Part shown: positions 1 to 64,000 of the stretch, piece by piece
How positions within the stretch are numbered: the first letter of the stretch is position 1
Layout: each line of letters begins with the position of its first letter
IMG/VR virus record: IMGVR_UViG_3300049489_001113
Span: 36,479-100,478 of that record
Reading direction: 5' to 3' (one strand)
DNA: 64,000 bases
DNA from: a virus
The notes under the pieces: model-generated
The model's database searches: none
Told to the model about the DNA's origin: nothing
Seen by the model: only the letters and a program-made list of their open reading frames with translations
Translations under genes and position numbers: made by a program

Positions 1-2
1 CG

Positions 3-965
3 AACGCGCCTGCCGAGTCCCTGGACGCGATGTGGACGAGGCTGGACCCGGCCGCATCTGGGTTCTACTACGACGGCATCACGGTCCGGACACCGGGCGT
101 CACCGGCCCCACCTGGAGCCGCTATCAGAACGCCGGCCCTACCACGACGGAGGCCCTCTACAGCTCGGCCTTCCCGGCGGGCGGTGTCGGTGTCTGCATC
201 GCTGGCCAGGACCAGGTCGCGAACCCGGTGAAGAGTCCAACGCGGCGCACCCCCGACACCACGAACAGTGCGAACATCCTCATCGCGAACGTGGCAGCCA
301 ACGCGGGCGCCTTCGCGTCGTGGGATGCGGCTGCCGTGTTCGGGGCGAGCGCCCGGCACTTCAACTACTGGAAGTGGGCGACGATGGGCATCGCCACCAC
401 GGTCAACTTCGACATGTACGAATGCGAGGAGGCGTTCGCCGTCGCTGCCTTCGCGGCAGGAGCCCCTGTCGGGCTTCTCATCGGGGCCATCTACGACCAG
501 CACAGCCAGCTCGGGGCCGACGCCGAGGTGGGGGGTGCCTCCGCTGGTCGGGTCATGGGCATGGTGACCGGAAACGCAAGCATTGCAACCAATTTCCTGT
601 CGACCAGCGATGTGCTCAACGGCAACAACGTCGGGCAGTTCATGGACCACCACACGACCGAGGGACAGAACCACAACGGGATCCTGATCCCCGGGCAGAC
701 CGGCATTCGAGTCGCCGACAAGTACGGGAACACGGCCTACGACGGCAACACCTTCCGTACCCTCGGCGGGATCAACGTCATGCAGACCGGCTACCCGTTC
801 TTCGAGAGCCAGGGCTCTCTCCTTCTTGGGACCTCCCGCCAGAGTGGCCCCTGCCCACAGACCACCCTCGGGGCCGTGTTCCAAAGTGGTGGAGTGGACG
901 TGGCCTACACGGCATTCTCCGGCTCCCACATCAGCGCCCAGCAGGCGTGGGCCCTGGCGGCATAG
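3..965 (+). CDS. Partial protein of unknown function, possibly virion-associated
   Basis: The reading frame is open to the left edge, so the 5' end lies outside the window; the first internal ATG is at 30. The visible 320 residues are rich in Gly, Ala, Thr and Asn, with low charge, in the style of secreted or capsid-surface proteins. I see no catalytic motif, signal peptide or membrane segment. It ends with TAG and is followed nine bases later by the next + strand gene. The composition resembles the appendage proteins elsewhere in this window, but that is the only reason to suspect a structural role. It could also be a phage-encoded enzyme of an unrecognised family. Confidence 0.7.
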   Translation, partial: NAPAESLDAMWTRLDPAASGFYYDGITVRTPGVTGPTWSRYQNAGPTTTEALYSSAFPAGGVGVCIAGQDQVANPVKSPTRRTPDTTNSANILIANVAANAGAFASWDAAAVFGASARHFNYWKWATMGIATTVNFDMYECEEAFAVAAFAAGAPVGLLIGAIYDQHSQLGADAEVGGASAGRVMGMVTGNASIATNFLSTSDVLNGNNVGQFMDHHTTEGQNHNGILIPGQTGIRVADKYGNTAYDGNTFRTLGGINVMQTGYPFFESQGSLLLGTSRQSGPCPQTTLGAVFQSGGVDVAYTAFSGSHISAQQAWALAA

Positions 966-974
966 GAAGCCCAC

Positions 975-1244
975 ATGCGCATCCACGACACCGGGTCCGA
1001 CAACTATCTCGTCGAGTTGATGCAGTCCCCGCTGGCTGTCGTGGAGCGAGCCCGGGGCGCGCTGTCCATCACCCACCCGGTCTCGTCTGTTGAACTGTTC
1101 GGTGGGCGCGCGAAGATCTGGTTCTATGAGAACCGCGCTGCTCTCGACGCGGACATGGTCGAACTCGCGGCACTGACCTACGAGAACGCTGCTCAGGTGG
1201 TCGAAGTCGACAACGATGGAACCTGCGTGGACGTCACGCCGTAG
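975..1244 (+). CDS. Small hypothetical protein (89 aa)
   Basis: ATG start preceded by a GGAAG ribosome site about six bases upstream. The 89-residue product is mildly acidic, has no Cys pair, membrane segment or recognisable motif, and lies in a three-gene + strand run with nine-base gaps on both sides. Function unknown. Confidence 0.75.
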   Translation: MRIHDTGSDNYLVELMQSPLAVVERARGALSITHPVSSVELFGGRAKIWFYENRAALDADMVELAALTYENAAQVVEVDNDGTCVDVTP

Positions 1245-1253
1245 GAGAAGAGA

Positions 1254-1646
1254 ATGTGGAACTGCCACCACTGCTCGAAGGCCGCCCTCGACACGGATGC
1301 TCGGTGCCCCCAGTGCGGAGCGCCGAGAGCCAGAAGCTCGCGGGCCGGAGGGTCTCCGGTGCCCGAGGCCGTCGCGATCAACCAGTGCACGAAGCTCAAG
1401 TTCGGTGACGGCAAGGCATTCGGCTACATGCGCTGGACCGAGGAGTTCGGCAGCGTGACGGACTCCCACCATCAGCTCGTGATGAACATGCGGGTGGAGC
1501 CGCCCGGTCTCGCCGAGCCCGAGGAGATGAAGCAACTCGGTGAGTGGGGCTGGGTCAAGGTCGCCCCGGGCCACTACCAGCGTGAACTGGAGCGAGCCCC
1601 GGTCATCACGTTCGAGGGTGAGAAGGCGAAGCATCTCCGGTTCTGA
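1254..1646 (+). CDS. Zinc-ribbon protein of unknown function (130 aa)
   Basis: ATG start with a GGAGAAGAGA ribosome site. Residues 4-21 contain CHHC and CPQC, two CxxC knuckles 10 residues apart, the pattern of a short N-terminal zinc ribbon like those in bacterial zinc-ribbon-headed proteins. The remaining 100 residues have mixed charge and no recognised fold; a KLKFGDGKAFGYMRW stretch could be a small beta domain. Last gene of the left + strand run; its end overlaps by 41 bp the remnant methyltransferase tail on the other strand, so transcription converges here. The zinc site is seen; a nucleic-acid or protein-binding role is inferred. Confidence 0.75.
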   Translation: MWNCHHCSKAALDTDARCPQCGAPRARSSRAGGSPVPEAVAINQCTKLKFGDGKAFGYMRWTEEFGSVTDSHHQLVMNMRVEPPGLAEPEEMKQLGEWGWVKVAPGHYQRELERAPVITFEGEKAKHLRF

Positions 1647-1767
1647 GATCACCGGCGCAGAACTCGCGCACATCCTCACCGCTGCCGGCGCACTCGTACC
1701 CGACTGTCCGCCACCCCTCCCTGGGACGGCGTGCGAACATCTCGAGCTTCTCCATGCCCGGGAACAT
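1606..1767 (-). pseudogene. Detached C-terminal fragment of an MT-A70 methyltransferase
   Basis: The 53-residue frame begins MFPGMEKLEMFARR and continues with GW, a GYECAGSG stretch and a final DVREF. This aligns with the last 45 residues of the intact MT-A70 gene upstream (MFVSLDKLELFARR, GW, GNEC, DIRDW) but is clearly diverged. Similarity starts at the Met-Phe whose ATG overlaps the stop codon (TGATG) of the homing endonuclease gene. It is therefore a second, non-identical methyltransferase tail on the far side of the endonuclease. It could still be translated by coupling, but alone it lacks SAM-binding and catalytic parts. Best read as a relic of a homing or recombination event. Confidence 0.7.
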
Positions 1768-2396
1768 CAACACCATGAACGCGCTTCGTTGACGTGCGTA
1801 AACAGCTCCGCACGTAGTTTCACGGCGGCCGTGACGGCTGCCTCGAAAGAGTCGAAGCACCCCCCGTTGTGTCGAACTCCTTGGTGGCACACGCGAACCC
1901 TGAACCGCCCACCGTTCTCCAAGTACACGTTCCTATGTCCGGTGGACGACCTGCCACGCTGGTTCTGCACACTCTGCTGGGGAGTAACGACGCGGAGATT
2001 CGCGCGTCGATTGTTCAATCGGTTGCCGTCGATGTGGTCCACTGCAACCTCACGGCGCGTCTCTTGGAGCAGAAACCGGTGTAAGAACCCGCGCCTTGAT
2101 CGCACGTAACCGTGCGTATTCAAACTCCAGCGCCCTGCTCTCATAAGAAGCGGAACATCAGCTATATCAACAATGGTCCTGCTGACCACCGCACCTCGCC
2201 GATTCGTGAGGAGAAGCCACACACCATCAACCGCCTCCACCAGATCATTGAAGCCGCGTGAAATGGCGCCAGCCTTTCGTCTACGTTTGGCGGCGTAATG
2301 CGTGTTGCACACACCGTTCGCGTACCTGGGTCGCGGGCACCCTGCGACCCCGCAAGGGGACCTACTCTTACTGTTTGACCCAGTCACGGATATCAA
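1767..2396 (-). CDS. HNH homing endonuclease with AP2-type DNA-binding domain
   Basis: Free-standing homing endonuclease of the HNH/AP2 type. The N-terminus has a zinc knuckle (CGVAGC, then CNTH; C-x4-C-x9-C-x2-H). The centre carries the HNH core, VAVDHIDGNRLNNR followed by NLRVVT. The C-terminus (STGHRNVYLENGGRFRVRV and following) is AP2-like, used for DNA recognition. Start is weak: TTG at 2396 or GTG at 2387, both inside the 3' end of the methyltransferase gene, so translation probably depends on coupling. Base composition looks lower in GC than its neighbours, as expected of a mobile gene. It sits exactly between an intact MT-A70 gene and a duplicated MT-A70 tail. Confidence 0.88.
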   Translation of the reverse strand: MISVTGSNSKSRSPCGVAGCPRPRYANGVCNTHYAAKRRRKAGAISRGFNDLVEAVDGVWLLLTNRRGAVVSRTIVDIADVPLLMRAGRWSLNTHGYVRSRRGFLHRFLLQETRREVAVDHIDGNRLNNRRANLRVVTPQQSVQNQRGRSSTGHRNVYLENGGRFRVRVCHQGVRHNGGCFDSFEAAVTAAVKLRAELFTHVNEARSWC

Positions 2397-2979
2397 CTCC
2401 AGATGTTGATGGGCACTCGTTACCTACACAAGTCCATCCTGGTCTATCACGTCGGGCAAAGAGTTCCAACTTGTCTAAACTGACGAACATTGAGTCCAGC
2501 GCATCCTGCACGCACTCGGGCTTCGCGCTGTGCTTCAGGTTCGGTGCGAAGAACACGTTCCGCACCGACCTGTTCTCGAGCTTGTCGTACACCTTCCCTC
2601 GCGTACCCACGAGCATGAACTCGCACGCATTGCGGGCGAGCCGTCCCATCCCGAAGGCGATGTCGGACGCACCGATCTGAACGTCCTCGGCATCCACCTC
2701 GACGCCCTTGCCCGTCTTCACCCAAACCCATACCTGCTTCTGCTCGAACCCGTACGCGTCGACGGCGCACATCCCCGCGGAGATCATCGACGCCGGGCAC
2801 CAGAGAACGAGCACGGCGTCGTCCGCCGCGACGTTCTTCACGGGCAGGGTCACAATGTCTCGGATCGACATCGTCGTGTAGTTCGACCCGGCCCCCCTCG
2901 GTACGTCGCTCATCGTGAGCTTGTCCCCGAATTGCCAAGCTGGATCCGAAACAATCACTCCATACTTCTTCTGTTCCAC
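2368..2979 (-). CDS. MT-A70 family adenine-N6 DNA methyltransferase
   Basis: Predicted SAM-dependent N6-adenine methyltransferase, likely acting on phage DNA to protect it from host restriction. The catalytic motif is SDPAWQFGD, a DPAW variant of the usual DPPW, near residue 12. It is followed by family-typical segments: NYTTMS, VLWCP, QVWVWVKTGKG, EFMLVGTRG, KHSAKP and a final LELFARR. Length (203 aa) is normal. I chose GTG at 2979 because of its AGGGAG site five bases upstream; GTG at 2994 overlapping the primase stop is the alternative. The gene is complete, yet another copy of its last segment lies beyond the homing endonuclease downstream. Confidence 0.9.
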   Translation of the reverse strand: MEQKKYGVIVSDPAWQFGDKLTMSDVPRGAGSNYTTMSIRDIVTLPVKNVAADDAVLVLWCPASMISAGMCAVDAYGFEQKQVWVWVKTGKGVEVDAEDVQIGASDIAFGMGRLARNACEFMLVGTRGKVYDKLENRSVRNVFFAPNLKHSAKPECVQDALDSMFVSLDKLELFARRDRPGWTCVGNECPSTSGVDIRDWVKQ

Positions 2980-2990
2980 GCGTTCTCCCT

Positions 2991-3959
2991 TCACACCATC
3001 TCCGACTCGAGCAGCGCCGACACCACGTCGGCACCCAGTGAGTCCGGATCTTTCCTGTCGTCACCCGAGTAGCGCGCAACCCACGAGGGTACGTGCTTCG
3101 CCACCGTGTCCGCGAGGATGTGCGTCCCCGTCGTCCCTGCCGGATCGTTGTCCAGAAAGAACGTGCACGAGGACGCAGCGCACAGAAGCTCGATCTGCCG
3201 GCGGCTCGGCTTGCTCCCCATGATCGCCACGGGACACACCTCGCCGAGACGAGCATGCCCCCGCGTCTCCTGCCACACCCGCATCGCGTCGAAGGGTCCC
3301 TCGACCACCACGACGTGCGCTGCCTCCCGTGCCGCGAGGTGGGCGCCGAAGAGGTGGCGGGACTTCTTCGCGTTCCAGTACGTGTGCCACCGTTGCGGGT
3401 CGTCCCGCGTGGTGCGCCCGAGGGCGCCGGCGAGGCGCCCGTTGCGGTTGCGCAGAGGAACCGTGGCGCGGTGCCGTTCCTTGTCGAAGCCCACGGACCA
3501 GGCTTCCATCGCCTGGACGGTGAACCCCCGCCCCATCATGTAGTCGCGCGCCTCCTCGTGAAGCGGCGCGAACTTCTCGTACATCACGCCGGGCAGGAGG
3601 CCGTCATCGTCGTCCTTCGCGGGTGGCGCGTCGTAGTCCTCCACCGCTCGAACCGCGTCGAGGAGACCATCCTCCTCGAGTTCGATCACCTTCCACCTGA
3701 TCTCGTCGAGGTCTGTGTCGGCGTGAAGCTCGAGCGCATCGAGAAGCTGCTCCACGGTGCCGCCGAACCCGCACCCGAAGCAGTTCACGAGGCTGCGCAC
3801 CGTCTCGCCGTAGCTGATGCCCATGGACGGGTGACGGTCGGTCCCCTTCTTGTGCCGCCACGGCGCGAGCAGGCACGAGAACTGGACGTTCCCGCCCCCC
3901 GTCACCACACGGCTGGCGCCGAGTTCGTCGGCTACCCAGAGGACGTCCTTCTCGATCAT
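2991..3959 (-). CDS. DnaG-type DNA primase with zinc and TOPRIM domains
   Basis: Primase that synthesises RNA primers for phage replication with the helicase encoded upstream. The N-terminal region has a CHC2-like zinc site (C near residue 23, an intervening His, then CFGCGF), preceded by NVQFSC and followed by an EIRWKV helix. The centre has a YMMGRGFT motif and RNRNGRLAGALGR typical of the DnaG catalytic core. The TOPRIM strand is VVVVEGPFDAMRVW, with FLDNDPAG as the second acidic motif. At 322 aa it is short and lacks a DnaB-binding C-terminal domain. ATG at 3959 overlaps the dNMP kinase stop. Confidence 0.92.
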   Translation of the reverse strand: MIEKDVLWVADELGASRVVTGGGNVQFSCLLAPWRHKKGTDRHPSMGISYGETVRSLVNCFGCGFGGTVEQLLDALELHADTDLDEIRWKVIELEEDGLLDAVRAVEDYDAPPAKDDDDGLLPGVMYEKFAPLHEEARDYMMGRGFTVQAMEAWSVGFDKERHRATVPLRNRNGRLAGALGRTTRDDPQRWHTYWNAKKSRHLFGAHLAAREAAHVVVVEGPFDAMRVWQETRGHARLGEVCPVAIMGSKPSRRQIELLCAASSCTFFLDNDPAGTTGTHILADTVAKHVPSWVARYSGDDRKDPDSLGADVVSALLESEMV

Positions 3960-4519
3960 CAGCGCAACCCGAAGTCGCGGAGAATGACCGCGGTGGCTTC
4001 CTCGAGGCGCACCAGATCTCCGACGTTCATGATCGTGGCGTCGGCCTCGATCGATCGCTGCTCCGTCTCCGAGGCGTGCCCGTCGCCGTCGTACCCGGGG
4101 CGAGACACACGCACCAACTTCCCTCCGATTGAGCGGATCATCTCCGCCTCGTTCGCAAACCACACATCCGGCACGAGCCACAGCCGCACACCCGCGTCGC
4201 CTTCGATCCTGCACCGCAGGTTCTTCACCCACACCTGCGGGTCGATGCTCCGCCCGACCTCGGTGCCGAGGAGCTGCATCAGTTGACGCGGGGTCTTGTC
4301 CCAGCGAGGGTCCACGACCTCCTTGTGCTTGGGGTTGTGCATCTGCGCGTGCGACAGGTCGAAGATGATCTGCGCCGCCTCCTTCAATGGGGCAGCGAAG
4401 TGCGTCACCTGCACGCCGTCATCACCTGGCCGGTGCGTGAGCAGTTTCTTCGCGAGGCTGGCGAAGGTATCCTTGCCCGCCCCCTTGCTCCCAAGGATCC
4501 CGATCACACGAACGCTCAT
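3959..4519 (-). CDS. Deoxynucleoside monophosphate kinase
   Basis: Predicted dNMP kinase of the T4 gene 1 type, supplying dNDPs for phage DNA synthesis. The P-loop GSKGAGKDT is at residues 9-17. Further family-like segments are HFAAPLKEAAQIIFDLS, the KTPRQLMQLLGTEVGR helix and LVPDVWFANEAEMIR. Length (186 aa) fits. ATG at 4519 overlaps the ThyX stop (TGATG); a GTG one codon upstream is possible. It lies between ThyX and primase, making a nucleotide-supply and replication operon. Confidence 0.9.
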   Translation of the reverse strand: MSVRVIGILGSKGAGKDTFASLAKKLLTHRPGDDGVQVTHFAAPLKEAAQIIFDLSHAQMHNPKHKEVVDPRWDKTPRQLMQLLGTEVGRSIDPQVWVKNLRCRIEGDAGVRLWLVPDVWFANEAEMIRSIGGKLVRVSRPGYDGDGHASETEQRSIEADATIMNVGDLVRLEEATAVILRDFGLR

Positions 4520-6357
4520 CACGACACCCTCCCTTGCGCGAACAACCCGAGCGTACGGGGGAACGCGTCTGACAAGATCCGTTGCACGACAAGGGCGAAC
4601 TGCCTGATCTCAAACTGCGCGGCCTCATCGGTACGCAGCGCGAGGAAGGCGACCCACCCACGCAGGTTCGACGTCGCGCGCATGCGCGAGTACCGGCCCA
4701 CGGGAAGGATCACACGCGCGAGTTCCTTCGGTACCCCATCGGAGAGGGCCGACTGATAGTCATCCTCGAGCTGCGCGTAGCGGGCCACCAACTTACGGCG
4801 GTACGCCTCCGCCGAGACCGCATCGAGTTCGCGCGCACCGTGGATGCGGTTGGCCTGCTTGTTCGAGCCCGTCGCGTTCACCGTCAGCCGCTCGACGGTC
4901 GGGACGTAGTTCACGTCCGGCAGCGGGGTGTACCTGGCCGACATCTCGTTGTAGCCGAAGGGAACCCTGTGGCGGTGCCACTCGCGGAACACGAAGATGG
5001 GTGCCTGAACCTCGACGGTGATCCCCGCCATCTCGAACGGCGTGTTCCCAGAGAGGACAACTTTCCCCCCGCGTCGCACAACCAGTACCCCAGTGCGGGT
5101 GTTTGCGCAGTACACGGTGCCCTCGTATGGAACCCACGACGTATTCACACGGCTCTGATTGATCACTGGCTCCGTCATCCGCGACAAGAACATCATCCGG
5201 TAGAGACCAACGTCCGATCTCCCAACCTGAACACACTCCCCGGCGTGGATCGCGATGCGTTGAACGGCATCTGCGAGCGGCGCCGACATGGTCGTGTACT
5301 CCCAGGCTCCGCGCTTCTCTGAACCGTCCGAGTTGCGCAACCCATCAAGCAAGGCAGCCGCATCATCAGCACCAAGGTCCATCAGGAAGTCTGGAATACA
5401 CTTGTCTCCATCTGGTGTATAGAACCACCGCCGAAATGCGGAGGTCAGCCCGTCGGCGCGCACAACACACGAAGACAACTCGTCGCAGGCCCAGCCTACC
5501 CCCGCGCACACTTCCTTCAGGTACGCGATCTTCCGCTTCTTCCGAAGATGGAACTGGATCGAGTTGCGAACGGTGCCGTCGTCACGCCCAGCGAACCCAT
5601 CACCAAGGAAGAACCCAATCAACCGCAACAGCTCGCGCGAATCGTCGTGCTGCGGGAACCATTCCGATAAGTCCACATATGACCGCTTGCGCCGTGCATG
5701 CTTTCGATAGCGCACCATCGAACGGAACCCAAGCTCCTCCACGGTCTCCAGGCGCCATGGAGACCACACCTGTCGGTTCTCGCCAACCACACTCACCTTC
5801 GTCTGCACGTACATGCGGTGCCCCGGCGTTACGAGCAAGTCCACTCCGCCATGATCGACACGGTACATGTTCCCTTTGAACGGATCGGCAACGAGCTGGA
5901 GCGGGGCCTCATACACCAGGGACTCCGCAACAGGGTCCCAGCAACCGAGCAGGTCATCCTTCCGTACGTCTGGCCACGTCACGAAACCGCGCCGAGTCAG
6001 AACCTCGGTCGCCGCATCGTAGCAGTGGTGTTTGTGCTCCCACAGGTAGCGAAGGAGCTTTTCATCACCGGGCTTCGCGTCTTCGATTGCGACGTGCGCG
6101 CCACCGCGTTCCGTCGGGCAGTGGGTGTGTGGTAGACGACCTGTTGTACTCGACACGCCGCACGAGCAGCGAACCTCGCCCCATCCCTGGAACCCCTTGT
6201 TCGTGCTCATTCGTGCGGCCTCGATGATCTGCTCCTCCGAGCCCCACATCTCGATGAGCTTCACGAATCCGTGGTCGAGTACGGGAATCGGCTCCTCGTA
6301 CTTCTCCATCAACTGCGTCTTGTGCAAGTCCACCCTCATGTTGTCGTTCTCCCTCAC
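4519..6357 (-). CDS. thyX: Flavin-dependent thymidylate synthase (ThyX) interrupted by an intein
   Basis: ThyX makes dTMP from dUMP using FAD, NADPH and methylene-tetrahydrofolate. The extein is residues 1-111 plus 439-612 (285 aa). Diagnostic segments are TPFEMAGITVEVQ, FREWHRHRVPFGYNEMSARY and GRYSRMRATSNLRGW. The RHR-to-Ser spacing is eight residues, one more than the textbook RHRx7S. Residues 60-94 hold a Cys/His-rich insertion (CSC, HTHC) that could bind metal. Residues 112-438 are an intein placed between EHKHH and TPFE. Start GTG at 6357 overlaps the helicase stop; ATG at 6339 has a better ribosome site. Confidence 0.93.
   Translation of the reverse strand: MRENDNMRVDLHKTQLMEKYEEPIPVLDHGFVKLIEMWGSEEQIIEAARMSTNKGFQGWGEVRCSCGVSSTTGRLPHTHCPTERGGAHVAIEDAKPGDEKLLRYLWEHKHHCYDAATEVLTRRGFVTWPDVRKDDLLGCWDPVAESLVYEAPLQLVADPFKGNMYRVDHGGVDLLVTPGHRMYVQTKVSVVGENRQVWSPWRLETVEELGFRSMVRYRKHARRKRSYVDLSEWFPQHDDSRELLRLIGFFLGDGFAGRDDGTVRNSIQFHLRKKRKIAYLKEVCAGVGWACDELSSCVVRADGLTSAFRRWFYTPDGDKCIPDFLMDLGADDAAALLDGLRNSDGSEKRGAWEYTTMSAPLADAVQRIAIHAGECVQVGRSDVGLYRMMFLSRMTEPVINQSRVNTSWVPYEGTVYCANTRTGVLVVRRGGKVVLSGNTPFEMAGITVEVQAPIFVFREWHRHRVPFGYNEMSARYTPLPDVNYVPTVERLTVNATGSNKQANRIHGARELDAVSAEAYRRKLVARYAQLEDDYQSALSDGVPKELARVILPVGRYSRMRATSNLRGWVAFLALRTDEAAQFEIRQFALVVQRILSDAFPRTLGLFAQGRVS
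5044..6024 (-). mobile_element. Intein with LAGLIDADG homing endonuclease inside thyX
   Basis: Encodes 327 in-frame residues from Cys112 (CYDAATEVLT, splicing block A) to Asn438 (VVLSGN) followed by Thr, the +1 nucleophile. Block B is LLVTPGHRMYV with the T-x-x-H pair. Two dodecapeptide-like motifs mark the endonuclease: LIGFFLGDG and LLDGLRNSDG. Block F is EGTVYCANTRTGVLVVRRGG. The penultimate residue is Gly rather than the usual His, seen in some active inteins. The site is next to the conserved HTPFE segment of ThyX, as expected for an element that targets conserved codons. GC looks lower than in the extein. Confidence 0.92.
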
Positions 6358-7631
6358 TTGAAGATCACGGTCTCTGCGTCGAACCCATCGTCGTCACCGT
6401 CACCGTCGGGAGCGGCCACATCGGACAGCTCCTCGAAGTTCATCGTCTCGAGATCCCACCGGACCTTGAACTCGCCGGTGAGACCTTCGCGCTGCTTCAG
6501 CAGGCGAATCATCAACTCGTAGTTGTTGCGCATCTCGTCGGTCTGCAGGAGCCCGAGCACGAGGTCCGCGTCCTGCCCGATCGAATCGCTGAAGGCGAGC
6601 GAACTCAGGTCACCGCGGAGCCCCTTCGACTTCCGGTTGAGCTGCGTCGTCACGACCACCGGGATCCCGAGCCGGACGGCGAGGCGCTTGAGATCCCGGG
6701 TGATGTTGGTGATCCCCTCCCACCCGGTCTCACCCTTGTCGTCGCGCATCAGGTAGAGACCGTCGAGGAACAGGATGTCCGGCTGGAACTGGTCGACCTT
6801 CGCGGCGAGACCGGTGACGCCCATGGCCGCGTCGTCGGAGGACACCCAGAAGTCAGGCATGTCCGCGTACAGGCGGACGCTCTCGAAGAACCGCGCCTCC
6901 TGCTCCTGCGAGAGATCTCCGGACCGGAGCCCGGCGTAGGGGATCTTCGCCCGAGCGGCGTCGACGCGGCGGGTGAACTGGTCGACGGCCATCTCGCGCG
7001 AGACGATGAGCGGGACCCGCTTGGCGACCCCGTGCACCTCGTTGGCGAGCAGGGTCATGAGCCACGACTTTCCGACACCGGGGCGCGCCGAGATCACGAC
7101 AAGCTCACCGGGGCGGAACCCGAGCGTCCACCGGTTCAGCGTCGGCCACGGCGTGGGCATCCCGGTCATGCCGCCCATGGTCTTCAGGCGCTGGTACTGC
7201 TCGATGCGCTCCTCGAGCGCGGACCGGAGGTTCACGTCCTGCGAGCTGCGGATGTCCTGCTGTGACAGGGCGGCCGCGTTCTCGATGACGCGCAGCGCCC
7301 CCCTCGGGTCCTTGTCCTTGAGCAAGTTCCCGGCCTCGACCGCCGCGTCCTTGATGCGGAAGTGCAGGCGCCGGTTCTTCAACTCCTGCAGGTAGTACGC
7401 GGCCGCGGCCGGCTGCTCGTCGTCCGCGAACAACGCGGGGAACTTCCGCTGCACCTCCTGCGCCGGCGGCATGCCCCCGAACTCGCGGTTGTAGCCCGCG
7501 ATCCAGGTCCAGACCGCCCGTCGCCCCTCGTCGAGGAACAGGGACTCCTCGAGCCCCTGCTGGACCATCGCCAGGTAGACCGCCCGGTCTGCCCGCAGTA
7601 TGTCCCTAAGAATGCCTGTTTCAATGTCCAT
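6354..7631 (-). CDS. Replicative DNA helicase, DnaB family
   Basis: Hexameric 5'-3' replication fork helicase. The 425-residue protein has a short N-terminal helical domain (residues 1-110), a linker and a RecA-like core. Walker A is ISARPGVGKSW, Walker B is DILFLDGLYLM, the TTQLNR segment matches DnaB motif 3, and GQDADLVLGLL is typical of the core. The acidic C-terminal tail ends in DDDGFDAETVIFK. ATG at 7631 overlaps the previous stop. Gene order initiator, loader-like protein, helicase and primase suggests theta-type replication directed by the iteron cluster upstream. Confidence 0.94.
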   Translation of the reverse strand: MDIETGILRDILRADRAVYLAMVQQGLEESLFLDEGRRAVWTWIAGYNREFGGMPPAQEVQRKFPALFADDEQPAAAAYYLQELKNRRLHFRIKDAAVEAGNLLKDKDPRGALRVIENAAALSQQDIRSSQDVNLRSALEERIEQYQRLKTMGGMTGMPTPWPTLNRWTLGFRPGELVVISARPGVGKSWLMTLLANEVHGVAKRVPLIVSREMAVDQFTRRVDAARAKIPYAGLRSGDLSQEQEARFFESVRLYADMPDFWVSSDDAAMGVTGLAAKVDQFQPDILFLDGLYLMRDDKGETGWEGITNITRDLKRLAVRLGIPVVVTTQLNRKSKGLRGDLSSLAFSDSIGQDADLVLGLLQTDEMRNNYELMIRLLKQREGLTGEFKVRWDLETMNFEELSDVAAPDGDGDDDGFDAETVIFK

Positions 7632-8095
7632 TATACGCGCTCCCGCTGTCCGACGTGCCCCACCCTATGCCCCTGCCCCTCGAACACCCGCGCCTCGACA
7701 CCCCCGATCGTGGGGATGTCGACCTCCTTCGGGACCAGGAACTCGATCAGCCTCGGAATCTGCCCCGCCGTCGAGCAGTACCCGGCCCAGGATTGCGTCC
7801 GGACGATCGAGCCGACCCAAGGACGGTCCCGGGACACGAGCGATTGTAGGGCATCCTGGAGGACCGGACGACCAGGCACCACCACCTCGAAGAAGAACAC
7901 CCCGGCCTGGGTGTTGACCCAACGGGCGGTGTCCTCCCGCAACCGCAGGAGACGCACCACCAGGAAACCAAGGTCGAACCTCACTGCCTTCTCGAACAGC
8001 CAGAGGCGCAGCCCATCTTCCGGGGGTGCGTAAAGCAACCGCCAGTCCAGGTGAACCCTCGGCATGGGGTAGTTGGACAGGTCGCCCCTACGCAC
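7631..8095 (-). CDS. Hypothetical protein between loader and helicase (154 aa)
   Basis: GTG start at 8095 with a GGAGG site six bases upstream; eight-base overlap with the DnaC-like gene and one-base overlap with the helicase start. The product is basic and Leu/Val/Arg-rich (RVHLDWRLLYAPP; VVRLLRLRED; GFLVVRLL), with no membrane segment, Cys pair or nucleotide motif. Its fixed position between a loader-like protein and DnaB suggests a replication accessory role, but the sequence itself gives no function. Confidence 0.75.
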   Translation of the reverse strand: MRRGDLSNYPMPRVHLDWRLLYAPPEDGLRLWLFEKAVRFDLGFLVVRLLRLREDTARWVNTQAGVFFFEVVVPGRPVLQDALQSLVSRDRPWVGSIVRTQSWAGYCSTAGQIPRLIEFLVPKEVDIPTIGGVEARVFEGQGHRVGHVGQRERV

Positions 8096-8678
8096 CGCGC
8101 ACCTCCACGAGGTGGAGATGCTTGTCCCGCACCAGGGTGACCAGCACCGGGTACCGCGCGAACAGGTCGGTGAGAGGCAGGTACGACGTCACCAGGGTGG
8201 GCCGCCGGTTCTGCGCCCGCACGTGCAGCAGGTTCTGCACGGCGCTCTTCACGAACGAATCCTCCTCGCGGTGGTACTCGAGCCCGAGCCCGCCGAGCCA
8301 CAGGAAATCCACCCGCTCGACGTGGTCGGACGTGTGGACAGGGTCGCCGAACTCGTCCCGGGTCGCGAAGGCGTTGCGCACGATGGCGCGCTGCAGGTCG
8401 TTCACCTCGATGTGGTAGACCGTGAACCCCCCGCGGATCGCCGCCTTGAGCACCACGGAGATGCCGCGAGCCTGCTCCTCGGGGAAGGTGTCGCCGTGGG
8501 CCCCCACGAGCAGGAACCCCGATCCGGCCCGACGAACCTTGGGCAGGTGCTCGACGTACCGACGCACCACACCCACGAACGTCTCGTCCGCGCGGATGTC
8601 GTCGACCTCGACACCCCAGTACCCTTCCGGGATCTGGGCGTGCCGGAGCTGCTCCGATGTGGGAACCGGTGTCGTCAC
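8088..8678 (-). CDS. DnaC/IstB-like protein lacking a P-loop
   Basis: Resembles the AAA+ domain of DnaC-type helicase loaders. It has a LLVGAHGDTFPEEQA segment where a Walker A GxxGxGKT would stand, a VDFLWLGGLGLEY strand where Walker B would stand, and RRPTLVTSYLPLTDL, very like the DnaC sensor I segment (RPTIITSN-type). The GKT lysine and threonine are missing, so ATP binding is doubtful. It is encoded two genes upstream of DnaB and just downstream of the initiator, the classic loader position. GTG start overlaps the upstream stop. It may be a non-hydrolysing helicase chaperone; assignment rests on motif order and context. Confidence 0.7.
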   Translation of the reverse strand: MTTPVPTSEQLRHAQIPEGYWGVEVDDIRADETFVGVVRRYVEHLPKVRRAGSGFLLVGAHGDTFPEEQARGISVVLKAAIRGGFTVYHIEVNDLQRAIVRNAFATRDEFGDPVHTSDHVERVDFLWLGGLGLEYHREEDSFVKSAVQNLLHVRAQNRRPTLVTSYLPLTDLFARYPVLVTLVRDKHLHLVEVRGA

Positions 8679-9022
8679 GAGGCACTCGGGAAAGGGGCGA
8701 CCTTCGGCGTCTTCTCGTCCTGCACCTCGTCCTTCGCGGACCCGGGTGAGGGGGAGGTCTGCTCGTCGAGCGAGTGGAAGAACACGTTCCCGTTCGGGAC
8801 GCGGAACTCACGGCAGTACCGCAACTTCAGGCGCTCGAGGTGATTCTCATGCACCGGGAACTCGCGGATGATCCGATCGCGGCCGAGGAAGACCTCGCGG
8901 ATGACGACGCGGTAGCGCCCGATCCCCTTCTTGTCGGGCCCCTCCTCGTAGACGTGAAGCTCACGCGGCTTGGTGACCGCTGTGGCCTTCTTCGGTGGGA
9001 TCTTCGTGGGTTTCTCATTCAT
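8675..9022 (-). CDS. Hypothetical protein (115 aa), replication block
   Basis: ATG at 9022 with AGGAG eight bases upstream. Starts with a Lys/Pro-rich basic tail (residues 1-18), then a compact central part with YRVVIREVFLGRDR and FPVHENHLERLKLRYCREF, ending in a Ser/Pro/acidic tail. No recognised domain. It lies between the initiator and the DnaC-like gene, with a four-base overlap downstream, so a replication role is likely but not shown. Confidence 0.75.
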   Translation of the reverse strand: MNEKPTKIPPKKATAVTKPRELHVYEEGPDKKGIGRYRVVIREVFLGRDRIIREFPVHENHLERLKLRYCREFRVPNGNVFFHSLDEQTSPSPGSAKDEVQDEKTPKVAPFPSAS

Positions 9023-9027
9023 GGTGC

Positions 9028-10176
9028 TCACTCCTTGCCCTGTGAAATTGCTGCGTACTTGACCGGGTCCTTCTTCGCCAACTCCATGGTGAGGCGTGGA
9101 TCCTTCAACCCAGGAAGCACGAGCAGCCCGGTCTTCGGGGGGACGATCGGGCGCCCGTTTCGGACCACGTCGAACACGGTCTCCTGTTGAGACTGCAGGA
9201 ATCCGATGGTTGGACGCTCCTTGTCGTCCACCCAGTGGAATCGCTTCCGCCACTGGTCCCAGTCCTCGACGAAGCTCGAGAGCGCCTTCTCCACGTCGGA
9301 CTGCCCGTAGTGGTCCACCAGCACGTTCACGAGCTTGCGCTCCTTGCCGAGCCACAGGGCGGGGTGCTCGTTCGGCCAGCGCCGCCTCCAGGCGGAACGC
9401 CACGCACGCTGGGCCAGGGTCGACGGGGTCGAGGGCTTACCCTCGTCCTGGTCATCCGGAGGACCGTGGGACCTCTGCCGGGGTGAGGCGGTCGGAACAG
9501 CTGGGGCTGCTCGACCGGTGGCACGGTCGGACGGCCGGGTGTGCTGACGGGTCGGAACGGGTTCGACCGCCGGGTTGGATCCACCCTCGACCTCTGATCG
9601 ATCTTCGTCGGAGGTTTTTTGCGCGGAGCGCAACTCCCTCTTCTCTCCCTTTTCTTCTCCCTCTTCTTCCCTATGTATCCTTTGCAGTGGGGGGGTTTGC
9701 ACTGTGAGTGGGGGGGTTTCGCACTGTGAGTGGGGGGGTTTCACACTGTGAGTGGGGGGGTTTCGAATATGCAAATAGTCCAAAACACCCCCACTCAATG
9801 GGGTGGTTTCTGTGCCTAAAACACCCCCACTCAATGGGGTGGTTTCTGTGCCTAAAACACCCCCACTCAATGGGGTGGTTTCTGTGCGAGCGGGCTCCTG
9901 CAACCACCCGTGGTTGATGTGGTACACGGCGGCCCTGCCCCGTCCACCACCCCGGTCCGTGGCTCGGATCGCGGCGCGGGCGATCAGTTTTCCGATGGTA
10001 GCTTGGAGCCAGTTCTTCGAGAGTCCAGTCTCAAGCAGCAGTGTCGCTACGCCTGGGTAGGACGCCCCCGTCTCAGAATTCTCGTGGTGTGCCAGTACAA
10101 CAAGCACGAGTCGCTCCGCTGCTGACAGCGGTTTGCGTGTTCGCAGTACGTTGCGGAGCCTGTCCGACGGTAGCAT
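9028..10176 (-). CDS. Replication initiator with internal iterons (lambda O-like)
   Basis: Residues 1-95 form a winged-helix/HTH domain like phage replication proteins: PLSAAERLVLVVLAHHEN, then YPGVATLLLETGLSKNWLQATIGKLIARAAI. Residues 96-165 are encoded by two DNA repeat arrays: a 12-residue TETTPLSGGVLG unit occurs three times, followed by a Pro/Thr/His stretch from 22-bp repeats read in different frames. Residues 165-265 are charged and low complexity. Residues 270-380 form a helical domain with RAWRSAWRRRWPNEHPALWLGKERKLVNVLVDHY in pieces resembling DnaB-loader-type partners. As in lambda O, the middle of the gene likely is the origin. ATG start follows a GGGG site. Confidence 0.82.
   Translation of the reverse strand: MLPSDRLRNVLRTRKPLSAAERLVLVVLAHHENSETGASYPGVATLLLETGLSKNWLQATIGKLIARAAIRATDRGGGRGRAAVYHINHGWLQEPARTETTPLSGGVLGTETTPLSGGVLGTETTPLSGGVLDYLHIRNPPTHSVKPPHSQCETPPLTVQTPPLQRIHREEEGEEKGEKRELRSAQKTSDEDRSEVEGGSNPAVEPVPTRQHTRPSDRATGRAAPAVPTASPRQRSHGPPDDQDEGKPSTPSTLAQRAWRSAWRRRWPNEHPALWLGKERKLVNVLVDHYGQSDVEKALSSFVEDWDQWRKRFHWVDDKERPTIGFLQSQQETVFDVVRNGRPIVPPKTGLLVLPGLKDPRLTMELAKKDPVKYAAISQGKE
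9684..9764. repeat. Iteron array 1: 22-bp repeats, core TGAGTGGGGGGGTTT
   Basis: Four direct copies of a 22-bp unit (GTGAGTGGGGGGGTTTCGCACT and variants) lie end to end; the first is two bases short and the last incomplete. Because 22 is not a multiple of three, successive copies are read in different frames in the initiator gene, so selection must act on DNA rather than protein. The core CCCCCACTCA, seen on the opposite strand, also occurs in array 2. Confidence 0.92.
9782..9889. repeat. Iteron array 2: three 36-bp direct repeats
   Basis: Three adjacent 36-bp units, identical except for the last bases of the third (9782-9817, 9818-9853, 9854-9889). Each begins AAAACACCCCCACTCA and contains the small dyad CCCCA-CTCAA-TGGGG. 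In the initiator they encode a 12-residue repeat. The shared CCCCCACTCA core is inverted relative to array 1, with a short A/T-richer stretch (ATATGCAAATAGTCCAAAA) between the arrays, an arrangement expected of a replication origin. Confidence 0.93.
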
Positions 10177-10190
10177 GCTGTACCCCGCCG

Positions 10191-10478
10191 TTAGGCCACT
10201 GAGCTGTCCGTTGTGAAAAGACGCTCTGGGTGGAAGGTGTAGCGGGTGGGGGAGGGACCCGCGGCTCCGCTGCGGAGGCGCGACAAGATACCGGCCGCCA
10301 CCAGTTCTTGGATGATCGCATTCACGCTCTGCGTTGTGAGCTTCGTCTCCTGCGCGATCTGGTTCTGGGATGCTTCCCAGTTCAGATCCTGCAGGAGTTG
10401 AAGGACGATCTTCTGCGCGGGGCGTAGGTGCGTCCGCGCGAATGAGAGTGGATCCACGGCGGGCGTCGAAGGCTCCAT
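10191..10478 (-). CDS. Winged-helix transcriptional regulator (95 aa)
   Basis: Predicted DNA-binding regulator. RPAQKIVLQLLQDLNWEASQNQIAQETKLT begins a winged HTH and TTQSVNAIIQELVAAGILSRL is the recognition helix and wing entry, as in MarR-like or replication-linked winged helices. ATG at 10478 has a GGAG site six bases upstream. It is the first gene of the leftward replication operon. A perfect 14-bp palindrome overlaps the -35 box of its promoter, suggesting autoregulation. It could alternatively be a second origin-binding protein. Confidence 0.8.
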   Translation of the reverse strand: MEPSTPAVDPLSFARTHLRPAQKIVLQLLQDLNWEASQNQIAQETKLTTQSVNAIIQELVAAGILSRLRSGAAGPSPTRYTFHPERLFTTDSSVA

Positions 10479-10499
10479 GAACAGCTCCGGGTTCCGGAG

Positions 10500-10528
10500 A
10501 GACTATTCATGCAGCGTGCCTAAGTCAA
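10500..10528 (-). promoter_or_regulatory. Promoter of the replication operon
   Basis: On the minus strand, TTGACT at 10528-10523 is followed by 17 bases and TAGTCT at 10505-10500. This places transcription start about 15 bases before the ATG of the winged-helix gene. The -35 is strong and the -10 moderate. Confidence 0.65.
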
Positions 10529-10541
10529 GTGAATATTCACT
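10528..10541. promoter_or_regulatory. Perfect 14-bp palindromic operator
   Basis: AGTGAATATTCACT is a perfect inverted repeat touching the -35 box of the replication-operon promoter and overlapping the stop codon of the upstream gene. A half-site-like TATTCATG lies at 10504-10511 in the -10 region. The likely ligand is the adjacent winged-helix protein. Confidence 0.6.
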
Positions 10542-10986
10542 CGCTGAGCTGGTCAAGACCCCAGGCCGTCGCTCCTACCACTACGAGGACGGATGCGCCC
10601 CCGACGGTGCGCTGCACCCATGGTTGATCCCAGAACTTCACCTGTTGCGCCTCTTCGAGGCGGGCCGCGTACCAGTCCCGCTCGGCCTCGGCGATCCGGA
10701 CCTGTCCCTGCAGGTACACCGTGTCGAGGCGGTACCTGGCTTCCAGGGCGTCGGACCACGCCTCGTGCTGGAGTCCGTCGGCGACCGCCGAGAGGGGCAC
10801 GGCGACCGCCCCGCAGGCCACCTTGCCGCCGGACACCAGGACCGCCGGGACGGGCTCACCCACGTCGAGCCCGATCGCCTCGGCGCACTCTCCCTCGACC
10901 GGTGGGATCGGGGAGGGACGCTCGGGGAGCGGGGGGAGTGGCTCCGCACCGAGCGCCGGCAGGAGTAGGCCGAGCGCGAGGATCAC
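10537..10986 (-). CDS. Exported protein with C-terminal membrane segment
   Basis: Starts with a short hydrophobic signal-like segment (MILALGLLLPALGAEP), followed by a Pro-rich stretch, two Cys at about residues 34 and 58, a helical region (residues 70-118; RIAEAERDWYAARLEEAQQ could be coiled coil) and a C-terminal hydrophobic segment (GGASVLVVVGATAWGL). GTG start overlaps the upstream stop. With the membrane protein upstream it forms a two-gene membrane pair, and a lysis role (spanin or holin accessory) is possible. There is no lipobox, so it is not a typical outer spanin. Confidence 0.7.
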   Translation of the reverse strand: MILALGLLLPALGAEPLPPLPERPSPIPPVEGECAEAIGLDVGEPVPAVLVSGGKVACGAVAVPLSAVADGLQHEAWSDALEARYRLDTVYLQGQVRIAEAERDWYAARLEEAQQVKFWDQPWVQRTVGGASVLVVVGATAWGLDQLSE

Positions 10987-11252
10987 TTCCGCTTCCGGTT
11001 CAGGATGGCGGCGAGCGCGGAGCCCGGCTTCGACGCGGCGGCGGCGACCTTCACCTCCGCCTTCTCGTCCTCGAGCTTCGCGTCGACCTGCTTCGCCGCT
11101 TCGGCGTGCACCTCGGCGGCGACCGCCTTCGCGGTGTCGGTGGGTGGCGCGGGGGGCGTGACGACCTGTTTCCGCTTCCCGAGGAAACGGAGCAGGAGCG
11201 TCGCGGCCACCCCGAGCGCGGCCCCGAGGACCGCGATCAGGGGTGAGTCCAC
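10983..11252 (-). CDS. Small membrane protein with Ala-rich helix (89 aa)
   Basis: One N-terminal transmembrane segment (residues 4-22; IAVLGAALGVAATLLLRFL) followed by KRK, a Pro-rich turn and a long Ala/Lys/Glu helix ending in NRKRK. This topology is shared by inner spanins and some holin-like phage proteins. Start GTG lies directly after the upstream TAG. The four-base overlap with the downstream exported protein suggests the two act together. Lysis function is inferred from topology only. Confidence 0.7.
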   Translation of the reverse strand: MDSPLIAVLGAALGVAATLLLRFLGKRKQVVTPPAPPTDTAKAVAAEVHAEAAKQVDAKLEDEKAEVKVAAAASKPGSALAAILNRKRK

Positions 11253-11572
11253 TACGGGATGACCTTCATCACGTGGTACGCGACATCGGTGTCAGCGCCG
11301 GGGACGGCGTCGACCGAAATCGTGAGCAGGCCGGTTCCGTTCCACGAGTACCACAGCTTCGCCGCGGTGCCGGGGTTCTCGGCGAAGGTGAGCTGCACGA
11401 ACGCACCGTCCCACGCGGCGGGGAACTGCACGGTGGTCGAGGTGCCGGCCGCGAGGACGACGACGACACCGACCATGCCGATCGCGTCGGCGATGTCCTT
11501 GGCGGCGGTGCCCGCGGATCCGCCTGCGAGGACGGTGCGGGCCGGGATCTGACGGGCGGAGACTGCGGGCAT
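11252..11572 (-). CDS. Possible virion decoration or appendage protein (106 aa)
   Basis: ATG at 11572 with AGGAG eight bases upstream. Beta-rich, low-charge sequence (VVVVLAAGTSTTVQF, AFVQLTFAENPGTAAKLWYSWNG) typical of small beta-sandwich virion proteins. Similar in style to the 129-aa product next to the terminase (50192-50581). It ends the structural gene block on this side. No catalytic motif. Confidence 0.65.
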   Translation of the reverse strand: MPAVSARQIPARTVLAGGSAGTAAKDIADAIGMVGVVVVLAAGTSTTVQFPAAWDGAFVQLTFAENPGTAAKLWYSWNGTGLLTISVDAVPGADTDVAYHVMKVIP

Positions 11573-11610
11573 GGTTCACACTCCTGGGGAAAGGGTACGG
11601 ACGGTGTCTA

Positions 11611-14238
11611 TCACGAGTCCTTGATGCCGATGGCCTCTTCGAGATCCTCGACCTGGGACCGGGTGCGGATGTAGAACAGGTTCGCATCCACAACACCGTT
11701 GAACTCGACGTGCAGGAGCACGTGTTGCGGCTCGAGCCCGGAGACGGTGACAGGGGTGGTGAGGTCGATGGTGACCTCGCGGATTCCCGCACCCGCGGTG
11801 GTTGTCTCGCCCGAGTTCGTTGAGACGAGCGTGACAGAGCCGTCGTTCTCGATCTTGTAGGCGAGAAGATCCCACGAACTCGATGCGGTGCTCACGCCGA
11901 GGACGACGCGCTCGAGCGTCTCTCCCGGGTTCAGCAGGATCTGGAAGAACCCGATCGACGGTGCGGACACCGTCCCCTCGTAGAGGGCAGCCGGCCAGTA
12001 GGCCACGCTGCCCGGGGGGTTCACCGACGTGTACTTGGCGGGGTTGCCAGGGGATGCGCCCGTCGGCAGCCACTCCGCGAAGGGAGTGGCCCCCGTCGCC
12101 TCGTTGCGGTTCCACTGGTCCATGTAGAACATGCGACGGAGCTTGCGCGCGGAGGCGAACTTGTACCGCTTGTTGTTCCCGAGGGTGACGTTCTCCTGGA
12201 GTGCGACCTCTCCCGCGAGCAGGATGTCGGTGGCGAAGAGGGTGACCATCTGCCCACCCTCGTCTGCCTCGACGTAGGTGGATGCGTCCTTGCCGATGCG
12301 CGAGAGCGCGCCCGCACTGTCGAGGAACAGCCCGGCGTCACCACTCGCAAGCGAGAAGTTCACCTGCCCCGTTGTGGCGCTGAACTGGAGTAGATTCGCG
12401 CTGTCGTCGAACCAGAAGGTCGGGGACCCAAGGGAGCCGAACTTCACGTCACCGGAGAGGACGTGCAGCGAGGTGTCGCCCTGCACCACGTGCGTGCCGG
12501 TTCCGGTGAACCCGGCGATCTTCAGGCCGGCGAACCCGTTCGTGACACCGGTGGGTGCGGCCAACTCGACGACGTAGGCCGACGTGACATCTGCGCCGGC
12601 GTCCTTGGTGAGCTGGAATCGGAAGGCGTGCGCCTGGTTGTCCCCGTCGTTCGGGAACAGGCCGAACGTGAGATGCCCGATGTCGGTGCCGTTCTGGCTG
12701 TAGTTCGCGTTCAGCGTCAGCTCGGACAGGAAGTCCGCGGTGGCGCCCGCGTCGTCGGCGAAGAACTGGATCCACGCCTTGCCCTCGGCCTGGGTGGGGA
12801 CGAGGAATCCGGAGAGCGAGGTGGTCACCTCCTCGGTGGTGGCGCCGAGGTACAGGTAGCCGTTGTTGCCCGCCTGCTGGCTGCGCGCGATGAGCGCGTT
12901 CGCGAACACGGCCGCCCCCCAGCCGGATCCGAAGTCGGTGCTTTTCCAGCCTGCCGCATCGAGGAGCGGGAAGGACGTGGCCCCGTCCCACACGTTGAGG
13001 TCGATGAAGGGGGACAAGGCGTTCGCGGCGAGGGCCGGGAAGCGGATGCCCTCCGTGCTCGTGCGGATGATCGGGTGCTGGTTCGCGGCGAGCGACGCAC
13101 CGGGTCCGACGTCGTCGGCGAACTGGATGTCCTTCCACTTCCCGCTCCCCAGGTCGAACTTCGACTTGAGGATGTGGGTGAGCGGCCCGAGCGGGGCCAT
13201 CTCGTAGTGGCCCGGCGTCGTGTACACGATGTTCGCCGGCACGATCGTCGGGGCGCCAGCACCGGGCGTGATCGTGGCGATGTGGATCCAGTAGACCTTC
13301 TCCTCGTGTCCCTGCGGGGCGAGGTCCGGGTAGTCCGGCCGGTCGGCGCTCGTGGGGAGGTTCGCGCCGGTGCGGAAGATGCGGTGGAAGTAGCGGACGC
13401 GGAGTCGGTGCGACGGCTCCAGGAGCATCGTCGGCTCCTCGAGGTCGGGATCCTCCTCCATGTCCTGGTCCTCGACCCACACTCCGAGCCACACCTTCTC
13501 GACCTGCCCGTTCACGAAGGTGACGCTGTTCGGCAGCACGAGGTACTCGTCGCCGATCGCCGGACCGCCGGCGCTGTAGGGGCCGGTGACCGTGAGGCGC
13601 GCCGAGGTGGGCACGGCGGAGATCGTGTACGTGTTCCCAGCCTCCGCGCCGGTGACGAACCGCACGCGGGCGTGACGGTCGGTACCGTTGCCGACGCCGC
13701 CGGAGGGGGCGACCAGGTGCAGACTGCCCGTTGCGGGGGTGAAGTCCTTGCTGTCGTCCTCGAACGTGGTGCCGCCGGGGAGGGCGGTGACCTTGCCGCT
13801 CGTGATGACGTGCCCCAGGTCCGAGTAGAGCCCGGCCGGTCCACGGGAGTCGCTGTCCTCGACGAAGAGGCCCTGCACCCAAGACGGGCCCCACATCACG
13901 TAGAAGTCGTTCGAGAGCCCGGCGGTGTGCACCCAGGGCCGCATCGAACCGGGGAACCAGGACGTCGGGGTCGCGGCCACGGTCGGCGCGTCGGCGGGCC
14001 ACGTCTTCGTCGGGTCCACAGGGTGGACGAACTCGTAGAGCGCGTCATCGACCGTGACCTGCGTGGTGTCGAAGCCGATGAGCGTGTCGATGGCGCGCGA
14101 CGTGCGCCAATCGAGCAGGTCCTGCAACTCGTTGATGTCGGCGTCCGTGATGGGCACACCCTGCTGGAGCAGCATGCGCAGGTAGCTCTTGTTCGCGTCG
14201 AAGGTCTTCCGCGAGACGTTGGCGGTTGGCGTACCCAT
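11611..14238 (-). CDS. Large tail appendage protein (875 aa), DUF6519-like N-terminus
   Basis: The N-terminus VSRKTFDANKSYLRMLLQQGVPITDADINELQDLL matches in style the DUF6519-type opening (FDP-KHY-LLQQGR-LDADWNE) of large phage and CIS baseplate-associated proteins. Residues 90-420 are a mixed beta region with repeated Gly/Thr/Pro turns; residues 560-690 (VQGDTSLHVLSGDVKFGS and following) look like a beta-helix or fibre shaft; the C-terminus (700-875) could be a receptor-binding beta domain. ATG at 14238 overlaps the upstream stop. It probably forms a baseplate plate or fibre that contacts the host surface. Confidence 0.7.
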   Translation of the reverse strand: MGTPTANVSRKTFDANKSYLRMLLQQGVPITDADINELQDLLDWRTSRAIDTLIGFDTTQVTVDDALYEFVHPVDPTKTWPADAPTVAATPTSWFPGSMRPWVHTAGLSNDFYVMWGPSWVQGLFVEDSDSRGPAGLYSDLGHVITSGKVTALPGGTTFEDDSKDFTPATGSLHLVAPSGGVGNGTDRHARVRFVTGAEAGNTYTISAVPTSARLTVTGPYSAGGPAIGDEYLVLPNSVTFVNGQVEKVWLGVWVEDQDMEEDPDLEEPTMLLEPSHRLRVRYFHRIFRTGANLPTSADRPDYPDLAPQGHEEKVYWIHIATITPGAGAPTIVPANIVYTTPGHYEMAPLGPLTHILKSKFDLGSGKWKDIQFADDVGPGASLAANQHPIIRTSTEGIRFPALAANALSPFIDLNVWDGATSFPLLDAAGWKSTDFGSGWGAAVFANALIARSQQAGNNGYLYLGATTEEVTTSLSGFLVPTQAEGKAWIQFFADDAGATADFLSELTLNANYSQNGTDIGHLTFGLFPNDGDNQAHAFRFQLTKDAGADVTSAYVVELAAPTGVTNGFAGLKIAGFTGTGTHVVQGDTSLHVLSGDVKFGSLGSPTFWFDDSANLLQFSATTGQVNFSLASGDAGLFLDSAGALSRIGKDASTYVEADEGGQMVTLFATDILLAGEVALQENVTLGNNKRYKFASARKLRRMFYMDQWNRNEATGATPFAEWLPTGASPGNPAKYTSVNPPGSVAYWPAALYEGTVSAPSIGFFQILLNPGETLERVVLGVSTASSSWDLLAYKIENDGSVTLVSTNSGETTTAGAGIREVTIDLTTPVTVSGLEPQHVLLHVEFNGVVDANLFYIRTRSQVEDLEEAIGIKDS

Positions 14239-14849
14239 CACTGCACCTCGAACGTGAACCGGATCGACCGGTCGATGGAGATCGAACTCGTCTTGTCGAT
14301 CCTACTGTGGACGATCCAGTCGGTCATCAGGCCGGAGTTCGCGACCCCCGTGGCGTTCCCACTGAACACCCCGAACTCGCGGAGCGCGGAGCCATTAGCC
14401 TCGCCGAGGGCGAGCGTGGTGTCCACCTGGATGACGTTCGACGGGGTCGGATCGATGTTGACCCCGGAGACGGGGTTGCGGAAGGTGATGGCCACCGCGG
14501 GGATCGCCTTCCGGAACACCTCCGTGGTGAGAGTGGTGTCGGCGAAGGGCTGGGTCGGCGCTGCCGAGTCCCAGGCGGGCAACCCGGTCCCGAAGGCGAA
14601 GTACAGGAACCCCGTGTAGCCCACGCGGTTCTTGCACAGCGAGGCGAGGAGCACGGCGTTCGTGTTCTGCACTTGGTTGTGCTGCCAACCAGTGTCCTCG
14701 ACGATGTTCCCTCGCTCATCGCGGATGATGTCCCGCCACTCCCCCTTCATGCGAAGGAGTCCCTTCGTCGGATCGATTCCCTCCACGACACGACGGACAG
14801 GTTCCCGCACGGGGGGAGGTTGCAAGAGGATCGATGGGTCTCGGTGCAT
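14238..14849 (-). CDS. Tail fibre or baseplate-associated protein (203 aa)
   Basis: Begins with a basic, Pro-rich N-terminus, then MKGEWRDIIRDERGNIVEDTGWQHNQ, followed by LYFAFGTGLPAWD and a beta-rich C-terminal half. The pattern of a G-N-V-x-DTGW-x-N opening followed by an FGTG segment recurs in phage tail-fibre and tail-tip proteins. It lies between the gpI-like protein and the large appendage, with a one-base overlap downstream. Role inferred from context. Confidence 0.65.
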   Translation of the reverse strand: MHRDPSILLQPPPVREPVRRVVEGIDPTKGLLRMKGEWRDIIRDERGNIVEDTGWQHNQVQNTNAVLLASLCKNRVGYTGFLYFAFGTGLPAWDSAAPTQPFADTTLTTEVFRKAIPAVAITFRNPVSGVNIDPTPSNVIQVDTTLALGEANGSALREFGVFSGNATGVANSGLMTDWIVHSRIDKTSSISIDRSIRFTFEVQ

Positions 14850-14858
14850 CGTCGGATC

Positions 14859-15653
14859 CTACGGGTAGGGGGCGGGTGGGGGTGTGCCAGCGTATCCGAG
14901 CGCCTCGTGGTGCGTGCGGACCGTGGTGGTGTTGGTGGTACGGGCAGCGACGTTGGAGACCATGAGCAGGATCCCAGGGCCCCAGGTGCCAGAGGCCGAC
15001 TCTTCCGGCGCGCCGAGCGTCTCGATGTAGTTGAGCGTCTCCGCGAAGAAGTCCTCCCCCATCGGAACGATGGTCTCGAGGATGGTCGGGGGGCGCAGGA
15101 TGACGGCGATCTTGGCCCACGATGTCTTCAGCTCGTCAGGGACGATGCGATCGATCTTGTTGATCGTGATCCTGGTCAGCTCGTCCGACACGTCTCCGAC
15201 CGGCTCGAGCACCAGCACGAGCCCGTTGAGGCAGTGCCAGTTCTCCTGGGTCGGCGTGTACTTCAGCTCGTCGCCGATGGTGCCGATGAGGCCCACGTCC
15301 ACCGATCCGACGTCCGGCGTGGTGCAGCGGGTGTCGTTGGAGAACATGACGTAGCGCCAACCCTCGTGGGCGGTGACGTCCCATTCGGCCACGCTCTCGA
15401 CGAACGCTGTGATCGCGTCCGCCCGTCCCTTGCGCTTGTACAGGGAGACCGCGTTGAGCGTCTCCTTCCGGCGCTTGCCCTCCGGCAGCTCGAAGTTCGT
15501 CGGCCAGCCGATGAGCCAGTCGATGTACGGGAGCAGCTCGGCCTCGACGGTGTCGACCTTGTAGTTGTCGAGCAGGCGCTCGATGTCGGTCTTCACCGAG
15601 TCGGCGACGGTACCGAAGATCTGCAGGAAGCGTTCGAGTGGGGAGGCGCTCAC
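14859..15653 (-). CDS. Baseplate wedge protein, P2 gpI-like
   Basis: Residues 10-110 fit the Tail_P2_I pattern: short helical N-terminus, LLPYIDWLIGWP, then EGKRRKETLNAVSLYKRKG and a helix AITAFVESVA. In P2-like and CIS baseplates gpI links gpJ to the tail fibres. The C-terminal half adds beta domains with LNGLVLVLEP. GTG at 15653 overlaps the upstream stop (GTGA). At 264 aa it is a little longer than P2 gpI. Gene order J, appendages, I and fibres fits a contractile tail. Confidence 0.78.
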   Translation of the reverse strand: MSASPLERFLQIFGTVADSVKTDIERLLDNYKVDTVEAELLPYIDWLIGWPTNFELPEGKRRKETLNAVSLYKRKGRADAITAFVESVAEWDVTAHEGWRYVMFSNDTRCTTPDVGSVDVGLIGTIGDELKYTPTQENWHCLNGLVLVLEPVGDVSDELTRITINKIDRIVPDELKTSWAKIAVILRPPTILETIVPMGEDFFAETLNYIETLGAPEESASGTWGPGILLMVSNVAARTTNTTTVRTHHEALGYAGTPPPAPYP

Positions 15654-16750
15654 GGCAGATCTCCGTCGATGACCTGCCAAGCCTGGGGCATCAGGTCGTA
15701 GAGCTTCGAGGAGTGCCCGTACCTTCCGTAGGCGAAGGAGCGAGCGAAGGTGGCGTTGTCGGCGTACGCCCAGAACCAGTCAGGGTTCTCCGCACTCGGG
15801 GGCACGAGGATGAACAGCGTGTAGTACCGGAACTGCCGCTCGACGCGGTCGGCGTCGTCGTAGTCCTCGTGGTGCTGGTCACCGGGCACCTTCCGGTCGG
15901 TGAACACGGGCGAGGTGATCGAGCCGTCGACGAACCCGTCGTGGATCTGGTCGGCCTGTGCGTCGTCGCTGTCGCGGGGGTACTCGATCGGCTTCGCAAC
16001 CAGCCTGTACCGCCGCACGTTGTTGAGGATCGCGAGGTCGTACGGGCTCTCGTTGAGCTGGTCAGCGAAGTCCGCGACGAGCGATTCGTTCACGTCCACG
16101 GTCAGCGCGGCGCCCGTGACTTCTGGGTCGACGTCGAAGTCATAGGTCTGCCGCGCCGTCACGAGTGGCTCCCACCCGTACCGCTCCGCCTGCCGACGGA
16201 ACTTGTAGAAGTCGTCGCGCATGTTCACGCTGCGCGCGTCGTCCACCACGGTGAAGGACACGGTCTCCGTGATGGTCGCACCGTCGCAATCCTCGATCGA
16301 GATCTCGAGCGTGCCTGTGCTTCCTGGGAGGAGTCCGAACAGCGGCTGCACCACGACGGTGGCCTGTTGCCCCTCCTCGTAGTCGAACAGCTCGATGCTG
16401 CTCGCGATGCCGTCGAAGCCGGGTTGGAAGGTGGTGCCTGTCACGACGTCCACCCAGCCGTCAGGGCTCTCCGCCGGGTAGGGTTGCTGCCGGTACCGGA
16501 TCAGCAGCGTGGCCATCTCGAGTGGGAGGTTCCCGTCCCGCAACCGGACTCGGAACCGCGCGGAACGGGGCACGTCGGTGGCCATGTGCACGGGGGCGAG
16601 AGGGGTGATCTCCACCGCCGGTACGGCGTACTCCGGCTCACCGCCGAAGAGCCCGAACGTGCCGCGCACCTCGCCCGCGTCCGGGTCGCCGGAGGACATG
16701 CCTCTGGTGACCCAGGCGAGACCGATGCGGGCCCCGGGATTGCAGGCCAC
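15650..16750 (-). CDS. Baseplate-proximal structural protein (366 aa)
   Basis: Two beta domains (residues 45-165, Ig-like in pattern, with an ITPLAPVHMATDVPRSARFRVRLRD stretch in pieces) precede a region with RYRLVAKP, FRYYTLFILVPP and AYGRYGHSSKLYDLMPQ. The last piece resembles the start of gpI-type proteins, whose gene follows directly. GTG start. Probably part of the wedge or fibre connection. I do not recognise a named family. Confidence 0.65.
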   Translation of the reverse strand: MACNPGARIGLAWVTRGMSSGDPDAGEVRGTFGLFGGEPEYAVPAVEITPLAPVHMATDVPRSARFRVRLRDGNLPLEMATLLIRYRQQPYPAESPDGWVDVVTGTTFQPGFDGIASSIELFDYEEGQQATVVVQPLFGLLPGSTGTLEISIEDCDGATITETVSFTVVDDARSVNMRDDFYKFRRQAERYGWEPLVTARQTYDFDVDPEVTGAALTVDVNESLVADFADQLNESPYDLAILNNVRRYRLVAKPIEYPRDSDDAQADQIHDGFVDGSITSPVFTDRKVPGDQHHEDYDDADRVERQFRYYTLFILVPPSAENPDWFWAYADNATFARSFAYGRYGHSSKLYDLMPQAWQVIDGDLP

Positions 16751-16753
16751 GGC

Positions 16754-17356
16754 CTACTCCGCCTTGAACGTCGCCAAGTTCCCGTCGACGTCGTACGTCA
16801 TCGTGACGTCGATCTGCCCGATGCGGTTCGTGTCGGCGGAGACATCTGCGCTGGACGGGTAGGCGACGTGCCGCGCGGTGAGCAGGCGGCCCTCGGCGTC
16901 GTAGACGGGGTTCGGCCCAGCCTGGCCCATGATGCGGGACCAGAACTGCCCGCCGATGCCGAGCGCCATCGCGGCGCGCTGCCCGAAGGTGCCGGCGCCG
17001 ACGTACTCGGTGACCAGGTCCTCCCAGGGCGACCGACGTTGCTGGAGTATGAACCCGTTCTCGAGCGTGAGAGACGTCGACTCGTAGACGCGAAACCGGT
17101 ACCCCCTGAGCCCGAGGGTGTGATTGAGCTGGCCGGCGAGCACCGCGGCCTCGTAGACACCGGGGAAATTGGTCGCGTCAACCGCGGTCATCGCGACCGT
17201 GGTGGCGCCGACCTGCCAGTTCGTGCCGTTCCAATACTGACTGTCGACCACGCGTTGGATGGTGGCGACGGGAGACAGGCCCGTCACGCCCGCGCCCGAC
17301 AGGAGAACCTCGAGTCTGGCGGTGATGGCGTTCCAGGGTTGTGTCTCGGCGCGCAT
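16754..17356 (-). CDS. Putative tail structural protein (200 aa)
   Basis: Residues 1-105 are beta-rich (LEVLLSGAGVTGL, IQRVVDSQYWNGTNW); residues 108-125 contain WEDLVTEYVGAGTFGQRAAMALG, a W-x(15)-GTFGE-like segment frequent in phage tail and collar proteins; the C-terminus (YDVDGNLATF) is a short beta strand set. ATG start; lies four bases from the next structural gene. Function inferred from context. Confidence 0.65.
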   Translation of the reverse strand: MRAETQPWNAITARLEVLLSGAGVTGLSPVATIQRVVDSQYWNGTNWQVGATTVAMTAVDATNFPGVYEAAVLAGQLNHTLGLRGYRFRVYESTSLTLENGFILQQRRSPWEDLVTEYVGAGTFGQRAAMALGIGGQFWSRIMGQAGPNPVYDAEGRLLTARHVAYPSSADVSADTNRIGQIDVTMTYDVDGNLATFKAE

Positions 17357-17365
17357 CGACGTCCC

Positions 17366-17725
17366 CTACTTCGTGGTGGTCGTATCCGTCGACGGCTCGG
17401 GTGTCGCGGGGGCAGGGGCTTTCGGGCAGTCGCACGTGGCAAGGCACGCGGGGAGGGGCACCGCGGTTGGGTCCGCGGCGTAGGCTTCCGCCGTCGGTGC
17501 GATCCAGTCGCGGGGCGGCAGACAGCCCTTCGCGACCGCCTCGGCCAGGACCTTCTGGTCCGCGACCATGCGCGCCAGGGCGGCCACCTTGTCGTGGAGT
17601 CCGGCCGCCATCTGGACCTGCGCGCTGTCCTGCCGCACCTCCTCGACTTCCTCGGGCGTGGCGCCCACGTCGGCGGGCTCCTCGGCGACAACGGATCGGG
17701 CGAACAGCAGAGAGAGCAGGACCAT
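17366..17725 (-). CDS. Small secreted protein with Pro/Thr-rich tail (119 aa)
   Basis: ATG at 17725 overlaps the stop of the membrane-coil protein upstream (TGATG). A signal-peptide-like start (MVLLSLLFARSVVAEEP) is followed by an acidic helical region, three Cys (near residues 70, 95 and 99, the last two as CDC) and a Pro/Thr tail. No lipobox. Paired with the upstream gene, it may form a lysis accessory pair; alternatively it is a periplasmic or extracellular factor. Confidence 0.65.
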   Translation of the reverse strand: MVLLSLLFARSVVAEEPADVGATPEEVEEVRQDSAQVQMAAGLHDKVAALARMVADQKVLAEAVAKGCLPPRDWIAPTAEAYAADPTAVPLPACLATCDCPKAPAPATPEPSTDTTTTK

Positions 17726-17919
17726 CACTTCAACCCCATGTCGGTCAGAGCTTTGTCGATGCCGTGTAGTTCGACCTGCACGAGGGCCAGCTCGAGGCGT
17801 AGGCGCTGCACCTCCTCGTGCTGCTGCCACCCCCAACCCGTGAGTGCCATGACGGCTGCGACGAGCCCGCCGATGACCCAGCGGGCAAAGCTCTCGGAGA
17901 TTACGGGATGTTCCGGCAT
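17725..17919 (-). CDS. Membrane protein with coiled-coil tail (64 aa)
   Basis: One transmembrane segment (residues 13-31; WVIGGLVAAVMALTGWGW) followed by a heptad-like helix (EVQRLRLELALVQVELHGIDKAL). This is the topology of small inner spanins or holin-associated proteins. The ATG is only five bases from the GTGATACTGTG motif, so a transcript from there would be leaderless. Confidence 0.65.
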   Translation of the reverse strand: MPEHPVISESFARWVIGGLVAAVMALTGWGWQQHEEVQRLRLELALVQVELHGIDKALTDMGLK

Positions 17920-17923
17920 GCCG

Positions 17924-18793
17924 TCACAGTATCACGGGGCGGTCGATGTCCTCACGCCCAGCCTGGGTCCGGCGGGCGATCGTCCGGGCACTGGCATCCA
18001 GCATGCCACCCAGGGACTTCGTCGGCGCCCAGACCCGCACCTTCTTCCCCGCGGCGGCGAGTTCCCGCAGGTCCTCGAGGTCCTCGAGTGCCGTGTTGTG
18101 CAACGCCACCTCGATCCCCCACAGCAGGTTCGACAGTGCACCACCCTCCGGGTCTGGCAGCGCGCCCTCATCGAGGACCTGACAGAACACCACGTCGATC
18201 TCCTTCACAGTGTGGAGCCATCGCTCCGGGATCGTTGGGATCACATGTTTGTGTCCGCCGTCGACGAGTGCCTCACTCCCAAGCCCGCACCGGATGGGTG
18301 CCATGATCCCGCACATGGCTGATGAAGCGAGGATGTGGTCATGCAGCTTCTGCACGGTATCCGAGTGTCTGCCGTGGATCGCGGTGATGTGCTTCCCCTC
18401 GTCGCGGATGACGATGCCGCACCCGTAGACACACCGGAACTGTGTGGGGTCCACATGTTTCTCAAGAAGCGCACGCACTGGTTCGATCGAGAATAGCCCC
18501 TCCGGTCGCTCGGCGAACGGGATGAGCGCCTTCCACCACAGGGGCTTCAGGAAACCGGGGATGCCGAGCCACGGGTCTTTCGTGTCGAGGTCATCCCAGA
18601 ACCCCTCGAGCACGTCGAACTTGTCCTGCGCCGCGAGCGAGAGGTTGATCGACCCGACCGAGGTGCCGAGCATAGCGTCGTAGGCACCACGCTCGGTGAG
18701 TGCGCGCAGGATCGGTACCTGGTAGGCGCCCTTGAACGCACCGCCGCTGGCAATGAGGAGACGTTGGACATGGGGCTCGGTGTCCTCGATCAT
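17924..18793 (-). CDS. Patatin-like phospholipase
   Basis: Serine-aspartate lipid acyl hydrolase of the patatin/RssA type. Residues 16-24 form the oxyanion-hole motif (SGGAFKGAYQ), the nucleophile elbow is GTSVGS near residue 44, and the dyad Asp is in VDGGHKH near residue 177. The length of 289 aa is normal and no signal peptide is visible. It lies inside the tail gene block, between small secreted or membrane genes and appendage genes, so it could be virion-borne or act on host membranes at lysis. ATG overlaps the previous stop. The catalytic motifs are intact. Confidence 0.9.
   Translation of the reverse strand: MIEDTEPHVQRLLIASGGAFKGAYQVPILRALTERGAYDAMLGTSVGSINLSLAAQDKFDVLEGFWDDLDTKDPWLGIPGFLKPLWWKALIPFAERPEGLFSIEPVRALLEKHVDPTQFRCVYGCGIVIRDEGKHITAIHGRHSDTVQKLHDHILASSAMCGIMAPIRCGLGSEALVDGGHKHVIPTIPERWLHTVKEIDVVFCQVLDEGALPDPEGGALSNLLWGIEVALHNTALEDLEDLRELAAAGKKVRVWAPTKSLGGMLDASARTIARRTQAGREDIDRPVIL
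17925..17935 (-). promoter_or_regulatory. GTGATACTGT motif, candidate late promoter element
   Basis: Minus-strand GTGATACTGTG five bases before the 64-aa membrane protein start. The same core occurs upstream of sheath, portal and two other genes in this window. GATACT could serve as a -10 box; no convincing -35 is visible. Confidence 0.4.
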
Positions 18794-19104
18794 GCTTCCT
18801 CCTCACCGGCCTTCGAGCCTGGCTGTTCGACCGGGCGCATGGTCACCGGATCAATGAGTCCTTTCGCCGGATCACCGTCACGCCACGGCTTTGCGACATT
18901 CGGGGTGCGCCCCAGATCCGTAGCCTTCTGGCCGTTCACGATGATCTTGTCCTGCGTCAAGTCCTTGGGGATCGGCATCGGTTTCTCCTCATAGAAGTGC
19001 CAGTAGGCCCCGAAGAGGTATGGGTCCATGCACCTGTGAGAGCCGGGGTGGCCATCCTTCTCGTAGCACTGGCCACCAAGGGGGTGCTCCACCTTGCATC
19101 TCAT
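18790..19104 (-). CDS. Cys/His-rich small protein (104 aa)
   Basis: ATG at 19104 overlaps the upstream stop. Residues 1-25 contain C-x(5)-P-x(3)-C-x(5)-H-x2-SHRC, a likely zinc-binding pattern; later parts are Pro/Asp/Lys-rich, with IPKDLTQDKIIVNG and a disordered acidic C-terminus. Overlaps the patatin gene by four bases, so the two may be functionally linked. Unknown family. Confidence 0.7.
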   Translation of the reverse strand: MRCKVEHPLGGQCYEKDGHPGSHRCMDPYLFGAYWHFYEEKPMPIPKDLTQDKIIVNGQKATDLGRTPNVAKPWRDGDPAKGLIDPVTMRPVEQPGSKAGEEEA

Positions 19105-19829
19105 TTCGTCGCCATGATGAGCGACGCCTTCATCGTGAAGTCGCCCGTCGTGTTCGCGTTGTACATGACCACCCGGAAGTAGTAGCCCCCTGGCACCGGC
19201 TTGGAACCACCCGGCTGAATCAGCACCGGGATGATCGGCGAGCCCTCGGGGTGGTAGATCCACTCGTCCTTGAGGAAAGGCTTCCGCAGGGGCAGCACGT
19301 CGCCCTCGTCGAAGGGAGTCGTGCCGTCGAGCACCGCTGTGGCTCCCGAGGTCTGGCCCGTGATCGTCTCGCCAGCCGTGAAGGCATGGTCGTTGCCGCT
19401 GGAGTCCTCGACGAAGAACCGCACGTCGAGCGATGAGGCCCCGACGGCGAGTACCTTCGTCTTGGCTCCCGATGTCCCGCCTACCACGTACTCGCCCACC
19501 TGGAACGTGCCGGTGATGCTCGTAAGTCCAGGGAGCTTCGAGGTCACAAACCCGATGTAGGGAAACACACCCGAGTTGTTGTCGCGGTCCACCATAAGGA
19601 ACTGGACGACAGAGCCCCGGTCAGCCTTCGTCCAGATTTCATAGGCGCCACCCGCCATGAAGCAGATGTTCTCCGGCCCCACGAGATCGCCGCCGATCCA
19701 GATGTCGCGCACGAACAGCGTCTCGGGCGGGCAGTCGATCAACCACGTCGCACGAATGTCCTCGGCCTCCTCGGGGTAGTTGAGGAGGGTCCAGACCGGG
19801 AATCCGAAAGCAGTCTTTGGAACGGCCAT
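19101..19829 (-). CDS. Putative virion appendage protein (242 aa)
   Basis: ATG at 19829 overlaps the stop of the upstream gene (TAATG). Beta-rich, with a central Gly/Thr-rich module (VGEYVVGGTSGAKTKVLAV, TAGETITGQTSGATAVL) that looks like a repeated tail-associated beta domain. The C-terminus, GGYYFRVVMYNANTTGDFTMK, is typical of surface-exposed beta proteins. Likely part of the fibre or appendage set; no enzyme motif. Confidence 0.65.
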   Translation of the reverse strand: MAVPKTAFGFPVWTLLNYPEEAEDIRATWLIDCPPETLFVRDIWIGGDLVGPENICFMAGGAYEIWTKADRGSVVQFLMVDRDNNSGVFPYIGFVTSKLPGLTSITGTFQVGEYVVGGTSGAKTKVLAVGASSLDVRFFVEDSSGNDHAFTAGETITGQTSGATAVLDGTTPFDEGDVLPLRKPFLKDEWIYHPEGSPIIPVLIQPGGSKPVPGGYYFRVVMYNANTTGDFTMKASLIMATK

Positions 19830-20875
19830 TAGATGTTCGCCTGCGTGAACACGAAGATGACATCGAATGAGCCAGCGGTCGAGGCTGTGATCTGCTTGAG
19901 ATGGATGCCCTGACCTGGTCGGATGGTGAAAGGCTTGAGCACCGCGTCGCGTTTCGCGCGTGCGGGCAGGTAGTTCGCGATGCTCTGCTGCTGGCTCTCC
20001 ACGTCCGCCGTACCCGTGCCCCACTCGTCGCTGGAGATCCGCATGATGTCGAGAGGCACCGTCTCCTCAGTGCCACCCAGCGTGCCGCCTGTCCTCACGT
20101 CGATGCCAGCGCCCAACGTGTCGTTCGTGTCGTGGAGGGCGGGGGTGATCGCTGTGCCCGCAGTAGGCGCTGTGGTGTGCGCCCACCGGAGGAGTTGGAA
20201 CTGTGCAACCACACCTGTCACGGCGGTGGTCTGCGCGTTGCGGATGTAGACCTCGCGCAGCTTGAGGATCTTCGTGCTGGCGGTGGGGTTGTAGATCGAC
20301 AGCATCGACTTGTTCGTGCCGATGGCCGTCACGAGCGACGTGGCGGTGAAGGTCGCCTCCTCGCTCGCCTGCTGGGTCACAGGCACGGCAGGCTGGTCGC
20401 TTGCCAGGGTCGTCGGCACCGAGTTCGCCATCGTCTTCTGGCCGACGGTCGGTGCCGTCGAGCCGAGCCACGCGCCGATGTTGCTGTCGAGGCGGCCTCC
20501 GACGAGCGCAGTCGGAAGGCGCGTGAGGAGCTGCTTGAGGCGACCGATCACGGTGAGCGCGGTGTCGGCGTCCGCCGTGGACCCTATGCTCGCGCTGTGC
20601 CCGTCCGCCTGCGACCCGACCGCGTTCGTGGTCCCGCCGATCACGTTGGTGCCCGTGGGGAGTGGGTCGGTGATCTTCTTGATGCCGTCCGTGTCCTTGA
20701 TGGCGGCGAGCGTGGCCTCGGTTGCCGCCCCCGCCGGCAGCGGCAGGGACGACGCGCTCACTGGTTGGGTGGTCGTGCCCGTCGGATCCACGCGCAACGG
20801 ATCCGTGCCGGTCCCCACTTCGGTGCCATCGCTCTTGCGGAGCGTGACATCGCCCTCGACGACGACGAAACTCAC
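19829..20875 (-). CDS. Putative tail fibre or virion surface protein (348 aa)
   Basis: Contains ASSLPLPAGAATEATLAAI and KTMANSVPTTLASDQPAVPV, segments that recur in phage structural proteins upstream of a beta-sandwich head. Residues 170-348 form that beta-rich head (STKILKLREVYIRN; RPGQGIHLKQITAS). Small, uncharged composition. ATG overlaps the stop of the upstream gene. Likely exposed on the virion. Confidence 0.65.
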   Translation of the reverse strand: MSFVVVEGDVTLRKSDGTEVGTGTDPLRVDPTGTTTQPVSASSLPLPAGAATEATLAAIKDTDGIKKITDPLPTGTNVIGGTTNAVGSQADGHSASIGSTADADTALTVIGRLKQLLTRLPTALVGGRLDSNIGAWLGSTAPTVGQKTMANSVPTTLASDQPAVPVTQQASEEATFTATSLVTAIGTNKSMLSIYNPTASTKILKLREVYIRNAQTTAVTGVVAQFQLLRWAHTTAPTAGTAITPALHDTNDTLGAGIDVRTGGTLGGTEETVPLDIMRISSDEWGTGTADVESQQQSIANYLPARAKRDAVLKPFTIRPGQGIHLKQITASTAGSFDVIFVFTQANI

Positions 20876-21405
20876 GACTGCACCGCGTCGATGCTCGCAA
20901 CCTGCCCGCTGCTACGGGTCACCGTCCTCGTGATCGTCTGGTTCGCGATCAACACGCCGGCAGCGTCGTACTGCTTGGTGACGATGGTATCCACCTGGCC
21001 GCCGCTCCTCGTGATGTTGGTCTCACGCACCTTCTTCAGCTTCGCCGACGTCTCCCACACGATGATGTCGGTGACGCGCCCGAGGGATCGTACCACCTCC
21101 GTCCAGCATGTCTCGGCGATCTCGTGTACGAGCGTGTCGAGGTTCTCGTGCTGCCCCTCGGTGAGCCCGGACCCGCCCGACCGGGGGTTGAACGGCCCGG
21201 TGGCGTCCCGCATCTGAAAGGACGAGCCATCGTAGGCCAACTCTCCCGGGTTCTCCGCGGAGGCGGCGTCCTCGAAGATGATCTTCGTCTCGCGACGAGG
21301 ACCATCACTTCGGTCAGGTGTTCTTCCCACGCGGCCTCTTGCTCGCCTTCTTCGTCTCCGCGAGGCGTTGAGCTTTGAGGGTGGGGCCGGGGTGCTTCCC
21401 CGCAC
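20872..21405 (-). CDS. Putative virion protein; true start unclear
   Basis: The conserved-looking part begins at TKIIFEDAASAENPGELAYDG and runs to the stop. The frame is open up to a GTG at 21405, but that start would overlap the upstream gene by 92 bases, unlike the one-to-four-base overlaps elsewhere, and gives an unlikely Arg-rich leader. A well-placed ATG at 21308 (MVLVARRR) is in another frame. Either a one-base indel lies near 21290-21308 or a non-standard start is used; ATG at 21213 is a late alternative. The C-terminal half (VSKLKK-type strands, TIVTKQYDAAGVLIANQTITR) is beta-rich. Confidence 0.6.
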   Translation of the reverse strand: MRGSTPAPPSKLNASRRRRRRARGRVGRTPDRSDGPRRETKIIFEDAASAENPGELAYDGSSFQMRDATGPFNPRSGGSGLTEGQHENLDTLVHEIAETCWTEVVRSLGRVTDIIVWETSAKLKKVRETNITRSGGQVDTIVTKQYDAAGVLIANQTITRTVTRSSGQVASIDAVQS

Positions 21406-21832
21406 CGTTGACCGGCCCCTCGGCGGAAGGGGCAGCAGCTTGCTCGCCGGTGCGCATCTGGATGGCCAGCGTCTTCTCGTGGTCGTGGTACTTCTTCACG
21501 TTCCCGACAGCGAGGCGCACACCCGCGGCCTTGCCTTCGGCCTGGAGCTGGGACACCTCGGCCCGGACGGCGAGGTTCTCGATGATGCCGACGTCGCGGG
21601 CGAGGTACCTGCGGATGCGGTCGGCATCCTCGAGCGAGAGCTTGCCCTCGTCGATGTCCTTGTCGATGTGCTCCTTGTGGTACTGGTTGAGCGCCACGAC
21701 AGCCTGCCGCAGCCCTTCCTTGGCGCCGCGATACTGCTGCGCCTCGACCAGAACAGCCTCGAGCATGTCGTCGAGGCCGACCCCGAGTTCGTGGGCCACC
21801 AGCGCCTTGATTTCCGCCTTCTCGCTACCCAT
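21314..21832 (-). CDS. Helical hypothetical protein (172 aa)
   Basis: ATG start. Almost entirely helical and charged (residues 1-130: ELGVGLDDMLEAVLVEAQQY; HKEHIDKDIDEGKLSLEDADRIRRYLARD), with a Pro/Lys-rich basic C-terminus. No membrane segment or Cys pair. Sits among tail appendage genes; could be an assembly chaperone or a minor tail component. Unknown family. Confidence 0.7.
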   Translation of the reverse strand: MGSEKAEIKALVAHELGVGLDDMLEAVLVEAQQYRGAKEGLRQAVVALNQYHKEHIDKDIDEGKLSLEDADRIRRYLARDVGIIENLAVRAEVSQLQAEGKAAGVRLAVGNVKKYHDHEKTLAIQMRTGEQAAAPSAEGPVNGAGKHPGPTLKAQRLAETKKASKRPRGKNT

Positions 21833-21857
21833 GCGGGCCTCCGTCAGGCGTCAGGTA

Positions 21858-23771
21858 CTACGGCTCGCCCCACACGACCATCGTGATGACGTCGGGGCTG
21901 CCGCCCGCCTTGAGGGCGTACTCGAACTTGAGGTGCCCACTCGCCGGCGTGGTACCGGGGTACACGTCGTGGTTGGCCGACGCGTCCGCGCCGTTCCGCT
22001 GGAGTACGCCGTTCACGTACACATCGACGTCGTCCACGAAGGACGCGACGTGGTCGTAGGCGGGGAGGACGGCGTCGATGTTGGTCGGGTTCTCGACGTT
22101 GGTGTCGGCGGGGATGGCGTTCGTGACCACCGCGACACCCTTGGTGCGGTTCTCCTTCTTCTTCGCCTGCACGATGGCGCTGAGGAGCGAGACCTCACCG
22201 AAGGCGGTCTCGTAGGCGTCCCACTCGGCGGAGGTGTCCGACAGCTTGAGCTGGCCCGAGTAGGTCGATCCCGCCTTGTTCCCGTCGACGAACGCGAACT
22301 CGGCGAACGCGGTGAGCCCGAGGTCACCGGCGGTGGTCTCGATCACTCCGTCCGTGGAACCGACCCGGATGGGGCGGGTGCCGGCCGTGTTGACACGCAC
22401 GCCGGTGCGGAAGTCGTTCACGACCGCGTCGACGTTGAAGGTGTCCACGTCGGTACCGAGGTGGACCTCGCTCGTCCCGCCCGCGCTGCCCTCGACGACA
22501 CGGAAGAGGTTGGCCTCGAGGTCGTCGCGAATGGCCCACACGAGCCCGGCACCCTCGAGATCGAGGGTGGCATTCGTGAGCAGGTTGACCGGCGTGGTGC
22601 CTTGATTGTCGTAGGCGACCTGCCGAGTGACCACAGCCGAGGACGGTGCGTCGACCACGGCGCCGGACAGGAAGTCGCGCCGGGTCAGGTCCTCGAGTCG
22701 GACCTGTTCGCGGGTCGCGTAGTTGATGGTCTTCCCGCCGATGTCGGCGGCAGGCACGGCCTCGAGGTCGTCGCCGGTCGAGTTCTGGCGCACGAACGAG
22801 ATCTGGGCTCGGGTGGTCGTCGTGTCGGTGATGGTCGCACCGTCGACCACACCCGACTCACCCTGGAGCAGACCGTAGACGATGCGCCCGCCCGAGAGGA
22901 TCTCGTCGCGCGTGGACCCGTCCACGATCAGCATCAGGTTGTCGGGGGACAGCGCGTTGGAGCCGGCCACCTCGGACAGCGCGTGCGTGCCGAAGGTGCC
23001 GCCGTGCGAAGCAACGATGGTGCCGAGCGTGTTGGTGATGCCGACGGACGCGGTGGTGTTCGCGGGTAGCTCACCGGCCGCGAGGACCTTCACGTCGCCC
23101 GCGCCGCCGGAGAGGGTCGCGCCACCCCAGGACAGGTTCGCGCCCGTCTCGGTCGTGGCGATGACGTTCCCGGCGGTGCCCGAGAGGATGGCCGTGACGA
23201 CCACGGTGGTCGGGCTCTCGACGGCCGTGACCTGCGTGTTGACGGGGGTGCCGGTGCCGTAGTTGGTGCCGGCCACGCCGTCGCCGTTGATCGCGCGGCG
23301 CAGGTTCTCGAGCGCCTGGGCGGTGGTGCCCGAGGCGTCGATGTTCCCGGACGCGTTCACGAACGGGCTCCGGAAGGTGTAGGTCTGCGCCCCGATGGTG
23401 ACGGTCTCGCCATCCGAGATGGCGCCCGTCGAGGTCAGGGTCCCGACGGCAGCGGCGGCAGCAGGGACCGCGATGTCGGTGAGCTTGTGCACCTGCCGCA
23501 AGATGCGCTTCTTCTCGATGAGGTGCAGCGCGTCGTTCAGGGCACGGATGCCACGCTTGGTGCCTGTCTCGAGCGTGCTCGGGATGTTGATGTCGGCGTA
23601 CCAGTCGCCGGCGACGTCCGCGTACAGGGCGCGCTTCGCCTGGGAGCGCAGAGCGTTGAGGTCACCCTCGATCGTCGTCTGCGTCTCGAGCGTGGCCCCG
23701 ACGGAGAGCGTGTCGTCGTACAGGTCCGAGTTTCGGATCTGGGTGTCCTGCCGGACGAAGGTGCGACTCAT
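21858..23771 (-). CDS. Large virion appendage protein (637 aa)
   Basis: N-terminus (SRTFVRQDTQIRNSDLYDDTL) is followed by a helical stretch, then repeated beta modules: GAISDGETVTIGAQTYTF and SGTTAQALENLRRAIN form a DG-x-TVTIG-x-TYTF domain frequent in phage tail sheath and fibre proteins. The C-terminus (YDHVASFVDDVDVYVNGVLQRNG; HLKFEYALKAG) is a beta head. ATG at 23771 has a GAGAG site. Likely a fibre or plate component downstream of baseplate J. Confidence 0.7.
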   Translation of the reverse strand: MSRTFVRQDTQIRNSDLYDDTLSVGATLETQTTIEGDLNALRSQAKRALYADVAGDWYADINIPSTLETGTKRGIRALNDALHLIEKKRILRQVHKLTDIAVPAAAAAVGTLTSTGAISDGETVTIGAQTYTFRSPFVNASGNIDASGTTAQALENLRRAINGDGVAGTNYGTGTPVNTQVTAVESPTTVVVTAILSGTAGNVIATTETGANLSWGGATLSGGAGDVKVLAAGELPANTTASVGITNTLGTIVASHGGTFGTHALSEVAGSNALSPDNLMLIVDGSTRDEILSGGRIVYGLLQGESGVVDGATITDTTTTRAQISFVRQNSTGDDLEAVPAADIGGKTINYATREQVRLEDLTRRDFLSGAVVDAPSSAVVTRQVAYDNQGTTPVNLLTNATLDLEGAGLVWAIRDDLEANLFRVVEGSAGGTSEVHLGTDVDTFNVDAVVNDFRTGVRVNTAGTRPIRVGSTDGVIETTAGDLGLTAFAEFAFVDGNKAGSTYSGQLKLSDTSAEWDAYETAFGEVSLLSAIVQAKKKENRTKGVAVVTNAIPADTNVENPTNIDAVLPAYDHVASFVDDVDVYVNGVLQRNGADASANHDVYPGTTPASGHLKFEYALKAGGSPDVITMVVWGEP

Positions 23772-23784
23772 GTTCTCTCCTCGT

Positions 23785-24237
23785 TCACGCTTGGTAGTAG
23801 GTCAACCAGAGCTTGTCGCCCGGCTTCGGCACGAAGCTGGTGGTGATTGTATCGAACCCGGTGCCGATCCCACCAGATTCGCTCACGACGTAGTCGTCGC
23901 CGGCGCCCTCGTCCTGCTCGACACCGTTGTAGGAAAGGACCTCGTCGTGCAGTCCGTCGTGGAGGAACTTCGTCGGGGAGACGAACACCGTGTTCACCCC
24001 GTCGATGGCGCCGACGAGGGGCTGACGGACACGTGGGAGGTACCCGATCGATGGCGGGACGGTGGACACCTCGACCACGACCGTCTGGACGGTGTCGACG
24101 AAGATCTCCGTGACGGGCGCGTCGATCACCGCCTCGATCACCGGTGACTCGAGCGCAACCTCGACCGGAGATAGGCCGATCTGCGCTTCCACGAGTCCCG
24201 TCGGGGTGACCAGGACCTGGACCTGGCAATCGGCCAT
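23785..24237 (-). CDS. Putative virion appendage protein (150 aa)
   Basis: ATG start. First half is a Val/Ile/Glu-rich beta region (VEAQIGLSPVEVALESPVIEAVID); second half has VNTVFVSPTKFLHDG and VLSYNGVEQDEG, which resembles the small beta domain (VNGVLQRNG) at the end of the neighbouring 637-aa protein, suggesting a shared module. Structural role inferred. Confidence 0.65.
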   Translation of the reverse strand: MADCQVQVLVTPTGLVEAQIGLSPVEVALESPVIEAVIDAPVTEIFVDTVQTVVVEVSTVPPSIGYLPRVRQPLVGAIDGVNTVFVSPTKFLHDGLHDEVLSYNGVEQDEGAGDDYVVSESGGIGTGFDTITTSFVPKPGDKLWLTYYQA

Positions 24238-24245
24238 GGTCTACC

Positions 24246-24629
24246 TCACGAGTGAGTCACGCCGTCGGACACCTCTACCTGGCCCTCGAGCAAGCGGTCC
24301 ACCTGCCCCGAACCGTGTGTAGCGAGAAGGTCGTAGACTCCGAGTTTCTTCTCGAGGGTGGCGGTCTCCGCGGCCGTGAGGAGGATCTGGATCTGACCCT
24401 GCGTCAGGTCCACCGAGACGATGCGCCCGTTTCCGGTCGTGAGTTCCATCAACACGGCGGGGAGCTGCTTGTTCTCCCGGATCTGCATCTTGAAGGTGGC
24501 GCCCGTGAAGTCGATGGGGTCCTGCGGCGGCGCCTTCTGCTTGAACTGCAGGGGGACGGAGAAGGTCGCGTACCTCTCGATCTGGAGGTTCAGCTTCCCG
24601 GCCTTGGTGACGACTGTGGAGGTGCTCAT
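24246..24629 (-). CDS. BppU-N-like virion protein (127 aa)
   Basis: The pattern of residues 15-125 (FSVPLQFK, FTGATFKMQIRENKQ, GRIVSVDLTQGQIQILLTAAETATL, YDLLATH, RLLEGQVEVSDG) matches the small N-terminal beta domain seen in BppU-type baseplate upper proteins and related phage proteins. It is directly downstream of baseplate J. Probably an adaptor between baseplate and fibres. Confidence 0.7.
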   Translation of the reverse strand: MSTSTVVTKAGKLNLQIERYATFSVPLQFKQKAPPQDPIDFTGATFKMQIRENKQLPAVLMELTTGNGRIVSVDLTQGQIQILLTAAETATLEKKLGVYDLLATHGSGQVDRLLEGQVEVSDGVTHS

Positions 24630-24635
24630 GCGACC

Positions 24636-26453
24636 CTACTTGATCCCGCCGGACAGCCCGGTCACCGAGATGTCCGCGTCATCCAACGTGGTGATCTCGT
24701 ACTCCCCGACCTGCACATGTGTCACGACGGCACCCGATCCCACCGTGATGCGGTACCGGTTGCCGGCGTAGTTGGGGATCGCCCCCGCCGTGGCGAGGAG
24801 ACGCAGGTTCCCGAGGTCGTTGGTCCACGTGGTTCCGACCGTGCCGAGGCTCGACTGATCACCGGTGGAGGCGCCGCGCACCCTGTACTGGGTCGGCGAG
24901 ATGAACTCGACCTCGAGGACCTCCTGCAACGTCGGTTGGACGTCGGAGGTGAGTACGAACTGCTCGTGGTCGGTGTCGTCCGTGGTCGTGACGATCCACG
25001 TCGTGTCCGGCGTGTTGACGACGAGGAACGGGTCGGGGTTCCGCAGCACGGCGGTGGGCTGCCTGCGGAACAGCGAGAACCGAACCTTGTTCACCCCGGC
25101 GAGGGACTCAAGTGCCCCCATCACGTCGGAGAGCACAAGGTCCTCCCCCATCCGCGCGTTCTCAACGAGGTCGAGGATCGCCTGCCGAGCATCCACCTCG
25201 GTGTCGGCCTGGAAGAACCCGGCGTTGACGTCGATGGAGAAGGCCATCTCGAGGGGCACCTCGGAGGGCGGCCGCACCACGAGACGCGTGGGCGCGGCCT
25301 TCCTGACCACGAGGTACGAGCCGACCTGCCCGATGAGCCCGGTGCCCGTCTCGAGGATCGGATCCCACGTACCGGAGGCGATGGGGTTCGAGCCGGTGGC
25401 CGCCACGTAGACGACCTCCTCGAAGGGGCCCACTCCGTAGGTGGCCTTGGCCTGCGCCACTCCGGCGACCCCAGCCACGGCCAGCGCCTCGTAGTCGGCG
25501 TGGGTGACGGCACGGTCGAGCGCCTTCAGTGAGGCAGGGATGTTCGTCCGCGCCTCGTCGATTGACTCCTTGTCGCTCCCGCCCTGCGGCGTGTTGTTCC
25601 CGTTCGTGACGGAGGACACGAACGCGAGGGTGTCGAGCAGCTTCGTGATTTGCCCCTTGCCGACGGAGTTACCGAACTCGCCGCCGCCCACGCGGTAGCT
25701 GGCCTTCACGTTGTTCGAGCCACCGGCCGCGACACGGCCGTCTACGCCGTTACCGAATCGAACGGTCACCCGGTCGTCCTCGTCGATGCGCACCGTGTAG
25801 TGCCGGTCGAGGGGCTCGGAGTCGAGGAAGTTGGGGACCTCGGTGTAGAGCACGAACCCGGAGCCCTCGTCGACGTAGACGCGGAGCGAGGAGATCCCCG
25901 AGGGGTCATAGGACAAGGGCGTGCGATCGAGCTGGAACTCCTGGTCGGGCAGCGCGTTCCCCGAGCCCAGGATCTCGTCGGTGATCGACTGCCCCTCGAT
26001 GCAGTCCACGGTCACCGTCCCCGGTCCGCCCACCGCCGTGGCCGTGGTCACCTCGTAGATGACCTGCTCCTCGCCGGTGAGCGTGGGATCGGTGGCGACC
26101 CTGGTGCCGGCCGGGATGGAGCCCGCGCCGGTGCACGTGAAGGACATCGAGACGATGGCGGATGTGGCCGGGCTCAGCTCGTAGCCGACGAGGCGACCGA
26201 GGTTGATGACGCTCCGCCGCTGCGTCGCGGTCGGCAGGTAGGTCTCGTTCGCGGCGCGGTCGATGTAGTAGCTGAGGTTGTCCCCGAGGTACGAGAACGC
26301 CTCGACGAGCACGACGCCGATGTCGGTCGGGTAGAAGTCCGTCCACTCGGGTGTGAGCGTGGGCGCCAGAGCGAGCAGGTCACTCCGGTACGACTCGTAG
26401 TCCCGACTCGAGTAGTCGATCGGGACGTTCACCCCTCCGAGAGACGTCGGCAA
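24636..26453 (-). CDS. Baseplate J-like wedge protein (T4 gp6 family)
   Basis: Core wedge protein of contractile tails. The N-terminus has the family signature: YSSRDYESYRSDLLAL, TDFYPTDIGVVLVEAFSYLGDNLSYYIDRAANETYLPTATQR, and LVGYELSPATSA. The middle (VRIDEDDRVTVRFGNGVDGRV) and HADYEALAVAGVAGVAQAKA are also typical of Baseplate_J. The C-terminal 150 residues add beta domains. 605 aa is in the normal range. ATG start; next to the gp25-like gene as in T4-like and CIS clusters. Confidence 0.92.
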   Translation of the reverse strand: MPTSLGGVNVPIDYSSRDYESYRSDLLALAPTLTPEWTDFYPTDIGVVLVEAFSYLGDNLSYYIDRAANETYLPTATQRRSVINLGRLVGYELSPATSAIVSMSFTCTGAGSIPAGTRVATDPTLTGEEQVIYEVTTATAVGGPGTVTVDCIEGQSITDEILGSGNALPDQEFQLDRTPLSYDPSGISSLRVYVDEGSGFVLYTEVPNFLDSEPLDRHYTVRIDEDDRVTVRFGNGVDGRVAAGGSNNVKASYRVGGGEFGNSVGKGQITKLLDTLAFVSSVTNGNNTPQGGSDKESIDEARTNIPASLKALDRAVTHADYEALAVAGVAGVAQAKATYGVGPFEEVVYVAATGSNPIASGTWDPILETGTGLIGQVGSYLVVRKAAPTRLVVRPPSEVPLEMAFSIDVNAGFFQADTEVDARQAILDLVENARMGEDLVLSDVMGALESLAGVNKVRFSLFRRQPTAVLRNPDPFLVVNTPDTTWIVTTTDDTDHEQFVLTSDVQPTLQEVLEVEFISPTQYRVRGASTGDQSSLGTVGTTWTNDLGNLRLLATAGAIPNYAGNRYRITVGSGAVVTHVQVGEYEITTLDDADISVTGLSGGIK

Positions 26454-26461
26454 CGGTCACC

Positions 26462-26830
26462 TCAGAGGACGCGCTTGCGCGCACGGGTGGCCTCGCCCTT
26501 GCGCTCGTCGGGGGACATCGTGTCCGTACGGTCGGCGCCGCTGGTCGCGATCTTGTCCGTGGGGTGGTTGTTGACGTCCTGGCTGTTCGTGCCGCCGTAG
26601 TACCCGTCCCAGGACGGGCGCACCGCCGCGGAGTTGGCGCTGGCCACGCCTCGCGCCATGGCCGGGTACAGGTCGGGTCGCGTGGCCTGGTTCTTCGTGG
26701 GGGGCAGTGCGGGCTGTTCCGGCGGCGGCGCCGGGTAGCCGGCATCCGCCATCTCCCTGCGGAACCGCTTGTCTTCCTCGGAGCCCTTCCTGTTGAAAGG
26801 AGCACTGAATTCACGTCGGATGACCGGCAT
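26462..26830 (-). CDS. Hypothetical protein between gp25 and gpJ (122 aa)
   Basis: ATG at 26830 with GGAGG about seven bases upstream. Basic N-terminus (IRREFSAPFNRKGSEEDKRFRREM), a Pro-rich middle (PAPPPEQPALPP) and a disordered charged C-terminus. Low complexity throughout. Its fixed position in the baseplate cluster suggests a linker or assembly factor. Unknown family. Confidence 0.7.
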   Translation of the reverse strand: MPVIRREFSAPFNRKGSEEDKRFRREMADAGYPAPPPEQPALPPTKNQATRPDLYPAMARGVASANSAAVRPSWDGYYGGTNSQDVNNHPTDKIATSGADRTDTMSPDERKGEATRARKRVL

Positions 26831-26840
26831 CGAACCTCCC

Positions 26841-27230
26841 TCAGACGTCGCCCCCGACCCGTAACTCGAAGGCTCCCTCGTGTTGCGTGTCCTTGACTCG
26901 GAACCAGATCTGCACGAACTGCGCGTTCCCGGTGGGGAGGCGCTTGGTGGTGATTGTGACACGCCGGACCAGAACGCGGGGCTCGAACTTCCCGATCGCG
27001 TCCTTGATGAGCGTCTCGAGGAGAACCTGCTGGGGGCCGCCGGTGTTGCGGAAGAGGCGCGAGAACCCCGCCGAACCCTTGTCCGGCTCCATCGGCAGCT
27101 CGCGCAGGCGGATGGTCATCAGCGACTTGAGGTTCGACACCAGCTTCTCGACGCCGTCGTCGCGCACGATGTGTCCGTTCGCACCGAAGCGGAACGGGAA
27201 GCTGATCCCCTTGACCTGACTGACACCCAA
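26841..27230 (-). CDS. gp25-like baseplate wedge protein
   Basis: Contains the gp25/GPW fold signature: KGISFPFRFGANGHIVRDDG, LVSNLKSLMTIRLRELPMEPDKGSAGFSRLFRN and LIKDAIGKFEPRVLVRRVTI. gp25 with gp6 forms the baseplate wedge core. The start is unusual: TTG at 27230 with GGGAGG four bases upstream is the best choice; GTG at 27242 or 27272 are possible. The reading frame stays open through the antisense HNH gene, so the original 5' end may have been altered by that insertion. Confidence 0.87.
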   Translation of the reverse strand: MGVSQVKGISFPFRFGANGHIVRDDGVEKLVSNLKSLMTIRLRELPMEPDKGSAGFSRLFRNTGGPQQVLLETLIKDAIGKFEPRVLVRRVTITTKRLPTGNAQFVQIWFRVKDTQHEGAFELRVGGDV

Positions 27231-27261
27231 AACGCCTCCCACATGGTGTATTTGTGATTCT

Positions 27262-27783
27262 ATGCTGAGCACGAACTCGTGGGCACTGCCTGTAGATCGC
27301 TTCTGGGCTGGGGTCGACAAGAACGGACCGATAGTACCGGGCTTGACCACTCCGTGCTGGTTGTGGCTGGGAAGCAGGAAAGCGCACCCTCAGCAAGACT
27401 ACGGATTCTTCCAGATCCAGAACCGACGCGTGGGCGTACACCGCTTCTCGTGGGAATTGCACTTCGGTCCCATACCCGACGGGCCGCACTGTGTTTGCCA
27501 CAAGTGCGACAACCCACCGTGCGTGAACCCTGATCACCTCTTCCTCGGTACGCGCCTGGAGAACAACCGCGACAAGGAAAGCAAGGGGCGAGCAAACAGG
27601 CCGCTCGGTGAGAACCACCCGCACGCGAAACTGACTGCGGAAGCAGTGCGTTGTATACGCGCTGAGAGAAGTTTACCACCGGGTAGCCGAACCACACTCC
27701 GGGAGCTGTCAGATCGCTTCGGCGTGGGGCCCGATGTGATCTGCGCCGTTGCCCGTGGACGGGGATGGCGCCATGTGCAGTGA
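27262..27783 (+). CDS. HNH homing endonuclease, antisense in the baseplate operon
   Basis: The only + strand gene in the 50-kb late block. Residues 60-115 hold an HNH_3-type core: HRFSWELHFGPIPDG, HCVCHKCDNPPCVNPDHLFLGT and NNRDKESKGR, with a CHKC/C zinc set. The C-terminus (KLTAEAVRCIRAERS and TLRELSDRFGVGPDVICAVARGRGW) is a helix-turn-helix used for DNA binding. It lies in the junction between the gp25-like gene and the next minus-strand gene, leaving 8-30 bp on each side. No good ribosome site precedes ATG 27262. GC looks lower than in flanking genes. Confidence 0.88.
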   Translation: MLSTNSWALPVDRFWAGVDKNGPIVPGLTTPCWLWLGSRKAHPQQDYGFFQIQNRRVGVHRFSWELHFGPIPDGPHCVCHKCDNPPCVNPDHLFLGTRLENNRDKESKGRANRPLGENHPHAKLTAEAVRCIRAERSLPPGSRTTLRELSDRFGVGPDVICAVARGRGWRHVQ

Positions 27784-27791
27784 CACCCACG

Positions 27792-28793
27792 TCAGGCTCC
27801 GAGCAGACCGCGCAGCAGGTCGATGGTGGCGGTAGGTCCACCACCCACCAGCAGCATAGCTCCTACGGCGGCGTACGGACCAGACTCCGACCCAGGGGGA
27901 GGGCCCGCGGCGAGGATGGCCGACTGGAGTTCGTAGGTGGTGTAGGTCCCCTCGAAGAAGAGGATGCTGATCCCCCCGATCTCCGAGAGCGCATCGAACA
28001 GCGCGAGGATGGCATCGAACTCGGCGATGAGGCCGTCGAGGATGGCGATCTTCGCCTCGAGGAAGGCGATGTACTGCTCGATCAGTTCGGACAGTCCGAG
28101 CCCGAAGACGAAGAGACCGACGCACTTCTTGAGGACGGTCGCCACCGTACCGAGCACGGGAACCAGATCCTTCAGCAGCACGGGCTTCATCCAGTCCGGC
28201 GCGGTGCCCTGCCCCCGGTACACGTTGGTACTGTACCCGGAACGCAGGCAGTCTTTGTCCAGCTTGAAAGGCGGGAACTGAAGTGCGCCGTCTTCGTCGC
28301 GGTTCTCCGCGATGCAGGAGAGGGACCGCCCGTCGAACGGCTGGAACAGCGCGGACAGGAACGACTTGATCGTGGTGAGCAGCGCGTCGTAGTCGAGGCC
28401 CACCGACATGATGACCGCGCCGGCCTGAAGTTGTGGCGTGGTGAACTCGGGGCGGTTCCGGTCCCCCGGGTCGGAGAGCGAGCTGGTCACCCTCGTGAGC
28501 CACTGCTGCGGCGTCACGGCGTTCCTGAACCCCTGCGGTGCGTACACCAGCATGTAGATCCCCGCTTCCTCGAGGGACTCGATGAGCTGGTTGATGAGGG
28601 CGAGGATGCTCTCGAGGGACGCCTTCAGGATGTCGATGCGGTCGATGATGAGGGTCTTCAGCACGTTGAAGACAGCCTTCACCGCCTCGAGCGCCGTCTT
28701 GATGGCGTCGATGGCAGCCTGCAGTCCGGCGATGATCGGGTCGAGAAGGTCGTCCAGCCCGAAGCTGAAGTCTGTCCACTGCAGGTCAGCCAT
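27792..28793 (-). CDS. Helical baseplate-region protein of unknown function (333 aa)
   Basis: ATG start. Long amphipathic helices with many Leu/Ile/Ala (residues 10-75: DPIIAGLQAAIDAIKTALEA; 230-290: LIEQYIAFLEAKIAILDGLI) flank a central domain with two Cys (SLSCIAEN; DKDCLRSG). The hydrophobic stretch KCVGLFVFGLGLSELI might insert in membranes. It is not a tape measure, which is encoded separately. Possibly a tail-tip or hub-associated protein; family not recognised. Confidence 0.65.
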   Translation of the reverse strand: MADLQWTDFSFGLDDLLDPIIAGLQAAIDAIKTALEAVKAVFNVLKTLIIDRIDILKASLESILALINQLIESLEEAGIYMLVYAPQGFRNAVTPQQWLTRVTSSLSDPGDRNRPEFTTPQLQAGAVIMSVGLDYDALLTTIKSFLSALFQPFDGRSLSCIAENRDEDGALQFPPFKLDKDCLRSGYSTNVYRGQGTAPDWMKPVLLKDLVPVLGTVATVLKKCVGLFVFGLGLSELIEQYIAFLEAKIAILDGLIAEFDAILALFDALSEIGGISILFFEGTYTTYELQSAILAAGPPPGSESGPYAAVGAMLLVGGGPTATIDLLRGLLGA

Positions 28794-29244
28794 CGGTTGA
28801 CTCCTCCGCGAGGAGCGCGGCGCGTGTCGACGGGGGCAGCGCGGTCAACGCGCGGATGCGCAAGGTGTTGAGCTGGTCCACCGACCGCCCCTCGATCTCG
28901 AACGCCTGCATCCGCACGAGCAACCCCGTCAGAGCCCCGGCGGTCTGCAACAGCGACGCGAGCCAGCCGTTCTTCGCGGTGGCGCGCCCCCATTCGATCT
29001 TCTGCCCCCGCTTCGCACGCAGTTCACCGATGCTGCGGCGCAGGACCTTCTCCGCGCTGACCACCTCGGCGACCGCTTCCTCCATGACCGGACGCCAGCG
29101 GTCGAGCATGTCCTTCTGCGGGGTCCCCTTCGCCCGTACGAGGATGCGCGCCACCTCTTTGGCGTCGCCCTCGACCCGGCGCAGAAGCGTGGCCGCCTCG
29201 GCGAGGCGCTGCGTCTCGGGCATGTTGGCGAAGTCGAGGTTCAT
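28786..29244 (-). CDS. Helical hypothetical protein (152 aa), hub region
   Basis: ATG at 29244 overlaps the upstream stop (ATGA). Charged helices throughout (AEAATLLRRVEGDAKEVARI; AVAEVVSAEKVLRRSIGELRAKRG), no Cys or membrane segment. Located between spike and gp25 genes; could be a minor tail or assembly protein. Function unknown. Confidence 0.7.
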   Translation of the reverse strand: MNLDFANMPETQRLAEAATLLRRVEGDAKEVARILVRAKGTPQKDMLDRWRPVMEEAVAEVVSAEKVLRRSIGELRAKRGQKIEWGRATAKNGWLASLLQTAGALTGLLVRMQAFEIEGRSVDQLNTLRIRALTALPPSTRAALLAEESTDG

Positions 29245-29468
29245 CCGATGGTCCCCGTCTCGGTATCCACGCCGCTCGTAACCCCCGTCACGGTGACCAC
29301 GGCGTTGGCCTGGAACTCTTCGATGATGGCACGGGCGAACCCGAGCGCCATCGGTGCGATCCCTTCGCGCGCTTTCGTCTCGTCGAGGTCGCCGCCGTAT
29401 ACGGCCTGCAGTTCGACCACGGCCTCGTCTTCCATGGCCTGCGCGAGTCGGGCGATGTCGAGTGCCAT
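29241..29468 (-). CDS. Small hypothetical protein (75 aa) downstream of spike
   Basis: ATG at 29468, three bases from the spike gene stop; overlaps the next gene by four bases. Helical N-terminal half (IARLAQAMEDEAVVELQAVYG) and a small beta-like C-terminus rich in Val/Thr (ANAVVTVTGVTSGVDTETGTIG). Unknown family. Confidence 0.7.
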   Translation of the reverse strand: MALDIARLAQAMEDEAVVELQAVYGGDLDETKAREGIAPMALGFARAIIEEFQANAVVTVTGVTSGVDTETGTIG

Positions 29469-29471
29469 GCG

Positions 29472-30764
29472 CTACTCCGTGAAGCTCTTGACCGAGAGGG
29501 TCGCCGCCAATCCCGAGGCGTACGTGGATGCGAAGACGGGCGGGATCGGCGGCGTAGTCGGCGCACCCGGTGCGGCACACGTGTGGACGTGCGCGTCGAT
29601 GAGACCGAGCACCGTCGACATGAGGGACGTGTACGAGAGGCCCTTGATGATCGGTTCGATCGCGGCCACAAGGCTACCGAGATGCACGGTCACGGTGGCA
29701 TCGAGGTTGGCGACTCCGGGTGTGCCGTTCAGCTCGAGGATCGCTTTCGTCGCGAGTCCGGTCGCGTCCGTGCTCTGGAGGACGGCGCGGGAGTTCTGCG
29801 CCGTGAAGTCGATGCCGAGGTCGGTGGGGATGCCGCCGTTCGTCGCGCTGTTCTGTGCGGTGATGCCGACACCGCCCGCGGCCTGCACGAACCAGTCGGT
29901 GCCCACCATCAGACTCGCCTGGTTCGAGACGGTCCTGCTTTCCTTCCCGAGCACGAGTTCGGTGAGGGAGCCGGCGAAGGTGTTCTTGGTGTCGCCGCCC
30001 ATCTCCATCGTGATGGTGGACGCCTTCACGGTGTAGTCACCCTTCACCTCGCATAGGTACGACCCGTTCACCGTCTGCTGCCAGTCCCCTTCGTTCGTGA
30101 GGAACGCGGGGCCGTTGACGATCTGCTCCCACGCGAGCGCGGCGAACGTCTGCAGGATCCCCGCGGTGGCCTGCAGGCGCAGGTTCTCCACCGCGCCGAG
30201 GTTGACGGTGCCGTCCTGCATGATCTCGAGGTGCGCCCCGCTCTTGTGGTAGAGCTGCACACGCTCGGTTCCCTCAGTGTCGTCGAACTCGAGGCGCGAA
30301 CCGGACGGCATCTGGATGATGCGCACCTTGCCGGTCTCCGTCGCGTTGAAGGTGCTCTCGGGGATCACCCCGCCGGGGTGGCCCTTCACGGAGTTGTTGT
30401 CGGCCTCGTCGGGCAGCGCGCGGGCGTGGTCGGGAACGCTCTCGGTGGACCACATGCCGGCCGTCCAGATGGGCGGCTTCTGCGTGTTCCCCTCCTCGAG
30501 TTCCACCCACACCATGTCGCCGACGTCGGGGATGAACACGGCACCGTGCGGCGCGTCGCGGTTGTTCCCACCGAAGGGCATCGCGGGCCAACACCACGAG
30601 CTGGTGGCTCCACCGAACAGGACGGGGACCTGCACCTTGATGCGCCCCAGCCCGGCAGGGTCCTGGTTGTCGCGCACGATGGCACGGTACTTCCCGTAGT
30701 ACCGGCCCGCGTAGCGAAGCCGGAACTCGTGGTGCATCGTGTCGAGGACGTCTTTGAGGCTCAT
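29472..30764 (-). CDS. Baseplate spike protein (gpV/gp5-like)
   Basis: The N-terminal domain has the gp5/VgrG OB-fold pattern: YRAIVRDNQDPAGLGRIKVQVPVLFG, SSWCWPAMPFGGNN, GAVFIPDVGDMVWVELEEGN and PIWTAGMW. Residues 120-330 are a repetitive beta region (IIQMPSGSRLEFDD; GAHLEIMQDGTVNLGA), likely the trimeric beta-helix of the spike. A C-terminal helical domain ends at SVKSFTE; no lysozyme domain is visible. ATG at 30764 overlaps the hub gene stop. Confidence 0.88.
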   Translation of the reverse strand: MSLKDVLDTMHHEFRLRYAGRYYGKYRAIVRDNQDPAGLGRIKVQVPVLFGGATSSWCWPAMPFGGNNRDAPHGAVFIPDVGDMVWVELEEGNTQKPPIWTAGMWSTESVPDHARALPDEADNNSVKGHPGGVIPESTFNATETGKVRIIQMPSGSRLEFDDTEGTERVQLYHKSGAHLEIMQDGTVNLGAVENLRLQATAGILQTFAALAWEQIVNGPAFLTNEGDWQQTVNGSYLCEVKGDYTVKASTITMEMGGDTKNTFAGSLTELVLGKESRTVSNQASLMVGTDWFVQAAGGVGITAQNSATNGGIPTDLGIDFTAQNSRAVLQSTDATGLATKAILELNGTPGVANLDATVTVHLGSLVAAIEPIIKGLSYTSLMSTVLGLIDAHVHTCAAPGAPTTPPIPPVFASTYASGLAATLSVKSFTE

Positions 30765-32236
30765 TTCCTGCTCGTGGCCCTCTGGTATACCAGTTTGCCG
30801 CTGCCCTCGAGCACCGCCACCGACGTGTCCCCGGCGAGCCCCACCCACATCTGCTCGGCCTCCTCAGCGCGCAACGACGGATCCTGCTGCGTGTCCTTCG
30901 CCTTGTCCTCGGCGTCGGCGGTCTTGCTCGAAGGGCCGAGCCCCTTCTTGCCGCACCACAGGGTGGTCTTGAGCCCACCCGCGTCGAGGACGTGCTCGTA
31001 CTCGTAGATGCGCCACCTGCCGCTGAATCTGGTGCCAACGCCGATAACCTCCACCGGGTCGCCCTGACGCACCGTCACGTCGAACACCGTCAGCTCCGCC
31101 TTCGCGAGCGCGAGGTCGCTCTTCGTCCCGGCCCCCGCCGCCGGCAGCACCTTCGGCACGTCCTCCTTCTTGTCGGGCGTGTCTCCCACGTCGCGCTGCG
31201 GGACCGTCACATCGCGGACCGTGTGCACGAACGCGCTGTCCTCGATCGTCTTCCCACCGAGCTGCAGCGTCCCGGTCTCGTAGAGCGCCTCCATGTACTC
31301 GTTGGCTGGCTCCGTGACGGCCCCTTGATCCTCCTCGCTGTTGTCGCTCGTGGCGAGGATGTCGCCGGCCTCCGACTGCTCCTCCGCACCACCGGAGGTG
31401 TTGGCCACCACGTCGTCCATCGACGTGTCGTTCGGGTCGCTCACGCCAAACTCGTCGTCGGTGTCGTTCGTCCCGAATGCCTCCCCGGCGGCGATGTCCA
31501 CCCCGCACGTACCGACATCCGGGCCGGACTGCCCGGCCGCACCGGTGCCGCCGCCCTTCTTGATGAAGGTGGTCTGCGCGGGCTCGAAGGACATGAGGCT
31601 CTTCGTGCCCACCCGCCACGCGAGGATCTTCGGAGACAGGACGTCTTTGTTCACCTGGTCCTGCTTGAAGATGATGTTCCCGTCCTGGATGGCGAAGTAG
31701 TAGCCGTAGCGATCCGCGATCTTCCGCAGGAACCGCGCGTCCGTCCAGTCGGCCTGCATCGCGGGGAAGCTGTCGTCGAAGACGTGCTTGTCGCTGTCCT
31801 CGATGATGAACCCGAGTCCGTTCTCCTCGGCGATCTGCTGCACAACCTGCCCGATGCTCTTCCCCTCGAAGGATCTGGCGCGTGCGCACTGGTTGAGCAC
31901 ACGCATCTTGTCCATGAGGTCGAGGTCGATCTGGCAGTACCCCTGCGGGTTGAAGGTCATCTTGAATCCGGCCACCTCGAGGGGGCCGAACGGGCGGAAG
32001 TCGTCCACCGAGCCGAGCGCCACGGCCCACTCGGTACCCTTGTTCCAGATGTTGAGGTCGGTCCACTGGAGCTTGTCGTCGCGGATGACGACCTTCACCG
32101 CCATCGACTCCTGGTACCTGTGGGAGATGCGGATGCTCTCGACGTACCGCTTCAGCCCGTCACCGACCTGGTAGCCGGCGACGTAGAGGTTGAAGAGGGG
32201 GTTGAGCTTCCCCGGTTCCCAGAGCTGGTACCCCAC
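30761..32236 (-). CDS. Baseplate hub protein (gpD/gp27-like)
   Basis: Hub protein below the tube, upstream of the spike gene as in P2- and CIS-type clusters. Features typical of phage late control gene D: an N-terminal beta barrel (NPLFNLYVAGYQVG), KSIGQVVQQIAEENGLGFIIED, then DARFLRKIADRYGYYFAIQDGNIIFKQ. Residues 250-335 are an acidic, low-complexity insertion (many D, E, S, T) not usual in gpD. The C-terminal barrel ends with GRWRIYEYEHVLDAGGLKTTL. GTG start. Confidence 0.88.
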   Translation of the reverse strand: MGYQLWEPGKLNPLFNLYVAGYQVGDGLKRYVESIRISHRYQESMAVKVVIRDDKLQWTDLNIWNKGTEWAVALGSVDDFRPFGPLEVAGFKMTFNPQGYCQIDLDLMDKMRVLNQCARARSFEGKSIGQVVQQIAEENGLGFIIEDSDKHVFDDSFPAMQADWTDARFLRKIADRYGYYFAIQDGNIIFKQDQVNKDVLSPKILAWRVGTKSLMSFEPAQTTFIKKGGGTGAAGQSGPDVGTCGVDIAAGEAFGTNDTDDEFGVSDPNDTSMDDVVANTSGGAEEQSEAGDILATSDNSEEDQGAVTEPANEYMEALYETGTLQLGGKTIEDSAFVHTVRDVTVPQRDVGDTPDKKEDVPKVLPAAGAGTKSDLALAKAELTVFDVTVRQGDPVEVIGVGTRFSGRWRIYEYEHVLDAGGLKTTLWCGKKGLGPSSKTADAEDKAKDTQQDPSLRAEEAEQMWVGLAGDTSVAVLEGSGKLVYQRATSRK

Positions 32237-32239
32237 GAC

Positions 32240-32563
32240 TCACCTCTTCCGCTGGAACCGCTGGTGGGAATCCTTCGGTGGGACACGGATCTCGACGCCG
32301 TCCGGGAGATCGAGCGGGTAGAAGATCTCCGGGTTGCAGTCGGCGACGAGCCACCACAGGTGCTGGCGCCCGAGGAACCGCTGCGCCACGGCAGCGAAGC
32401 TACTCCCCGCCTGGGGGATGAGGGTGCGCGTGCCGCGGGGCAGTTGCTCCTCGAAGACGGTGGTGTCGCGCTGCTCGTAGACGAGCTGCGTCCCGCCCCT
32501 GTCGTCCACAACCTGGAGCTTGGGCTGCCGCAGGTACCGACTCGATCGACGAGGGAAGGACAT
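32240..32563 (-). CDS. Small tail protein, gpX/LysM-like
   Basis: The segment LIPQAGSSFAAVAQRFLGRQHLWWLVADCNPEIFYPLDLPDGVEIRVP fits a LysM-like tail protein X pattern (repeat-spaced Leu, W-x-I/V-A-x-x-N, P-x-x-L-x-x-G). Such proteins bind near the hub and tube end. ATG overlaps the upstream stop (TGATG). 107 aa, basic ends. Confidence 0.75.
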   Translation of the reverse strand: MSFPRRSSRYLRQPKLQVVDDRGGTQLVYEQRDTTVFEEQLPRGTRTLIPQAGSSFAAVAQRFLGRQHLWWLVADCNPEIFYPLDLPDGVEIRVPPKDSHQRFQRKR

Positions 32564-33192
32564 CAGAATTCCTCGACCGCTTCGGGCGGTGCGGACTGCA
32601 GTGCGGCCAGGAGCGCGGCGTTCTCCTCCGCCTGGTTTCCGATCTTGCCGAGCCCGCCGGAACTGCCGCCCTGCCCGTTGACGATCATGTCGGTGAGGAG
32701 CTGGTTCGACTGCTCGACGTCAACGAACACGACGGACGCGTCGATCGCGACCCGCGCACGGATCGGGTTGAGGTCGAGATCGAACATCTCCTCGGTGATG
32801 TCCACCCGGTTCACCACCATCCACCACACGCGGTTGCCGAGGCAGAGCTGGCAGAGCGGTGGAGCCGTGAACTCGGAGAGGGACACGTCGTCGTTCTGCA
32901 CGTTGGGGCGCGCGAGGCTTTCAAGGAATGCGAGTTGGTTGATGACCCACTTCCGGTTGCCGTCCTCGCGAGAGTCGAGGAACAGTTCGAAGTTGAGCGT
33001 CTCTCCTTGTCCCTGCCCGTACATGGGGATCGGTAGGAACCCACCAGGTGGGATGGTCAAGGTCCAAGCAGCACCAATGGTGCGCCGGATGGACCCAGGG
33101 TTGAACTGGAACTCGAGGTAGATCACGGGCGTGCCGTCACTGTCCAGCTTGTTGATGAGTCCCCTTTTCGGGGGTCCCTTTACGAGTCCCAT
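32563..33192 (-). CDS. Contractile-system tube/baseplate adaptor (CIS_tube-like)
   Basis: The sequence YLEFQFNPGSIRRTIGAAWTL, followed by ETLNFELFLDSRE, DVSLSEFTAPPLCQLCLGNRVWWMVVNRVDITEEMFD and ARVAIDASVVFVDV, matches the CIS_tube (LysM-associated tube adaptor) family, which caps the inner tube near the baseplate. The Gln/Ala-rich C-terminus is probably disordered. ATG has GGAGG upstream. Position between tape measure and gpX is as in CIS and phage clusters. Confidence 0.82.
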   Translation of the reverse strand: MGLVKGPPKRGLINKLDSDGTPVIYLEFQFNPGSIRRTIGAAWTLTIPPGGFLPIPMYGQGQGETLNFELFLDSREDGNRKWVINQLAFLESLARPNVQNDDVSLSEFTAPPLCQLCLGNRVWWMVVNRVDITEEMFDLDLNPIRARVAIDASVVFVDVEQSNQLLTDMIVNGQGGSSGGLGKIGNQAEENAALLAALQSAPPEAVEEF

Positions 33193-33202
33193 GCTGCCCT
33201 CC

Positions 33203-35821
33203 TCACGTCACGCTCGAGGACATCTGGATGGCGAGTTCGGCCGCGATCTGGTCCGACACCATCCGTGCAAACTTCTGCGCCTCCGCCGGCGACAGCTCCG
33301 CGGCCTGGAACACCATCTGCCCGATGCTCACGGTGATGCCGCCCCCGGCCGCCCCCGCAGCCACCGCCGGTGAGCCCTGTGCCGTAGGCGCGGACGCCAC
33401 GACGGCGGACATGGCCGGGTTCCCCGGGCCAGGACCCACCGCGGTGGACAGAGCGCCCGCTGCCATCGCCCCAAAGGACGGGGCGAATGCGAGCATGCCC
33501 GCCGCGATGTTTCCGAGGATGGCCGCACCGGCGTTGCCGAGTCCGTAGAGCGGGCTCGAGGTGTCCTTCGGCTCCGAGCCGGGAAGGATGTCCTTCAGCT
33601 TCTGCAGGTGATCCGAGAACACATCGGTGAGGGTCGTGTCGGTGAAGGCGGCCACGATCATCTTTGGGATCATCCAGAAGCCGCTCTGCACGAATCGGAA
33701 GAAGTCGTAGACCATCTCGAACAGCTCGGCGAACACACGCCAGATCGTGGCTCCGACCGCAACGAAGGCCGCGCCGATGATGGCGAGCACCCGCCCCATG
33801 TCAACCAACCAACCTACGAGAGTGCCAAGGACCAACCCGAAGTCACGCCACGACTTCGATGCGCCCATGCTGGCCGCCGAGATGCCGAAGAACCCGAGGA
33901 CCATCTTCGCCGCGAGCTTGAGGTCAGCGATGATGAGTTTGAATGCTGGGCCCACGTTCTCGAGCGCCGGCATGAGCCCTTCCTTGAACCCCTCCCAGAG
34001 CTGCTGGAGTCGGTACTTCAGGTTCAGGATGGCGATGACGAACTTGCCGAGGAGGGGCGTCTGCTCGAAGAGCATCTTGCCCATCTTGAGGGGCACCTTC
34101 TCGCCGTTGAGGAACGCGAACAGCACCTTCACCGCGTTCGACACGAGCGCGAACTTCTCCGTCACCGAGTCCGCGAACCCGCCGATGTTGTAGCGCCACG
34201 CGACGAGGGCGGCGGTGGCGAACATGAGCAGCGGGATCATCAGGAGCAGGCCGACAAGCATGAACGGGAACACTTCGGCGGCGAACGTGCCGAGGATGAT
34301 CTGTAGGTTCACGAGGGCTGCGGAGAACAGGAAGGTGTTGGCCTCCGCGATGGCCATGGCCGCGTCGTAGATCGCGAGCACACCTGCGATGAACCCCACC
34401 GCGATGGCGGCAGTCCCGGCGGCGGTGGCCATGAGACCCATAGCGAGCGTGAGAGTGCCGACGGCGAAGGTCACCCCCAGGATCGCCACACGCACGAGAA
34501 TCGAATCGCGCGCTGCCACGGCCAGCCCCTTCGCGAAGCGAAGGACTACATCGAGCCCCTCCTTCAGAAGCGGCAGCACCGTCTCCCCGAGGACGACCTT
34601 GAAGCCCTCCCACACGTTGAAGAGCTGCTTCTTGATCCCTTCCCAGGTGTCCGCGAACTTCTGGGACATCTCCGCGGCCTGGTTCATCTTGTCGACGCCA
34701 GCATCGTCGATCTGCTTCCCGAGAGCCTCGAGCGCGTCGACGCCGCTCAGCACCTTCCCGTCGAAGTTCATGTTGCCCATGTTCTGGGCGAGCGCGAGCA
34801 GGCCACCGGCATTCTGCTTGAACACGGCGGACATCACGGAGCTGAAGTCGGCGGCGTTCATCCCCATCGCCTGCTGCCGCCGCGTCATGTCAGCCGTGAT
34901 CGACAGCACGTTCTTCCAGTTGCCCTGCGCGTCCTTCAGATCCTCCGGGCTCATACCAAGCTTCGCGAGGGCGCCCGTCTTCATGTCTGACTGGGAGATC
35001 TCCATGACCTCCTTGTTGAGGCCGGCGAAGCCGTTCGCGATGGAGGCGATCGAGTTGCCGACGTCCTTGTTCGTCTTGCCGGCGTTCTTGCCCGCCGCGG
35101 CGATGGCGAGCAGCGAACCCACGGTGGAGTTCTTCATCGTGACGCCGGTGGCGGCGATGCGCGCGAACAGTCCGTTGAGGTCCTCGAAGTTGAGGTTCGA
35201 CACCTGGGTCGCGACGGCGAGCTTGTCGAAGAACCCCGGGAGCTGGCTCTCCGTGAGACCGAGGGTCTTCCGCGCCATGACCGCCATGAGCGCGCCCTGC
35301 TCCGTGGTGAGCGTGCCCATCGACGCGCCGACGAAGTCGAGCGTTGGGATGAGGGCCTCGTTTGCCTCCTTCGCGGTGAAGCCGGCCTGCGCGAGCGAGA
35401 GGAGTGCCTCGGTCTTCTCCTGTGCGCTGAACAGCCCAGCCTTGTCGAAGTCGAGCGCGCTCTGGCGCAGCGCCTTCATCTCGTCGACGTTGCCCTCGGT
35501 GACCGCCGAGAGCTTGGCCATCCCCACCTCGAAGTTCCCAGCCGCCTCCACGCCGGTCCCCATCGTGGCGAGCATGCTCACCCCAAGACCGGTGAGGGAG
35601 CGCCCGGCGCGGCTCAATGCGGAACCGATGAGGCCCACCCCGATGCCGCCGAGCCGGCCCGTCCGGTAGCTCGCGGCGGCGAGCTGATTCTGCGAGCCGT
35701 TGAACTGCGCACCGAACATCTGCGCCTGCTTCGACAGCCCGCTGAAGAACTTCTGCGCGGCCGCTGTCGCCGGGCCGGTGACGACCTGGAACATCAGCGG
35801 GAAGACGGCGGGTGCAGCCAA
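33203..35821 (-). CDS. Tail tape measure protein
   Basis: 872 aa. Residues 1-380 are Gly/Ala-rich helices with phage tape-measure style segments (NFEVGMAKLSAVTEGNVDEMKALRQSA, MSPEDLKDAQGNWKNV), followed by several hydrophobic segments (450-560: AILGVTFAVGTLTLAMGLMA; FLFSAALVNLQIILGTF) and a Gly/Ala-rich C-terminus. Such proteins set tail length and are injected with DNA; the size would suit a tail of roughly 120-130 nm if the usual residue-to-length ratio holds. TTG start at 35821 is supported by AGGAG six bases upstream. It follows the frameshifted chaperone genes as expected. Confidence 0.92.
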   Translation of the reverse strand: MAAPAVFPLMFQVVTGPATAAAQKFFSGLSKQAQMFGAQFNGSQNQLAAASYRTGRLGGIGVGLIGSALSRAGRSLTGLGVSMLATMGTGVEAAGNFEVGMAKLSAVTEGNVDEMKALRQSALDFDKAGLFSAQEKTEALLSLAQAGFTAKEANEALIPTLDFVGASMGTLTTEQGALMAVMARKTLGLTESQLPGFFDKLAVATQVSNLNFEDLNGLFARIAATGVTMKNSTVGSLLAIAAAGKNAGKTNKDVGNSIASIANGFAGLNKEVMEISQSDMKTGALAKLGMSPEDLKDAQGNWKNVLSITADMTRRQQAMGMNAADFSSVMSAVFKQNAGGLLALAQNMGNMNFDGKVLSGVDALEALGKQIDDAGVDKMNQAAEMSQKFADTWEGIKKQLFNVWEGFKVVLGETVLPLLKEGLDVVLRFAKGLAVAARDSILVRVAILGVTFAVGTLTLAMGLMATAAGTAAIAVGFIAGVLAIYDAAMAIAEANTFLFSAALVNLQIILGTFAAEVFPFMLVGLLLMIPLLMFATAALVAWRYNIGGFADSVTEKFALVSNAVKVLFAFLNGEKVPLKMGKMLFEQTPLLGKFVIAILNLKYRLQQLWEGFKEGLMPALENVGPAFKLIIADLKLAAKMVLGFFGISAASMGASKSWRDFGLVLGTLVGWLVDMGRVLAIIGAAFVAVGATIWRVFAELFEMVYDFFRFVQSGFWMIPKMIVAAFTDTTLTDVFSDHLQKLKDILPGSEPKDTSSPLYGLGNAGAAILGNIAAGMLAFAPSFGAMAAGALSTAVGPGPGNPAMSAVVASAPTAQGSPAVAAGAAGGGITVSIGQMVFQAAELSPAEAQKFARMVSDQIAAELAIQMSSSVT

Positions 35822-35830
35822 CGCGATCTC

Positions 35831-36819
35831 CTACTTCTTCTTGATGGCCTGTTTCTCTTGCTCTACGAACTCGATCATACGATGCCAGTAGGACTTGCGC
35901 ATTCGCACCGTGAGGCGCACGACGTCGTCGGGGTGCCACTTCCACCGTTCCGCAAGCATCGACACCTCGTTGCGCACCATCCGCTGCCCCGCCGTCTCCC
36001 AGTCCACCTCGCCGAGTCCGGAACTCAGGGGGTCACCCTGCTCCATCACCGGGGCGAGGTACCCGAGAAAAAACCGGAGGCGTCCACCTGCACGCGCTCG
36101 TTCAGGCGCCCGCAGTCGGCGCACGTGAGGTCCGTCGCCATCTGCACACCGGGCATCTTCGAGTTCACGATCTCGCCGAGCCGCTGCCTGTCCATCGTGC
36201 GCATCTTGCGGAACGCGTCGGCGGTCGGCTTCACCCCATCCTCGAACCCCACGACGAGCGTGGACAACAGGGCGGTGGCGACGGTCTCCGGGCTCCGCGC
36301 GCTCACGTTGGCCAGTTGCTCCGCGTCGACCCCGCTGAGGAGCTTGAGCGTCCCCTTGTGGTGGACCTTGCCGTCGATGAGGAATCCCTTCTCGTCCTCG
36401 AAGGCGAACGTCGTCTCCCTGGAGTCGGGCCACTCCACGAAAGGAAGCTCAGAAAGCCGAATCTGGTCGGTGTTGTCCGTCTTGCAGTACCTGCACTGCC
36501 AGTCGCTTGATACCTCGTCGCCCATCGAGATCCGGCGGATGCTCAGGAGCAGGAAGTCGCGGTCCACCTGGTACATGGATCGCAGGTACTCGAGCGGCGC
36601 CAGAGCGTACCGGTCCGCCTTCTGCTCCATGAGCGCGGGGATCTCCTGGACGCACCGTTGCAGGAGCGCGGTGAGCCCGCGGACCGGCGCGTTCTTGTAC
36701 TTCGGGTTGGAGATGATCTCCTCGTCCACGCCGGACATCTCGTCGATCAGGACGTCGCGGAACACGCCGCCGTCCCTCCGGATGCCGACGGGAAGGCGGA
36801 TCGATTCGTACATGCTCAT
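35831..36819 (-). CDS. Tail assembly chaperone long form (gpG-T-like), made by -1 frameshift
   Basis: Ribosomes slipping one base back at TTTTTTC (36073-36067) would leave the short frame and continue LGYLAPVMEQ through WKWHPDDVVRLTVRMRK to the stop at 35831. The result is 251 plus 78 residues (329 aa). The extension alone has no start or ribosome site of its own, while its codons look protein-like and abut the tape measure gene. This is the arrangement of lambda G/GT and of equivalent chaperones in contractile-tailed phages, where the T part binds the tape measure. Confidence 0.85.
36046..36819 (-). CDS. Tail assembly chaperone short form (gpG-like)
   Basis: 257 aa from ATG 36819, chosen for the GGAGG six bases upstream. 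The protein resembles phage tail assembly chaperones with a zinc pair: WQCRYCKTD in the middle and LTCADCGRLNER near the end. The frame ends six codons after the slippery heptamer (SGTSPR stop). It lies directly before the tape measure. The CxxC pairs suggest a structural zinc site, like T4-type tail chaperones. Confidence 0.85.
   Translation of the reverse strand: MSMYESIRLPVGIRRDGGVFRDVLIDEMSGVDEEIISNPKYKNAPVRGLTALLQRCVQEIPALMEQKADRYALAPLEYLRSMYQVDRDFLLLSIRRISMGDEVSSDWQCRYCKTDNTDQIRLSELPFVEWPDSRETTFAFEDEKGFLIDGKVHHKGTLKLLSGVDAEQLANVSARSPETVATALLSTLVVGFEDGVKPTADAFRKMRTMDRQRLGEIVNSKMPGVQMATDLTCADCGRLNERVQVDASGFFSGTSPR
36067..36073 (-). promoter_or_regulatory. -1 ribosomal frameshift site TTTTTTC
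   Basis: Canonical X XXY YYZ heptamer in the zero frame (GGT TTT TTC). Slippage back one base joins the chaperone frame to the overlapping downstream frame, which then runs to the base before the tape measure. The zero-frame stop follows after seven codons. Confidence 0.85.
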
Positions 36820-36905
36820 GTGGTTCCTCCGGGCTGCGTCGATGGTTTGTCGGGAGGAGCGCACGCTCCCCGCGCCCACAGCCTAACAGAGGAGGTGTCC
36901 CGCGG

Positions 36906-37535
36906 TCAGTCGCAGGAGATGCCCCCGACGCCCCACCCAAGTTCGGTCACGGTCGGGTGCATCACCTCGCCCATCCTGTGCGCGACCACGCCGTCCACCA
37001 CCTTCGTCTCCGAATGGCCGAGTCCGATGGCGTGGCCGATCTCGTGGGCGAGCAGGAGCGCCTGCAGGTCCGGCCCTTGGGGCGCCACCATGGTCGCCCC
37101 TTCCGACGTGGGATCCACGATCTCGATCTGGGCCGGGACGCGCACCACCGGGCCCTGCGTGGGCGAGAGGAGGGTGTCCCCCGCATGTTCGGGGCTGGCC
37201 CAGAGGTCGCGCTCCACGATCGCGATGTGACCCGGCTTGCACGGTGCCGTCGTGCCGTCGATGGTGCAGGTGTCGATACAAGGACCGGTGCCCGCCGTCT
37301 CGACGTCGCACCCGTTGTCCGACCAGAACTTCGCGACGCGCGGCATCTCCACGGACACCCACGCCGGCGCGCCGTCGCAGATCCACACCTTGTGCACCGC
37401 GTCCACGGGGACGATGCCGTTCTCGGGTACCACGGGCTCCTGCGAGTGCAGGTAGATGAGCAGCCCGATCACCAGAGGGGTGAACACGAACAGGCCGAGG
37501 ACTCCGATGACGCCGAGCTTTTTGAGGAACTTCAC
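36906..37535 (-). CDS. Membrane-anchored metzincin-like zinc metalloprotease
   Basis: GTG start at 37535 with AGGAG five bases upstream. Residues 1-35 contain a short basic start and one transmembrane segment (LGVIGVLGLFVFTPLVIGLLIYL). The C-terminal part has LLLAHEIGHAIGLGHSE, the metzincin HExxHxxGxxH, and a later MHPT as Met-turn. Five Cys lie between residues 52 and 98. Predicted to sit in the membrane with its catalytic domain outside. It lies between tube and tail chaperone genes, an unusual place for a protease; processing of a tail component or attack on a host surface protein are both possible. Confidence 0.85.
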   Translation of the reverse strand: MKFLKKLGVIGVLGLFVFTPLVIGLLIYLHSQEPVVPENGIVPVDAVHKVWICDGAPAWVSVEMPRVAKFWSDNGCDVETAGTGPCIDTCTIDGTTAPCKPGHIAIVERDLWASPEHAGDTLLSPTQGPVVRVPAQIEIVDPTSEGATMVAPQGPDLQALLLAHEIGHAIGLGHSETKVVDGVVAHRMGEVMHPTVTELGWGVGGISCD

Positions 37536-37553
37536 GGGATCTCCTGAAACGGA

Positions 37554-37580
37554 ACAGCCCCCGACGGGATCGGGGGCTGT
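37554..37580 (-). terminator. Hairpin after the tail tube gene
   Basis: Perfect 11-bp stem (ACAGCCCCCGA / TCGGGGGCTGT) with a five-base loop, 20 bases after the tube stop codon and 19 before the metalloprotease start. A weak T stretch follows on the minus strand (TTCCGTTT). Likely a partial terminator or mRNA 3'-end stabiliser. Confidence 0.7.
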
Positions 37581-37599
37581 CGTAGGGTGAGGGTGGGGA

Positions 37600-38097
37600 T
37601 CAGAGGGGCCCGGCGGTGACCAGCTTCTCGGCCAGGATGCCCTCGTTGGCAAGGGTCAGCTTCTCGATGAGGACCTCGTTCGAGGAGGCATCCAGGTCAC
37701 CGATCTCGAGTTCCGAGGGCCAGGCGCGCTGCACGGTCCACTTCCACACGTCGACGCCGCTCTTGTTCTTGAGGTAGATGACCACCTCGCGGCGGAAATC
37801 GGCAGTGCCTGCCCCGTCGGTCCCGGGGGGCTGCGCACCCTCGGTGTTGTCGAGCGAGAAGATCTGGTCACGCCAGCCGAGCAGGTCCGACCCGTCGGCG
37901 GCCATGCCGCGCTCGAGCACCACGTTCTCGAAGGTGGTCTGCCCGGGGAGCTTGCGGGGGGTCTCGTTCTCCCCGCCCTCCCGGTACTCGATGATCTCGG
38001 TCGTCTCTTTGAGTCCGGAAATCATCCGGAAGCCCATAGGAACGCCGTTGATCTCGACGCGGAACTTGAAGTTGCGGTATGGATCACGGATTGGCAT
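37600..38097 (-). CDS. Tail tube protein (T4 gp19-like)
   Basis: Inner tube protein of contractile tails. Family features: DPYRNFKFRVEINGVPMGFRMISGLKETTEIIEYREG at the N-terminus, NVVLERGMAADGSDLLGWRD, then VVIYLKNKSGVDVWKWTVQRAWPSELEIGDLDASSNEVLIEKLTLANEG. 165 aa is typical. It follows the sheath gene by 13 bases and ends before a strong hairpin, which fits high expression. Confidence 0.94.
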   Translation of the reverse strand: MPIRDPYRNFKFRVEINGVPMGFRMISGLKETTEIIEYREGGENETPRKLPGQTTFENVVLERGMAADGSDLLGWRDQIFSLDNTEGAQPPGTDGAGTADFRREVVIYLKNKSGVDVWKWTVQRAWPSELEIGDLDASSNEVLIEKLTLANEGILAEKLVTAGPL

Positions 38098-38109
38098 GGT
38101 TCAAGCTCC

Positions 38110-40554
38110 TCACTCGGTCACGGTCGTGGAGCCATCGTACTGCGAGAACCGGAAGATCAGGAACTCGGCGGGGCGCTGAGGTGCGATGCCGATCTCCCCG
38201 ATCAACCGTCCGGCCAGGACGTCGGCGGGCGTGGTGGTGGTCTCGTCGATCTTCACGAAGTAGCTCTGGGCTGGGGTGGCGCCGGGGAAGGCGCGCTGCT
38301 CCCAGAGCCCGCGAAGGAACTTCGAGATGAGGTCGGTGAGCTTCTGCCAGAGGCGGAAGTCGTTGTTGCGGAACACGTAGGCCCGCGTGCTCTTGGCCAC
38401 CGACTGCTCCACGAAGGTGAAGAGGCGGCGGACGGAGATGTACTGCCAGTTCGGGTCGTTCGAGAGCGTGCGGCCGCCGTGGACGACGATCCCCTGGCCG
38501 TTGAACTTGCGGAGGCAGTTCACGCCGATGGGGTTGAGCACGTCCTGGTCGGAGTCGCGCACCTGCGCCTCGAGGGCGAGGGCACCGCGGATCTTGCCCT
38601 GGTCCCCGAACCCGGCAGGGGTGTTCCACACGCCGCCGTCGGGCGGGGTGAGGTTGTCCACCCGGGCGTAGATGCCGAGGATGTGACCGACGGGGTCGAC
38701 CGTGATCTGCGGGTTCGAGCCGGCGCCGACGGGGTCGGTGACCGTGATGCGGGGCCAGTACAGCGCCGCGTGCGAGGTGTTGAAACCGCCGGTGATCTGG
38801 CGGTAGGTCTCGATCTGTTCCCGCGTCCGTCCCGCCTGGGGTCCGACCACGTAGAACAGGTCCTTGCGGGCCTCGACGTAGTCGATGACCTGCTGGACCA
38901 TCGCGGCGGCGTAGTAGCCGGGGATGGCGAGCAGCGAGATGTCGTCGAGGTCGTCGAAGAGGTGCACACCGGTGTGTCCGGCCTCGCTCCCGACGATGTC
39001 GGCGGTCACGATGCCGGTGCTCTCGTCCGTGCCGCCGGACAGTGGGTACGTACCGGCCTGCGGCGTGTCCGCACCCTCGCCAAGGAGGGCGTTCTCGTCG
39101 ACCACCCGGATGATGAGCGAGCCGGTCGCGTCGTCGTTGATGACGGTCTCGACGTAGTTGTCGACGGTGTCGAGCATGGACACCTGCGACCACACCTCGA
39201 GCAGCGCGCCGAGCTTGTAGACCTGCACGTCGAACTCGAGGCTTTTCACCGTCGTGGCACCCACGAGGTAGCCGTTCGTGATGGCCGTGGTGGTCGTCAC
39301 GACGTGCTTGATGGCCGCACCCACGACCACCTTGGCGATCGACTGGATGATCTTGTGCTCGGTGTTCACGCCGTCGGTGATCCGGAGGATCATGCCGGCG
39401 GTGAGCCCGTCGCCGTGCGCCAGCTCGATCGTGCTCGAGGCGGCGACCACCGCGCTGTAGAGGTCGAGCCCCACACCCAAGGAGGCGAACAAGGGGTTGT
39501 CCACCAGGGTGACGGAGAGGTCGTTGCCCCATTCGCCGGGGTTCGCCGCGAGCACCGTGAGGGCGTGCTGCGTGGCGGAGGCGGCGCCGGTGGTGACGCC
39601 GACGGTCAGCCCGAAGGCAGTGAGGAGACCGGCGGACGAGGCCACCTTGATGTCGATCTCGCTCGCGGGACCGGTGGTCGGGCTCGTGAGAACGATGAAG
39701 CCGCCGCTGCTCTGCGTCACGACGAGGCCGGTGATGGCCGCCGTGACGACCGTGTCCACCTCGGCGAAGGTCACCGCGTCGATGTTCGACACGTTGCCGG
39801 CGCCCGACGTGCTGCCGATGGCGAGCCCGATGGTGGCCCGGCCGGTGCCGCCAATGATGTTCACCGAGGAGCCGGTGCCGCGCCGGTCGGAGCGGATGCG
39901 GACCTCCCCGCCGGACACCTCGGCCTGCGCGCCGACGATCTGCGCGTTGATCTCCGCGACGACGTCGGCCGCGAGAGAGGCGGCTGCGGTGAAGATGATG
40001 GTCTGCGTGGCCCCGCCGTCGATGGCGAGGGTGAGCGTCTCACCGCCGGCGAACAGGGTGGGGAAGGTACCCGCCACGCCAGTGCGCGCACCGGCGGTCG
40101 CCGTGAAGGTGGCGATCAGCACACCGCCGTTGTTCAGGTCGATGTTGAGGGTCCAGCCCGGCTCGAGGTCGTATGTCGGGAGCGCGGTGCCGATGACCTG
40201 CGCGGGGCTCGCGTCACCGAGATCGCTCTCGATGTCGGTCCCGGTGTTCGCGGTGGCACCGACGATCGTGAGGGGATCGTCCGGGTCGGTGTAGTGCGCA
40301 AGGCGACCGACGTAGCACTGCGTGCCGCCGTTGATGAAGAAGCCCTGCACGGCGTAGGCGAGTTCGCTCCGGTCAGGGTCGAAGTCGCCGAACCGGCGCT
40401 TGAACTCCTCGAAGGAGGTGCACTTGACCGGCTCGTCGACCGGCCCCATGAGCGCCACACCGAGGAAAGCTGCCACGGCCGTACCCGCTGCCTGGATCGG
40501 CGCGGTGCCCTGGACTTCCTCGATGTAGACACCCGGGTGAAGGTAGGAAGGCAT
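38110..40554 (-). CDS. Tail sheath protein
   Basis: Contractile sheath subunit. The N-terminus PSYLHPGVYIEEVQGTAPIQAAGTAVAAFLG, then EEFKRRFGD and FFINGGTQCYVGRL, and the C-terminus (KFNGQGIVVHGGRTL, YISVRRLFTFVEQSV, FRNNDFRLWQKL) are diagnostic for the phage sheath family. Residues 110-520 hold extra beta domains, including a TFPTLFAGGETLTLAIDGGAT module; at 814 aa it is larger than T4 gp18 (659 aa). These inserts are probably exposed on the sheath surface. Confidence 0.95.
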   Translation of the reverse strand: MPSYLHPGVYIEEVQGTAPIQAAGTAVAAFLGVALMGPVDEPVKCTSFEEFKRRFGDFDPDRSELAYAVQGFFINGGTQCYVGRLAHYTDPDDPLTIVGATANTGTDIESDLGDASPAQVIGTALPTYDLEPGWTLNIDLNNGGVLIATFTATAGARTGVAGTFPTLFAGGETLTLAIDGGATQTIIFTAAASLAADVVAEINAQIVGAQAEVSGGEVRIRSDRRGTGSSVNIIGGTGRATIGLAIGSTSGAGNVSNIDAVTFAEVDTVVTAAITGLVVTQSSGGFIVLTSPTTGPASEIDIKVASSAGLLTAFGLTVGVTTGAASATQHALTVLAANPGEWGNDLSVTLVDNPLFASLGVGLDLYSAVVAASSTIELAHGDGLTAGMILRITDGVNTEHKIIQSIAKVVVGAAIKHVVTTTTAITNGYLVGATTVKSLEFDVQVYKLGALLEVWSQVSMLDTVDNYVETVINDDATGSLIIRVVDENALLGEGADTPQAGTYPLSGGTDESTGIVTADIVGSEAGHTGVHLFDDLDDISLLAIPGYYAAAMVQQVIDYVEARKDLFYVVGPQAGRTREQIETYRQITGGFNTSHAALYWPRITVTDPVGAGSNPQITVDPVGHILGIYARVDNLTPPDGGVWNTPAGFGDQGKIRGALALEAQVRDSDQDVLNPIGVNCLRKFNGQGIVVHGGRTLSNDPNWQYISVRRLFTFVEQSVAKSTRAYVFRNNDFRLWQKLTDLISKFLRGLWEQRAFPGATPAQSYFVKIDETTTTPADVLAGRLIGEIGIAPQRPAEFLIFRFSQYDGSTTVTE

Positions 40555-40620
40555 CGACTACTCCTGTGTTTCGCTGGTCGTCCGGGCGTGTCGATGCGTG
40601 TTCGAGGACTTCCGTACGTG

Positions 40621-40632
40621 GGACAGTATCAC
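40621..40632 (-). promoter_or_regulatory. GTGATACTGTCC motif, candidate late promoter for sheath/tube
   Basis: Minus-strand GTGATACTGTCC in the 104-bp gap before the sheath gene, 67 bases from its ATG. Preceded by TTGTG giving TGTGATACT, an extended -10-like element. No standard -35 is seen. Confidence 0.45.
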
Positions 40633-40658
40633 AAGGCGCTCGCGTGTGCTCCGGCACC

Positions 40659-41333
40659 CTAACCGGTGACGATCAGGGTGGTGTCGAGCACGAGATCTGG
40701 CTGATCGGCGACCGGAGTTGCCGGGTCGTTCTTGCCTTTCTTGAAGGACAGGCGCAGCTCCATCGCCTGCTGGACGGTGAGCACGTCGTTGGGACCCAGC
40801 TCCACGAGGACCTCGTAGGTGTAGGTCTTGTGGTAGATGCGCTGGTCCTGCACGTCCTCGTCGTTGTTGTCGAACCCGGTCATGAACGCGTGCACGTCCT
40901 CGTCGGCACCGTCGGGCGCGCTCGAGTCGAGCGTGAGCACGCCCTTGTCGCCGAGCCGCTCCAACACGAGCTGCTGCACCGCGCGGTCGACCACGGCGCG
41001 GGCGAGCACCCAGGTCTCGAGGAAGTAGATGAGCCGGTACGGCGTAGGCACGGGGACCATGCTGCTCGTGTACACGGGGCCGGATGTGTTCTCGCCGACC
41101 TTGTACCGCTCCCCCTCCTGCTCCCCCTGCCGCCGATCCTCATCCCGCTCGATGCTCCGCAGCGCGATCGAGATGGAAGGGAACTTGCGCGTCAGCGCCT
41201 CCTCCACGTCGGGCTGCTCCTGGAAGAACTCGACCGGGAGCACGGTGGGGCCGGCGCCGAGGTTCACGGTGACGGAGGCACCCGTGAACTTGTCTTCGAA
41301 CGCCTGGTCAACTTTCGGGATGGTCTGTGCCAC
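40659..41333 (-). CDS. Putative tail terminator/completion protein (224 aa)
   Basis: Lies directly upstream of the sheath in the usual place of tail completion proteins. Contains VEEALTRKFPSISIALRSIERDEDR, PYRLIYFLETWVLARAVVDRAVQQLVLERLG and a beta C-terminus (TYTYEVLVELG; DLVLDTTLIVTG). This alternation of a helix with beta strands is like tail terminator proteins of other contractile phages. No catalytic motifs. Confidence 0.68.
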   Translation of the reverse strand: MAQTIPKVDQAFEDKFTGASVTVNLGAGPTVLPVEFFQEQPDVEEALTRKFPSISIALRSIERDEDRRQGEQEGERYKVGENTSGPVYTSSMVPVPTPYRLIYFLETWVLARAVVDRAVQQLVLERLGDKGVLTLDSSAPDGADEDVHAFMTGFDNNDEDVQDQRIYHKTYTYEVLVELGPNDVLTVQQAMELRLSFKKGKNDPATPVADQPDLVLDTTLIVTG

Positions 41334-41342
41334 GTGGTGATC

Positions 41343-41864
41343 CTACCCCTTGAAGCGTCGAGGACTGCGGAGGTCGAACCACTCCCCGCGAGCCAGGCGT
41401 CGGTACGCCGGGGACGTGGCCTTCGTCTCCGTGACGGCACGCACCCACACGGGGCGCTTCGGCACGCCGTGATCGCCGCTCGATCCCTTCTCGTGGATCA
41501 GGGGCAGATTCTGGGGTGCATCGCGCAGGCTCCGCTTCTCGAAGACGCCGATGCCGAAGACGATGCCTTCGTCACCACCCTCGGTGCGCAAACCGGCGGC
41601 GACGTTGACGTTCTTCACCATCGTTCCGGTCTCGATGAGCGTACGCGCGTCCATGCGACGCTTCTTCTTGTCCCACTTCCAGTCCGCGGAGAGCGGCGGA
41701 CCGCCCACATCACCGGACCGGATCTTCCGCTGCACCGTGCGGCGCACGTCATCGGCGAACCTCTGCACCTCGGCGGAGGTGCGTACCTGCAGGACTTGGC
41801 GGAAATCCTTGCGCCACAGCCCGCAGCGTCCGACCCACGTGGAGGTGACGACCTTCATCTTCAT
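41343..41864 (-). CDS. Putative neck protein (173 aa)
   Basis: Basic protein with a helix AEVQRFADDVRRTVQRKIRSG and a beta region, then ARTLIETGTMVKNVNVAAG and LPLIHEKGSS. The V-x-TG-x-M and IHE-x-G elements are seen in HK97 gp10-like and Mu virion morphogenesis proteins. It sits between two connector genes, with a four-base overlap upstream. Assignment from motif style and position. Confidence 0.65.
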   Translation of the reverse strand: MKMKVVTSTWVGRCGLWRKDFRQVLQVRTSAEVQRFADDVRRTVQRKIRSGDVGGPPLSADWKWDKKKRRMDARTLIETGTMVKNVNVAAGLRTEGGDEGIVFGIGVFEKRSLRDAPQNLPLIHEKGSSGDHGVPKRPVWVRAVTETKATSPAYRRLARGEWFDLRSPRRFKG

Positions 41865-42292
41865 GGGTACGCCGTCTCAGCCCCACCGGGGATGGTCTCC
41901 CCGATGAGCACGAGCATGGAGTAGGTGAGCGCGACCTTCCCTGTCGGGTGGGCCTCGACGACCCGGTAGACCCGACCCTCGAACCCGATCCGATCGTCGT
42001 TCGTGATCCAGTACGGCTCGGTGGCCAGCGGGAACTTCTCGTTCAGCTCGAGGCGCGAGAACACGAAGGCGATCTCCACCTCTTCGGCGTCTCCGATGAA
42101 GGAAAGCTGATCCTTGGTGGGACGCCTGATCCCTCGTCCACGCACCGAGACGGGGTCCGCGAAGACCTGCTCCCCCTGCTTGTACTGGTCGAGCACGGTG
42201 CTCTCGTACTTGAGCACGTCCATGTCGGTGCCGTGATCGCGCAACAGGTCGTGGACCTTGTTCTGGATCTTCGGCTCGTTCGCCTTGGCCAT
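41861..42292 (-). CDS. Putative head closure/stopper protein (143 aa)
   Basis: Residues 40-135 form a small beta barrel pattern (VRGRGIRRPTKDQLSFIG, EVEIAFVFSRLELNEKF, DRIGFEGRVYRVVEAHPTGKVA) like head closure proteins. The position after the connector and before the neck protein fits. ATG overlaps the next gene by four bases. No enzyme motif. Confidence 0.68.
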   Translation of the reverse strand: MAKANEPKIQNKVHDLLRDHGTDMDVLKYESTVLDQYKQGEQVFADPVSVRGRGIRRPTKDQLSFIGDAEEVEIAFVFSRLELNEKFPLATEPYWITNDDRIGFEGRVYRVVEAHPTGKVALTYSMLVLIGETIPGGAETAYP

Positions 42293-42295
42293 GTC

Positions 42296-43108
42296 CTACG
42301 GTACCACCACGGTCACGACGTCGGAGAAGGAGTGCAGCGTGTTGTCGCTCACGGACGCGATGCAGAACTGCCAGGTCCCGGCCGTGAGATCGTCGACCAC
42401 GACGCGCGTGCGCACGATGGTGCCGTACGTCTCCCCGTGTGGATCGGCGATGAGGCGGAACCTGTGGGTGTCCTCGGGGACGTCCAGTGTTTCCGGCGCA
42501 AGCGCACGAAACAGCTCGTACCGCTCGAAGTTGTCGTCGAAGACGGGGTCCCACGTGAGCACCACGTTGCCACCGGACAGCGTGGCGACGAAGTTCGACG
42601 GTGCCGCGATGCCCTGATCGAGCCCGTAGGACGCCCTCGCGCCGGAGCGCAGTGCCTTCCGGAACAGCGTCTTCGACTGCACCTCTGGCAGCAGGGGCGT
42701 GGCCCCGGGGGTCGAGCCCTTGGTGCCGACCTCGCCGTCGTACTCCTTCTGCAGACGGTCCGCGAGGTCGAGCCACACGTCCGCACCGGCGGTGGTGGCG
42801 CCCTCCTGCACCGTCAGATCCGGCACGGCGATCATCGTGATGTCGCCGGGGTCGTCACCGCTCGCTGCGTCCGTGGCGCGGACGTAGGCCATGTGGATGG
42901 CCGCGAGCTTCACGAGCAGGAACCGACGCTCGGACGGCACGTCGGTGTCCACGGAGTACCCGGGCGACGCGCCGAAATCGAAGGTCAGCTTCTCGAGCGC
43001 GAACTGGACCGCGTCGTAGTAGTCCTCGTCCTCGTAGATGACTTCGATGTCATCGTCGCGGACGAGCTGCCGGATGCGGCGGACGGTTTCTGTGGTCGCG
43101 ACGGCCAT
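42296..43108 (-). CDS. Head-tail connector with C-terminal fibronectin III-like domain
   Basis: Residues 1-165 look like a gp6/gp15-type connector (helical, ETVRRIRQLVRDDDIEVIYED, FLLVKLAAIHMAYVRATDA). Residues 175-270 form an FN3/Ig-like domain: NFVATLSGGNVVLTWDPVFD, YELFRAL, TWQFCIASVSDNTLHSFSDVVTVVV. A connector with a surface domain would display it at the neck, perhaps to bind host polysaccharide. ATG start. Confidence 0.72.
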   Translation of the reverse strand: MAVATTETVRRIRQLVRDDDIEVIYEDEDYYDAVQFALEKLTFDFGASPGYSVDTDVPSERRFLLVKLAAIHMAYVRATDAASGDDPGDITMIAVPDLTVQEGATTAGADVWLDLADRLQKEYDGEVGTKGSTPGATPLLPEVQSKTLFRKALRSGARASYGLDQGIAAPSNFVATLSGGNVVLTWDPVFDDNFERYELFRALAPETLDVPEDTHRFRLIADPHGETYGTIVRTRVVVDDLTAGTWQFCIASVSDNTLHSFSDVVTVVVP

Positions 43109-43129
43109 CTGGGCCTCCTACCAGGGAGG

Positions 43130-43555
43130 CTACTCCACGAACCCGTGGCTGCGGAAGAACTCCGCGGCTTCGCGGGGGAGGGTGATCGTCTCGCCCTCCT
43201 TGATCTTGTAGGCGCGACCGTAGGTCTTCACGGCGGACACCTTGCCGGTGACGGTCACCATGTCGGCCCCGGCCGAGGCGGAGGCGGGAGCGGGGGGCTT
43301 CACGACCAGCGGCTCAGGGAATGGTGGCATGCCGGTCTCTCCGCTCCCGGAGACATCCTGCACCTCGAGTCCGTCGACCTCGTGGATGAGCCACGCGACG
43401 AAGGGGCCCTTGTTGACCTGCTTCTTGTCGTCGTCGATGGGACCGAAGACCGCCTCCGCGGCGTCGATCAGATCCTGCCGCGAGTGGGCGCGGGGGTCCT
43501 TCTTGACGTTGGCGACCATCTCCTTGAGACGGGCGACGGGGTCGATCTCTTCCAT
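43130..43555 (-). CDS. Putative head protein next to capsid gene (141 aa)
   Basis: ATG at 43555 with GAGGAG site. Acidic N-terminal helix (IDPVARLKEMVANVKKD), a middle with VAWLIHEVDG and a beta C-terminus with ADMVTVTGKVSAVKTYGRAYKIKEGETITLPREAAEFFRSHG. The latter resembles small domains in capsid-associated proteins. It follows the capsid hairpin. Function unknown. Confidence 0.7.
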   Translation of the reverse strand: MEEIDPVARLKEMVANVKKDPRAHSRQDLIDAAEAVFGPIDDDKKQVNKGPFVAWLIHEVDGLEVQDVSGSGETGMPPFPEPLVVKPPAPASASAGADMVTVTGKVSAVKTYGRAYKIKEGETITLPREAAEFFRSHGFVE

Positions 43556-43577
43556 GGGAAGCTCCTCGTAGCGAGAA

Positions 43578-43608
43578 GGCCCCACCACCGTTGTCCGATG
43601 GTGGGGCC
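43578..43608 (-). terminator. Hairpin after the major capsid gene
   Basis: Stem GGCCCCACCA / TGGTGGGGCC (10 bp) with an 11-base loop, about 45 bases after the capsid stop codon and 23 before the next gene. Only a short, C-rich T stretch follows on the minus strand. It may be a partial terminator or protect the capsid mRNA end. Confidence 0.7.
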
Positions 43609-43653
43609 CTGGTTGGACGTGCGACGGATGCCGCCGTCGGACCCCTACGCCGA

Positions 43654-44604
43654 TCAGGCGTGGGTGATCTTCACGCCGTACTCGCCGTACAGCATGCCGA
43701 AGCCCATGATCGAGTACCAGGCGATACCGTGCTTGCGGCCGTAGTCCTGGACGCCCGACTCGCGCATCTCGACCGGTAGCGCGGTGGCCCAGCCAACGCA
43801 CATGTCGCCGAAGATGAACGCTTCGTACAGGTCGATGCCACCGGCGCCGGTCGCGTCGAGCGAAGCGGCGTAGCCCTCGGACGTGGCGCCCACGGCGCCG
43901 TTCGGCATGTGGGTCGTCGCGATGAAGACGACGTCCTCCCAGCGACCCAGCTCGCCGTTGAACAGCGCGCGGGTGTTGGCGTAGTTGTTCGCGGCGATCC
44001 AGTCCGGGTCGCGCTTGAGGTACGCGGCGGCGTGCGGGTGCACGAAGCCGACGTAGAAGTCCCCATTGAACTTCGGAGCGTTGGCGGTTTGGAGGATCTC
44101 GACCGCATCACGAACGGCTTCGACGTCGAACACGTCGTTGCTGTCCGTGGTGCCGATCGACGTGGCATCGCCGGCGAAGGTGCTGTTCGAGATGCCGGAC
44201 CGGAGGGTGTCGCGGATGGCGAGGTCGAGGACCACGGCGTAGTCGCGCCCGAGGAGGACGGCCGCCTCTTGGAGCACGTCGTCGTAGCTGAGGAGCAGGA
44301 GCTTCTCGGTCACGCTGACGGCGTTGGCGTACTCGGTCACCGTGATGGACGTCTGCGAGGCAGACATGTTCCGCTCGGTGATCGACGCATCCTCCGCCAC
44401 CACACCACCGCGCGTGAGGTTCGCGTAGCGGGTGAAGGTGACGGACTGGCCGGGCTGCGCCTGCAGCTCGGTCTTCTGGACCGTGAATTCCGCGAAGCGG
44501 GCGATGCCCATCGCGACGTGCTGGATGTCCATCGAGTAGACGGACAGCAGCGCCTGGGGAAGAGCGACAATGCTACCTGCGGTAGCTACGCCAGAGGTCG
44601 ACAT
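43654..44604 (-). CDS. Major capsid protein, N4-gp56 family
   Basis: HK97-fold capsid protein of the N4-gp56 type: N-terminal TSGVATAGSIVALPQALLSVYSMDIQHVAM, E-loop-like QPGQSVTFTRYANLTRGGVVAEDASITERNMSASQTSITVTEYANAVSVT, LLLLSYDDVLQEAAVLLGRDYAV, KFNGDFYVGFVHPHAAAYLKRDPDW and the C-terminal KHGIAWYSIMGFGMLYGEYG. 316 aa is normal. Upstream scaffold gene and downstream hairpin support high expression. Confidence 0.95.
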   Translation of the reverse strand: MSTSGVATAGSIVALPQALLSVYSMDIQHVAMGIARFAEFTVQKTELQAQPGQSVTFTRYANLTRGGVVAEDASITERNMSASQTSITVTEYANAVSVTEKLLLLSYDDVLQEAAVLLGRDYAVVLDLAIRDTLRSGISNSTFAGDATSIGTTDSNDVFDVEAVRDAVEILQTANAPKFNGDFYVGFVHPHAAAYLKRDPDWIAANNYANTRALFNGELGRWEDVVFIATTHMPNGAVGATSEGYAASLDATGAGGIDLYEAFIFGDMCVGWATALPVEMRESGVQDYGRKHGIAWYSIMGFGMLYGEYGVKITHA

Positions 44605-44651
44605 GATGTTTCAGGCTCCTTGAGGGTGGGACAGGGGAGGTTCTATCCCGA

Positions 44652-45437
44652 CTACGCCGTCCGCTTGAACGGGTGCGTCGACGGGATCTTGCTCTGCGCC
44701 TCCGCCATCAGGCGCGCTCGCGCTTCACGGTACTTCTGGGGGTCTCGGATCTTGGCCAACTCGTCCCGCTGAGCGGGGCTGAGGTTGAGCGCAGATCCCT
44801 TGGAGTCCGCATCCGAGGTCGGGGCCGCGGAGTTCGTCGGCAAGTCCTTGCCGAGTTCCTTCGCGACTTCGTCCCGGAGCTTCCCCTTGGCCTTGCCCAG
44901 GATGTCCGCTTCACGCTGGCGTGCCTTCTCGACGGACGCGTCGATCTCCTCGGGGGTGTTGCCGGTGACCAGCTCGGCGAGTTCGATGCCTGCCTCGCGC
45001 ACCTTCTTCTCCCGGTAGAGCCGAAGCTCCAGATCCGAGGTCTGTCGGCGCGACTCGGCCTTTACGGCTTCCAGCTCGCTGTCCTTGATCTTGAGCTTTT
45101 CCTCGAGTGCGGAGAGGCGTCGCTCGGTCTTCTCCTGCTCGGAGAGGGTCGAGTTGTCCTTCTCCAGGAGCTTGTTGCGAAGCTCGTCGGCTTCCGCCTT
45201 GATCTTCAACAGCTCCTTCTCCTTCTCTTCCCGTTCCCCCTTGAGCTTGTTCAACTCGGGGTACAGCTTGTTCTTCTCCTCCGTCCGAACCTGCTCGAGG
45301 AGCTTCCGGTGCTCGTCCTTCGAGATGACCTCGGGGACGGTGACCTTGGGATCCTGGGTGGTTGCGGTCGTGGTCGAAGCGCCCTGTGCGGGCGTGGTCG
45401 GTGTCGTGTTCTGCGTCGGGGCCGTGTCGGTGTTCAT
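44652..45437 (-). CDS. Capsid scaffolding protein
   Basis: Thr/Pro/Gln-rich N-terminus, then a long coiled coil (residues 45-190; EELDK-type heptads such as ERRLSALEEKLKIKDSELEAVK), then GKLRDEVAKELG and a basic C-terminus with IPSTHPFKRTA. The layout matches scaffolding proteins placed upstream of N4-gp56 capsid genes (DUF4355-like). It would direct procapsid assembly and then be removed. Confidence 0.88.
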   Translation of the reverse strand: MNTDTAPTQNTTPTTPAQGASTTTATTQDPKVTVPEVISKDEHRKLLEQVRTEEKNKLYPELNKLKGEREEKEKELLKIKAEADELRNKLLEKDNSTLSEQEKTERRLSALEEKLKIKDSELEAVKAESRRQTSDLELRLYREKKVREAGIELAELVTGNTPEEIDASVEKARQREADILGKAKGKLRDEVAKELGKDLPTNSAAPTSDADSKGSALNLSPAQRDELAKIRDPQKYREARARLMAEAQSKIPSTHPFKRTA

Positions 45438-45505
45438 GTAGTTTCCGGGTCTTCCGGGGAGGTGGTTGTCGCTCGATGGCTTGCGTCACCGGGCGGGTGG
45501 TTGGT

Positions 45506-45721
45506 TCAGACGAGACCGTTGCGCTGCGGGGGACCAGGCACCCGACGATGCAACCCGTCACCGGAGTTGTCGTTGGGGGTTTCGGTCACGGAGCCACGAA
45601 CGGTCTGCTCACGGCCGCGGGGAACCATGTTGGTTCCGACGGGGAGCTTCCCGGTGGGGCCTCGGTCCTGGTCGGTCTGCCCGCCGTTCGACGGCATCAT
45701 GGGCTTCGCGGAAGTCGGCAT
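45506..45721 (-). CDS. Small Pro/Gly-rich head-region protein (71 aa)
   Basis: ATG at 45721 with a strong GAGGTGAT site. The 71-residue product is disordered in character (many P, G, T, N, R), with no hydrophobic core. It lies between scaffold and minor head genes; a small head component or linker is plausible. The ribosome site and syntenic position are the main support. Confidence 0.62.
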   Translation of the reverse strand: MPTSAKPMMPSNGGQTDQDRGPTGKLPVGTNMVPRGREQTVRGSVTETPNDNSGDGLHRRVPGPPQRNGLV

Positions 45722-45786
45722 GCGATCACCTCGGTTGTGGTTGCGGTCCTACATCGACACGGTCGTGCAGGCAAGCCCGCACTACC

Positions 45787-45800
45787 GGGAGCATATCACC
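45787..45800 (-). promoter_or_regulatory. GGTGATATGCTCCC, variant of the late motif
   Basis: In the 123-bp intergenic gap upstream of the small Pro/Gly-rich gene (66 bases from its ATG). Shares GTGATA-x-x-CTCCC-like spacing with the motif before portal and sheath. The gap holds no gene that I can see. Confidence 0.35.
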
Positions 45801-45844
45801 ACATCCGCAGCAGCGTGTGTGGCGCATTTCTGCGTGTCGCGAGA

Positions 45845-46732
45845 TCACGGGATGAGTGGCTCTGCGAAACAAGCGCAGCTCGGATGAGGAAGCTCGGGCA
45901 TGTCGCCCAGCGGGTACAGCCCCCGCAGGTCTACGTCGCTCGGGTCGATGCCCGACTCACGGAGCAGCCGGCGGATTCCCGGGTACACGTCCACGTTGAG
46001 CTGCTCGCACGTCTCGATCCCATCCTGGAACCGATGCTCAGCGGACAGACGCCGGTAGGCGAACTCGAGCCCCGCGTCACCCATGACCGCGATGTCCGCG
46101 TCGTTGGCTTTCCTGACGGCATCCGCGACGAACACGCGGGTCATGTCGCGGATCATCGATCCGGCGGGTGTGCGGTCTCCACCAAGAGGTGCCGTGGCGC
46201 GCTCGATGATCTTCTCGCGATCCCGCTCGTTGCCGCGCGTGGAATCGAGCACCGCATCCACGCGTGCGATCTGCTTCTTTCCGATCGTCTTCACGCGCTG
46301 CTTCGTCGTGGCGCCGTAGAACTTCGCATCGGCGTCGGCGATCTTGGAGGCAAGCCTCTTCGCGTCCGCCGCGTCGACGTCGAACCCCTTCTTCTCGAGG
46401 AACTTGCGCGTGGCGTCTGCAGACAGCTTGGTCCCCTTCGACACCGCCACGTCGAGTCTGTCGGCAAACTTGCGCATCGCATCGTCGACCATGTCCTCTA
46501 CGGCTCGGTCCACCGCGCGTCTGGAGGTGGCCGTGAGCGTGCCGTCCTTCCTGTACACGAGAGCCGTCGCTATGCGACGGTCGAGCCTGTTCGCGAGCGC
46601 GCTCTGCTCCGCCGTGAGGCGGGACAGTTGCGCGATGATCTCCTTGCGGTAAGCGAGGCGCAGCTTCGCAAGCTGCTTGTCCCCTGCGCCGGAGAGGTAC
46701 CGCTTCTCGGCCGCCGTCAGCTTCTTGGCCAA
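45845..46732 (-). CDS. Minor head protein, Mu gpF/SPP1 gp7-like
   Basis: TTG start directly after the portal gene. Helical N-terminal 200 residues, then RVFVADAVRKANDADIAVM, YRRLSAEHRFQDGIETCEQLN and the hallmark C-terminus LPHPSCACFAEPLIP (HPxCxC) of the phage Mu gpF-like head morphogenesis family. It is packaged in the head in small copy number and may be ejected with DNA. 295 aa is normal. Confidence 0.9.
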   Translation of the reverse strand: MAKKLTAAEKRYLSGAGDKQLAKLRLAYRKEIIAQLSRLTAEQSALANRLDRRIATALVYRKDGTLTATSRRAVDRAVEDMVDDAMRKFADRLDVAVSKGTKLSADATRKFLEKKGFDVDAADAKRLASKIADADAKFYGATTKQRVKTIGKKQIARVDAVLDSTRGNERDREKIIERATAPLGGDRTPAGSMIRDMTRVFVADAVRKANDADIAVMGDAGLEFAYRRLSAEHRFQDGIETCEQLNVDVYPGIRRLLRESGIDPSDVDLRGLYPLGDMPELPHPSCACFAEPLIP

Positions 46733-46735
46733 GGG

Positions 46736-48295
46736 CTACTCCGCGGTGTCGTCTTCGTCGTCGTCCTCGACACCTGCCCCGTCGGAGACCTTCTGCCCCT
46801 GCACATCGGGGTGGGGGCGCACCGGGTTCGGGTTGCCGCGCCCATCGCCCTCACCTGTATCCGGCAGGTACTTGCCGATGTCGAAGTCCATCTGCGCCGA
46901 CTCACGCTGTTCCTCGCGCCACTCGGCGAGGATCGCACTCGCCTCGGAGTCCGACTTCCCGCTCGCGAGCAGCTCCCGCTTCCGCGTCGACAGTCCGGCC
47001 GCGATCTTCTTCACCGACGTGTCGAGCGCGTTGGCCTCGTCGCGGGGGAGCGGATTCCCGAAGACGATGTTCGTCGCGTACCGCCCGGGGACGGGCAGCT
47101 TGACCATCTTCGCGAGGAACTCCGGGTCCTTCAGTTCCGTGGCCTTCAGCATGAGGCGGTTCACCTTGCGGAGCCCCTCGCTGTAGGTGCGGATCTTCAC
47201 GTTCCGCGTCTCGAGCATCGGCATGTAGGCCATGGCGATGGCGGCCGCGCTCGTACCGGTGATCTTGAAGTCCCCGCCGAGGGCGGCCTTCGGCACGCCC
47301 GACAGGTTGTAGATGGACTCCATGATCGTCTCGAGGAAGCGGTTGGATGCCGCAAGGTCACCGGACAACTCGAGGTTCTTCGCGTCGGCGTCGGCGGGGA
47401 TGGACCACACCTTGTTCGCGCCGGCCTCCAGCTCCCGGACGCTCGCACCCTTGAGGATGGTCACCGGAGAGCCGTGGTACTCGATGGCATCCTTGATGTC
47501 CGTGGCCGTCTCGTTCAACAGCTTCTGCAGGTCCATGACGACGTGCAGGTCCGACAGCCCGAAGGGTTCACCGGCGATCGGGTAGTTCACCACGTGGGCG
47601 ACGTTGACTTCGCCGAACGGGTTCGCCGTCTGCTGCACCAACTCGTCGCCCTTGTACAACTCGGTGACCTGCGGCGTGATGACCTTGCGGTACACGAGCC
47701 GCGAACGCGTCTGCTGGTAGCCGCGTAGCGTGAACTTGCGCCCGTTCTCGTACTCCTCCCAGTAGACGGTGCAGCGCGTCATGCGCCGGCGCGTCCCGGA
47801 GCCCGCGTACTCCGGGTAGCAGAGCTGCGACGGGAGCACCTCGACGCGAGGGATCGACAACTCCTCATCCCAGAAGACGTGGAGGAACGCGTCCCCGTTC
47901 ACCGAGCCGGACTGCGCGTACTCGAAGTTGAAGAGGTCCTTGTCGTTCATCGCCCAGATCTTGTCGAGCCGGTGCTTGATGAAGCTGCGGTTGACGTCCT
48001 CGCTCTGGGGGGTCTCGGGATCGTCGGGGATCTGCAGCTCCCACCCGCTCTTCATCAGGAAGTTGACCTGGGCATCGACGATCCGGCGTCCGTAGTTGAC
48101 GGTCACGAGCGTCTCGGAGTTCGGGTCCCCGCCCTGCCCCCGCTCGTAGTCCCAGTGGTCGCCCTTGTAGATGCGCCAGTAGTCGCGGTAGCGGGCGATC
48201 CGCTCCTTGTCCTGCATCCCGAGGTCGACGATCTCGACCACCTTCCCACCGGAACGTGAACCGTAGATCGAGTTCTCGAGAACGCTTCCGGCCAT
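46736..48295 (-). CDS. Portal protein (SPP1 gp6-like)
   Basis: Dodecameric portal for DNA packaging. Family features: LGMQDKERIARYRDYWRIYKGDHWDY, VNYGRRIVDAQVNFLMKSGWELQIPDD, NFEYAQSGSVNGDAFLHVFWDEE, VNYPIAGEPFGLSDLHVVMDLQKLLNETATDIKDAIEYHG and SGVPKAALGGDFKITGTSAAAIAMAYMPM. 519 aa fits. The acidic C-terminus (EDDDEDDTAE) is typical. Flanked by terminase and minor head genes. Confidence 0.94.
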   Translation of the reverse strand: MAGSVLENSIYGSRSGGKVVEIVDLGMQDKERIARYRDYWRIYKGDHWDYERGQGGDPNSETLVTVNYGRRIVDAQVNFLMKSGWELQIPDDPETPQSEDVNRSFIKHRLDKIWAMNDKDLFNFEYAQSGSVNGDAFLHVFWDEELSIPRVEVLPSQLCYPEYAGSGTRRRMTRCTVYWEEYENGRKFTLRGYQQTRSRLVYRKVITPQVTELYKGDELVQQTANPFGEVNVAHVVNYPIAGEPFGLSDLHVVMDLQKLLNETATDIKDAIEYHGSPVTILKGASVRELEAGANKVWSIPADADAKNLELSGDLAASNRFLETIMESIYNLSGVPKAALGGDFKITGTSAAAIAMAYMPMLETRNVKIRTYSEGLRKVNRLMLKATELKDPEFLAKMVKLPVPGRYATNIVFGNPLPRDEANALDTSVKKIAAGLSTRKRELLASGKSDSEASAILAEWREEQRESAQMDFDIGKYLPDTGEGDGRGNPNPVRPHPDVQGQKVSDGAGVEDDDEDDTAE

Positions 48296-48351
48296 CGACC
48301 TACTCCACCGTCGTGCGGCCGAACGGTGGCCGCGAGACCAGGTAACCAGGA

Positions 48352-48364
48352 GAGAGTATCATCC
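48352..48364 (-). promoter_or_regulatory. GGATGATACTCTC motif, candidate late promoter before portal
   Basis: Lies in the 69-bp gap between terminase and portal and 57 bases before the portal ATG. TGATACTCT matches the motif before sheath (TGATACTGT) at eight of nine bases. Confidence 0.42.
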
Positions 48365-50170
48365 TCATCCCCGCCACCAGGCCCGACCCTCACGCATGCG
48401 CTGGTGTCGGGCGGTCTTGGTGTAGAAGGGGTTCTTCGGCGCGACCTCCACCTCCTTGAGCACCGCACCGGACTGGGTCGCGTAGATCGCGAGCATGTAG
48501 GAGTCCGGGTAGTCGTCGTGCATGTCCTTCACCTTGCGGCCCCCGCTGGACCGCTTCGGTGCCTCGACCACCATGTACTTCCCGCGCCAGCCCTTCTCGA
48601 GGTCCTCGAACTGCTGCTTGAACCGCTTGTACTTGGTGAGCTTCTGGACGGGGTAACCGGCCGGGTAGGTGGCGCGGTTCGCGCGCACCTCCTGCTGGAG
48701 GAGCGTGTACCCCTGGTGCTTCGTCGCCTGGTTGAACACGAAGGCCACGACCTGGATGTCGAACGGCTTCAACTCGGCACGGAGTCGATCGTAGATGGGA
48801 TCACCTCGTCCGGTGGCGTCCACCGCCACACAGTCGATGCGGTAGTTCTTCAGGAAGCTCACGATCTGCGGATACTGCTGCTCGTGGTCGTCGCCGTGCA
48901 GCTCGAGCCAGTTGGCGATGTGCGTGTAGTAGACGGTCTTCTCGCCCACCTTGATGGGGTTCTCCCACCAGACGCGGAGGACGGTGACGACCGTGCTGTC
49001 GCCGTCGCGCCCGATGTCGATGCCGGCCACGTGCCGGTTCTTCGAGTCGAACGTGACCAGATTGCTCGCGCACATGAAGAGGGAGGCGCGGCCCGAACCG
49101 ATCTGCCTGCGGAGCAAACGGTTCCGCTTGAGGCCGCACTCGTTCAACTCCTCGGTGGAGATGAAAGTGCTCCGCTCAAGGATCCAGTGCAGGCGGTACG
49201 CCATGCGGAACTCGTCGGAGTCCTCCCCGAGACGATCCCTCTCGGCCTTGACGTACTTCGCGTACCGCTTCGACCATCGCGCGCACTCCGTCCAGTCGTA
49301 CTCGAAGTGCTGCTTCTTCCACTTGTCCTTGCCGGACAGGTTGAGGTCCTTGCGCCGGTTGCGCTGGCAGGCGTCGTAGAACTCGCACCGCTCCGTGCTC
49401 GGTGTGCCGAGCATCACGATGGTGGCCGCGGTGCGCGCGCCGCTCGGGCGGATCGACTTTTTCATCCTGATGTCAGGGATGAACTGCGTCTCGTCCGTGA
49501 TGATCAGGTGGTACGTGTGCCCTTCGATCGGGACCTTCGGGTGCGTGGTGTGTGCCTCGACACGCGAACCGTTCGGGAGCGCGAGCGCCTTCGCGTCCTC
49601 CGGCAGGTCGATGCCCACCTCCTCGTCCTGCATCACCTCCCGCATCCCGTGGCTGTAGACGCGATCCTGGATGCGGGCGCAGAGGATGTTGACCGTGTCG
49701 TACGACGGGGCGAACACGCCGATGTGGATCCCGTTCTTGAACTTCGCGAGCCGCTCGTCCGGGATCTGCTGCGCGAGGGTGGGAAGGAGGACCATGAGCC
49801 CCGCCACCACGATCGCAATAGTCTCCGTTTTACCAGCTTGGCGGCTGATAAGTGCGGTTAGTTCGGCGACGTCCTCGAGCAGGATCGAGCGCACCATCCG
49901 CGTCGCGAATTCGGTCTGGTAGGGGGCGAGCGGGATCCCCACCGCCTCGATGATGAGCGTCGTGAGCTTGTCGGCCAGCTCGATCATCACCTCGTCGGGG
50001 ATGCGCGTCTCGACGCCGTCCCCGATGCCCTGCTCCACGGAGGGGGTCTTGGGGACGCGCTTCGGCTTCGGCGCCTTGCCCTTGCGTGGCTTCTGTGGGA
50101 ACGCGGGAATCCCGGCGCCGCCGGCGACGCCATCTTTCGTGTTGCGGGAATCGAAGGGACCGAGGCCCAC
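48365..50170 (-). CDS. Terminase large subunit
   Basis: Packaging ATPase and nuclease. Walker A-like TALISRQAGKTET, Walker B LIITDETQFI, coupling motif VMLGTPSTERCEFY. The nuclease domain has GIDIGRDGDST (first acidic residues), VAVDATGRGDPIYDRL and a final DDYPDSYMLAIYA. 601 aa is usual. GTG start follows an AGGTGG site. No clear small subunit gene is adjacent; the upstream 129-aa gene looks structural. Confidence 0.95.
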   Translation of the reverse strand: MGLGPFDSRNTKDGVAGGAGIPAFPQKPRKGKAPKPKRVPKTPSVEQGIGDGVETRIPDEVMIELADKLTTLIIEAVGIPLAPYQTEFATRMVRSILLEDVAELTALISRQAGKTETIAIVVAGLMVLLPTLAQQIPDERLAKFKNGIHIGVFAPSYDTVNILCARIQDRVYSHGMREVMQDEEVGIDLPEDAKALALPNGSRVEAHTTHPKVPIEGHTYHLIITDETQFIPDIRMKKSIRPSGARTAATIVMLGTPSTERCEFYDACQRNRRKDLNLSGKDKWKKQHFEYDWTECARWSKRYAKYVKAERDRLGEDSDEFRMAYRLHWILERSTFISTEELNECGLKRNRLLRRQIGSGRASLFMCASNLVTFDSKNRHVAGIDIGRDGDSTVVTVLRVWWENPIKVGEKTVYYTHIANWLELHGDDHEQQYPQIVSFLKNYRIDCVAVDATGRGDPIYDRLRAELKPFDIQVVAFVFNQATKHQGYTLLQQEVRANRATYPAGYPVQKLTKYKRFKQQFEDLEKGWRGKYMVVEAPKRSSGGRKVKDMHDDYPDSYMLAIYATQSGAVLKEVEVAPKNPFYTKTARHQRMREGRAWWRG

Positions 50171-50191
50171 GGAGCCACCTCTCGTCCGATG

Positions 50192-50581
50192 CTACTGCGA
50201 GTTCCCCGCGAGCCACACATCGATCCCGTCCGTGAACGGCCCGGTGGCGACAGTGATCTCCACGGCCACGCGATCCGCACCGTCGAGATCGAAGCTCTTG
50301 TAGGACGGACTGTTCGCGGCCGCGACCACGACCGTCCCGAGCGTCGGGTGCAGCACCCACAGCCCGGCGACGTCGAGCCACAACCACACCCGGAACGACA
50401 CGGTCGTCCCATCGTGCTTCACGACGATGTGCCCCTTCTTCGCGTTACCACCGGCGAAGCCGTCCGCCTGGAGCGTCGGTGCGGCGACCACCGCCGTGGC
50501 AGCCGCGATCACGCGCCGAGCGGCCGTTGTTGCCCCCTGCTTGAGGGAGACGGGGTGTCGCTTCTGGTTCGGGGCGCTCAT
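50192..50581 (-). CDS. Putative virion surface protein (129 aa)
   Basis: ATG start. A basic start and Ala-rich helix (TTAARRVIAAATAVVAAP) precede a beta domain (KGHIVVKHDGTTVSFRVWLWLDVAGLWVLHP; RVAVEITVATGPFTDGIDVWLAG). The style is that of small decoration or appendage proteins such as that at 11252-11572. Upstream of terminase; not a terminase small subunit by appearance. Confidence 0.65.
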   Translation of the reverse strand: MSAPNQKRHPVSLKQGATTAARRVIAAATAVVAAPTLQADGFAGGNAKKGHIVVKHDGTTVSFRVWLWLDVAGLWVLHPTLGTVVVAAANSPSYKSFDLDGADRVAVEITVATGPFTDGIDVWLAGNSQ

Positions 50582-50603
50582 GAAATCCTCCGGGCCTGTT
50601 GAC

Positions 50604-51539
50604 CTAACCCGCGGCTTGTTTCCGCCAGTGTAGCCACTTCGCCAGTTCTTTGTCCCTCGGCTCGATGTCGGTGCGCCCGATCACGAACAGCGACCAGGCG
50701 TCCTGCGCGTACCGACCCACCCCAGGGATGTCCCTCACGTCCCGGTGTCGGTAAGGCAGGAGGTGGATCCCCCGCCGCACGATGGATCGGCACATGGCCA
50801 CGATCCTGTCGGCCCGCACACGCTGCAGCCCCAGGGGACGAAGCAGCGGCTCGAGATCGGCGGATCGCGCCTCGGCGAGGTCCTCGGCTCTGGGCCACCT
50901 GGTGACGATGTCGATCAGGATGGGGAGGGCGCGCCGACCCTTCGTCCTGTTGCACAGCGCGCACGCGAGCAGCACGCGCCACGGTCGGGCCTGAACCACC
51001 GGGTGCTCCTGCACCAGGAGGTACGGGCTAACCCTCGTCCTCGCCGCGGATGTTGAGGGCCCCGAGCGCGCAGAGGACGAGGATGTACGCCACAACCGCT
51101 CCGTGCATGAGTCGCCTGGGGAAACTCGGCCTTCCTGCTTCCACGTCTCACCTCTCGTGACGAGGCCCACCGTTGCGCGGTGCACACCTTGTATCTCCGC
51201 GAGTGCGGCCTGTGACCAGCGCCCCGACTCTGCCGCCTCGCGGATCGCCTTGATCCTCTGTGGGTCGAGCTTCGCTCGTCCGTTTCGGTTCCCGGAGACG
51301 ACCCTCGATAGCGGCCGCAGGGTGACCCCTGCGATCTGCTGCTGGCGGTGGCGCAGGCACAGCCCCTTCGCCTTGTGCGGACGCGTGCATCCCTCGAAGG
51401 TGCACATCGGAGAGGCGGGCTTCTCCCGCACGACCAGGGCCCTCGGCGTCGTCCCGCGCTGCACCTGCCGCAGATGTGCGGCGCACCATCCCCGCCCGCG
51501 CGCCGGACGACCGCAGTCGTCGAACGCGCACGTCTTCAC
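50604..51539 (-). CDS. Zinc-knuckle/HTH protein fused to MBD4-like DNA glycosylase
   Basis: GTG at 51539 overlaps the upstream stop. Residues 4-20 and 46-65 are two C-x4-C-x9-C-x2-H knuckles (CAFDDC with CAAH; CTFEGC with CLRH). Residues 84-135 form a helix-turn-helix like that of HNH endonucleases (NGRAKLDPQRIKAIREAAESG, GVHRATVGLVTRGETWK), but no HNH core follows. A poorly folded linker leads to an HhH-GPD domain: PWRVLLACALCNRTKGRR, LLRPLGLQRVRADRIV, DIPGVGRYAQDAWSLF and the catalytic-type IEPRDKELAKWL. A ribosome site before GTG 50999 would give the 131-aa glycosylase alone. Expected substrate is mismatched or damaged T or U. Confidence 0.72.
   Translation of the reverse strand: MKTCAFDDCGRPARGRGWCAAHLRQVQRGTTPRALVVREKPASPMCTFEGCTRPHKAKGLCLRHRQQQIAGVTLRPLSRVVSGNRNGRAKLDPQRIKAIREAAESGRWSQAALAEIQGVHRATVGLVTRGETWKQEGRVSPGDSCTERLWRTSSSSARSGPSTSAARTRVSPYLLVQEHPVVQARPWRVLLACALCNRTKGRRALPILIDIVTRWPRAEDLAEARSADLEPLLRPLGLQRVRADRIVAMCRSIVRRGIHLLPYRHRDVRDIPGVGRYAQDAWSLFVIGRTDIEPRDKELAKWLHWRKQAAG
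51028..51108 (-). CDS. Possible 26-aa membrane peptide
   Basis: ATG at 51108 begins a short frame with a hydrophobic helix (GAVVAYILVLCALGALNI) and an acidic end, overlapping the linker of the glycosylase fusion in another frame and ending just before the glycosylase internal start. Its hydrophobicity could be chance in GC-rich DNA; there is only a weak AGG ribosome site. Confidence 0.3.
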   Translation of the reverse strand: MHGAVVAYILVLCALGALNIRGEDEG

Positions 51540-51958
51540 TCCCTCGTACCCACGAGCGACCAGAAGGCGGAGAACAGGTTCCGCCACCTCTGGTTGTCCT
51601 CGGCGAGCACATCCGTGATCGCCTCGAGCCGCGCCAACCGCTCCTCGACGGACAGGTCCTCCGTGTTGACGTTCCTCGTGTCCGGCGTCGGGCCTTCCTC
51701 CTCATCGTCGGGCTCACCTCGATCGGACATCCCCAGCGCGAAGGCCACGACATCCTGTGCCGTGGAGCCCGCACCGAACACGCGATCCTCGTCGGTGCTG
51801 ATGTCCTCGCCGTAGCGGTGGCCGACCAGCTTGTCGCCGCGCATCTGCAGGATGAGGATGCACCGCCCCTCCTTGTCGTGAAGCTCGCCGCCGTCCTGGA
51901 GGTGCAGGCCGAACTTGTTGGCCGTCACAGCGAGTTGTTCGAGGAAGGTGTGCGTCAT
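51536..51958 (-). CDS. Hypothetical acidic protein (140 aa)
   Basis: ATG at 51958. N-terminal beta region (FGLHLQDGGELHDKEGRCILILQMRGDKLVGHRYG), a Glu/Asp-rich middle and a C-terminal helix (SVEERLARLEAITDVLAEDNQRWRNLF). Transcribed divergently from the 109-aa gene at 52044. The motif GGTGATACCGCTGTCCC ends directly at the ATG, so the mRNA could be leaderless. Function unknown. Confidence 0.72.
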   Translation of the reverse strand: MTHTFLEQLAVTANKFGLHLQDGGELHDKEGRCILILQMRGDKLVGHRYGEDISTDEDRVFGAGSTAQDVVAFALGMSDRGEPDDEEEGPTPDTRNVNTEDLSVEERLARLEAITDVLAEDNQRWRNLFSAFWSLVGTRE

Positions 51959-51975
51959 GGGACAGCGGTATCACC
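51959..51975 (-). promoter_or_regulatory. GTGATACC motif next to start codon; possible leaderless promoter
   Basis: Minus-strand GGTGATACCGCTGTCCC directly before ATG 51958. The core GTGATAC matches the late motif; eight to ten bases then separate it from the ATG, the distance expected between a -10 box and a transcription start. Confidence 0.35.
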
Positions 51976-52043
51976 GTCCAGCCACGGGCGTCGAGGGTGC
52001 CCCGGATCCATGTCCGGTTAGGACTGGCGCAACGGAGAACACG

Positions 52044-52373
52044 ATGAAGACGTTCCACCTCTACAGACACGAGGATGAATCTGGGGTTTCTGGTACAGGC
52101 CGGGTCGCCCAGGGCGTCGTGTTCGACGATGGGCAGGCCGTACTGCGGTGGCTCGGGGAGCATCCGAGCACGACCGTCTACCCGAACATCGGGGAGGTGA
52201 AGGCCATCCACGGACACCAGGGGAAGACGGAGGTGGTCATGGACGCCGACTACCGCGGTGCGCTGGGGGAGGTCCTCAAGGCCGCGAACACGAACCTCGC
52301 GGATCTGCTGCTCGAGAAGGTCGGCGACTCCAAGGTGCGCAAGATCCTCGAGGAGCGCGACATCCTGACGTGA
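52044..52373 (+). CDS. Conserved small protein (109 aa)
   Basis: ATG with GGAG six bases upstream. The N-terminal half (KTFHLYRHEDESGVSGTGRVAQGVVFDDGQAVLRWLGEHPST) followed by VKAIHGHQGKTEVV has the look of a small beta protein common in actinobacterial genomes and phages (H-x-DxSGVSGTGxVAxGxxF). It is the only + gene between terminase and HU, divergent from the 140-aa gene. The C-terminal helix has KVRKILEERDIL. Function unknown. Confidence 0.75.
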   Translation: MKTFHLYRHEDESGVSGTGRVAQGVVFDDGQAVLRWLGEHPSTTVYPNIGEVKAIHGHQGKTEVVMDADYRGALGEVLKAANTNLADLLLEKVGDSKVRKILEERDILT

Positions 52374-52595
52374 TCAGCGGGCGGTGCGCAGCTTCACGGG
52401 CGGCATGTTCATGTCGGGGTGGGCCGCGATCACAACCGGCCTCTTCTTCACCAACCTCCGCACCATCGTGTCGTCGTCGTTCTCGAGCACCTGCAACGCG
52501 TCCCCAAGGCGCCAGAGGTCGTCTTTCTCGGAAAGTTCCACGCATAGCTCGTCCAGGCGATCCGCGTGCTGGAGCAGCCGCATCTCACGGGGCAT
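52374..52595 (-). CDS. Small helical protein (73 aa)
   Basis: Starts ATG 52595 or ATG 52583, overlapping the end of the 121-aa membrane gene. Charged helices (LDELCVELSEKDDLWRLGDALQVLENDDDT), then RRLVKKRPVVIAAHPD. Converges with the + gene ending one base away. No recognised motif. Confidence 0.62.
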   Translation of the reverse strand: MPREMRLLQHADRLDELCVELSEKDDLWRLGDALQVLENDDDTMVRRLVKKRPVVIAAHPDMNMPPVKLRTAR

Positions 52596-52950
52596 CCGTC
52601 ACCCCCAAGTATTGCAGAACCCCCAGCTTCGCTGCGAGCCAGAACGCAAGTGCTGTGAGGGCGAACTGCACTGCAGGTGACTTTAGCGCCGCGTCTGCGA
52701 ACTTCGCAAGCGCCGTTGTCTGCCCCTCACGCTTCGCCCGCTCGTCCGCCAGTTCCTTCAGGAAGTTCTCGATGCGGAGCATGATGTCCGCCTGCCTGCG
52801 GATCTCCGTACGCAGCTCGTCTACGGCTTTCGACTGGAGCCCGGAGGAGTTGACCACGTCCCGCAGGTCAAGCGCGACCTCACGCATGGACGACGACGTC
52901 TCGCGGATCGCGTCGACGAGGATCTCTGCGCTCCCGCGTTCGTTTCCCAT
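52585..52950 (-). CDS. Coiled-coil protein with C-terminal membrane anchor (121 aa)
   Basis: ATG with GAGGGGAG site. A long coiled coil (residues 15-85: DELRTEIRRQADIMLRIENFLKELADERAK) leads to a C-terminal hydrophobic segment (VQFALTALAFWLAAKLGVLQYL). This resembles haemolysin XhlA-type phage proteins involved in lysis or membrane association. Placed outside the obvious lysis pair; role inferred from topology. Confidence 0.7.
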   Translation of the reverse strand: MGNERGSAEILVDAIRETSSSMREVALDLRDVVNSSGLQSKAVDELRTEIRRQADIMLRIENFLKELADERAKREGQTTALAKFADAALKSPAVQFALTALAFWLAAKLGVLQYLGVTDAP

Positions 52951-52977
52951 GCTCCCCTCATCGTACAGGATTCCGCC

Positions 52978-53202
52978 TCAACGTCGTACAGCGTCCTCAG
53001 CCAACTGGCGCAACCAGGTCTCGAGCGTGCGGTGATCCGGTAGGTACGGGGTCCTTCTCCTGCGGTCACGCAGGACGATCACGGGGTCGTGGTCAAGGTC
53101 AACGACGACGTGCGCCTCGGCGGCGACGGCGTCGAAGTCCGCCGGATCTACCCGTGCGGCCCTCGGGTGTCCGTTGTTGACCAGGAGCAACAGCATCGAC
53201 AC
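52978..53202 (-). CDS. Small hypothetical protein (74 aa)
   Basis: GTG 53202 or ATG 53196. A hydrophobic start (MLLLLVNNGHP), then a beta-like middle (AHVVVDLDHDPVIVLRD) and a C-terminal helix (LETWLRQLAEDAV). No ribosome site is evident, so the call is tentative. Confidence 0.5.
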   Translation of the reverse strand: MSMLLLLVNNGHPRAARVDPADFDAVAAEAHVVVDLDHDPVIVLRDRRRRTPYLPDHRTLETWLRQLAEDAVRR

Positions 53203-53232
53203 CAGATACCGCGTCTGGCGGAAGCCGGCAGC

Positions 53233-53436
53233 CTACCTTTCCCGGGGCGTCTTGGGGAGGGTGTCCACGCTCACCGCCCCCGCAGCCTCCTCGTCGAACC
53301 TCGTACCGCGCGAAAGCCACTCATCGAGGTCCACCTCGAACTCCTGCCCCGTCTCCACGCGCACATACCGCACCACCACACGCTTCCCCACGAGACGGCG
53401 CACGCTGCCACCCCCTCGCCACTCGGACGGGATCAC
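53233..53436 (-). CDS. Small protein (67 aa), coupled to upstream gene
   Basis: GTG start overlaps the stop of the 201-aa gene (GTGA). Contains RRLVGKRVVVRYVRVETGQEFEVDLDEWLSRG, likely a small SH3-like beta fold. Acidic/hydrophilic C-terminus. Function unknown. Confidence 0.65.
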   Translation of the reverse strand: MIPSEWRGGGSVRRLVGKRVVVRYVRVETGQEFEVDLDEWLSRGTRFDEEAAGAVSVDTLPKTPRER

Positions 53437-54038
53437 TGTGCGTCCTCCACCCCGAGACCGTTGGCGGGCGCGAGTTCCGGCTCGGGGCGGCTCGCGAGCA
53501 CCACCTTCCTCGACACCACGACGGCTCCCACATCCACCGTCACGGACTGGATGTCGAGCCGTTTCATCTGCTTGCGCAGCTCGGTGATGACGAAGGAGAA
53601 CGCCTCGTCCTCCCCTGCGGCCACGGCCGCGCCCAGCGCATCCACCAGCGTGCGCTTCCTGCGCCGCCCAGGCAGGCTCTTCGATGCCTTCGGCGGCTCG
53701 GGGGGTGCGCAAGGGTCGTTGATGAGCTTCCAACCCCCCAGGGAACGGAGTTCGAGGGAGCGGTCCTCCGTCCACTTCGCCGCTGGACCAGCCGCCGCGA
53801 CGAACTTGGCGACGTCGATGGTGCCACCCCTCGCGTGGCGCGTGATCCCGAACTCGCTGCGGGCGAGCCCGCGGACTTTCGACACGACCCCGGGGTCACC
53901 CCCGGCGTCCTTGGTCAGGGTGAAGAGGCCACGGTTGTCGATGGTTGGGTCCTCCGTGAGGATGTTCTGGACCCACCGCGTGACGGCGATCTCGTGCTCC
54001 GTGAACCCGGCCTTCACCAATTCGTCCATCGTGCTCAC
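53433..54038 (-). CDS. Hypothetical protein (201 aa), possible DNA-binding
   Basis: GTG 54038 overlaps the upstream stop; internal ATG three codons later. The N-terminal 80 residues look like a helical DNA-binding domain (DELVKAGFTEHEIAVTRWVQN; DPGVVSKVRGLARSEFG). A basic stretch PGRRRKRTLVDALG follows and the C-terminus is beta-rich (SVTVDVGAVVVSRKVVLA). A terminase small subunit role is conceivable, but no family is recognised. Confidence 0.68.
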   Translation of the reverse strand: MSTMDELVKAGFTEHEIAVTRWVQNILTEDPTIDNRGLFTLTKDAGGDPGVVSKVRGLARSEFGITRHARGGTIDVAKFVAAAGPAAKWTEDRSLELRSLGGWKLINDPCAPPEPPKASKSLPGRRRKRTLVDALGAAVAAGEDEAFSFVITELRKQMKRLDIQSVTVDVGAVVVSRKVVLASRPEPELAPANGLGVEDAQ

Positions 54039-54205
54039 GCAACACCCCGCGCGGCACGGCGCTTCGCGAGGAAGCGGTGCACGAGGTACCCCCCGACGCC
54101 GGCGTAGACGAGCACCAACTGCACGATCAGCGCGGGCGTGATCTCCGTGGGGATCAGGTGGGGCCCGAGTGCGGCATGCGCGTCCGGGATCAGGATCAGA
54201 ATCAT
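54035..54205 (-). CDS. Small membrane protein (56 aa)
   Basis: ATG with AGGAGG five bases upstream. One transmembrane segment (PALIVQLVLVYAGVGGYLVHRFL) then KRRAAR. The N-terminus is also hydrophobic (ILILIPDAHAALG). Holin-like size. First gene of a leftward run that diverges from the HU gene. Confidence 0.68.
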   Translation of the reverse strand: MILILIPDAHAALGPHLIPTEITPALIVQLVLVYAGVGGYLVHRFLAKRRAARGVA

Positions 54206-54244
54206 GGAACCTCCTGCACGAAGCCTACCACACATGCCTCCAAA

Positions 54245-54259
54245 CCACAAGCATTGATG
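54245..54259. promoter_or_regulatory. Operator copy 1 (CATCAA-N3-TTGATG family)
   Basis: CCACAAGCATTGATG matches the dyad with a perfect right half and four of six bases in the left. Lies in the 136-bp divergent gap between the 56-aa membrane gene and the HU gene, 41 bases upstream of copy 2. Confidence 0.55.
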
Positions 54260-54283
54260 GTGCCTCGATTCATGTGTGCACTA

Positions 54284-54311
54284 TTGCAACCTCACGACTT
54301 GATGTTATAGT
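54284..54311 (+). promoter_or_regulatory. Promoter of the HU gene with embedded operator copy 2
   Basis: TTGCAA (54284-54289), 16 bases, TATAGT (54306-54311). The spacer contains CCTCACGACTTGATG (54290-54304), whose right half is a perfect TTGATG. Transcription would begin near 54318, giving a leader of about 25 bases with AGGAGG before ATG 54342. Confidence 0.72.
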
Positions 54312-54341
54312 GTGCCGGGCATTCCGCCCAGGAGGTACACG

Positions 54342-54623
54342 ATGAACAAGACGAAACTGGTGGCGGCAGTGGCGAATACGACCGGGCTCCCGAAGACGAA
54401 GGTGGAGGAGGTCATCACGGCGATCTTCGGGGAGAGCGGTGCTCTCGAGAAGAGCCTGTCCAAGGGGAACGAGATCGCACTCCACGGGTTCGGCACCTTC
54501 CGCGTGAAGAAGCGCAAGGCCCGCATGGCCCACAACCCGCAGACCGGTGCCAAGGTCGAAGTCCCGGCGCGCAAGGTCGTCGTGTTCAAGCCCGGCGAGC
54601 GGCTCCGCAAGTCGGTGGCTTGA
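54342..54623 (+). CDS. HU/IHF-family DNA-binding protein
   Basis: 93-aa histone-like protein that bends DNA. N-terminal helices (NKTKLVAAVANTTGLPKTKVEEVITAIFG), then the HU beta-arm: EIALHGFGTFRVKKRKARMAHNPQTGAKVEVPARKVVVFKPGERLRK. All main HU positions are present. Strong AGGAGG site six bases upstream. Own promoter with operator. It may help origin opening, packaging or nucleoid takeover. Confidence 0.95.
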   Translation: MNKTKLVAAVANTTGLPKTKVEEVITAIFGESGALEKSLSKGNEIALHGFGTFRVKKRKARMAHNPQTGAKVEVPARKVVVFKPGERLRKSVA

Positions 54624-54649
54624 CTTACCATCAAGAGTTGGGGTAAGCT
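54620..54649 (+). promoter_or_regulatory. Promoter with operator copy 3, leaderless type
   Basis: TTGACT (54620-54625), 18 bases, TAAGCT (54644-54649), then six bases to ATG 54656. The spacer holds CATCAAGAGTTGGGG (54629-54643). The -10 to ATG distance places transcription start at or next to the ATG. Confidence 0.62.
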
Positions 54650-54655
54650 GTCTAC

Positions 54656-54814
54656 ATGCGTACATGGCGTGTGACGGTCGGCAAGAAGTGCTTCGGTGAG
54701 GTGAGTGCCGCCACCCTCGTGGAGGCGAACTACCTCTCGAAGCTGCTCCTGCAGGCATGCGGGATCCGCCCACGCCACGTACTCTTCCATCTCAATCTCG
54801 AGGAGGTACGGTGA
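54656..54814 (+). CDS. Small basic protein (52 aa)
   Basis: ATG 54656 with no upstream ribosome site but a promoter whose -10 box ends six bases before it, suggesting a leaderless message. The protein starts RTWRVTVGKKCFGEVSAATL, continues ANYLSKLLLQACGI and ends NLEEVR. Its last bases contain the ribosome site (GAGGAGG) and overlap (GTGA) with the next gene. Confidence 0.65.
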   Translation: MRTWRVTVGKKCFGEVSAATLVEANYLSKLLLQACGIRPRHVLFHLNLEEVR

Positions 54815-55314
54815 GGAACATCGTGTACGTTGCGGGTCCATACGCCGGCGACTCGCTCGAGGTCATCGAGCGCAACGTGGGGCGCGCCGTCGCGGTGGGG
54901 TTCCTCGCCGTGCAACGCGGGCTGTGCCCGGTCGTGCCGCACACCATGGGGTGGCTGCACGTGCATGGCGCACACGACGAGAGCGTGCCGGGTGTCCGGG
55001 AGGCGGCCATCCAGTGCGGCGTGTCGCTCGCGTACGCCACGGCGAAGGTCGGTGGGATCCTCTGGGTCGTCTCCCGCGACGACGGCTCACTGTCGGCGGG
55101 AACCCAGCTCGAGGTCGACTGCTACCGCGCTCACGGTGGAGTCACCGCTGTGATCCGCACATGGGACCAGTGGGTGAGGGAGGGCGCCTCGTACCGTCGT
55201 CCGGTCGACGATCGCTTCTATGAGATGGACGCGCAGATCGGGATCCTCAAGGACGAGACGACTCGTCTCGTCGAACTCGTGGACAGTCTGCGCGAGAAGG
55301 TGCGCACCCAATGA
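54811..55314 (+). CDS. Nucleoside 2-deoxyribosyltransferase-like (DUF4406) protein
   Basis: GTG at 54811 overlaps the stop of the 52-aa gene, with GGAGG upstream. The N-terminus NIVYVAGPYAGDSLEVIERNVGRAVAVGFLAVQRGLCPVVPHTM fits the DUF4406 pattern (YVAGPY, N-x-x-A, G-x-x-P-x-PH). The later GVSLAYATAKVGGILWVVSRD and SAGTQLEVDCYRAHG (SxGxxxE) complete it. Such proteins cleave or transfer deoxynucleosides or sense them. A C-terminal helix (ILKDETTRLVELVDSLREKV) may be coiled coil. Confidence 0.8.
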   Translation: MRNIVYVAGPYAGDSLEVIERNVGRAVAVGFLAVQRGLCPVVPHTMGWLHVHGAHDESVPGVREAAIQCGVSLAYATAKVGGILWVVSRDDGSLSAGTQLEVDCYRAHGGVTAVIRTWDQWVREGASYRRPVDDRFYEMDAQIGILKDETTRLVELVDSLREKVRTQ

Positions 55315-55850
55315 CCAGGAAGTCCGACAGTGGGGGCAACCTGTGGTGGGAGGAGGGTGTAGCCAAGCAGTGGGAGGCGGACGAGCAGGACACCGTGCCG
55401 TCGGACATCGTGTGGATCGACGGCTCAGGTAGGCGCACTCCGGTCGCAGATCTCGAAGACGTCCACCTGATGAACATCATCCGTATGGTCGCAAGAATGG
55501 ATGATGAACGTGCAGAATACTTGGCCATGCGCGCCTTGCAGACCGGCAACCTCGGCTCCGCTAAACGGCAGACACGCGCCATGTCCAGGAGGGACAAGTT
55601 GCTCCTCGCCGTTCCTGTGCTTCCGTACCTGGAGAAGGAAGCGCGACGACGCGGGTTCCGCGTGCCGGAGATCGCAGACGACAAACCCCTGCCGCGTAGG
55701 ACGGTATCCCAGGAGGTGATCGCTCCGATCGAGTTCGTGCCGGAGAAGCCGAAGCAGAAGAAACGCCGCGATGTCGCCAAGCAGTCGCCGGACACACGCG
55801 CAGTGGACGTCAGGCGCTTCGCGATGCTCGAGCTGCCGGACGACGACTAA
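55311..55850 (+). CDS. Hypothetical protein (179 aa)
   Basis: ATG overlaps the previous stop. Begins SDSGGNLWWEEGVAKQWEADEQD; the middle has DLEDVHLMNIIRMVARMDDERAEYLAMR, a motif resembling DUF-type small phage proteins that note a table or residue identity; the C-terminal third is basic and disordered (KPKQKKRRDVAKQ). Converges with the minus gene, overlapping four bases. No function assigned. Confidence 0.72.
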   Translation: MTRKSDSGGNLWWEEGVAKQWEADEQDTVPSDIVWIDGSGRRTPVADLEDVHLMNIIRMVARMDDERAEYLAMRALQTGNLGSAKRQTRAMSRRDKLLLAVPVLPYLEKEARRRGFRVPEIADDKPLPRRTVSQEVIAPIEFVPEKPKQKKRRDVAKQSPDTRAVDVRRFAMLELPDDD

Positions 55851-56047
55851 CGGTGCTCGGCCACGGTATCGGACCAGGCCCTGTCGACTTCGAGATGTGG
55901 CAGCAGGGTAGCCCTGTCGACGAGTTCCGTCGGTAGCAGGTCCGATCGGTCCGGTGCCTCCATGAGGTGGATCTCGATCGTGGGTTGCTCGTCGAAGCGG
56001 GTCGCGTGCTCGGTCTGTTCCATGGCGCCTGACGCGTAGCGCGTCAC
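55847..56047 (-). CDS. Small acidic protein (66 aa)
   Basis: GTG at 56047 overlaps the upstream stop; ATG 56023 is an alternative. Sequence contains QPTIEIHLMEAPDRSDLLPTELVDRATLLPHL. No motif. The overlap pattern supports translation. Confidence 0.55.
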   Translation of the reverse strand: MTRYASGAMEQTEHATRFDEQPTIEIHLMEAPDRSDLLPTELVDRATLLPHLEVDRAWSDTVAEHR

Positions 56048-56262
56048 TCCTTCGGTGACCACCGTTCCCGCGACATCGGATCCGTCACGGGCGTGGGGTC
56101 ATCCTCCTCGAATGGGCGCTCGGGCGGCACGAGAGGGCACACGTGCACCCACCTGTCCCCCACGAGACGCCAGGACGGGTCGGAGTTGTCGAGCCCACAT
56201 AGCATGCACTCGAACCTACGCAGCAGGCCGGGGGCGGGCGACAGTGACTTCTCGCTGTTCAC
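56044..56262 (-). CDS. Small Cys-containing protein (72 aa)
   Basis: GTG at 56262 overlaps the stop of the membrane gene. Contains ECMLCGLDNSDPSWRLVGDRWVHVCPLVPP: a CxxC, then C, suggesting a three- or four-ligand zinc site with a His. Acidic Pro-rich C-terminus. Unknown family. Confidence 0.6.
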   Translation of the reverse strand: MNSEKSLSPAPGLLRRFECMLCGLDNSDPSWRLVGDRWVHVCPLVPPERPFEEDDPTPVTDPMSRERWSPKE

Positions 56263-56579
56263 CCACCAGACGTATCCGGCGGTGGCGGATCCGACTTCGG
56301 CTTCTTCGGTCCGCCGAAGATCTCGAGGAGAACCTCGAACAGCGAGGTGAAGGTGTCGAGCCCGGCCTGCCCGACGATGTACCCGATCTCCACAGTGCCG
56401 AGGACGATCACCATCCCCAGCAGGAGAGTGGTGCTCCACTGGTCCAGCGGCAGCCATCGCCACATCCCGATCCCGATGAGGATCGTCCAGAGGAAGGAGG
56501 CGATGACGAACCCGATGAACTTCTTCGACTCGAGGGCGCCCTTGGCCATGGACCCGCGCTGCTTCATCGGCTCACCCAT
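56259..56579 (-). CDS. Membrane protein, candidate holin (106 aa)
   Basis: Two transmembrane segments (FIGFVIASFLWTILIGIGMW; LDQWSTTLLLGMVIVLGTVEIGYIVG), basic N-terminus (KQRGSMAKGALESKK) and a Pro/Lys-rich tail. ATG overlaps (TGATG) the stop of the YkuD-like hydrolase gene. Size, two helices and adjacency to a cell-wall enzyme make it the best holin candidate in the window. Confidence 0.75.
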   Translation of the reverse strand: MGEPMKQRGSMAKGALESKKFIGFVIASFLWTILIGIGMWRWLPLDQWSTTLLLGMVIVLGTVEIGYIVGQAGLDTFTSLFEVLLEIFGGPKKPKSDPPPPDTSGG

Positions 56580-57181
56580 CAGAACTTCTCCGCCGGCCAC
56601 TCGAGGACCGTGAGTGAGATCTTCGACCCGAGCCCGCTGCTCTTCTGCAGGTGCATCTTCTCCATGAACGAGAGGAAGTCCGCCTCTTTCTTGAACACTT
56701 GGCACCCCGCGCTCCACTTGTCGACTTGGCTCGAGTCCTTCCCTGCCTTGTGGATGTTGATCCCGGAGTTCGACGCGTCCTGCTCGTTCATCCCGTAGTC
56801 CAGCTCGGCGTCCTTGTCTGCGTCGCGCCAAACCTTGAGCACTCCGCACTGCCGCATCGCCTCGTACTGGTTCGGCTGCCCGATGTGGTGGAAGCTGATC
56901 TCGTGGCTCGCGCGGTACTGCCCTGGCTTCACGATCGCAGTACCCGCGACGCGCCCGGGGTTCTGCAGGTGGTACGACCCTGGGTCGGTCGTGCACGGCC
57001 ACGCGTTGAAGATCCAGGCGCCCTTCTCCCTGTAGAAGCAGCAGAGCAGATCGTCGAACGTGTTCGGCGTGCCGGGGATCCGACGCAGCGTGACCACGTT
57101 CATGTCGTGGTCCTTCGCGTCGAACACGACGTACCCGAGCCGCCGCATCTCCGCGATCACGGCTTCGACGGTGACACTCAC
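56579..57181 (-). CDS. YkuD/L,D-transpeptidase-like protein, candidate endolysin
   Basis: GTG at 57181 overlaps the upstream stop. The last third carries GINIHKAGKDSSQVDKWSAGCQVF, the H-x(n)-S-x-G-C arrangement of YkuD-type catalytic sites, preceded by ASHEISFHHIGQPNQYEAMRQCG. The N-terminal part (AVIAEMRRLGYVVFDAKDHDMNVVTLRRI) resembles a substrate or peptidoglycan-contact domain. No signal peptide, which is consistent with holin-dependent release. The catalytic assignment rests on the Cys motif; cell-wall lysis is inferred from the holin-like neighbour. Confidence 0.65.
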   Translation of the reverse strand: MSVTVEAVIAEMRRLGYVVFDAKDHDMNVVTLRRIPGTPNTFDDLLCCFYREKGAWIFNAWPCTTDPGSYHLQNPGRVAGTAIVKPGQYRASHEISFHHIGQPNQYEAMRQCGVLKVWRDADKDAELDYGMNEQDASNSGINIHKAGKDSSQVDKWSAGCQVFKKEADFLSFMEKMHLQKSSGLGSKISLTVLEWPAEKF

Positions 57182-57348
57182 TTCTTCGCTGCCTTCTTCT
57201 TGGTGGTGGCCTTCTTGGTGAAGGGCGGGGCCATGTTGCCATTCCCACCCTTCGCTTCCCCGAGCCAGGGCGGCATCTTCTTGGTACCCTTCGCCGCACC
57301 GTTCTTCGGGGCCTTGCTCTTCTGGGACGCTGCGGCCTTCTTCGCCAT
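57178..57348 (-). CDS. Lys/Ala-rich basic peptide (56 aa), histone H1-like
   Basis: ATG at 57348 with GGAGG five bases upstream. The product begins MAKKAAASQKSKAPKNGAAKG and ends TKKATTKKKAAKK: about 18 Lys in 56 residues, no acidic stretch, with a PPWLGEAKGG centre. It resembles the basic tails of H1-like proteins of high-GC bacteria. Its stop overlaps the start of the YkuD-like gene by two bases. DNA condensation, RNA binding or a cell-envelope role are all possible. Confidence 0.72.
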   Translation of the reverse strand: MAKKAAASQKSKAPKNGAAKGTKKMPPWLGEAKGGNGNMAPPFTKKATTKKKAAKK

Positions 57349-57369
57349 GGGAACCTCCAGAGCGAAAGC

Positions 57370-57612
57370 CTACCACGCGAGCGGGTAGCGGTCCTCGATC
57401 AGCCGGATCAACGCACGGTGCGTGCGCACAGGCTCGAGTAGATGCGCCCTGCGCACGTCGGCCGGGACGTCGATGAGGCAGCACCACGTCTCCACCACAC
57501 TTCCGTCGGGGGAACGGATCATCCCGCCTGTATGGATACGCCACCCGTCGATCCGCTCCCATACGGCAGGGCAGGTGGTGTACCTCTCCCATCGGCGCAG
57601 GGGCTCACTCAT
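57370..57612 (-). CDS. Small hypothetical protein (80 aa)
   Basis: ATG at 57612, overlapping the next upstream gene by eight bases. Contains WERYTTCPAVWERIDGWRIHTGG and CCLIDVPADVRRAHLLEP; Cys at about residues 14, 44 and 45. Basic and compact, no known family. Confidence 0.65.
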   Translation of the reverse strand: MSEPLRRWERYTTCPAVWERIDGWRIHTGGMIRSPDGSVVETWCCLIDVPADVRRAHLLEPVRTHRALIRLIEDRYPLAW

Positions 57613-57799
57613 CAGCGGCCCCAAGCGAGACCACGTAGACCTTGTGCGGCGTCTTCTTCACGTACGATTTCGGCATCCGTGGGAACCAGGATCCATTGCG
57701 CCTCTTGTCGAGGCACGGCTCACCCACAGGCGCGTAGCACACGTCACACGATTCAAGGTCAACACGTCTCGGCTCGGGCCGGAAGGCGCGTGTGGGCAT
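57605..57799 (-). CDS. Small zinc-knuckle protein (64 aa)
   Basis: ATG at 57799 follows the previous stop by two bases; ATG 57817 or 57811 would overlap it. Residues 18-29 read CDVCYAPVGEPC, a CxxC plus C that probably binds zinc with the following C-L-D-K-R. Such small knuckles are common in phage early genes of unknown role. Confidence 0.65.
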   Translation of the reverse strand: MPTRAFRPEPRRVDLESCDVCYAPVGEPCLDKRRNGSWFPRMPKSYVKKTPHKVYVVSLGAADE

Positions 57800-57800
57800 C

Positions 57801-58325
57801 TCACGTTTCATCGTCATCCCCGAGTGCGATGTGGCGGAACCTGTCGTCGTGCACGGGGGCGAGTGTCCGCGCCTCCGAGGTGGTGGTCTCCATGTCGAGC
57901 AGCGGAAGCAGTGGGCCCTGCAATCCAGCCCGCGTCAGCGGCGGCGGGGGAGGAACAGGCAACGGCACAGCCCCCACCTTCTTCGTCTTGCTGGATCTTC
58001 CGATGGTGAAGTAGTCCTCGTCTGGCCCGAGCGCGAGAAACCGCGCCTCGTCGTAGACGACGTCCTGCAGAGGCACGGCACCGGGGATCCACCGGCGGGA
58101 GTAGGGGTCCGTCCACGAGGTCAGGCGCCGCGCCTCCAACACCGGGGGGTTCCCCACCGCGATGCGCACGAACACCACGGTTCCGCCCGAGACTGGATCT
58201 CTGACCTCAGTGACGATCGCGCTTCTGGGCCAGCCTTGAAACACCACACCGAGGGGGCGCCCACAGTCGGCGTACCTGCGCGCCATGTCGGGGATGGACA
58301 TCAATGGCGACGAATACGATGTCAC
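57801..58325 (-). CDS. Hypothetical protein (174 aa)
   Basis: GTG at 58325 overlaps the upstream stop. The N-terminal half has beta strands (GVVFQGWPRSAIVTEVRDP; GTVVFVRIAVGN), followed by a Pro-rich linker (PLPVPPPPPL) and an acidic C-terminus. No recognised domain. Confidence 0.7.
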   Translation of the reverse strand: MTSYSSPLMSIPDMARRYADCGRPLGVVFQGWPRSAIVTEVRDPVSGGTVVFVRIAVGNPPVLEARRLTSWTDPYSRRWIPGAVPLQDVVYDEARFLALGPDEDYFTIGRSSKTKKVGAVPLPVPPPPPLTRAGLQGPLLPLLDMETTTSEARTLAPVHDDRFRHIALGDDDET

Positions 58326-58831
58326 GACTTCTCCCGGTCGCCGAGCACCATGCTGCGGAACCGCTCGCGCTCCACTGGGGAGAGATCGATCTTCGGGTTC
58401 CCCAAGTCCGACGGCTCGATGGGCTGCACCGGGATGCTGTCGATCTGGTCGATCTGGTACCGCATGATCTCCACCCTACGGTCGTAGTCCTCGGGTGAGG
58501 TACCCGGCACCTCGTACTCCTTGACGCTGCCGAACCCCAACTGCCAATAGGGCTCCCCGCGGTACGAGAGCTGCTCACCGATCACCACCGGGAGACCCAT
58601 GAACTGGTTCATGCCTCGCAAATCCTGGAGCCCGTACATGTCGGCCCGCGCCGAATCCTCGAGGTCCGTGCGCTGCTGCGGACTGCACAGGAGCACCTGT
58701 GGCGGGCGGCAGAATCTGGCTTCGAAGTCAACGTACGCGGTGCGGAACGTGTTGACGGTGAGTCGGTCGAAGCAGCGCACCCACGTGGTCATCTCGTAGG
58801 TCTCACCGAAGATCGCGTTCCTGGAGTACAT
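58322..58831 (-). CDS. Hypothetical protein (169 aa)
   Basis: ATG overlaps the stop of the phosphoesterase gene (TGATG). Contains VRCFDRLTVNTFRTAYVDFEARFCRPPQVLLCSPQQ, then NQFMGLPVVIGEQLSYRGEPYWQLGFG; the C-terminal 50 residues are charged and Pro-rich. The pattern of a middle MGLPV strand and Cys residues is not a family I know. Confidence 0.7.
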   Translation of the reverse strand: MYSRNAIFGETYEMTTWVRCFDRLTVNTFRTAYVDFEARFCRPPQVLLCSPQQRTDLEDSARADMYGLQDLRGMNQFMGLPVVIGEQLSYRGEPYWQLGFGSVKEYEVPGTSPEDYDRRVEIMRYQIDQIDSIPVQPIEPSDLGNPKIDLSPVERERFRSMVLGDREKS

Positions 58832-59406
58832 CAGGTTGTACCCCCGACCAGATCTGCGACATCCACAAGCCGGAACCCTGTGACCTCAGGGCTGACATTC
58901 ACGAACTCACCACGCTCCCCATACCTGTGGGGGCGCTTCGAGTGTGAGTGCCCGTGGATGCAGAGCTTGTACTCACCAGTCGACCACGCGGCGACGACTT
59001 GCCCACGCCAGGTCTTCTCCGTACCGGACTCTTCCTGCCGCGACCGTGCCGCGAACGGTGGGTAGTGCGACAAGAGCACAGGTACGCCGTAGAACTCGTC
59101 CCCCACGAGACCCCTGTGCCCGTGCACGCCGTTGCGCTCGAGGTAGCCGACGGAGAAACTGCGATCGTGGTTGCCGAGGATCCAGTGCTTCGTGCCGGGG
59201 AGAGAGCGGAACCGCGCGAGCTGCATGTCACGGTAGGTGCGATCCCCGAAGCAGAAGTCGCCGAGGAACCACACCGTGTCCTCAGGACGCACCTGCTCCT
59301 CCCAGGCACGCCAGAGAACATCCTCGAAGTCGAACGGGCGCGTCGGCTCGTACGCGAGGATGTTCTGGTGCCCGAGGTGCCAGTCACTGGTGAGGAAGAT
59401 GGTCAT
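58831..59406 (-). CDS. Calcineurin-like metallophosphoesterase
   Basis: Dinuclear metal phosphoesterase. Motifs in order: FLTSDWHLGH (D-x-H), WFLGDFCFGD (GDxxxG), WILGNHDR (GNHD), LLSHYPPF and CIHGHSHSK (GHxH). 191 aa from ATG 59406, which overlaps the upstream gene's end. Cytoplasmic, with cyclic nucleotides or nucleic-acid ends as possible substrates; phage versions can counter host signalling defences, but nothing in the sequence fixes the substrate. Confidence 0.93.
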   Translation of the reverse strand: MTIFLTSDWHLGHQNILAYEPTRPFDFEDVLWRAWEEQVRPEDTVWFLGDFCFGDRTYRDMQLARFRSLPGTKHWILGNHDRSFSVGYLERNGVHGHRGLVGDEFYGVPVLLSHYPPFAARSRQEESGTEKTWRGQVVAAWSTGEYKLCIHGHSHSKRPHRYGERGEFVNVSPEVTGFRLVDVADLVGGTT

Positions 59407-59650
59407 GGCAGCACCCGCACGAGCCACGAGAACACGCGGTTCACGGTGCCGTTCGAGAACCCGATCCGTTCAAGGAACCGCGCGAACCGCTTCATCACCG
59501 TGAAGCGCCGCCACGACACGTCGAAGCACGACGTGCAGAGCGTAGTCGCCACCATCGGCCCATCGTCGGTCGGCAGGATCGCGGGCGATGCTCTGCCCCC
59601 ACACACATGCGGCACACGTTCTCGAGTCCATGTCGGAAGTCGTCGGTCAC
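59403..59650 (-). pseudogene. Zinc-ribbon gene broken by a one-base frameshift
   Basis: The reading begins GTG at 59650 (overlapping the upstream stop) with NVCRMCVG, and a different frame continues PTDDGPMVATTLCTSCFDVSW to the stop at 59403, which overlaps the next start. Each half has one CxxC of a zinc ribbon and both ends are coupled as usual in this operon. A sixth G in the run at 59596-59600 would join the frames into a protein of about 82 aa. Sequencing or assembly error in a homopolymer, or a real loss-of-function mutation, are both possible. Confidence 0.65.
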
Positions 59651-59991
59651 GTCTCCCCCTTCGCCGGATCCACAGGGACCAGATCGTACTCAGAGACGTG
59701 GTCGAACTCCGTGTTCTGCACCTCGCAGTCCTCCTCGCAGGAGAAGACATCGAACCCCGGTCCACCCTTCGCCGTGCAGCCAGGGAGGTGCTCGACTCTG
59801 CTCGTCTCGACGACGCGCTCCGCGATCGGGCCCCACATGATGTACTCGACCTCCTCGGGCCATCCGTAGCTGGATGCTTCGTCGCGCATGCTGTCGAGTG
59901 CGCTCTCGCACCGCGACTGCGCTTCACTCCCGGTGGCGTGGGTCTCCCAAGTGTCGCCGTCGAAGGACCAGAACCGGTGTGTGGTGTGCAT
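59647..59991 (-). CDS. Hypothetical protein (114 aa)
   Basis: ATG 59991 lies six bases from the -10 box of its own promoter. The protein contains FWSFDGDTWETHATGSEAQSRCESALDSMRDEASSYG and EVEYIMWGPIAERVVETS, then a Cys-rich acidic end (SCEEDCEVQ). No known family. First gene of a downstream set that includes the phosphoesterase. Confidence 0.7.
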   Translation of the reverse strand: MHTTHRFWSFDGDTWETHATGSEAQSRCESALDSMRDEASSYGWPEEVEYIMWGPIAERVVETSRVEHLPGCTAKGGPGFDVFSCEEDCEVQNTEFDHVSEYDLVPVDPAKGET

Positions 59992-59997
59992 GACGGG

Positions 59998-60026
59998 ACC
60001 ATACCATCAAGTGTTGAGGTAGTCAA
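59998..60026 (-). promoter_or_regulatory. Promoter with operator copy 4, leaderless type
   Basis: TTGACT (60026-60021), 17 bases, TATGGT (60003-59998), then six bases to ATG 59991. The spacer contains CATCAAGTGTTGAGG (60005-60019), a near-perfect dyad. Strong -35 and -10 boxes. Confidence 0.75.
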
Positions 60027-60038
60027 TGCGCAGTAGCG

Positions 60039-60515
60039 TCAGTACCCGCAGATCTTGAACTCCTGCCTGTACGACACCATCAACGGATGCCGCGGCTCCC
60101 CCGACTTCGTTCGCCCGAGGTGCACCACGTTCCGGCACCGCTCCTGGAAGAACTTCGTCGCGCGGCTCACCCACTGGGGCGCGAACCGCCCGTTGGAGCC
60201 CCAGGCGAGGACGACCGTGTCGCAGTCCGCCACCCAGGCCCACGCCAGAAGTTGCTCCTCCGGATGTCCACAGCGATCCATCTCGGCCGCCGCGAGGAGT
60301 TCCTTCGGGTCGGTGGCGCGCAGCGGGTACAGGTTGCAGATCCTGATCCCGGTGAACCCGTTCGCCACCGCGAATCCCTTGCACTTGCGGATGGTCGGAT
60401 CGTCCTTCATGTGGTCAGCGGTGCTCGGATTGAGCATGCAGAACCCGAGCAACCGGGGCTGCGTGATCCCCGGCACGAGATCGCGCTCGAGGCGGTAGCG
60501 GTACAGGTGCGTCAT
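60039..60515 (-). CDS. DUF1643 family protein (158 aa)
   Basis: ATG overlaps the upstream stop. Matches DUF1643 style: LLGFCMLNPSTADHMKDDPTIRKCKGFAVANGFTGIRICNLYPLRATDPKELL, then DTVVLAWGSNGRF and PRHPLMVSYRQEF. This family is frequent in phages and near mobile elements; its biochemical function is not established. The motif NPS-T-A-D at the start is well conserved. Confidence 0.88.
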   Translation of the reverse strand: MTHLYRYRLERDLVPGITQPRLLGFCMLNPSTADHMKDDPTIRKCKGFAVANGFTGIRICNLYPLRATDPKELLAAAEMDRCGHPEEQLLAWAWVADCDTVVLAWGSNGRFAPQWVSRATKFFQERCRNVVHLGRTKSGEPRHPLMVSYRQEFKICGY

Positions 60516-61531
60516 CGACCGACCCCCTCGTGACAGCGGCAGTCGACTTCGCCGCAATGCGGGCACTCGCCGTTCGGACCCAACTGGCTGTCCCTGATCC
60601 TGCGGTACTCCGCGCCACCGTCCCAGCGATCCACTTCGCCCTTCCGCCACTCGGCCCCGCATGTGTCGATCACCCCGGAGTCGCGCTCCCGCCACAACGC
60701 GGAGAACCGCTGCTGTACGGCGGCGAGCCACCCCACCTCGACGGGGTCGTAGCCGAAACCCGGTGTGCGCTCGAGCTGCATCTCCTCCGCGACGGCGGCG
60801 CAGCAACGACGCAGCTCGTCCTCCCTGTCGCGTCGCAGTTCCTCGTTGAGGCAGGCGAGCGTCAGGGGCTCCACCTGCGCGTCGGGGTCGTCGTTCTGCG
60901 CGATCACCTGCAGGTCCTCGCGAGCCAGCCCGACGTTCCAACCCTTCTGGAGGAACTTCTCCGCGAGGTAGGACTCGCCCAACTCCCCCGCGAACCAGGC
61001 GAGGCTCTTCCCCCGAGCGTGCACCACCCCCAGGTCGGTGATCAGTAGGTCCCCGGTGATCGTGAGCCCCGTCGGTGTCTCGCAGATCTGGACGAGGTAG
61101 ACGCCTGTGCCTTCGCGCCGCATCACCGCGACCCGGACCCCCTCGGTATCCACCAGGATCTCGAGCCGGTGATCGCGCAGGGCGCGCACCATGTGCTCCT
61201 CCACGCGCCCCGTGCGTGCAGCGCGGGACACGAGGGCCCCGCCCTCCGCGACCACCACCTCACGCCTGTGTCCGGCGAGCCCGCTCAGCACGTCGGACAG
61301 GGTCTCTTTCTTCTTGTCACCCACGGTCTCCTCCTTCGGCGCTGTCGCGCGAACAACGGTCTGACGCAGGCACCTCGGGCACCGATCCTGCGCGCGCAGC
61401 TCCACCCAGTGCGCTCCCCTGTGCCCCGCCGTCAGGTTGCAGCGCAGACCTTGCTTCGACCTGGCGTTGCACCATGTCCACCCGAGCCGACATGCGGTGC
61501 ACGTGAGGCGCCCCCTGTACGGCTTCGTCAA
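60512..61531 (-). CDS. Large zinc-ribbon protein, possibly DNA- or RNA-binding (339 aa)
   Basis: TTG at 61531 overlaps the previous stop; a GTG at 61324 with GGAGGAG upstream could give a 270-aa form. The N-terminus has a Cys-rich region (CTACRLGW, CPRC) that could bind zinc; the centre is a beta/alpha region (DHRLEILVDTEGVRVAVMRREGTGVYLVQICETPTG); the C-terminus ends CPHCGEVDCRC, a second zinc site. No catalytic motif. It could be a nucleic-acid-binding protein; function unknown. Confidence 0.65.
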   Translation of the reverse strand: MTKPYRGRLTCTACRLGWTWCNARSKQGLRCNLTAGHRGAHWVELRAQDRCPRCLRQTVVRATAPKEETVGDKKKETLSDVLSGLAGHRREVVVAEGGALVSRAARTGRVEEHMVRALRDHRLEILVDTEGVRVAVMRREGTGVYLVQICETPTGLTITGDLLITDLGVVHARGKSLAWFAGELGESYLAEKFLQKGWNVGLAREDLQVIAQNDDPDAQVEPLTLACLNEELRRDREDELRRCCAAVAEEMQLERTPGFGYDPVEVGWLAAVQQRFSALWRERDSGVIDTCGAEWRKGEVDRWDGGAEYRRIRDSQLGPNGECPHCGEVDCRCHEGVGR

Positions 61532-61875
61532 GGCGAGTCCCAGCGTGTGAACTCCCGCAGCAGGTTCCCCCACCTACATTCGATCGCGAAGTGATCCACG
61601 AGGACCACGCAGTTCGGGTGTGAGCCGATCATGCGGAGGTTCTGCCAGTCGAACTGGCGCGACTCGCCGGACTCGAAGCTGATCTGTCCTCCCTGTGAAG
61701 GCACGTACACCTTGGTGCCGGCGAGGGTGGCCCCCACGACACGGGCGGCCACACTGGCCCGCAGCACTTCGGCGTGCTTCGCCGTGGCACCCACGACGAA
61801 GACGTAGCTGCCGTTCGCCGCCAACCACACCGCGTGGTCGAGCATCCTCGTCGTGCGGCCCGTTCTACGGTTCAC
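61528..61875 (-). CDS. P-loop-like small protein (115 aa)
   Basis: GTG at 61875 overlaps the stop of the 24-aa peptide. The start NRRTGRTTRMLDHAVWLAANGSYVFVVGATAKHAEVL has an R-T-GRTTR loop reminiscent of P-loop ATPases (G-x-T-T/S), and SHPNCVVLVDHFAIE may be a Walker B-like strand. It is too short for a helicase. Possibly a phage NTPase subunit or remnant. Confidence 0.65.
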   Translation of the reverse strand: MNRRTGRTTRMLDHAVWLAANGSYVFVVGATAKHAEVLRASVAARVVGATLAGTKVYVPSQGGQISFESGESRQFDWQNLRMIGSHPNCVVLVDHFAIECRWGNLLREFTRWDSP

Positions 61876-61946
61876 GGGGCCCCCGTACGCGGCAGCATGG
61901 GTGAGAAGTCATCGAGGACAAATACCATCTGCTCACCGCGGGTCAT
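61872..61946 (-). CDS. 24-aa micro-ORF coupling two genes
   Basis: ATG 61946 to TGA 61872, overlapping the previous gene end by 14 bases and the next gene start (GTGA). The peptide contains EQMVFVLDDFSPMLP. Its overlaps at both ends suggest it is translated and carries ribosomes to the next start. A leader-peptide role is inferred. Confidence 0.4.
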   Translation of the reverse strand: MTRGEQMVFVLDDFSPMLPRTGAP

Positions 61947-62154
61947 GTGCAGCCTCCTTCTCCCCGCCCCACGCTGCGGCGAACGCGGCCTCCTCGGTGG
62001 AGTGGAAGCGCGTCGTGCCGTCCCTGCAGAAATCCTCGAGGCGGGTGTGGAAGTGCTGCGCGCGACGCTTGATCGCGCCCGCTCCGGCCCAGAAGGCGAC
62101 GAACCGACGCTTGCCCTCGCGGTCCGGCCTGTCGTCGAGCAGCACGACGTGCAT
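61933..62154 (-). CDS. Small hypothetical protein (73 aa)
   Basis: ATG at 62154. Begins HVVLLDDRPDREGKRRFVAFWAGAGAIKRRAQHFHTRLEDF, then STEEAAFAAAWGGEKEAA. Compact alpha/beta pattern, basic. Unknown family. Confidence 0.65.
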   Translation of the reverse strand: MHVVLLDDRPDREGKRRFVAFWAGAGAIKRRAQHFHTRLEDFCRDGTTRFHSTEEAAFAAAWGGEKEAAHDPR

Positions 62155-62164
62155 GGTAGGTGGA

Positions 62165-62389
62165 TCACCAGGAGTCACGGTCGGCCTCCTTCGCCACGTT
62201 CTCGGGCACTGTCCGCGGGTGCGAAGCACGCAAGTCGTCGATCTCCGCGAGAAGCTCGCGCACGTCGTCGAGGTACACCAGCAGGTCCACGGTCTCCGCC
62301 TTCAACCAGGCGTCGTCGTCCGATCCGGGTGGGATGCACAGCACGGCGTGCCTCATCCGGATGCGCTCGATCTCCTGGTGGCGGCTCAT
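62165..62389 (-). CDS. Small helical protein (74 aa)
   Basis: ATG overlaps the upstream stop. Contains RIRMRHAVLCIPPGSDDDAWLKAETVDLLVYLDDVRELLAEIDDLRA: helical, leucine-rich and acidic. No motif or family known. Confidence 0.65.
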   Translation of the reverse strand: MSRHQEIERIRMRHAVLCIPPGSDDDAWLKAETVDLLVYLDDVRELLAEIDDLRASHPRTVPENVAKEADRDSW

Positions 62390-62712
62390 CGTTCACCAGA
62401 GGTGGTGCCCGGAACGCTTTCCGGTACCGCAGGAACCTCCCCGGTGGTGGAAGCGATCTCCTCCTCGAGGGCGGCGGCGCACATCCGACGCAGCTTCATC
62501 GCCACACGCACGGCTCGCTCCTCCGACCAGTCCTGGTGTCCGGCCATCAGCGTGGCGGCCGTGTTCACCACGTCGGACGTCGACAGCATGTGTGACTGGC
62601 GCAACTGCCGCTCGAGAGAGCAGACGAAATGCGCCACCTCCTGCGCCCGGACAGCGTCCGACAGCCCCTCGCACCACTTCACGGTCTGCGCGTGTCTGAC
62701 CTTGTCGATCAT
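62386..62712 (-). CDS. Helical hypothetical protein (108 aa)
   Basis: ATG 62712 with a GGGGG stretch four bases before; an ATG six codons upstream is also possible. Fully helical (KVRHAQTVKWCEGLSDAVRAQEVAHFVCSLERQLRQSH; ERAVRVAMKLRRMCAAALEEE). Acidic/Pro-rich tail. First gene after the promoter at 62731-62760, so early expression is likely. Confidence 0.65.
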   Translation of the reverse strand: MIDKVRHAQTVKWCEGLSDAVRAQEVAHFVCSLERQLRQSHMLSTSDVVNTAATLMAGHQDWSEERAVRVAMKLRRMCAAALEEEIASTTGEVPAVPESVPGTTSGER

Positions 62713-62730
62713 CGAACCCCCAGTCCGCAT

Positions 62731-62760
62731 ATGGTAACATCAACCATTGATGCTTGTCAA
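62731..62760 (-). promoter_or_regulatory. Promoter with perfect operator copy 5
   Basis: TTGACA (62760-62755), then TACCAT (62736-62731) 18 bases later (or TTACCA at 17). The spacer contains the perfect dyad CATCAACCATTGATG (62738-62752). It drives the run of small genes from 62712 leftward. Confidence 0.78.
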
Positions 62761-62767
62761 GCGGGGA

Positions 62768-63058
62768 TCACTGGAACTCGTCGCCGCGGACGACAGGCGC
62801 GGCTTCGACCCAGGCCCACTCCCCGTCGACGCGGTCCACACGCAGCGGATGCCCGAGCCGCACACCGAGGAGCAACAACCGCTCGAGGTTGGCTCGGTGC
62901 ACCACACGCGGGGCGCCGACCAGAGGTCCACCCCGCAGCGACTCTCGGATCGAGCACCACTCCACACCGAGCACGAAACACTGCTGCGATGTGAGCCCGT
63001 ATAGCTGCCCGTCGTCGATGTCGAACGGAAGACTCAACCGGAAGTCGTGGTCGGACAC
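62768..63058 (-). CDS. Hypothetical protein (96 aa)
   Basis: GTG at 63058 with AGGAGG about five bases upstream. Begins SDHDFRLSLPFDIDDGQLYG, then GVEWCSIRESLRGGPLVGAPRVV and LLLGVRLGHPLRVDRVDGEWAWVEA. Small mixed beta protein, no recognised family. Overlaps the upstream gene by 25 bases. Confidence 0.68.
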   Translation of the reverse strand: MSDHDFRLSLPFDIDDGQLYGLTSQQCFVLGVEWCSIRESLRGGPLVGAPRVVHRANLERLLLLGVRLGHPLRVDRVDGEWAWVEAAPVVRGDEFQ

Positions 63059-63258
63059 GGATCCCTCCTCTCGATCAACAAGACGGCCAACTCGCGCACC
63101 AGATCCTGCGCGCACGGATCGCACACCGGCGATCGCTCCAGGCCGAAGTGCGTGAACGTCAACTGCCCGCACCGGGCGCAACTCGGATCCTCATCATCCT
63201 CCGGCAGGTCATCCGAGTCCGCAGCCAGCAGGTCCAACAGCTCAATGGTCGCCCTCAT
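63034..63258 (-). CDS. Small zinc-ribbon protein (74 aa)
   Basis: ATG 63258. Acidic N-terminal helix (IELLDLLAADSDDLPEDDED), then SCARCGQLTFTHFGLERSPVCDPCAQDL, a complete C-x2-C-x(14)-C-x2-C zinc ribbon, and a C-terminal helix. Such ribbons are frequent in phage small early proteins and may bind RNA polymerase or DNA. Confidence 0.72.
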   Translation of the reverse strand: MRATIELLDLLAADSDDLPEDDEDPSCARCGQLTFTHFGLERSPVCDPCAQDLVRELAVLLIERRDPCPTTTSG

Positions 63259-63467
63259 CCCCCGTCCTCCTCATCCGCAGTGAGCACCGCCTGGCCGACC
63301 GCGTGGTCCCGCGCGATCAGCGCCACCTCCTCAGGCTTCAACAACACGCCGCGTCCGTGAACAGCAGCCACGACGATCCGCGCGTAGACGCCGGCCACAC
63401 CCGGCTCGCCGAGACGGAGCAACCTGCGCGCCGCGGTGGCGAGATGGGCCCCCGGTGTGAAGCGCAT
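63255..63467 (-). CDS. Small hypothetical protein (70 aa)
   Basis: ATG overlaps the upstream gene stop (ATGA). Basic helical N-terminus (AHLATAARRLLRLGEPG), then VYARIVVAAVHGRGVLLKPEEVALIARDHAVGQAVL. No motif; an acidic short tail overlaps the next start. Confidence 0.66.
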   Translation of the reverse strand: MRFTPGAHLATAARRLLRLGEPGVAGVYARIVVAAVHGRGVLLKPEEVALIARDHAVGQAVLTADEEDGG

Positions 63468-63994
63468 CAGCCGTCCTCCCCTTCATCCGGGATGGGTTCG
63501 TTCGGCAGGTCCCACCCCATCGCGGACCAGCTCTCCGGTTTCGACTCTTCATCCCCCACCACATCTTTCTCAGGGACGTACAATGTCCCCTGGCGTCGCA
63601 TCCGCTCGAGGTCCCTGGCCGACAGCCGGGATGCGCGTTCCGCATCCTCCCTCAGCGATCTGGCCTCGTCCCGCAGCGCCGCGGCCTTGACCAGATCCGG
63701 ATGGGGCTGGGTCGGCGCGGAAGGTGGCCCACCGTCCGTCAACTCCTCGAGCCGGACCGATCCCCTCCGCAACCCGGCGCGGACCAGGGCCACCGCGAAC
63801 CCGAGCAGGTACTCCACCTGGGACGGGATCCGCACCATCTTCCCCCTGAAGGTGCGTCGTCTCCACCCCTTCGGCTGGCGTGTCTTCGGCAACTCCCCGC
63901 GATGAACCATCGTCCTCACCGCAGCCGGCGTCAGGCACAACACCTCCGCCACATCCTCCACCGTCACCGGGTCGAGGAAGACCCCCCGCCCCAA
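63467..63994 (-). CDS. MerR/excisionase-like HTH protein, possibly extending past the right edge
   Basis: Residues 8-40 (LDPVTVEDVAEVLCLTPAAVRTMVHRGELPKTRQ) match the winged HTH of excisionases and MerR-like proteins. The basic region KGWRRRTFRGKMVRIP follows, then a long charged helix (AAALRDEARSLREDAERASRL). The TTG at 63994 is six bases from the window end, so the true start may lie outside. It could be the phage repressor or an early regulator; the operators CATCAA-N3-TTGATG in this region would be natural targets. Confidence 0.72.
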   Translation of the reverse strand: MGRGVFLDPVTVEDVAEVLCLTPAAVRTMVHRGELPKTRQPKGWRRRTFRGKMVRIPSQVEYLLGFAVALVRAGLRRGSVRLEELTDGGPPSAPTQPHPDLVKAAALRDEARSLREDAERASRLSARDLERMRRQGTLYVPEKDVVGDEESKPESWSAMGWDLPNEPIPDEGEDG

Positions 63995-64000
63995 CCCCGT

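Follow-up and report, generated by a model that had tools for sequence, protein, structure and literature searches.

Holins, lysins, spanins, and polysaccharide-degrading enzymes are the usual explanation of how phages leave and enter cells. The cleavage of host envelope proteins by phage proteases has, to our knowledge, been little studied. In the literature searched, a single experimentally studied phage-derived metzincin was found, namely Mtz (LMRG_00713) of Listeria (PMC8235301). Mtz is exported and belongs to the mtz-tim gene pair, which is located in prophages downstream of the holin and lysin genes (PMC8235301). When catalytically active Mtz was co-expressed with Tim, phage-mediated lysis and virion release rose about 5-fold, and active Mtz together with Tim also raised sensitivity to phage lysis (PMC8235301).

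A gene for a metzincin-like protein was found in the DNA analyzed here, a stretch of 64,000 nucleotides (the window) corresponding to positions 36479–100478 of a 100,478-base virus record (IMGVR_UViG_3300049489_001113). This gene (36906..37535, minus strand) encodes a membrane-anchored protein of 209 amino acids, has a GTG start, and is preceded by a likely ribosome-binding site, AGGAGA (37540..37545, minus strand). The ORF is intact, and the zinc ligands and the Glu of the catalytic motif are all present. The zinc-binding motif HEIGHAIGLGH occupies residues 164–174 (37014..37046, minus strand) and coincides with a partial match to PF00413 (E 2.9e-4). The pattern HExxHxxGxxH was found once in the six frames of the window, whereas 100 simulated first-order Markov sequences contained it 0.02 times on average and at most once; a chance origin of the motif was therefore rejected. 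A putative Met-turn, M192-H-P (36954..36962, minus strand), is part of the tetrapeptide VMHP (residues 191–194), and a second Met is located at position 188. As read from the sequence, these Met residues lie 18 (M192) and 14 (M188) residues past the third His. M192 was aligned with the Met of other metzincins in an alignment (A1) that also includes a likely helix A with the conserved Trp (W71). A His-to-Met link of 18 residues is long for a matrixin. An earlier sequence-only reading of this DNA had claimed the full metzincin signature; HEIGHAIGLGH and a plausible Met-turn bear this out, but the long link and a PF00413 match below the cut-off do not.

The match to the matrixin family PF00413 scored 21.2 bits against a cut-off of 24 and covered only the 27 residues 152–178. 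No PHROG family was found for the protein. Searches of IMG/VR, phages, plasmids, and GTDB species genomes revealed no homologue beyond the active site, and thus these searches tell nothing about a conserved use of the protein. No relative was found in IMG/VR with alignment A1; among the matches listed in the A1 search were two Bacteriovoracaceae loci, with similarity at the level of the motif only. Two IMG/VR metzincins (L057 and L035), searched against phages by tblastn, also had no match. A profile built from the protein and seven other phage metzincins had matrix metalloproteinases (MMPs) as its top matches in PDB (E 1.2e-6), much of this signal being supplied by the seven other sequences. 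When the protein alone was aligned with these seven by hhalign, only the motif region (residues 151–177) was matched, with a probability of 96%.

The single-sequence AF2 model was poor outside the N-terminal anchor. In a family-guided AF2 model built with 26 sequences (pLDDT 68, pTM 0.55), strands and helices are arranged along the chain in a manner compatible with a metzincin, although the alignment behind the model was made of metzincins selected by motif and the resulting fold is not independent of that choice. In the VIA-align comparison of the guided model, all 50 of the 50 listed rows were metzincins, with Z of 4.9–5.5, and values below 8 may reflect merely a common arrangement of elements. 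Foldseek gave no match for this model at E ≤ 0.001, and its top rows in PDB and BFVD were unrelated. The proposed likeness to matrixins thus received a metzincin-like fold from the guided model but no significant Foldseek match. Because the Pfam match is below the cut-off, the alignment is confined to the motif, and the sequences behind the model were chosen by motif, we call the protein metzincin-like with an intact active-site motif and do not file it as a member of family M10.

The transmembrane start noticed in the sequence-only reading was confirmed as a hydrophobic segment at residues 9–27 (37455..37511, minus strand; mean Kyte-Doolittle hydropathy 2.71). A helix at residues 2–30 was predicted with high confidence without any alignment (block pLDDT 82–94) and was the sole long confident part of the single-sequence AF2 model. 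Three lysines precede the segment. By the positive-inside rule, lysines ahead of an anchor predict an N-in/C-out orientation, which is therefore predicted here. The anchor is probably uncleaved. The protein contains six cysteines (residues 53, 76, 86, 90, 99, and 208), or 2.88 per 100 amino acids, versus 0–1.95 in the listed sheath, tube, tape-measure, and baseplate genes. The cysteine count by itself proves nothing, since a gene for an MT-A70 methyltransferase in the window has as many cysteines per residue. Taken together, the anchor and the six cysteines suggest a catalytic domain outside the cytoplasm.

The gene is located inside a contractile-tail cluster with the order sheath, tube, metzincin-like gene, T4-baseplate-like gene, tape measure, CIS_tube, GPD-like gene, and base_V. 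The upstream neighbor encodes a tail tube protein (37600..38097, minus strand; PF06841, E 3.1e-36). The downstream neighbor encodes a T4-baseplate-like or baseplate-hub-like protein (36046..36819, minus strand; PF12322, E 3.5e-8; PHROG 'baseplate hub'), with its start fixed by a Shine-Dalgarno site and by comparison with relatives. The tail sheath (38110..40554, minus strand) and the tape measure protein (33203..35821, minus strand) were assigned from Pfam and PHROG matches. The gene had been placed between tube and tail chaperone genes; the tube gene was verified, but the downstream gene is baseplate-like and a chaperone was not shown.

In the window, the interval between the tube and baseplate genes spans 780 nt, comprising 64 nt with a stem-loop, the metzincin-like gene, and 86 nt. 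The stem-loop, also noticed earlier, has perfect 11-bp arms and a 5-nt loop and lies between the tube stop and the start of the metzincin-like gene (37554..37580, minus strand). Among perfect inverted repeats with short loops, it is the longest of the window and one of only two with arms of at least 9 bp. According to the sequence-only reading, the hairpin would imply lower expression of the gene. It was absent from the output of the terminator scan, lacking a U-run such as that scan requires, and its reading as a Rho-independent terminator was not supported; high-GC terminators can be without U-runs. A scan for sigma-70-type sites found none near the gene.

For comparison with relatives, scans of IMG/VR for the tube protein gave 38 distinct contigs, 25 from the first scan and 13 more from the second. 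Both flanking genes could be read in 33 of them; the other five (L174, L178, L179, L180, and L182), with a truncated tube or no baseplate match, were dropped from the gap count. The tube-baseplate gap had no room for a gene in 32 of the 33 contigs: the best match to the baseplate protein begins 62–156 nt past the tube stop, and an in-frame start lies closer still. In the 33rd contig (L181) this gap is filled; a second insertion at the same site was considered but rejected, because the filler proved to be another tube gene. Thus, this contig of a contractile-tailed phage (L181:3470–4540) carries a tandem pair of divergent tail tube genes. The HExxHxxGxxH motif was found in none of the 38 tube-bearing contigs, in the stretch read around the tube, which agrees with the earlier remark that proteases are unusual here. 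No PF00413 match at E ≤ 1 was found in 25 whole relative records, mostly fragments.

The closest isolates, phages of Streptomyces and Bacteroides, are all distant. The Streptomyces phage BRock group is closest by terminase (34–35%) and portal (29–31%), and this group together with Bacteroides phage BS162P1 is closest by capsid (39–42%). Tube and baseplate-like genes are adjacent in Streptomyces phages GiJojo and BRock, and the BRock group, unlike the phage studied here, has no protease between them. In phage BS162P1, neither the tube nor the baseplate protein was matched at E ≤ 1, which made this phage unusable for the gap. The gaps of relatives also lack a comparably stable fold: predicted energies ranged from −1.2 to −14.1 kcal/mol in 21 of 24 loci (33–85 nt), the remaining three having no resolvable start until the 38-contig comparison, versus −28.8 kcal/mol for the 64 nt of the window. 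Since the tube and baseplate genes are neighbors in relatives and no such fold is found between them, the metzincin-like gene together with the hairpin represents an insertion, and since these relatives have no gene at the site, the gene is dispensable for this tail type.

The inserted gene has a GC3 of 0.91 and a codon log-likelihood of −0.759, both inside the range of 30 other genes, and in codon usage it matches the structural genes of the phage. As codon usage is native, a recent foreign import is not supported, and the gene appears to be old or ameliorated. Of the features of a moron (an accessory phage gene), insertion between genes that are adjacent in relatives was found and foreign base composition was not. 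Closer relatives that carry the gene may exist beyond the contigs compared. The gene is thus an orphan encoding an anchored metzincin-like protein, inserted in a conserved tail operon.

Most likely, the protein targets the envelope of the infected host cell and takes no part in building the tail. As the best explanation, to which we give an about even chance on the strength of sequence features and of analogy, we propose a late, accessory, envelope-facing metzincin that clips or weakens host envelope proteins at lysis or release. An accessory gene inserted in a late tail operon would encode a zinc metalloprotease of metzincin type, signal-anchored with N-in/C-out topology. The protein would be synthesized late, together with the tail proteins, and inserted into the inner membrane via Sec, so that a disulfide-stabilized catalytic domain would face the periplasm or the outside of the cell. 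In this location, it would cleave host envelope proteins and, as the first choice, help lysis and progeny release; as a second choice, it might destroy surface proteins that would re-adsorb virions. Late expression is argued from the location of the gene on the same strand as the tail genes, between tube and baseplate. Export is consistent with a survey of IMG/VR, where an N-terminal hydrophobic segment was found in 41 of 89 ORFs with HE[IL]GHxxGLGH and in 62 of 700 other ORFs of the same loci. From this survey, 23 of 112 loci were dropped for having no listed motif-bearing ORF of at least 100 amino acids. Under a simple hydrophobicity rule and with redundant rows (49 clusters at 35% identity), phage metzincins in IMG/VR appear to be often exported. 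The missing homologues, the Pfam score below the cut-off, and the lack of a significant Foldseek match count against the proposal, and so do two differences from Listeria mtz-tim. The gene is located about 26 kb from small membrane-protein-like genes (10537–11572) that had no family match and are possible lysis genes, and neither of its neighbors, the tube and PF12322 genes, is a TIMP-like partner.

Another possible envelope-attacking enzyme of this phage is a patatin-like phospholipase (17924–18793, minus strand; PF01734, E 7.8e-15). Next to its gene lies another whose small product includes a hydrophobic segment (17725–17919, minus strand).

Cleavage of a host surface protein at entry or release was among the roles suggested earlier. 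Release is the best-supported option and has a precedent in Mtz, while for entry only analogues with fused virion domains were found. For a role at entry, the protease would have to be carried by the virion, inside its tail or on it, and be brought to the host envelope, where the hydrophobic segment would enter the membrane and the catalytic domain would clip a receptor or another envelope protein. The location of the gene between tube and baseplate-like genes fits this rather unlikely alternative, and matrixin domains in two IMG/VR virion proteins give the entry idea real analogues. The first is a tape measure of 2399 amino acids (L044:1572–8771, IMGVR_UViG_3300000367_000015), with a PF00413 match at residues 1604–1642, a PhageMin_Tail match (E 7.4e-22), and tape measures as 9 of the 10 listed PHROGs. 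The second is a collagen-like tail-fibre protein (L043:7197–9701, IMGVR_UViG_3300045738_001392) with a matrixin domain (PF00413, E 2.6e-19). However, these domains are fused, whereas the protein studied here is stand-alone, signal-anchor-like, and cysteine-rich, and relatives that share this tail lack it at the site. Further on in the L044 tape measure, a peptidoglycan-peptidase-like stretch, HSMGRAVDIVG...HWDHVHW, was noticed by eye.

It is also improbable that the anchored protease modifies the host surface for superinfection exclusion, removing the receptor used by the phage itself or by its rivals. Such a role would suit an inserted accessory gene whose product is probably located in the envelope, and surface proteins by which phages keep out others, Ltp and SieA, are known. 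Nevertheless, a gene of a late operon would act late for excluding phages, and a search for tyrosine-type integrases gave no match in the 100-kb record, which makes lysogenic expression unlikely on present evidence.

Processing of a tail protein, be it the tape measure (as the sequence-only reading had also proposed) or a different one, is very improbable and is favored only by location in the tail cluster, since relatives with homologous sheath, tube, and tape-measure genes have no metzincin at the site and the anchor and cysteines point to the wrong side of the membrane, cytoplasmic cleavage of the tape measure being the weakest idea. Equally hard to credit is metzincin-derived cargo that is catalytically dead or decaying, with no present protease role: the unusually long third-His-to-Met link, the lack of detectable homologues, and a single sequence that allows no test of selection would agree with it, but the intact ORF, the complete ligands and Glu, and the structural-gene-like codon usage speak against it.

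The release role might be one instance of a broader pattern, in which metzincins are a general, unrecognized phage tool for cutting host envelope proteins, either exported late or built into virion parts; we put this forward tentatively, as a somewhat doubtful generalization. If it is true, the gene described here would encode a sheddase bound to the membrane that acts in lysis or in the detachment of virions, and the L044 and L043 domains would serve entry. The readable relatives provide a natural 'empty site', their conserved tail operon differing by this one gene, which makes the role proposed for the gene testable.

Several exported metzincins of IMG/VR phages (L130, L123, L048, L031, L077, and L119) are also small proteins with hydrophobic or lipobox-like starts, L123 being lipoprotein-like. 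One adjoins a tail-spike gene (L119), and another (L048) is encoded some 4 kb upstream of the gene for a tape measure. All six resemble the protein studied here in the motif region only and belong to other phages and other sites. The small lipobox-like metzincins L031:8504–9037 and L077:3743–4285 are on the strand opposite to their neighbors, like independently expressed cargo. A cluster of 14 IMG/VR metzincins was also found (L035, L045, L066, L069, L116, L117, L122, L125, L132, L133, L138, L139, L141, and L143), many of them with a hydrophobic N-terminus. The one member scanned, L035, matched archaemetzincin (PF07998, E 1.6e-9); in the literature found on archaemetzincin and phage, nothing was evidently about phage genes. 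On another contig, outside the window, the start of an ORF (L106:1183–2010) resembles by eye an intein C-terminus (...GVWHHN|TGKS) within the P-loop of an ATPase.

With peptidase family M10 (PF00413), the protein shares HEIGHAIGLGH and a downstream Met; it differs in the longer link from His to Met, the six cysteines, and the N-terminal anchor. With Listeria Mtz, it has in common the association with a phage, HEXXHXXGXXH, and the accessory nature of the gene; a Met-turn and export, both features of Mtz, are predicted here. Mtz has a predicted Sec/SPI signal, whereas the protein described here has a probable uncleaved anchor. Mtz also has a TIMP-like lipoprotein partner and is encoded near holin and lysin genes, whereas no adjacent partner was found here and the gene is located between tail genes. 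Thus, an accessory exported metzincin of phages is known from one studied case, and the anchor, the insertion site, and the missing partner are new.

Follow-up and report, generated by a model that had tools for sequence, protein, structure and literature searches.

Putative operators of a phage-encoded PadR-family repressor in the promoter regions of a contractile-tailed phage

A set of seven related 15-bp dyads was found in the noncoding DNA of a contractile-tailed phage, and these sites are most likely the operators of a PadR-family repressor that is encoded by the phage itself and is predicted to bind in its own promoter as well as in others. The window, a stretch of 64,000 nucleotides, corresponds to positions 36479–100478 of a 100,478-bp viral contig, and the whole contig was analysed; positions refer to the window unless they are given as contig positions. 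The contig was assigned to a contractile-tailed phage by its terminase, SPP1-type portal, tail sheath, and baseplate genes. The terminase was 34–35% identical to that of Streptomyces phage BRock and its relatives, and the GenBank phage collection held no near-identical phage. A simple codon-usage script, applied to the whole contig, gave 150 genes, with 89% coding and 11% noncoding DNA; the gene starts are therefore predictions. A search for tRNA genes found none. No member of the integrase, resolvase, or ParA/ParB families was detected in a Pfam scan of about 110 genes, which left out part of the structural gene block of a contig that may be incomplete. The DNA-binding proteins encoded in addition to PadR included an HTH_17 protein (63467), a winged-helix protein (10191), tandem ribbon-helix-helix proteins, HU, and SpoVS. 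The contig stops short of the promoter region of the 63467 gene.

Seven dyads in noncoding DNA

The five 15-bp sites that a first-pass annotation had listed in the window were all recovered at the same positions. The putative operator O1 (54245–54259, CCACAAGCATTGATG) was located in noncoding DNA 30 bp upstream of O2 (54290–54304, CCTCACGACTTGATG). The other putative operators were O3 (54629–54643, CATCAAGAGTTGGGG as written from 54629), O4 (60005–60019, CATCAAGTGTTGAGG, which reads CCTCAACACTTGATG on the minus strand), and O5 (62738–62752, CATCAACCATTGATG), the last of which was indeed the one perfect dyad among the five. Two further sites were located outside the window. The first, at contig 13238–13252 (CCTCAAGGATTGATG), belonged to the padR promoter and had no mismatch to the degenerate consensus, and the second, at contig 28616–28630, was located between divergent genes.

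When one mismatch at most was allowed, the consensus CMTCAA-N3-TTGAKG had exactly seven matches on the whole contig, where a first-order Markov model predicts 0.3, and all seven were noncoding and upstream of genes. The same pattern read backwards had no match on the contig. O1 differed from the consensus at one position. In a leave-one-out test, a matrix built from any six sites ranked the remaining one among the seven best of about 100,460 positions, with O1 in seventh place, and the best coding match, at contig 37948 (window 1470), scored below the sites. An independent check matters here because the degenerate letters were chosen after the sites were known, and it was provided by the leave-one-out recovery and by the sites at contig 13238 and 28616, which were not available to the first-pass annotation. 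A plain three-mismatch scan of the window gave 13 matches against 9.6 expected; this is the chance level, and the scan was therefore not used as evidence. The dyads are real sites that did not arise by chance.

Promoters and genes at the sites

At five of the seven sites, the dyad filled the 16–18-bp spacer of a sigma-70-like promoter, with individual lengths of 16, 17, 17, 18, and 18 bp. Four of these sites were O2 to O5, whose position between −35 and −10 hexamers had been described before and was observed again. O2 filled the spacer of the HU-gene promoter (54284–54311, plus strand), which was composed of a −35 hexamer TTGCAA (54284–54289), a 16-bp spacer, and a −10 hexamer TATAGT (54306–54311). 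The gene that follows, preceded by AGGAGG, encodes an HU-family DNA-binding protein of 93 residues (54342–54623, plus strand; PF00216, E = 9e-29). O3 directly abutted the −10 hexamer of the 52-aa gene promoter (54620–54649, plus strand), with TTGACT at 54620–54625, an 18-bp spacer, and TAAGCT at 54644–54649. The 52-aa gene is the first after O3 in a plus-strand group (54656–55850), and is followed by a DUF7768/nucleoside 2-deoxyribosyltransferase-like gene (54811–55314) and a 179-aa gene (55311–55850).

On the minus strand, O4 was located in the promoter of the 114-aa gene (59998–60026), between TTGACT (60026–60021) and TATGGT (60003–59998), which were separated by a 17-bp spacer. This gene (59647–59991, minus strand; phrog_21696, unknown function) is the first after O4. 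O5 was placed in the same way in the promoter of a leftward gene block (62731–62760, minus strand), with TTGACA at 62760–62755, an 18-bp spacer, and TACCAT at 62736–62731; the first gene of the block encodes 108 residues from the ATG at 62712 (62386–62712, minus strand). The fifth promoter of this kind was that of padR, also on the minus strand, in which TAGTCA and TACACT flanked a 17-bp spacer holding CCTCAAGGATTGATG. Genes for a dCTP deaminase and then an MT-A70 methylase were found downstream of padR.

The distance from the −10 hexamer to the ATG was 6 nt in the 52-aa gene (ATG at 54656), the 114-aa gene (ATG at 59991), and padR, so these three genes should make leaderless mRNAs. About fifteen promoter-like noncoding sites were found in a consensus scan of the contig; the five dyad-filled promoters were among them and made up the majority of those whose −35 hexamer was good.

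The remaining two sites showed a different arrangement. O1 was upstream of the HU promoter, as had been stated, but it was not merely so, since its left end (54245–54250) coincided with a possible −35 hexamer, TTGTGG on the minus strand, of a divergent 56-aa gene (start 54205). This hexamer was followed by a 17-bp spacer and a −10 hexamer TAGGCT at 54222–54227. The site at contig 28616 precedes an SSB-like/DNA polymerase A/helicase/RecA operon, which extends leftwards from contig 28540 and is probably under its control. On the SSB-like/DNA-polymerase side of this site, TTGACA was followed 17 bp downstream by TATTGA, which lies within the dyad; this pair resembles a promoter less closely. As two of the sites are outside the window, the regulon extends beyond the right-hand 10 kb to which the first-pass annotation had assigned it. 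The genes at the sites are probably early, as judged from their content (HU, DNA polymerase, helicase, RecA, and nucleotide metabolism).

PadR as the candidate ligand

The padR gene (contig 12886–13224, minus strand, outside the window) encodes a PadR-family winged-helix regulator of 112 residues. The product matched profile positions 1–74 of 75 of PF03551 (E = 8.8e-17, 61.3 bits, cut-off 27), and it also matched PadR proteins of solved structure. Its C-terminus, the part in which PadR proteins have a helix for dimerisation, was divergent and shorter in the alignment, and only a short tail follows residue 99. PadR is the best candidate ligand because a dyad is located in its own promoter and the same dyad class is found upstream of its homologues. 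Control of a phage regulon through these sites by one dimeric DNA-binding protein, as first proposed, is still the most likely reading of the sequence, whereas the two proteins initially put forward as ligands, those at 63467 and 10191, found no support, and the PadR encoded outside the window fits better.

The pairing of regulator and dyad was examined on PadR homologues from plasmids, phages, Actinomycetota, and Acidobacteriota, which were gathered by protein similarity only. For 108 padR homologues, an unbiased count was made of all 4-mer dyads with gaps of 0–17 in the 160-bp upstream regions. The top dyad was ATAC-13-GTAT (16 genes), and further dyads included TACA-11-TGTA (9), ACAT-9-ATGT (9), and CATC-7-GATG (6); a count of at least six was reached by 11 of the 4,608 dyads tested. 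From the outside inwards, these four dyads make up one operator, ATACATC-N7-GATGTAT, which 35 of the 108 upstream regions contained with no more than four mismatches over 14 positions, against about four in shuffled sequence. The phage dyad CMTC-N7-GAKG was in register with this family operator.

CATC-N7-GATG occurred six times in the 17.5 kb upstream of padR genes and three times in 252 kb elsewhere at the same loci, an enrichment of about 28-fold (p about 1e-7), in which the six cases amount to about five independent ones because two of them (L210 and L211) are orthologues. Spacers of N6 and N8 and the reversed dyad were not enriched upstream of the homologues. A matrix built only from the homologues' upstream dyads peaked at the exact register on the seven phage sites (−27, against at most −85 at 20 other offsets), and with it O5 was the second of 100,458 positions. 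Symmetric column shuffles of the family matrix reached the same fit in 5% of cases (p about 0.05); the register scan and the enrichment are the stronger evidence. The site at contig 28616 gave a poor match to the family matrix, ranking 945th among the 9,733 noncoding positions, and CATC-7 was seen just twice when the held-out Acidobacteriota were taken by themselves. The dyad was present in the own promoter region of two Deinococcus plasmid PadR genes (L102 and L182) and a Roseomonas gene (L190), and in the Deinococcus pair it was close before the start codon, a layout like that in the phage. Of the family operator, the phage sites retained no more than the inner CMTC..GAKG; they had no outer ATA..TAT, and their inner AA..TT was peculiar to them. 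The phage sites thus appear to belong to the PadR-family operator class by a partial match.

The sites are unlikely to be the operators of another phage protein, with PadR merely one of its targets. Suitable proteins exist and have DNA-binding folds, namely the 63467 protein (HTH_17), the 10191 protein (winged helix), and the tandem ribbon-helix-helix proteins (contig 8980–9432), but padR was the only gene shown to have a site in its own promoter, and the class and register of the dyad fit the operators of PadR homologues. The excisionase-like 63467 protein is a weaker candidate than PadR, and so is the 10191 protein, whose winged helix is MarR/replication-initiator-like and whose promoter (TTGACT-17-TAGTCT, contig about 46992) has no dyad. 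Among terminase relatives (35–46% identity), PadR and HU were not found in 26 records and no exact site was found in the 20 records searched. The 10191 and 63467 proteins were also missing from the terminase-related records, so that this comparison does not choose between the ligands and the absence of padR does not single out PadR. No padR relatives were obtained with 8-mer seeds in viral and genome contigs. A scan of IMG/VR for the operator followed by TANNNT and ATG gave 63 stretches with one site each and no PadR gene downstream; these were mostly from AT-rich unrelated phages and were taken as chance matches. A second phage with this regulon was found neither by the seed search nor by the pattern scan.

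It is quite improbable that the conserved string is a promoter element, an extended −10 TG-N-TANNNT with its spacer, or an activator site instead of a repressor operator. An extended −10 layout was in fact observed, as the right half-site ended in TG one base before TANNNT at four of the five spacer sites. The left half CMTCAA was equally conserved, however, and the sites at 54245 and contig 28616 had no adjoining −10 hexamer. A MerR-type activator site was rejected, since such activators use long spacers of 19–20 bp and those of the phage promoters were 16–18 bp; furthermore, the −35 hexamers were mostly good already.

It is very unlikely that the dyad is recognised by a regulator of the host, perhaps a PadR protein, through which the phage would sense the state of the host. 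Phages borrow host operators, and PadR genes are common in bacterial genomes, but with a PadR gene of the phage's own placed under the same dyad, a host protein is unnecessary. A merely accidental resemblance among AT-richer promoter spacers, with which the window count at three mismatches agrees, was refuted by the excess of wholly noncoding matches at one mismatch and the perfect leave-one-out recovery.

Proposed regulation and known systems

The phage PadR is predicted to bind the 15-bp dyad CMTC-AA-N3-TT-GAKG as a dimer. As the dyad fills the spacer at five sites, a bound dimer should keep RNA polymerase off the promoter. About six early or replication promoters would be targeted: that of padR with the dCTP deaminase and MT-A70 methylase genes; probably that of the SSB-like/DNA polymerase A/helicase/RecA operon; that of HU, possibly with the divergent 56-aa gene; and those of the 52-aa/DUF7768 operon, the 114-aa gene, and the block extending leftwards from 62712. 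With padR in its own regulon, a negative-feedback loop would be formed. At entry the early and replication promoters would fire, and PadR would then build up until they are shut down or held at a set level. Repression is favoured by the symmetry of the dyads, their location in the spacer, and the way in which characterised PadR proteins act; binding, repression, timing, and any inducer are predictions. A temporal or homeostatic role seems likelier than lysogeny, and an immunity repressor correspondingly less likely, since the about 110 genes scanned, on a contig that may be incomplete, included neither an integrase nor a partition gene. It is conceivable, though doubtful, that a large, apparently non-integrating myovirus here uses a ligand-responsive PadR as master repressor of its replication, nucleotide-metabolism, and HU genes. 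If so, its operators would fill promoter spacers, several on leaderless genes, and the lytic programme could be coupled to a small-molecule signal of the host.

PadR-like genes recur in phage annotations without a known role. In the present case the sequence pairs a candidate regulator with an operator set in its own genome, which gives a testable map of a phage regulon that takes in the replication operon, HU, the dCTP deaminase/methylase genes, and the repressor gene. The consensus ATACATC-N7-GATGTAT from the homologue census could also help to predict other PadR operators. A limited literature search brought up no phage PadR whose multi-operator regulon had been mapped. PadR-like proteins have been described for Mu gp26-like genes of Vibrio Mu-like prophages (PMC12482185) and for a gene of halovirus PhiH1 (PMC6210493); the parts of these reports consulted deal with annotation, structural similarity, or host effects and report no operator set in the viral genome.

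The repressor and stoperators of cluster A mycobacteriophages (PMC9283540) likewise combine one repressor with several dispersed sites, including early promoters. The cluster A sites are asymmetric and monomer-bound, and many terminate elongation, whereas the present sites are palindromic and restricted to promoter regions. A stoperator system, with asymmetric intergenic sites oriented with transcription, was therefore rejected, and a further contrast is the lack of an integrase among the genes scanned here.

Bacteria provide well-known examples of PadR repressors that regulate themselves. cdPadR1 of C. difficile binds a dyad, TACT-N11-12-AGTA, in its own promoter, overlapping the −35 and −10 hexamers (PMC5050560), and in Listeria the genes of LftR, LltR, and LstR are each repressed by their own product (PMC6624303). 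Like the phage PadR, these proteins and L. lactis LmrR (via PMC5050560) are small winged-helix proteins with a dyad in their own promoter that overlaps the −35/−10 region, and the spacing of the cdPadR1 dyad TACT-N11-AGTA equals that of the family operator TACA-N11-TGTA obtained here. The phage half-site differs in that it is CMTCAA, without the outer ATA. The bacterial autorepressors mainly control their own gene and genes for transporters, resistance, or membrane proteins, whereas the six loci apparently controlled by the phage PadR comprise genes for replication, nucleotide metabolism, and the nucleoid.

A possible further operator upstream of the HU gene

The highest-scoring match of the matrix built only from dyads upstream of PadR homologues was ATTGATGGTGCCTCGATTCAT at window 54253–54273 (contig 90731–90751). 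This sequence was located between operators O1 (window 54245–54259) and O2 (window 54290–54304) upstream of the HU gene, shared one half-site with O1, and, judged by its sequence, is possibly a third, overlapping operator. The PadR genes of two Actinomycetota genomes, L210 and L211, were orthologous and had the conserved upstream dyads GCATCGTGTTACGATGC and ACATCGCGCGACGATGC, which are well suited to testing the PadR operator consensus.

Intein-like elements

The P-loop of an AAA+ ATPase at the left end of the contig (contig 1–2010, L009:1–2010, outside the window) appears from its sequence to be broken by a split intein. The N-part contained VMLVGIPG followed by CLHGDTVIHDPV at the junction, and terminated at a stop codon near nt 662. 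A separate ORF (ATG at 1183) opened with a 37-residue C-part, MDKIAVRSVKLVDVEPYYDFHVPVFNNYWAHGVWHHN, followed by TGKS; about 500 bp separated the two ORFs. The in-frame insert within ThyX (window 4519–6357, minus strand; PF02511) also looks like an intein, with CYDAATEVL as its first residues and VVLSGN as its last, ahead of TPFEMAG.

Small phage proteins

Two neighbouring small ribbon-helix-helix-like proteins (NikA/TacA-like, phrog_4113), apparently paralogues, were encoded at contig 8980–9432 (plus strand) in L009, the contig DNA outside the window. The same DNA contained a SpoVS-family gene (contig 16678–17034, minus strand; PF04232, E = 3e-19), which is unusual for a phage.
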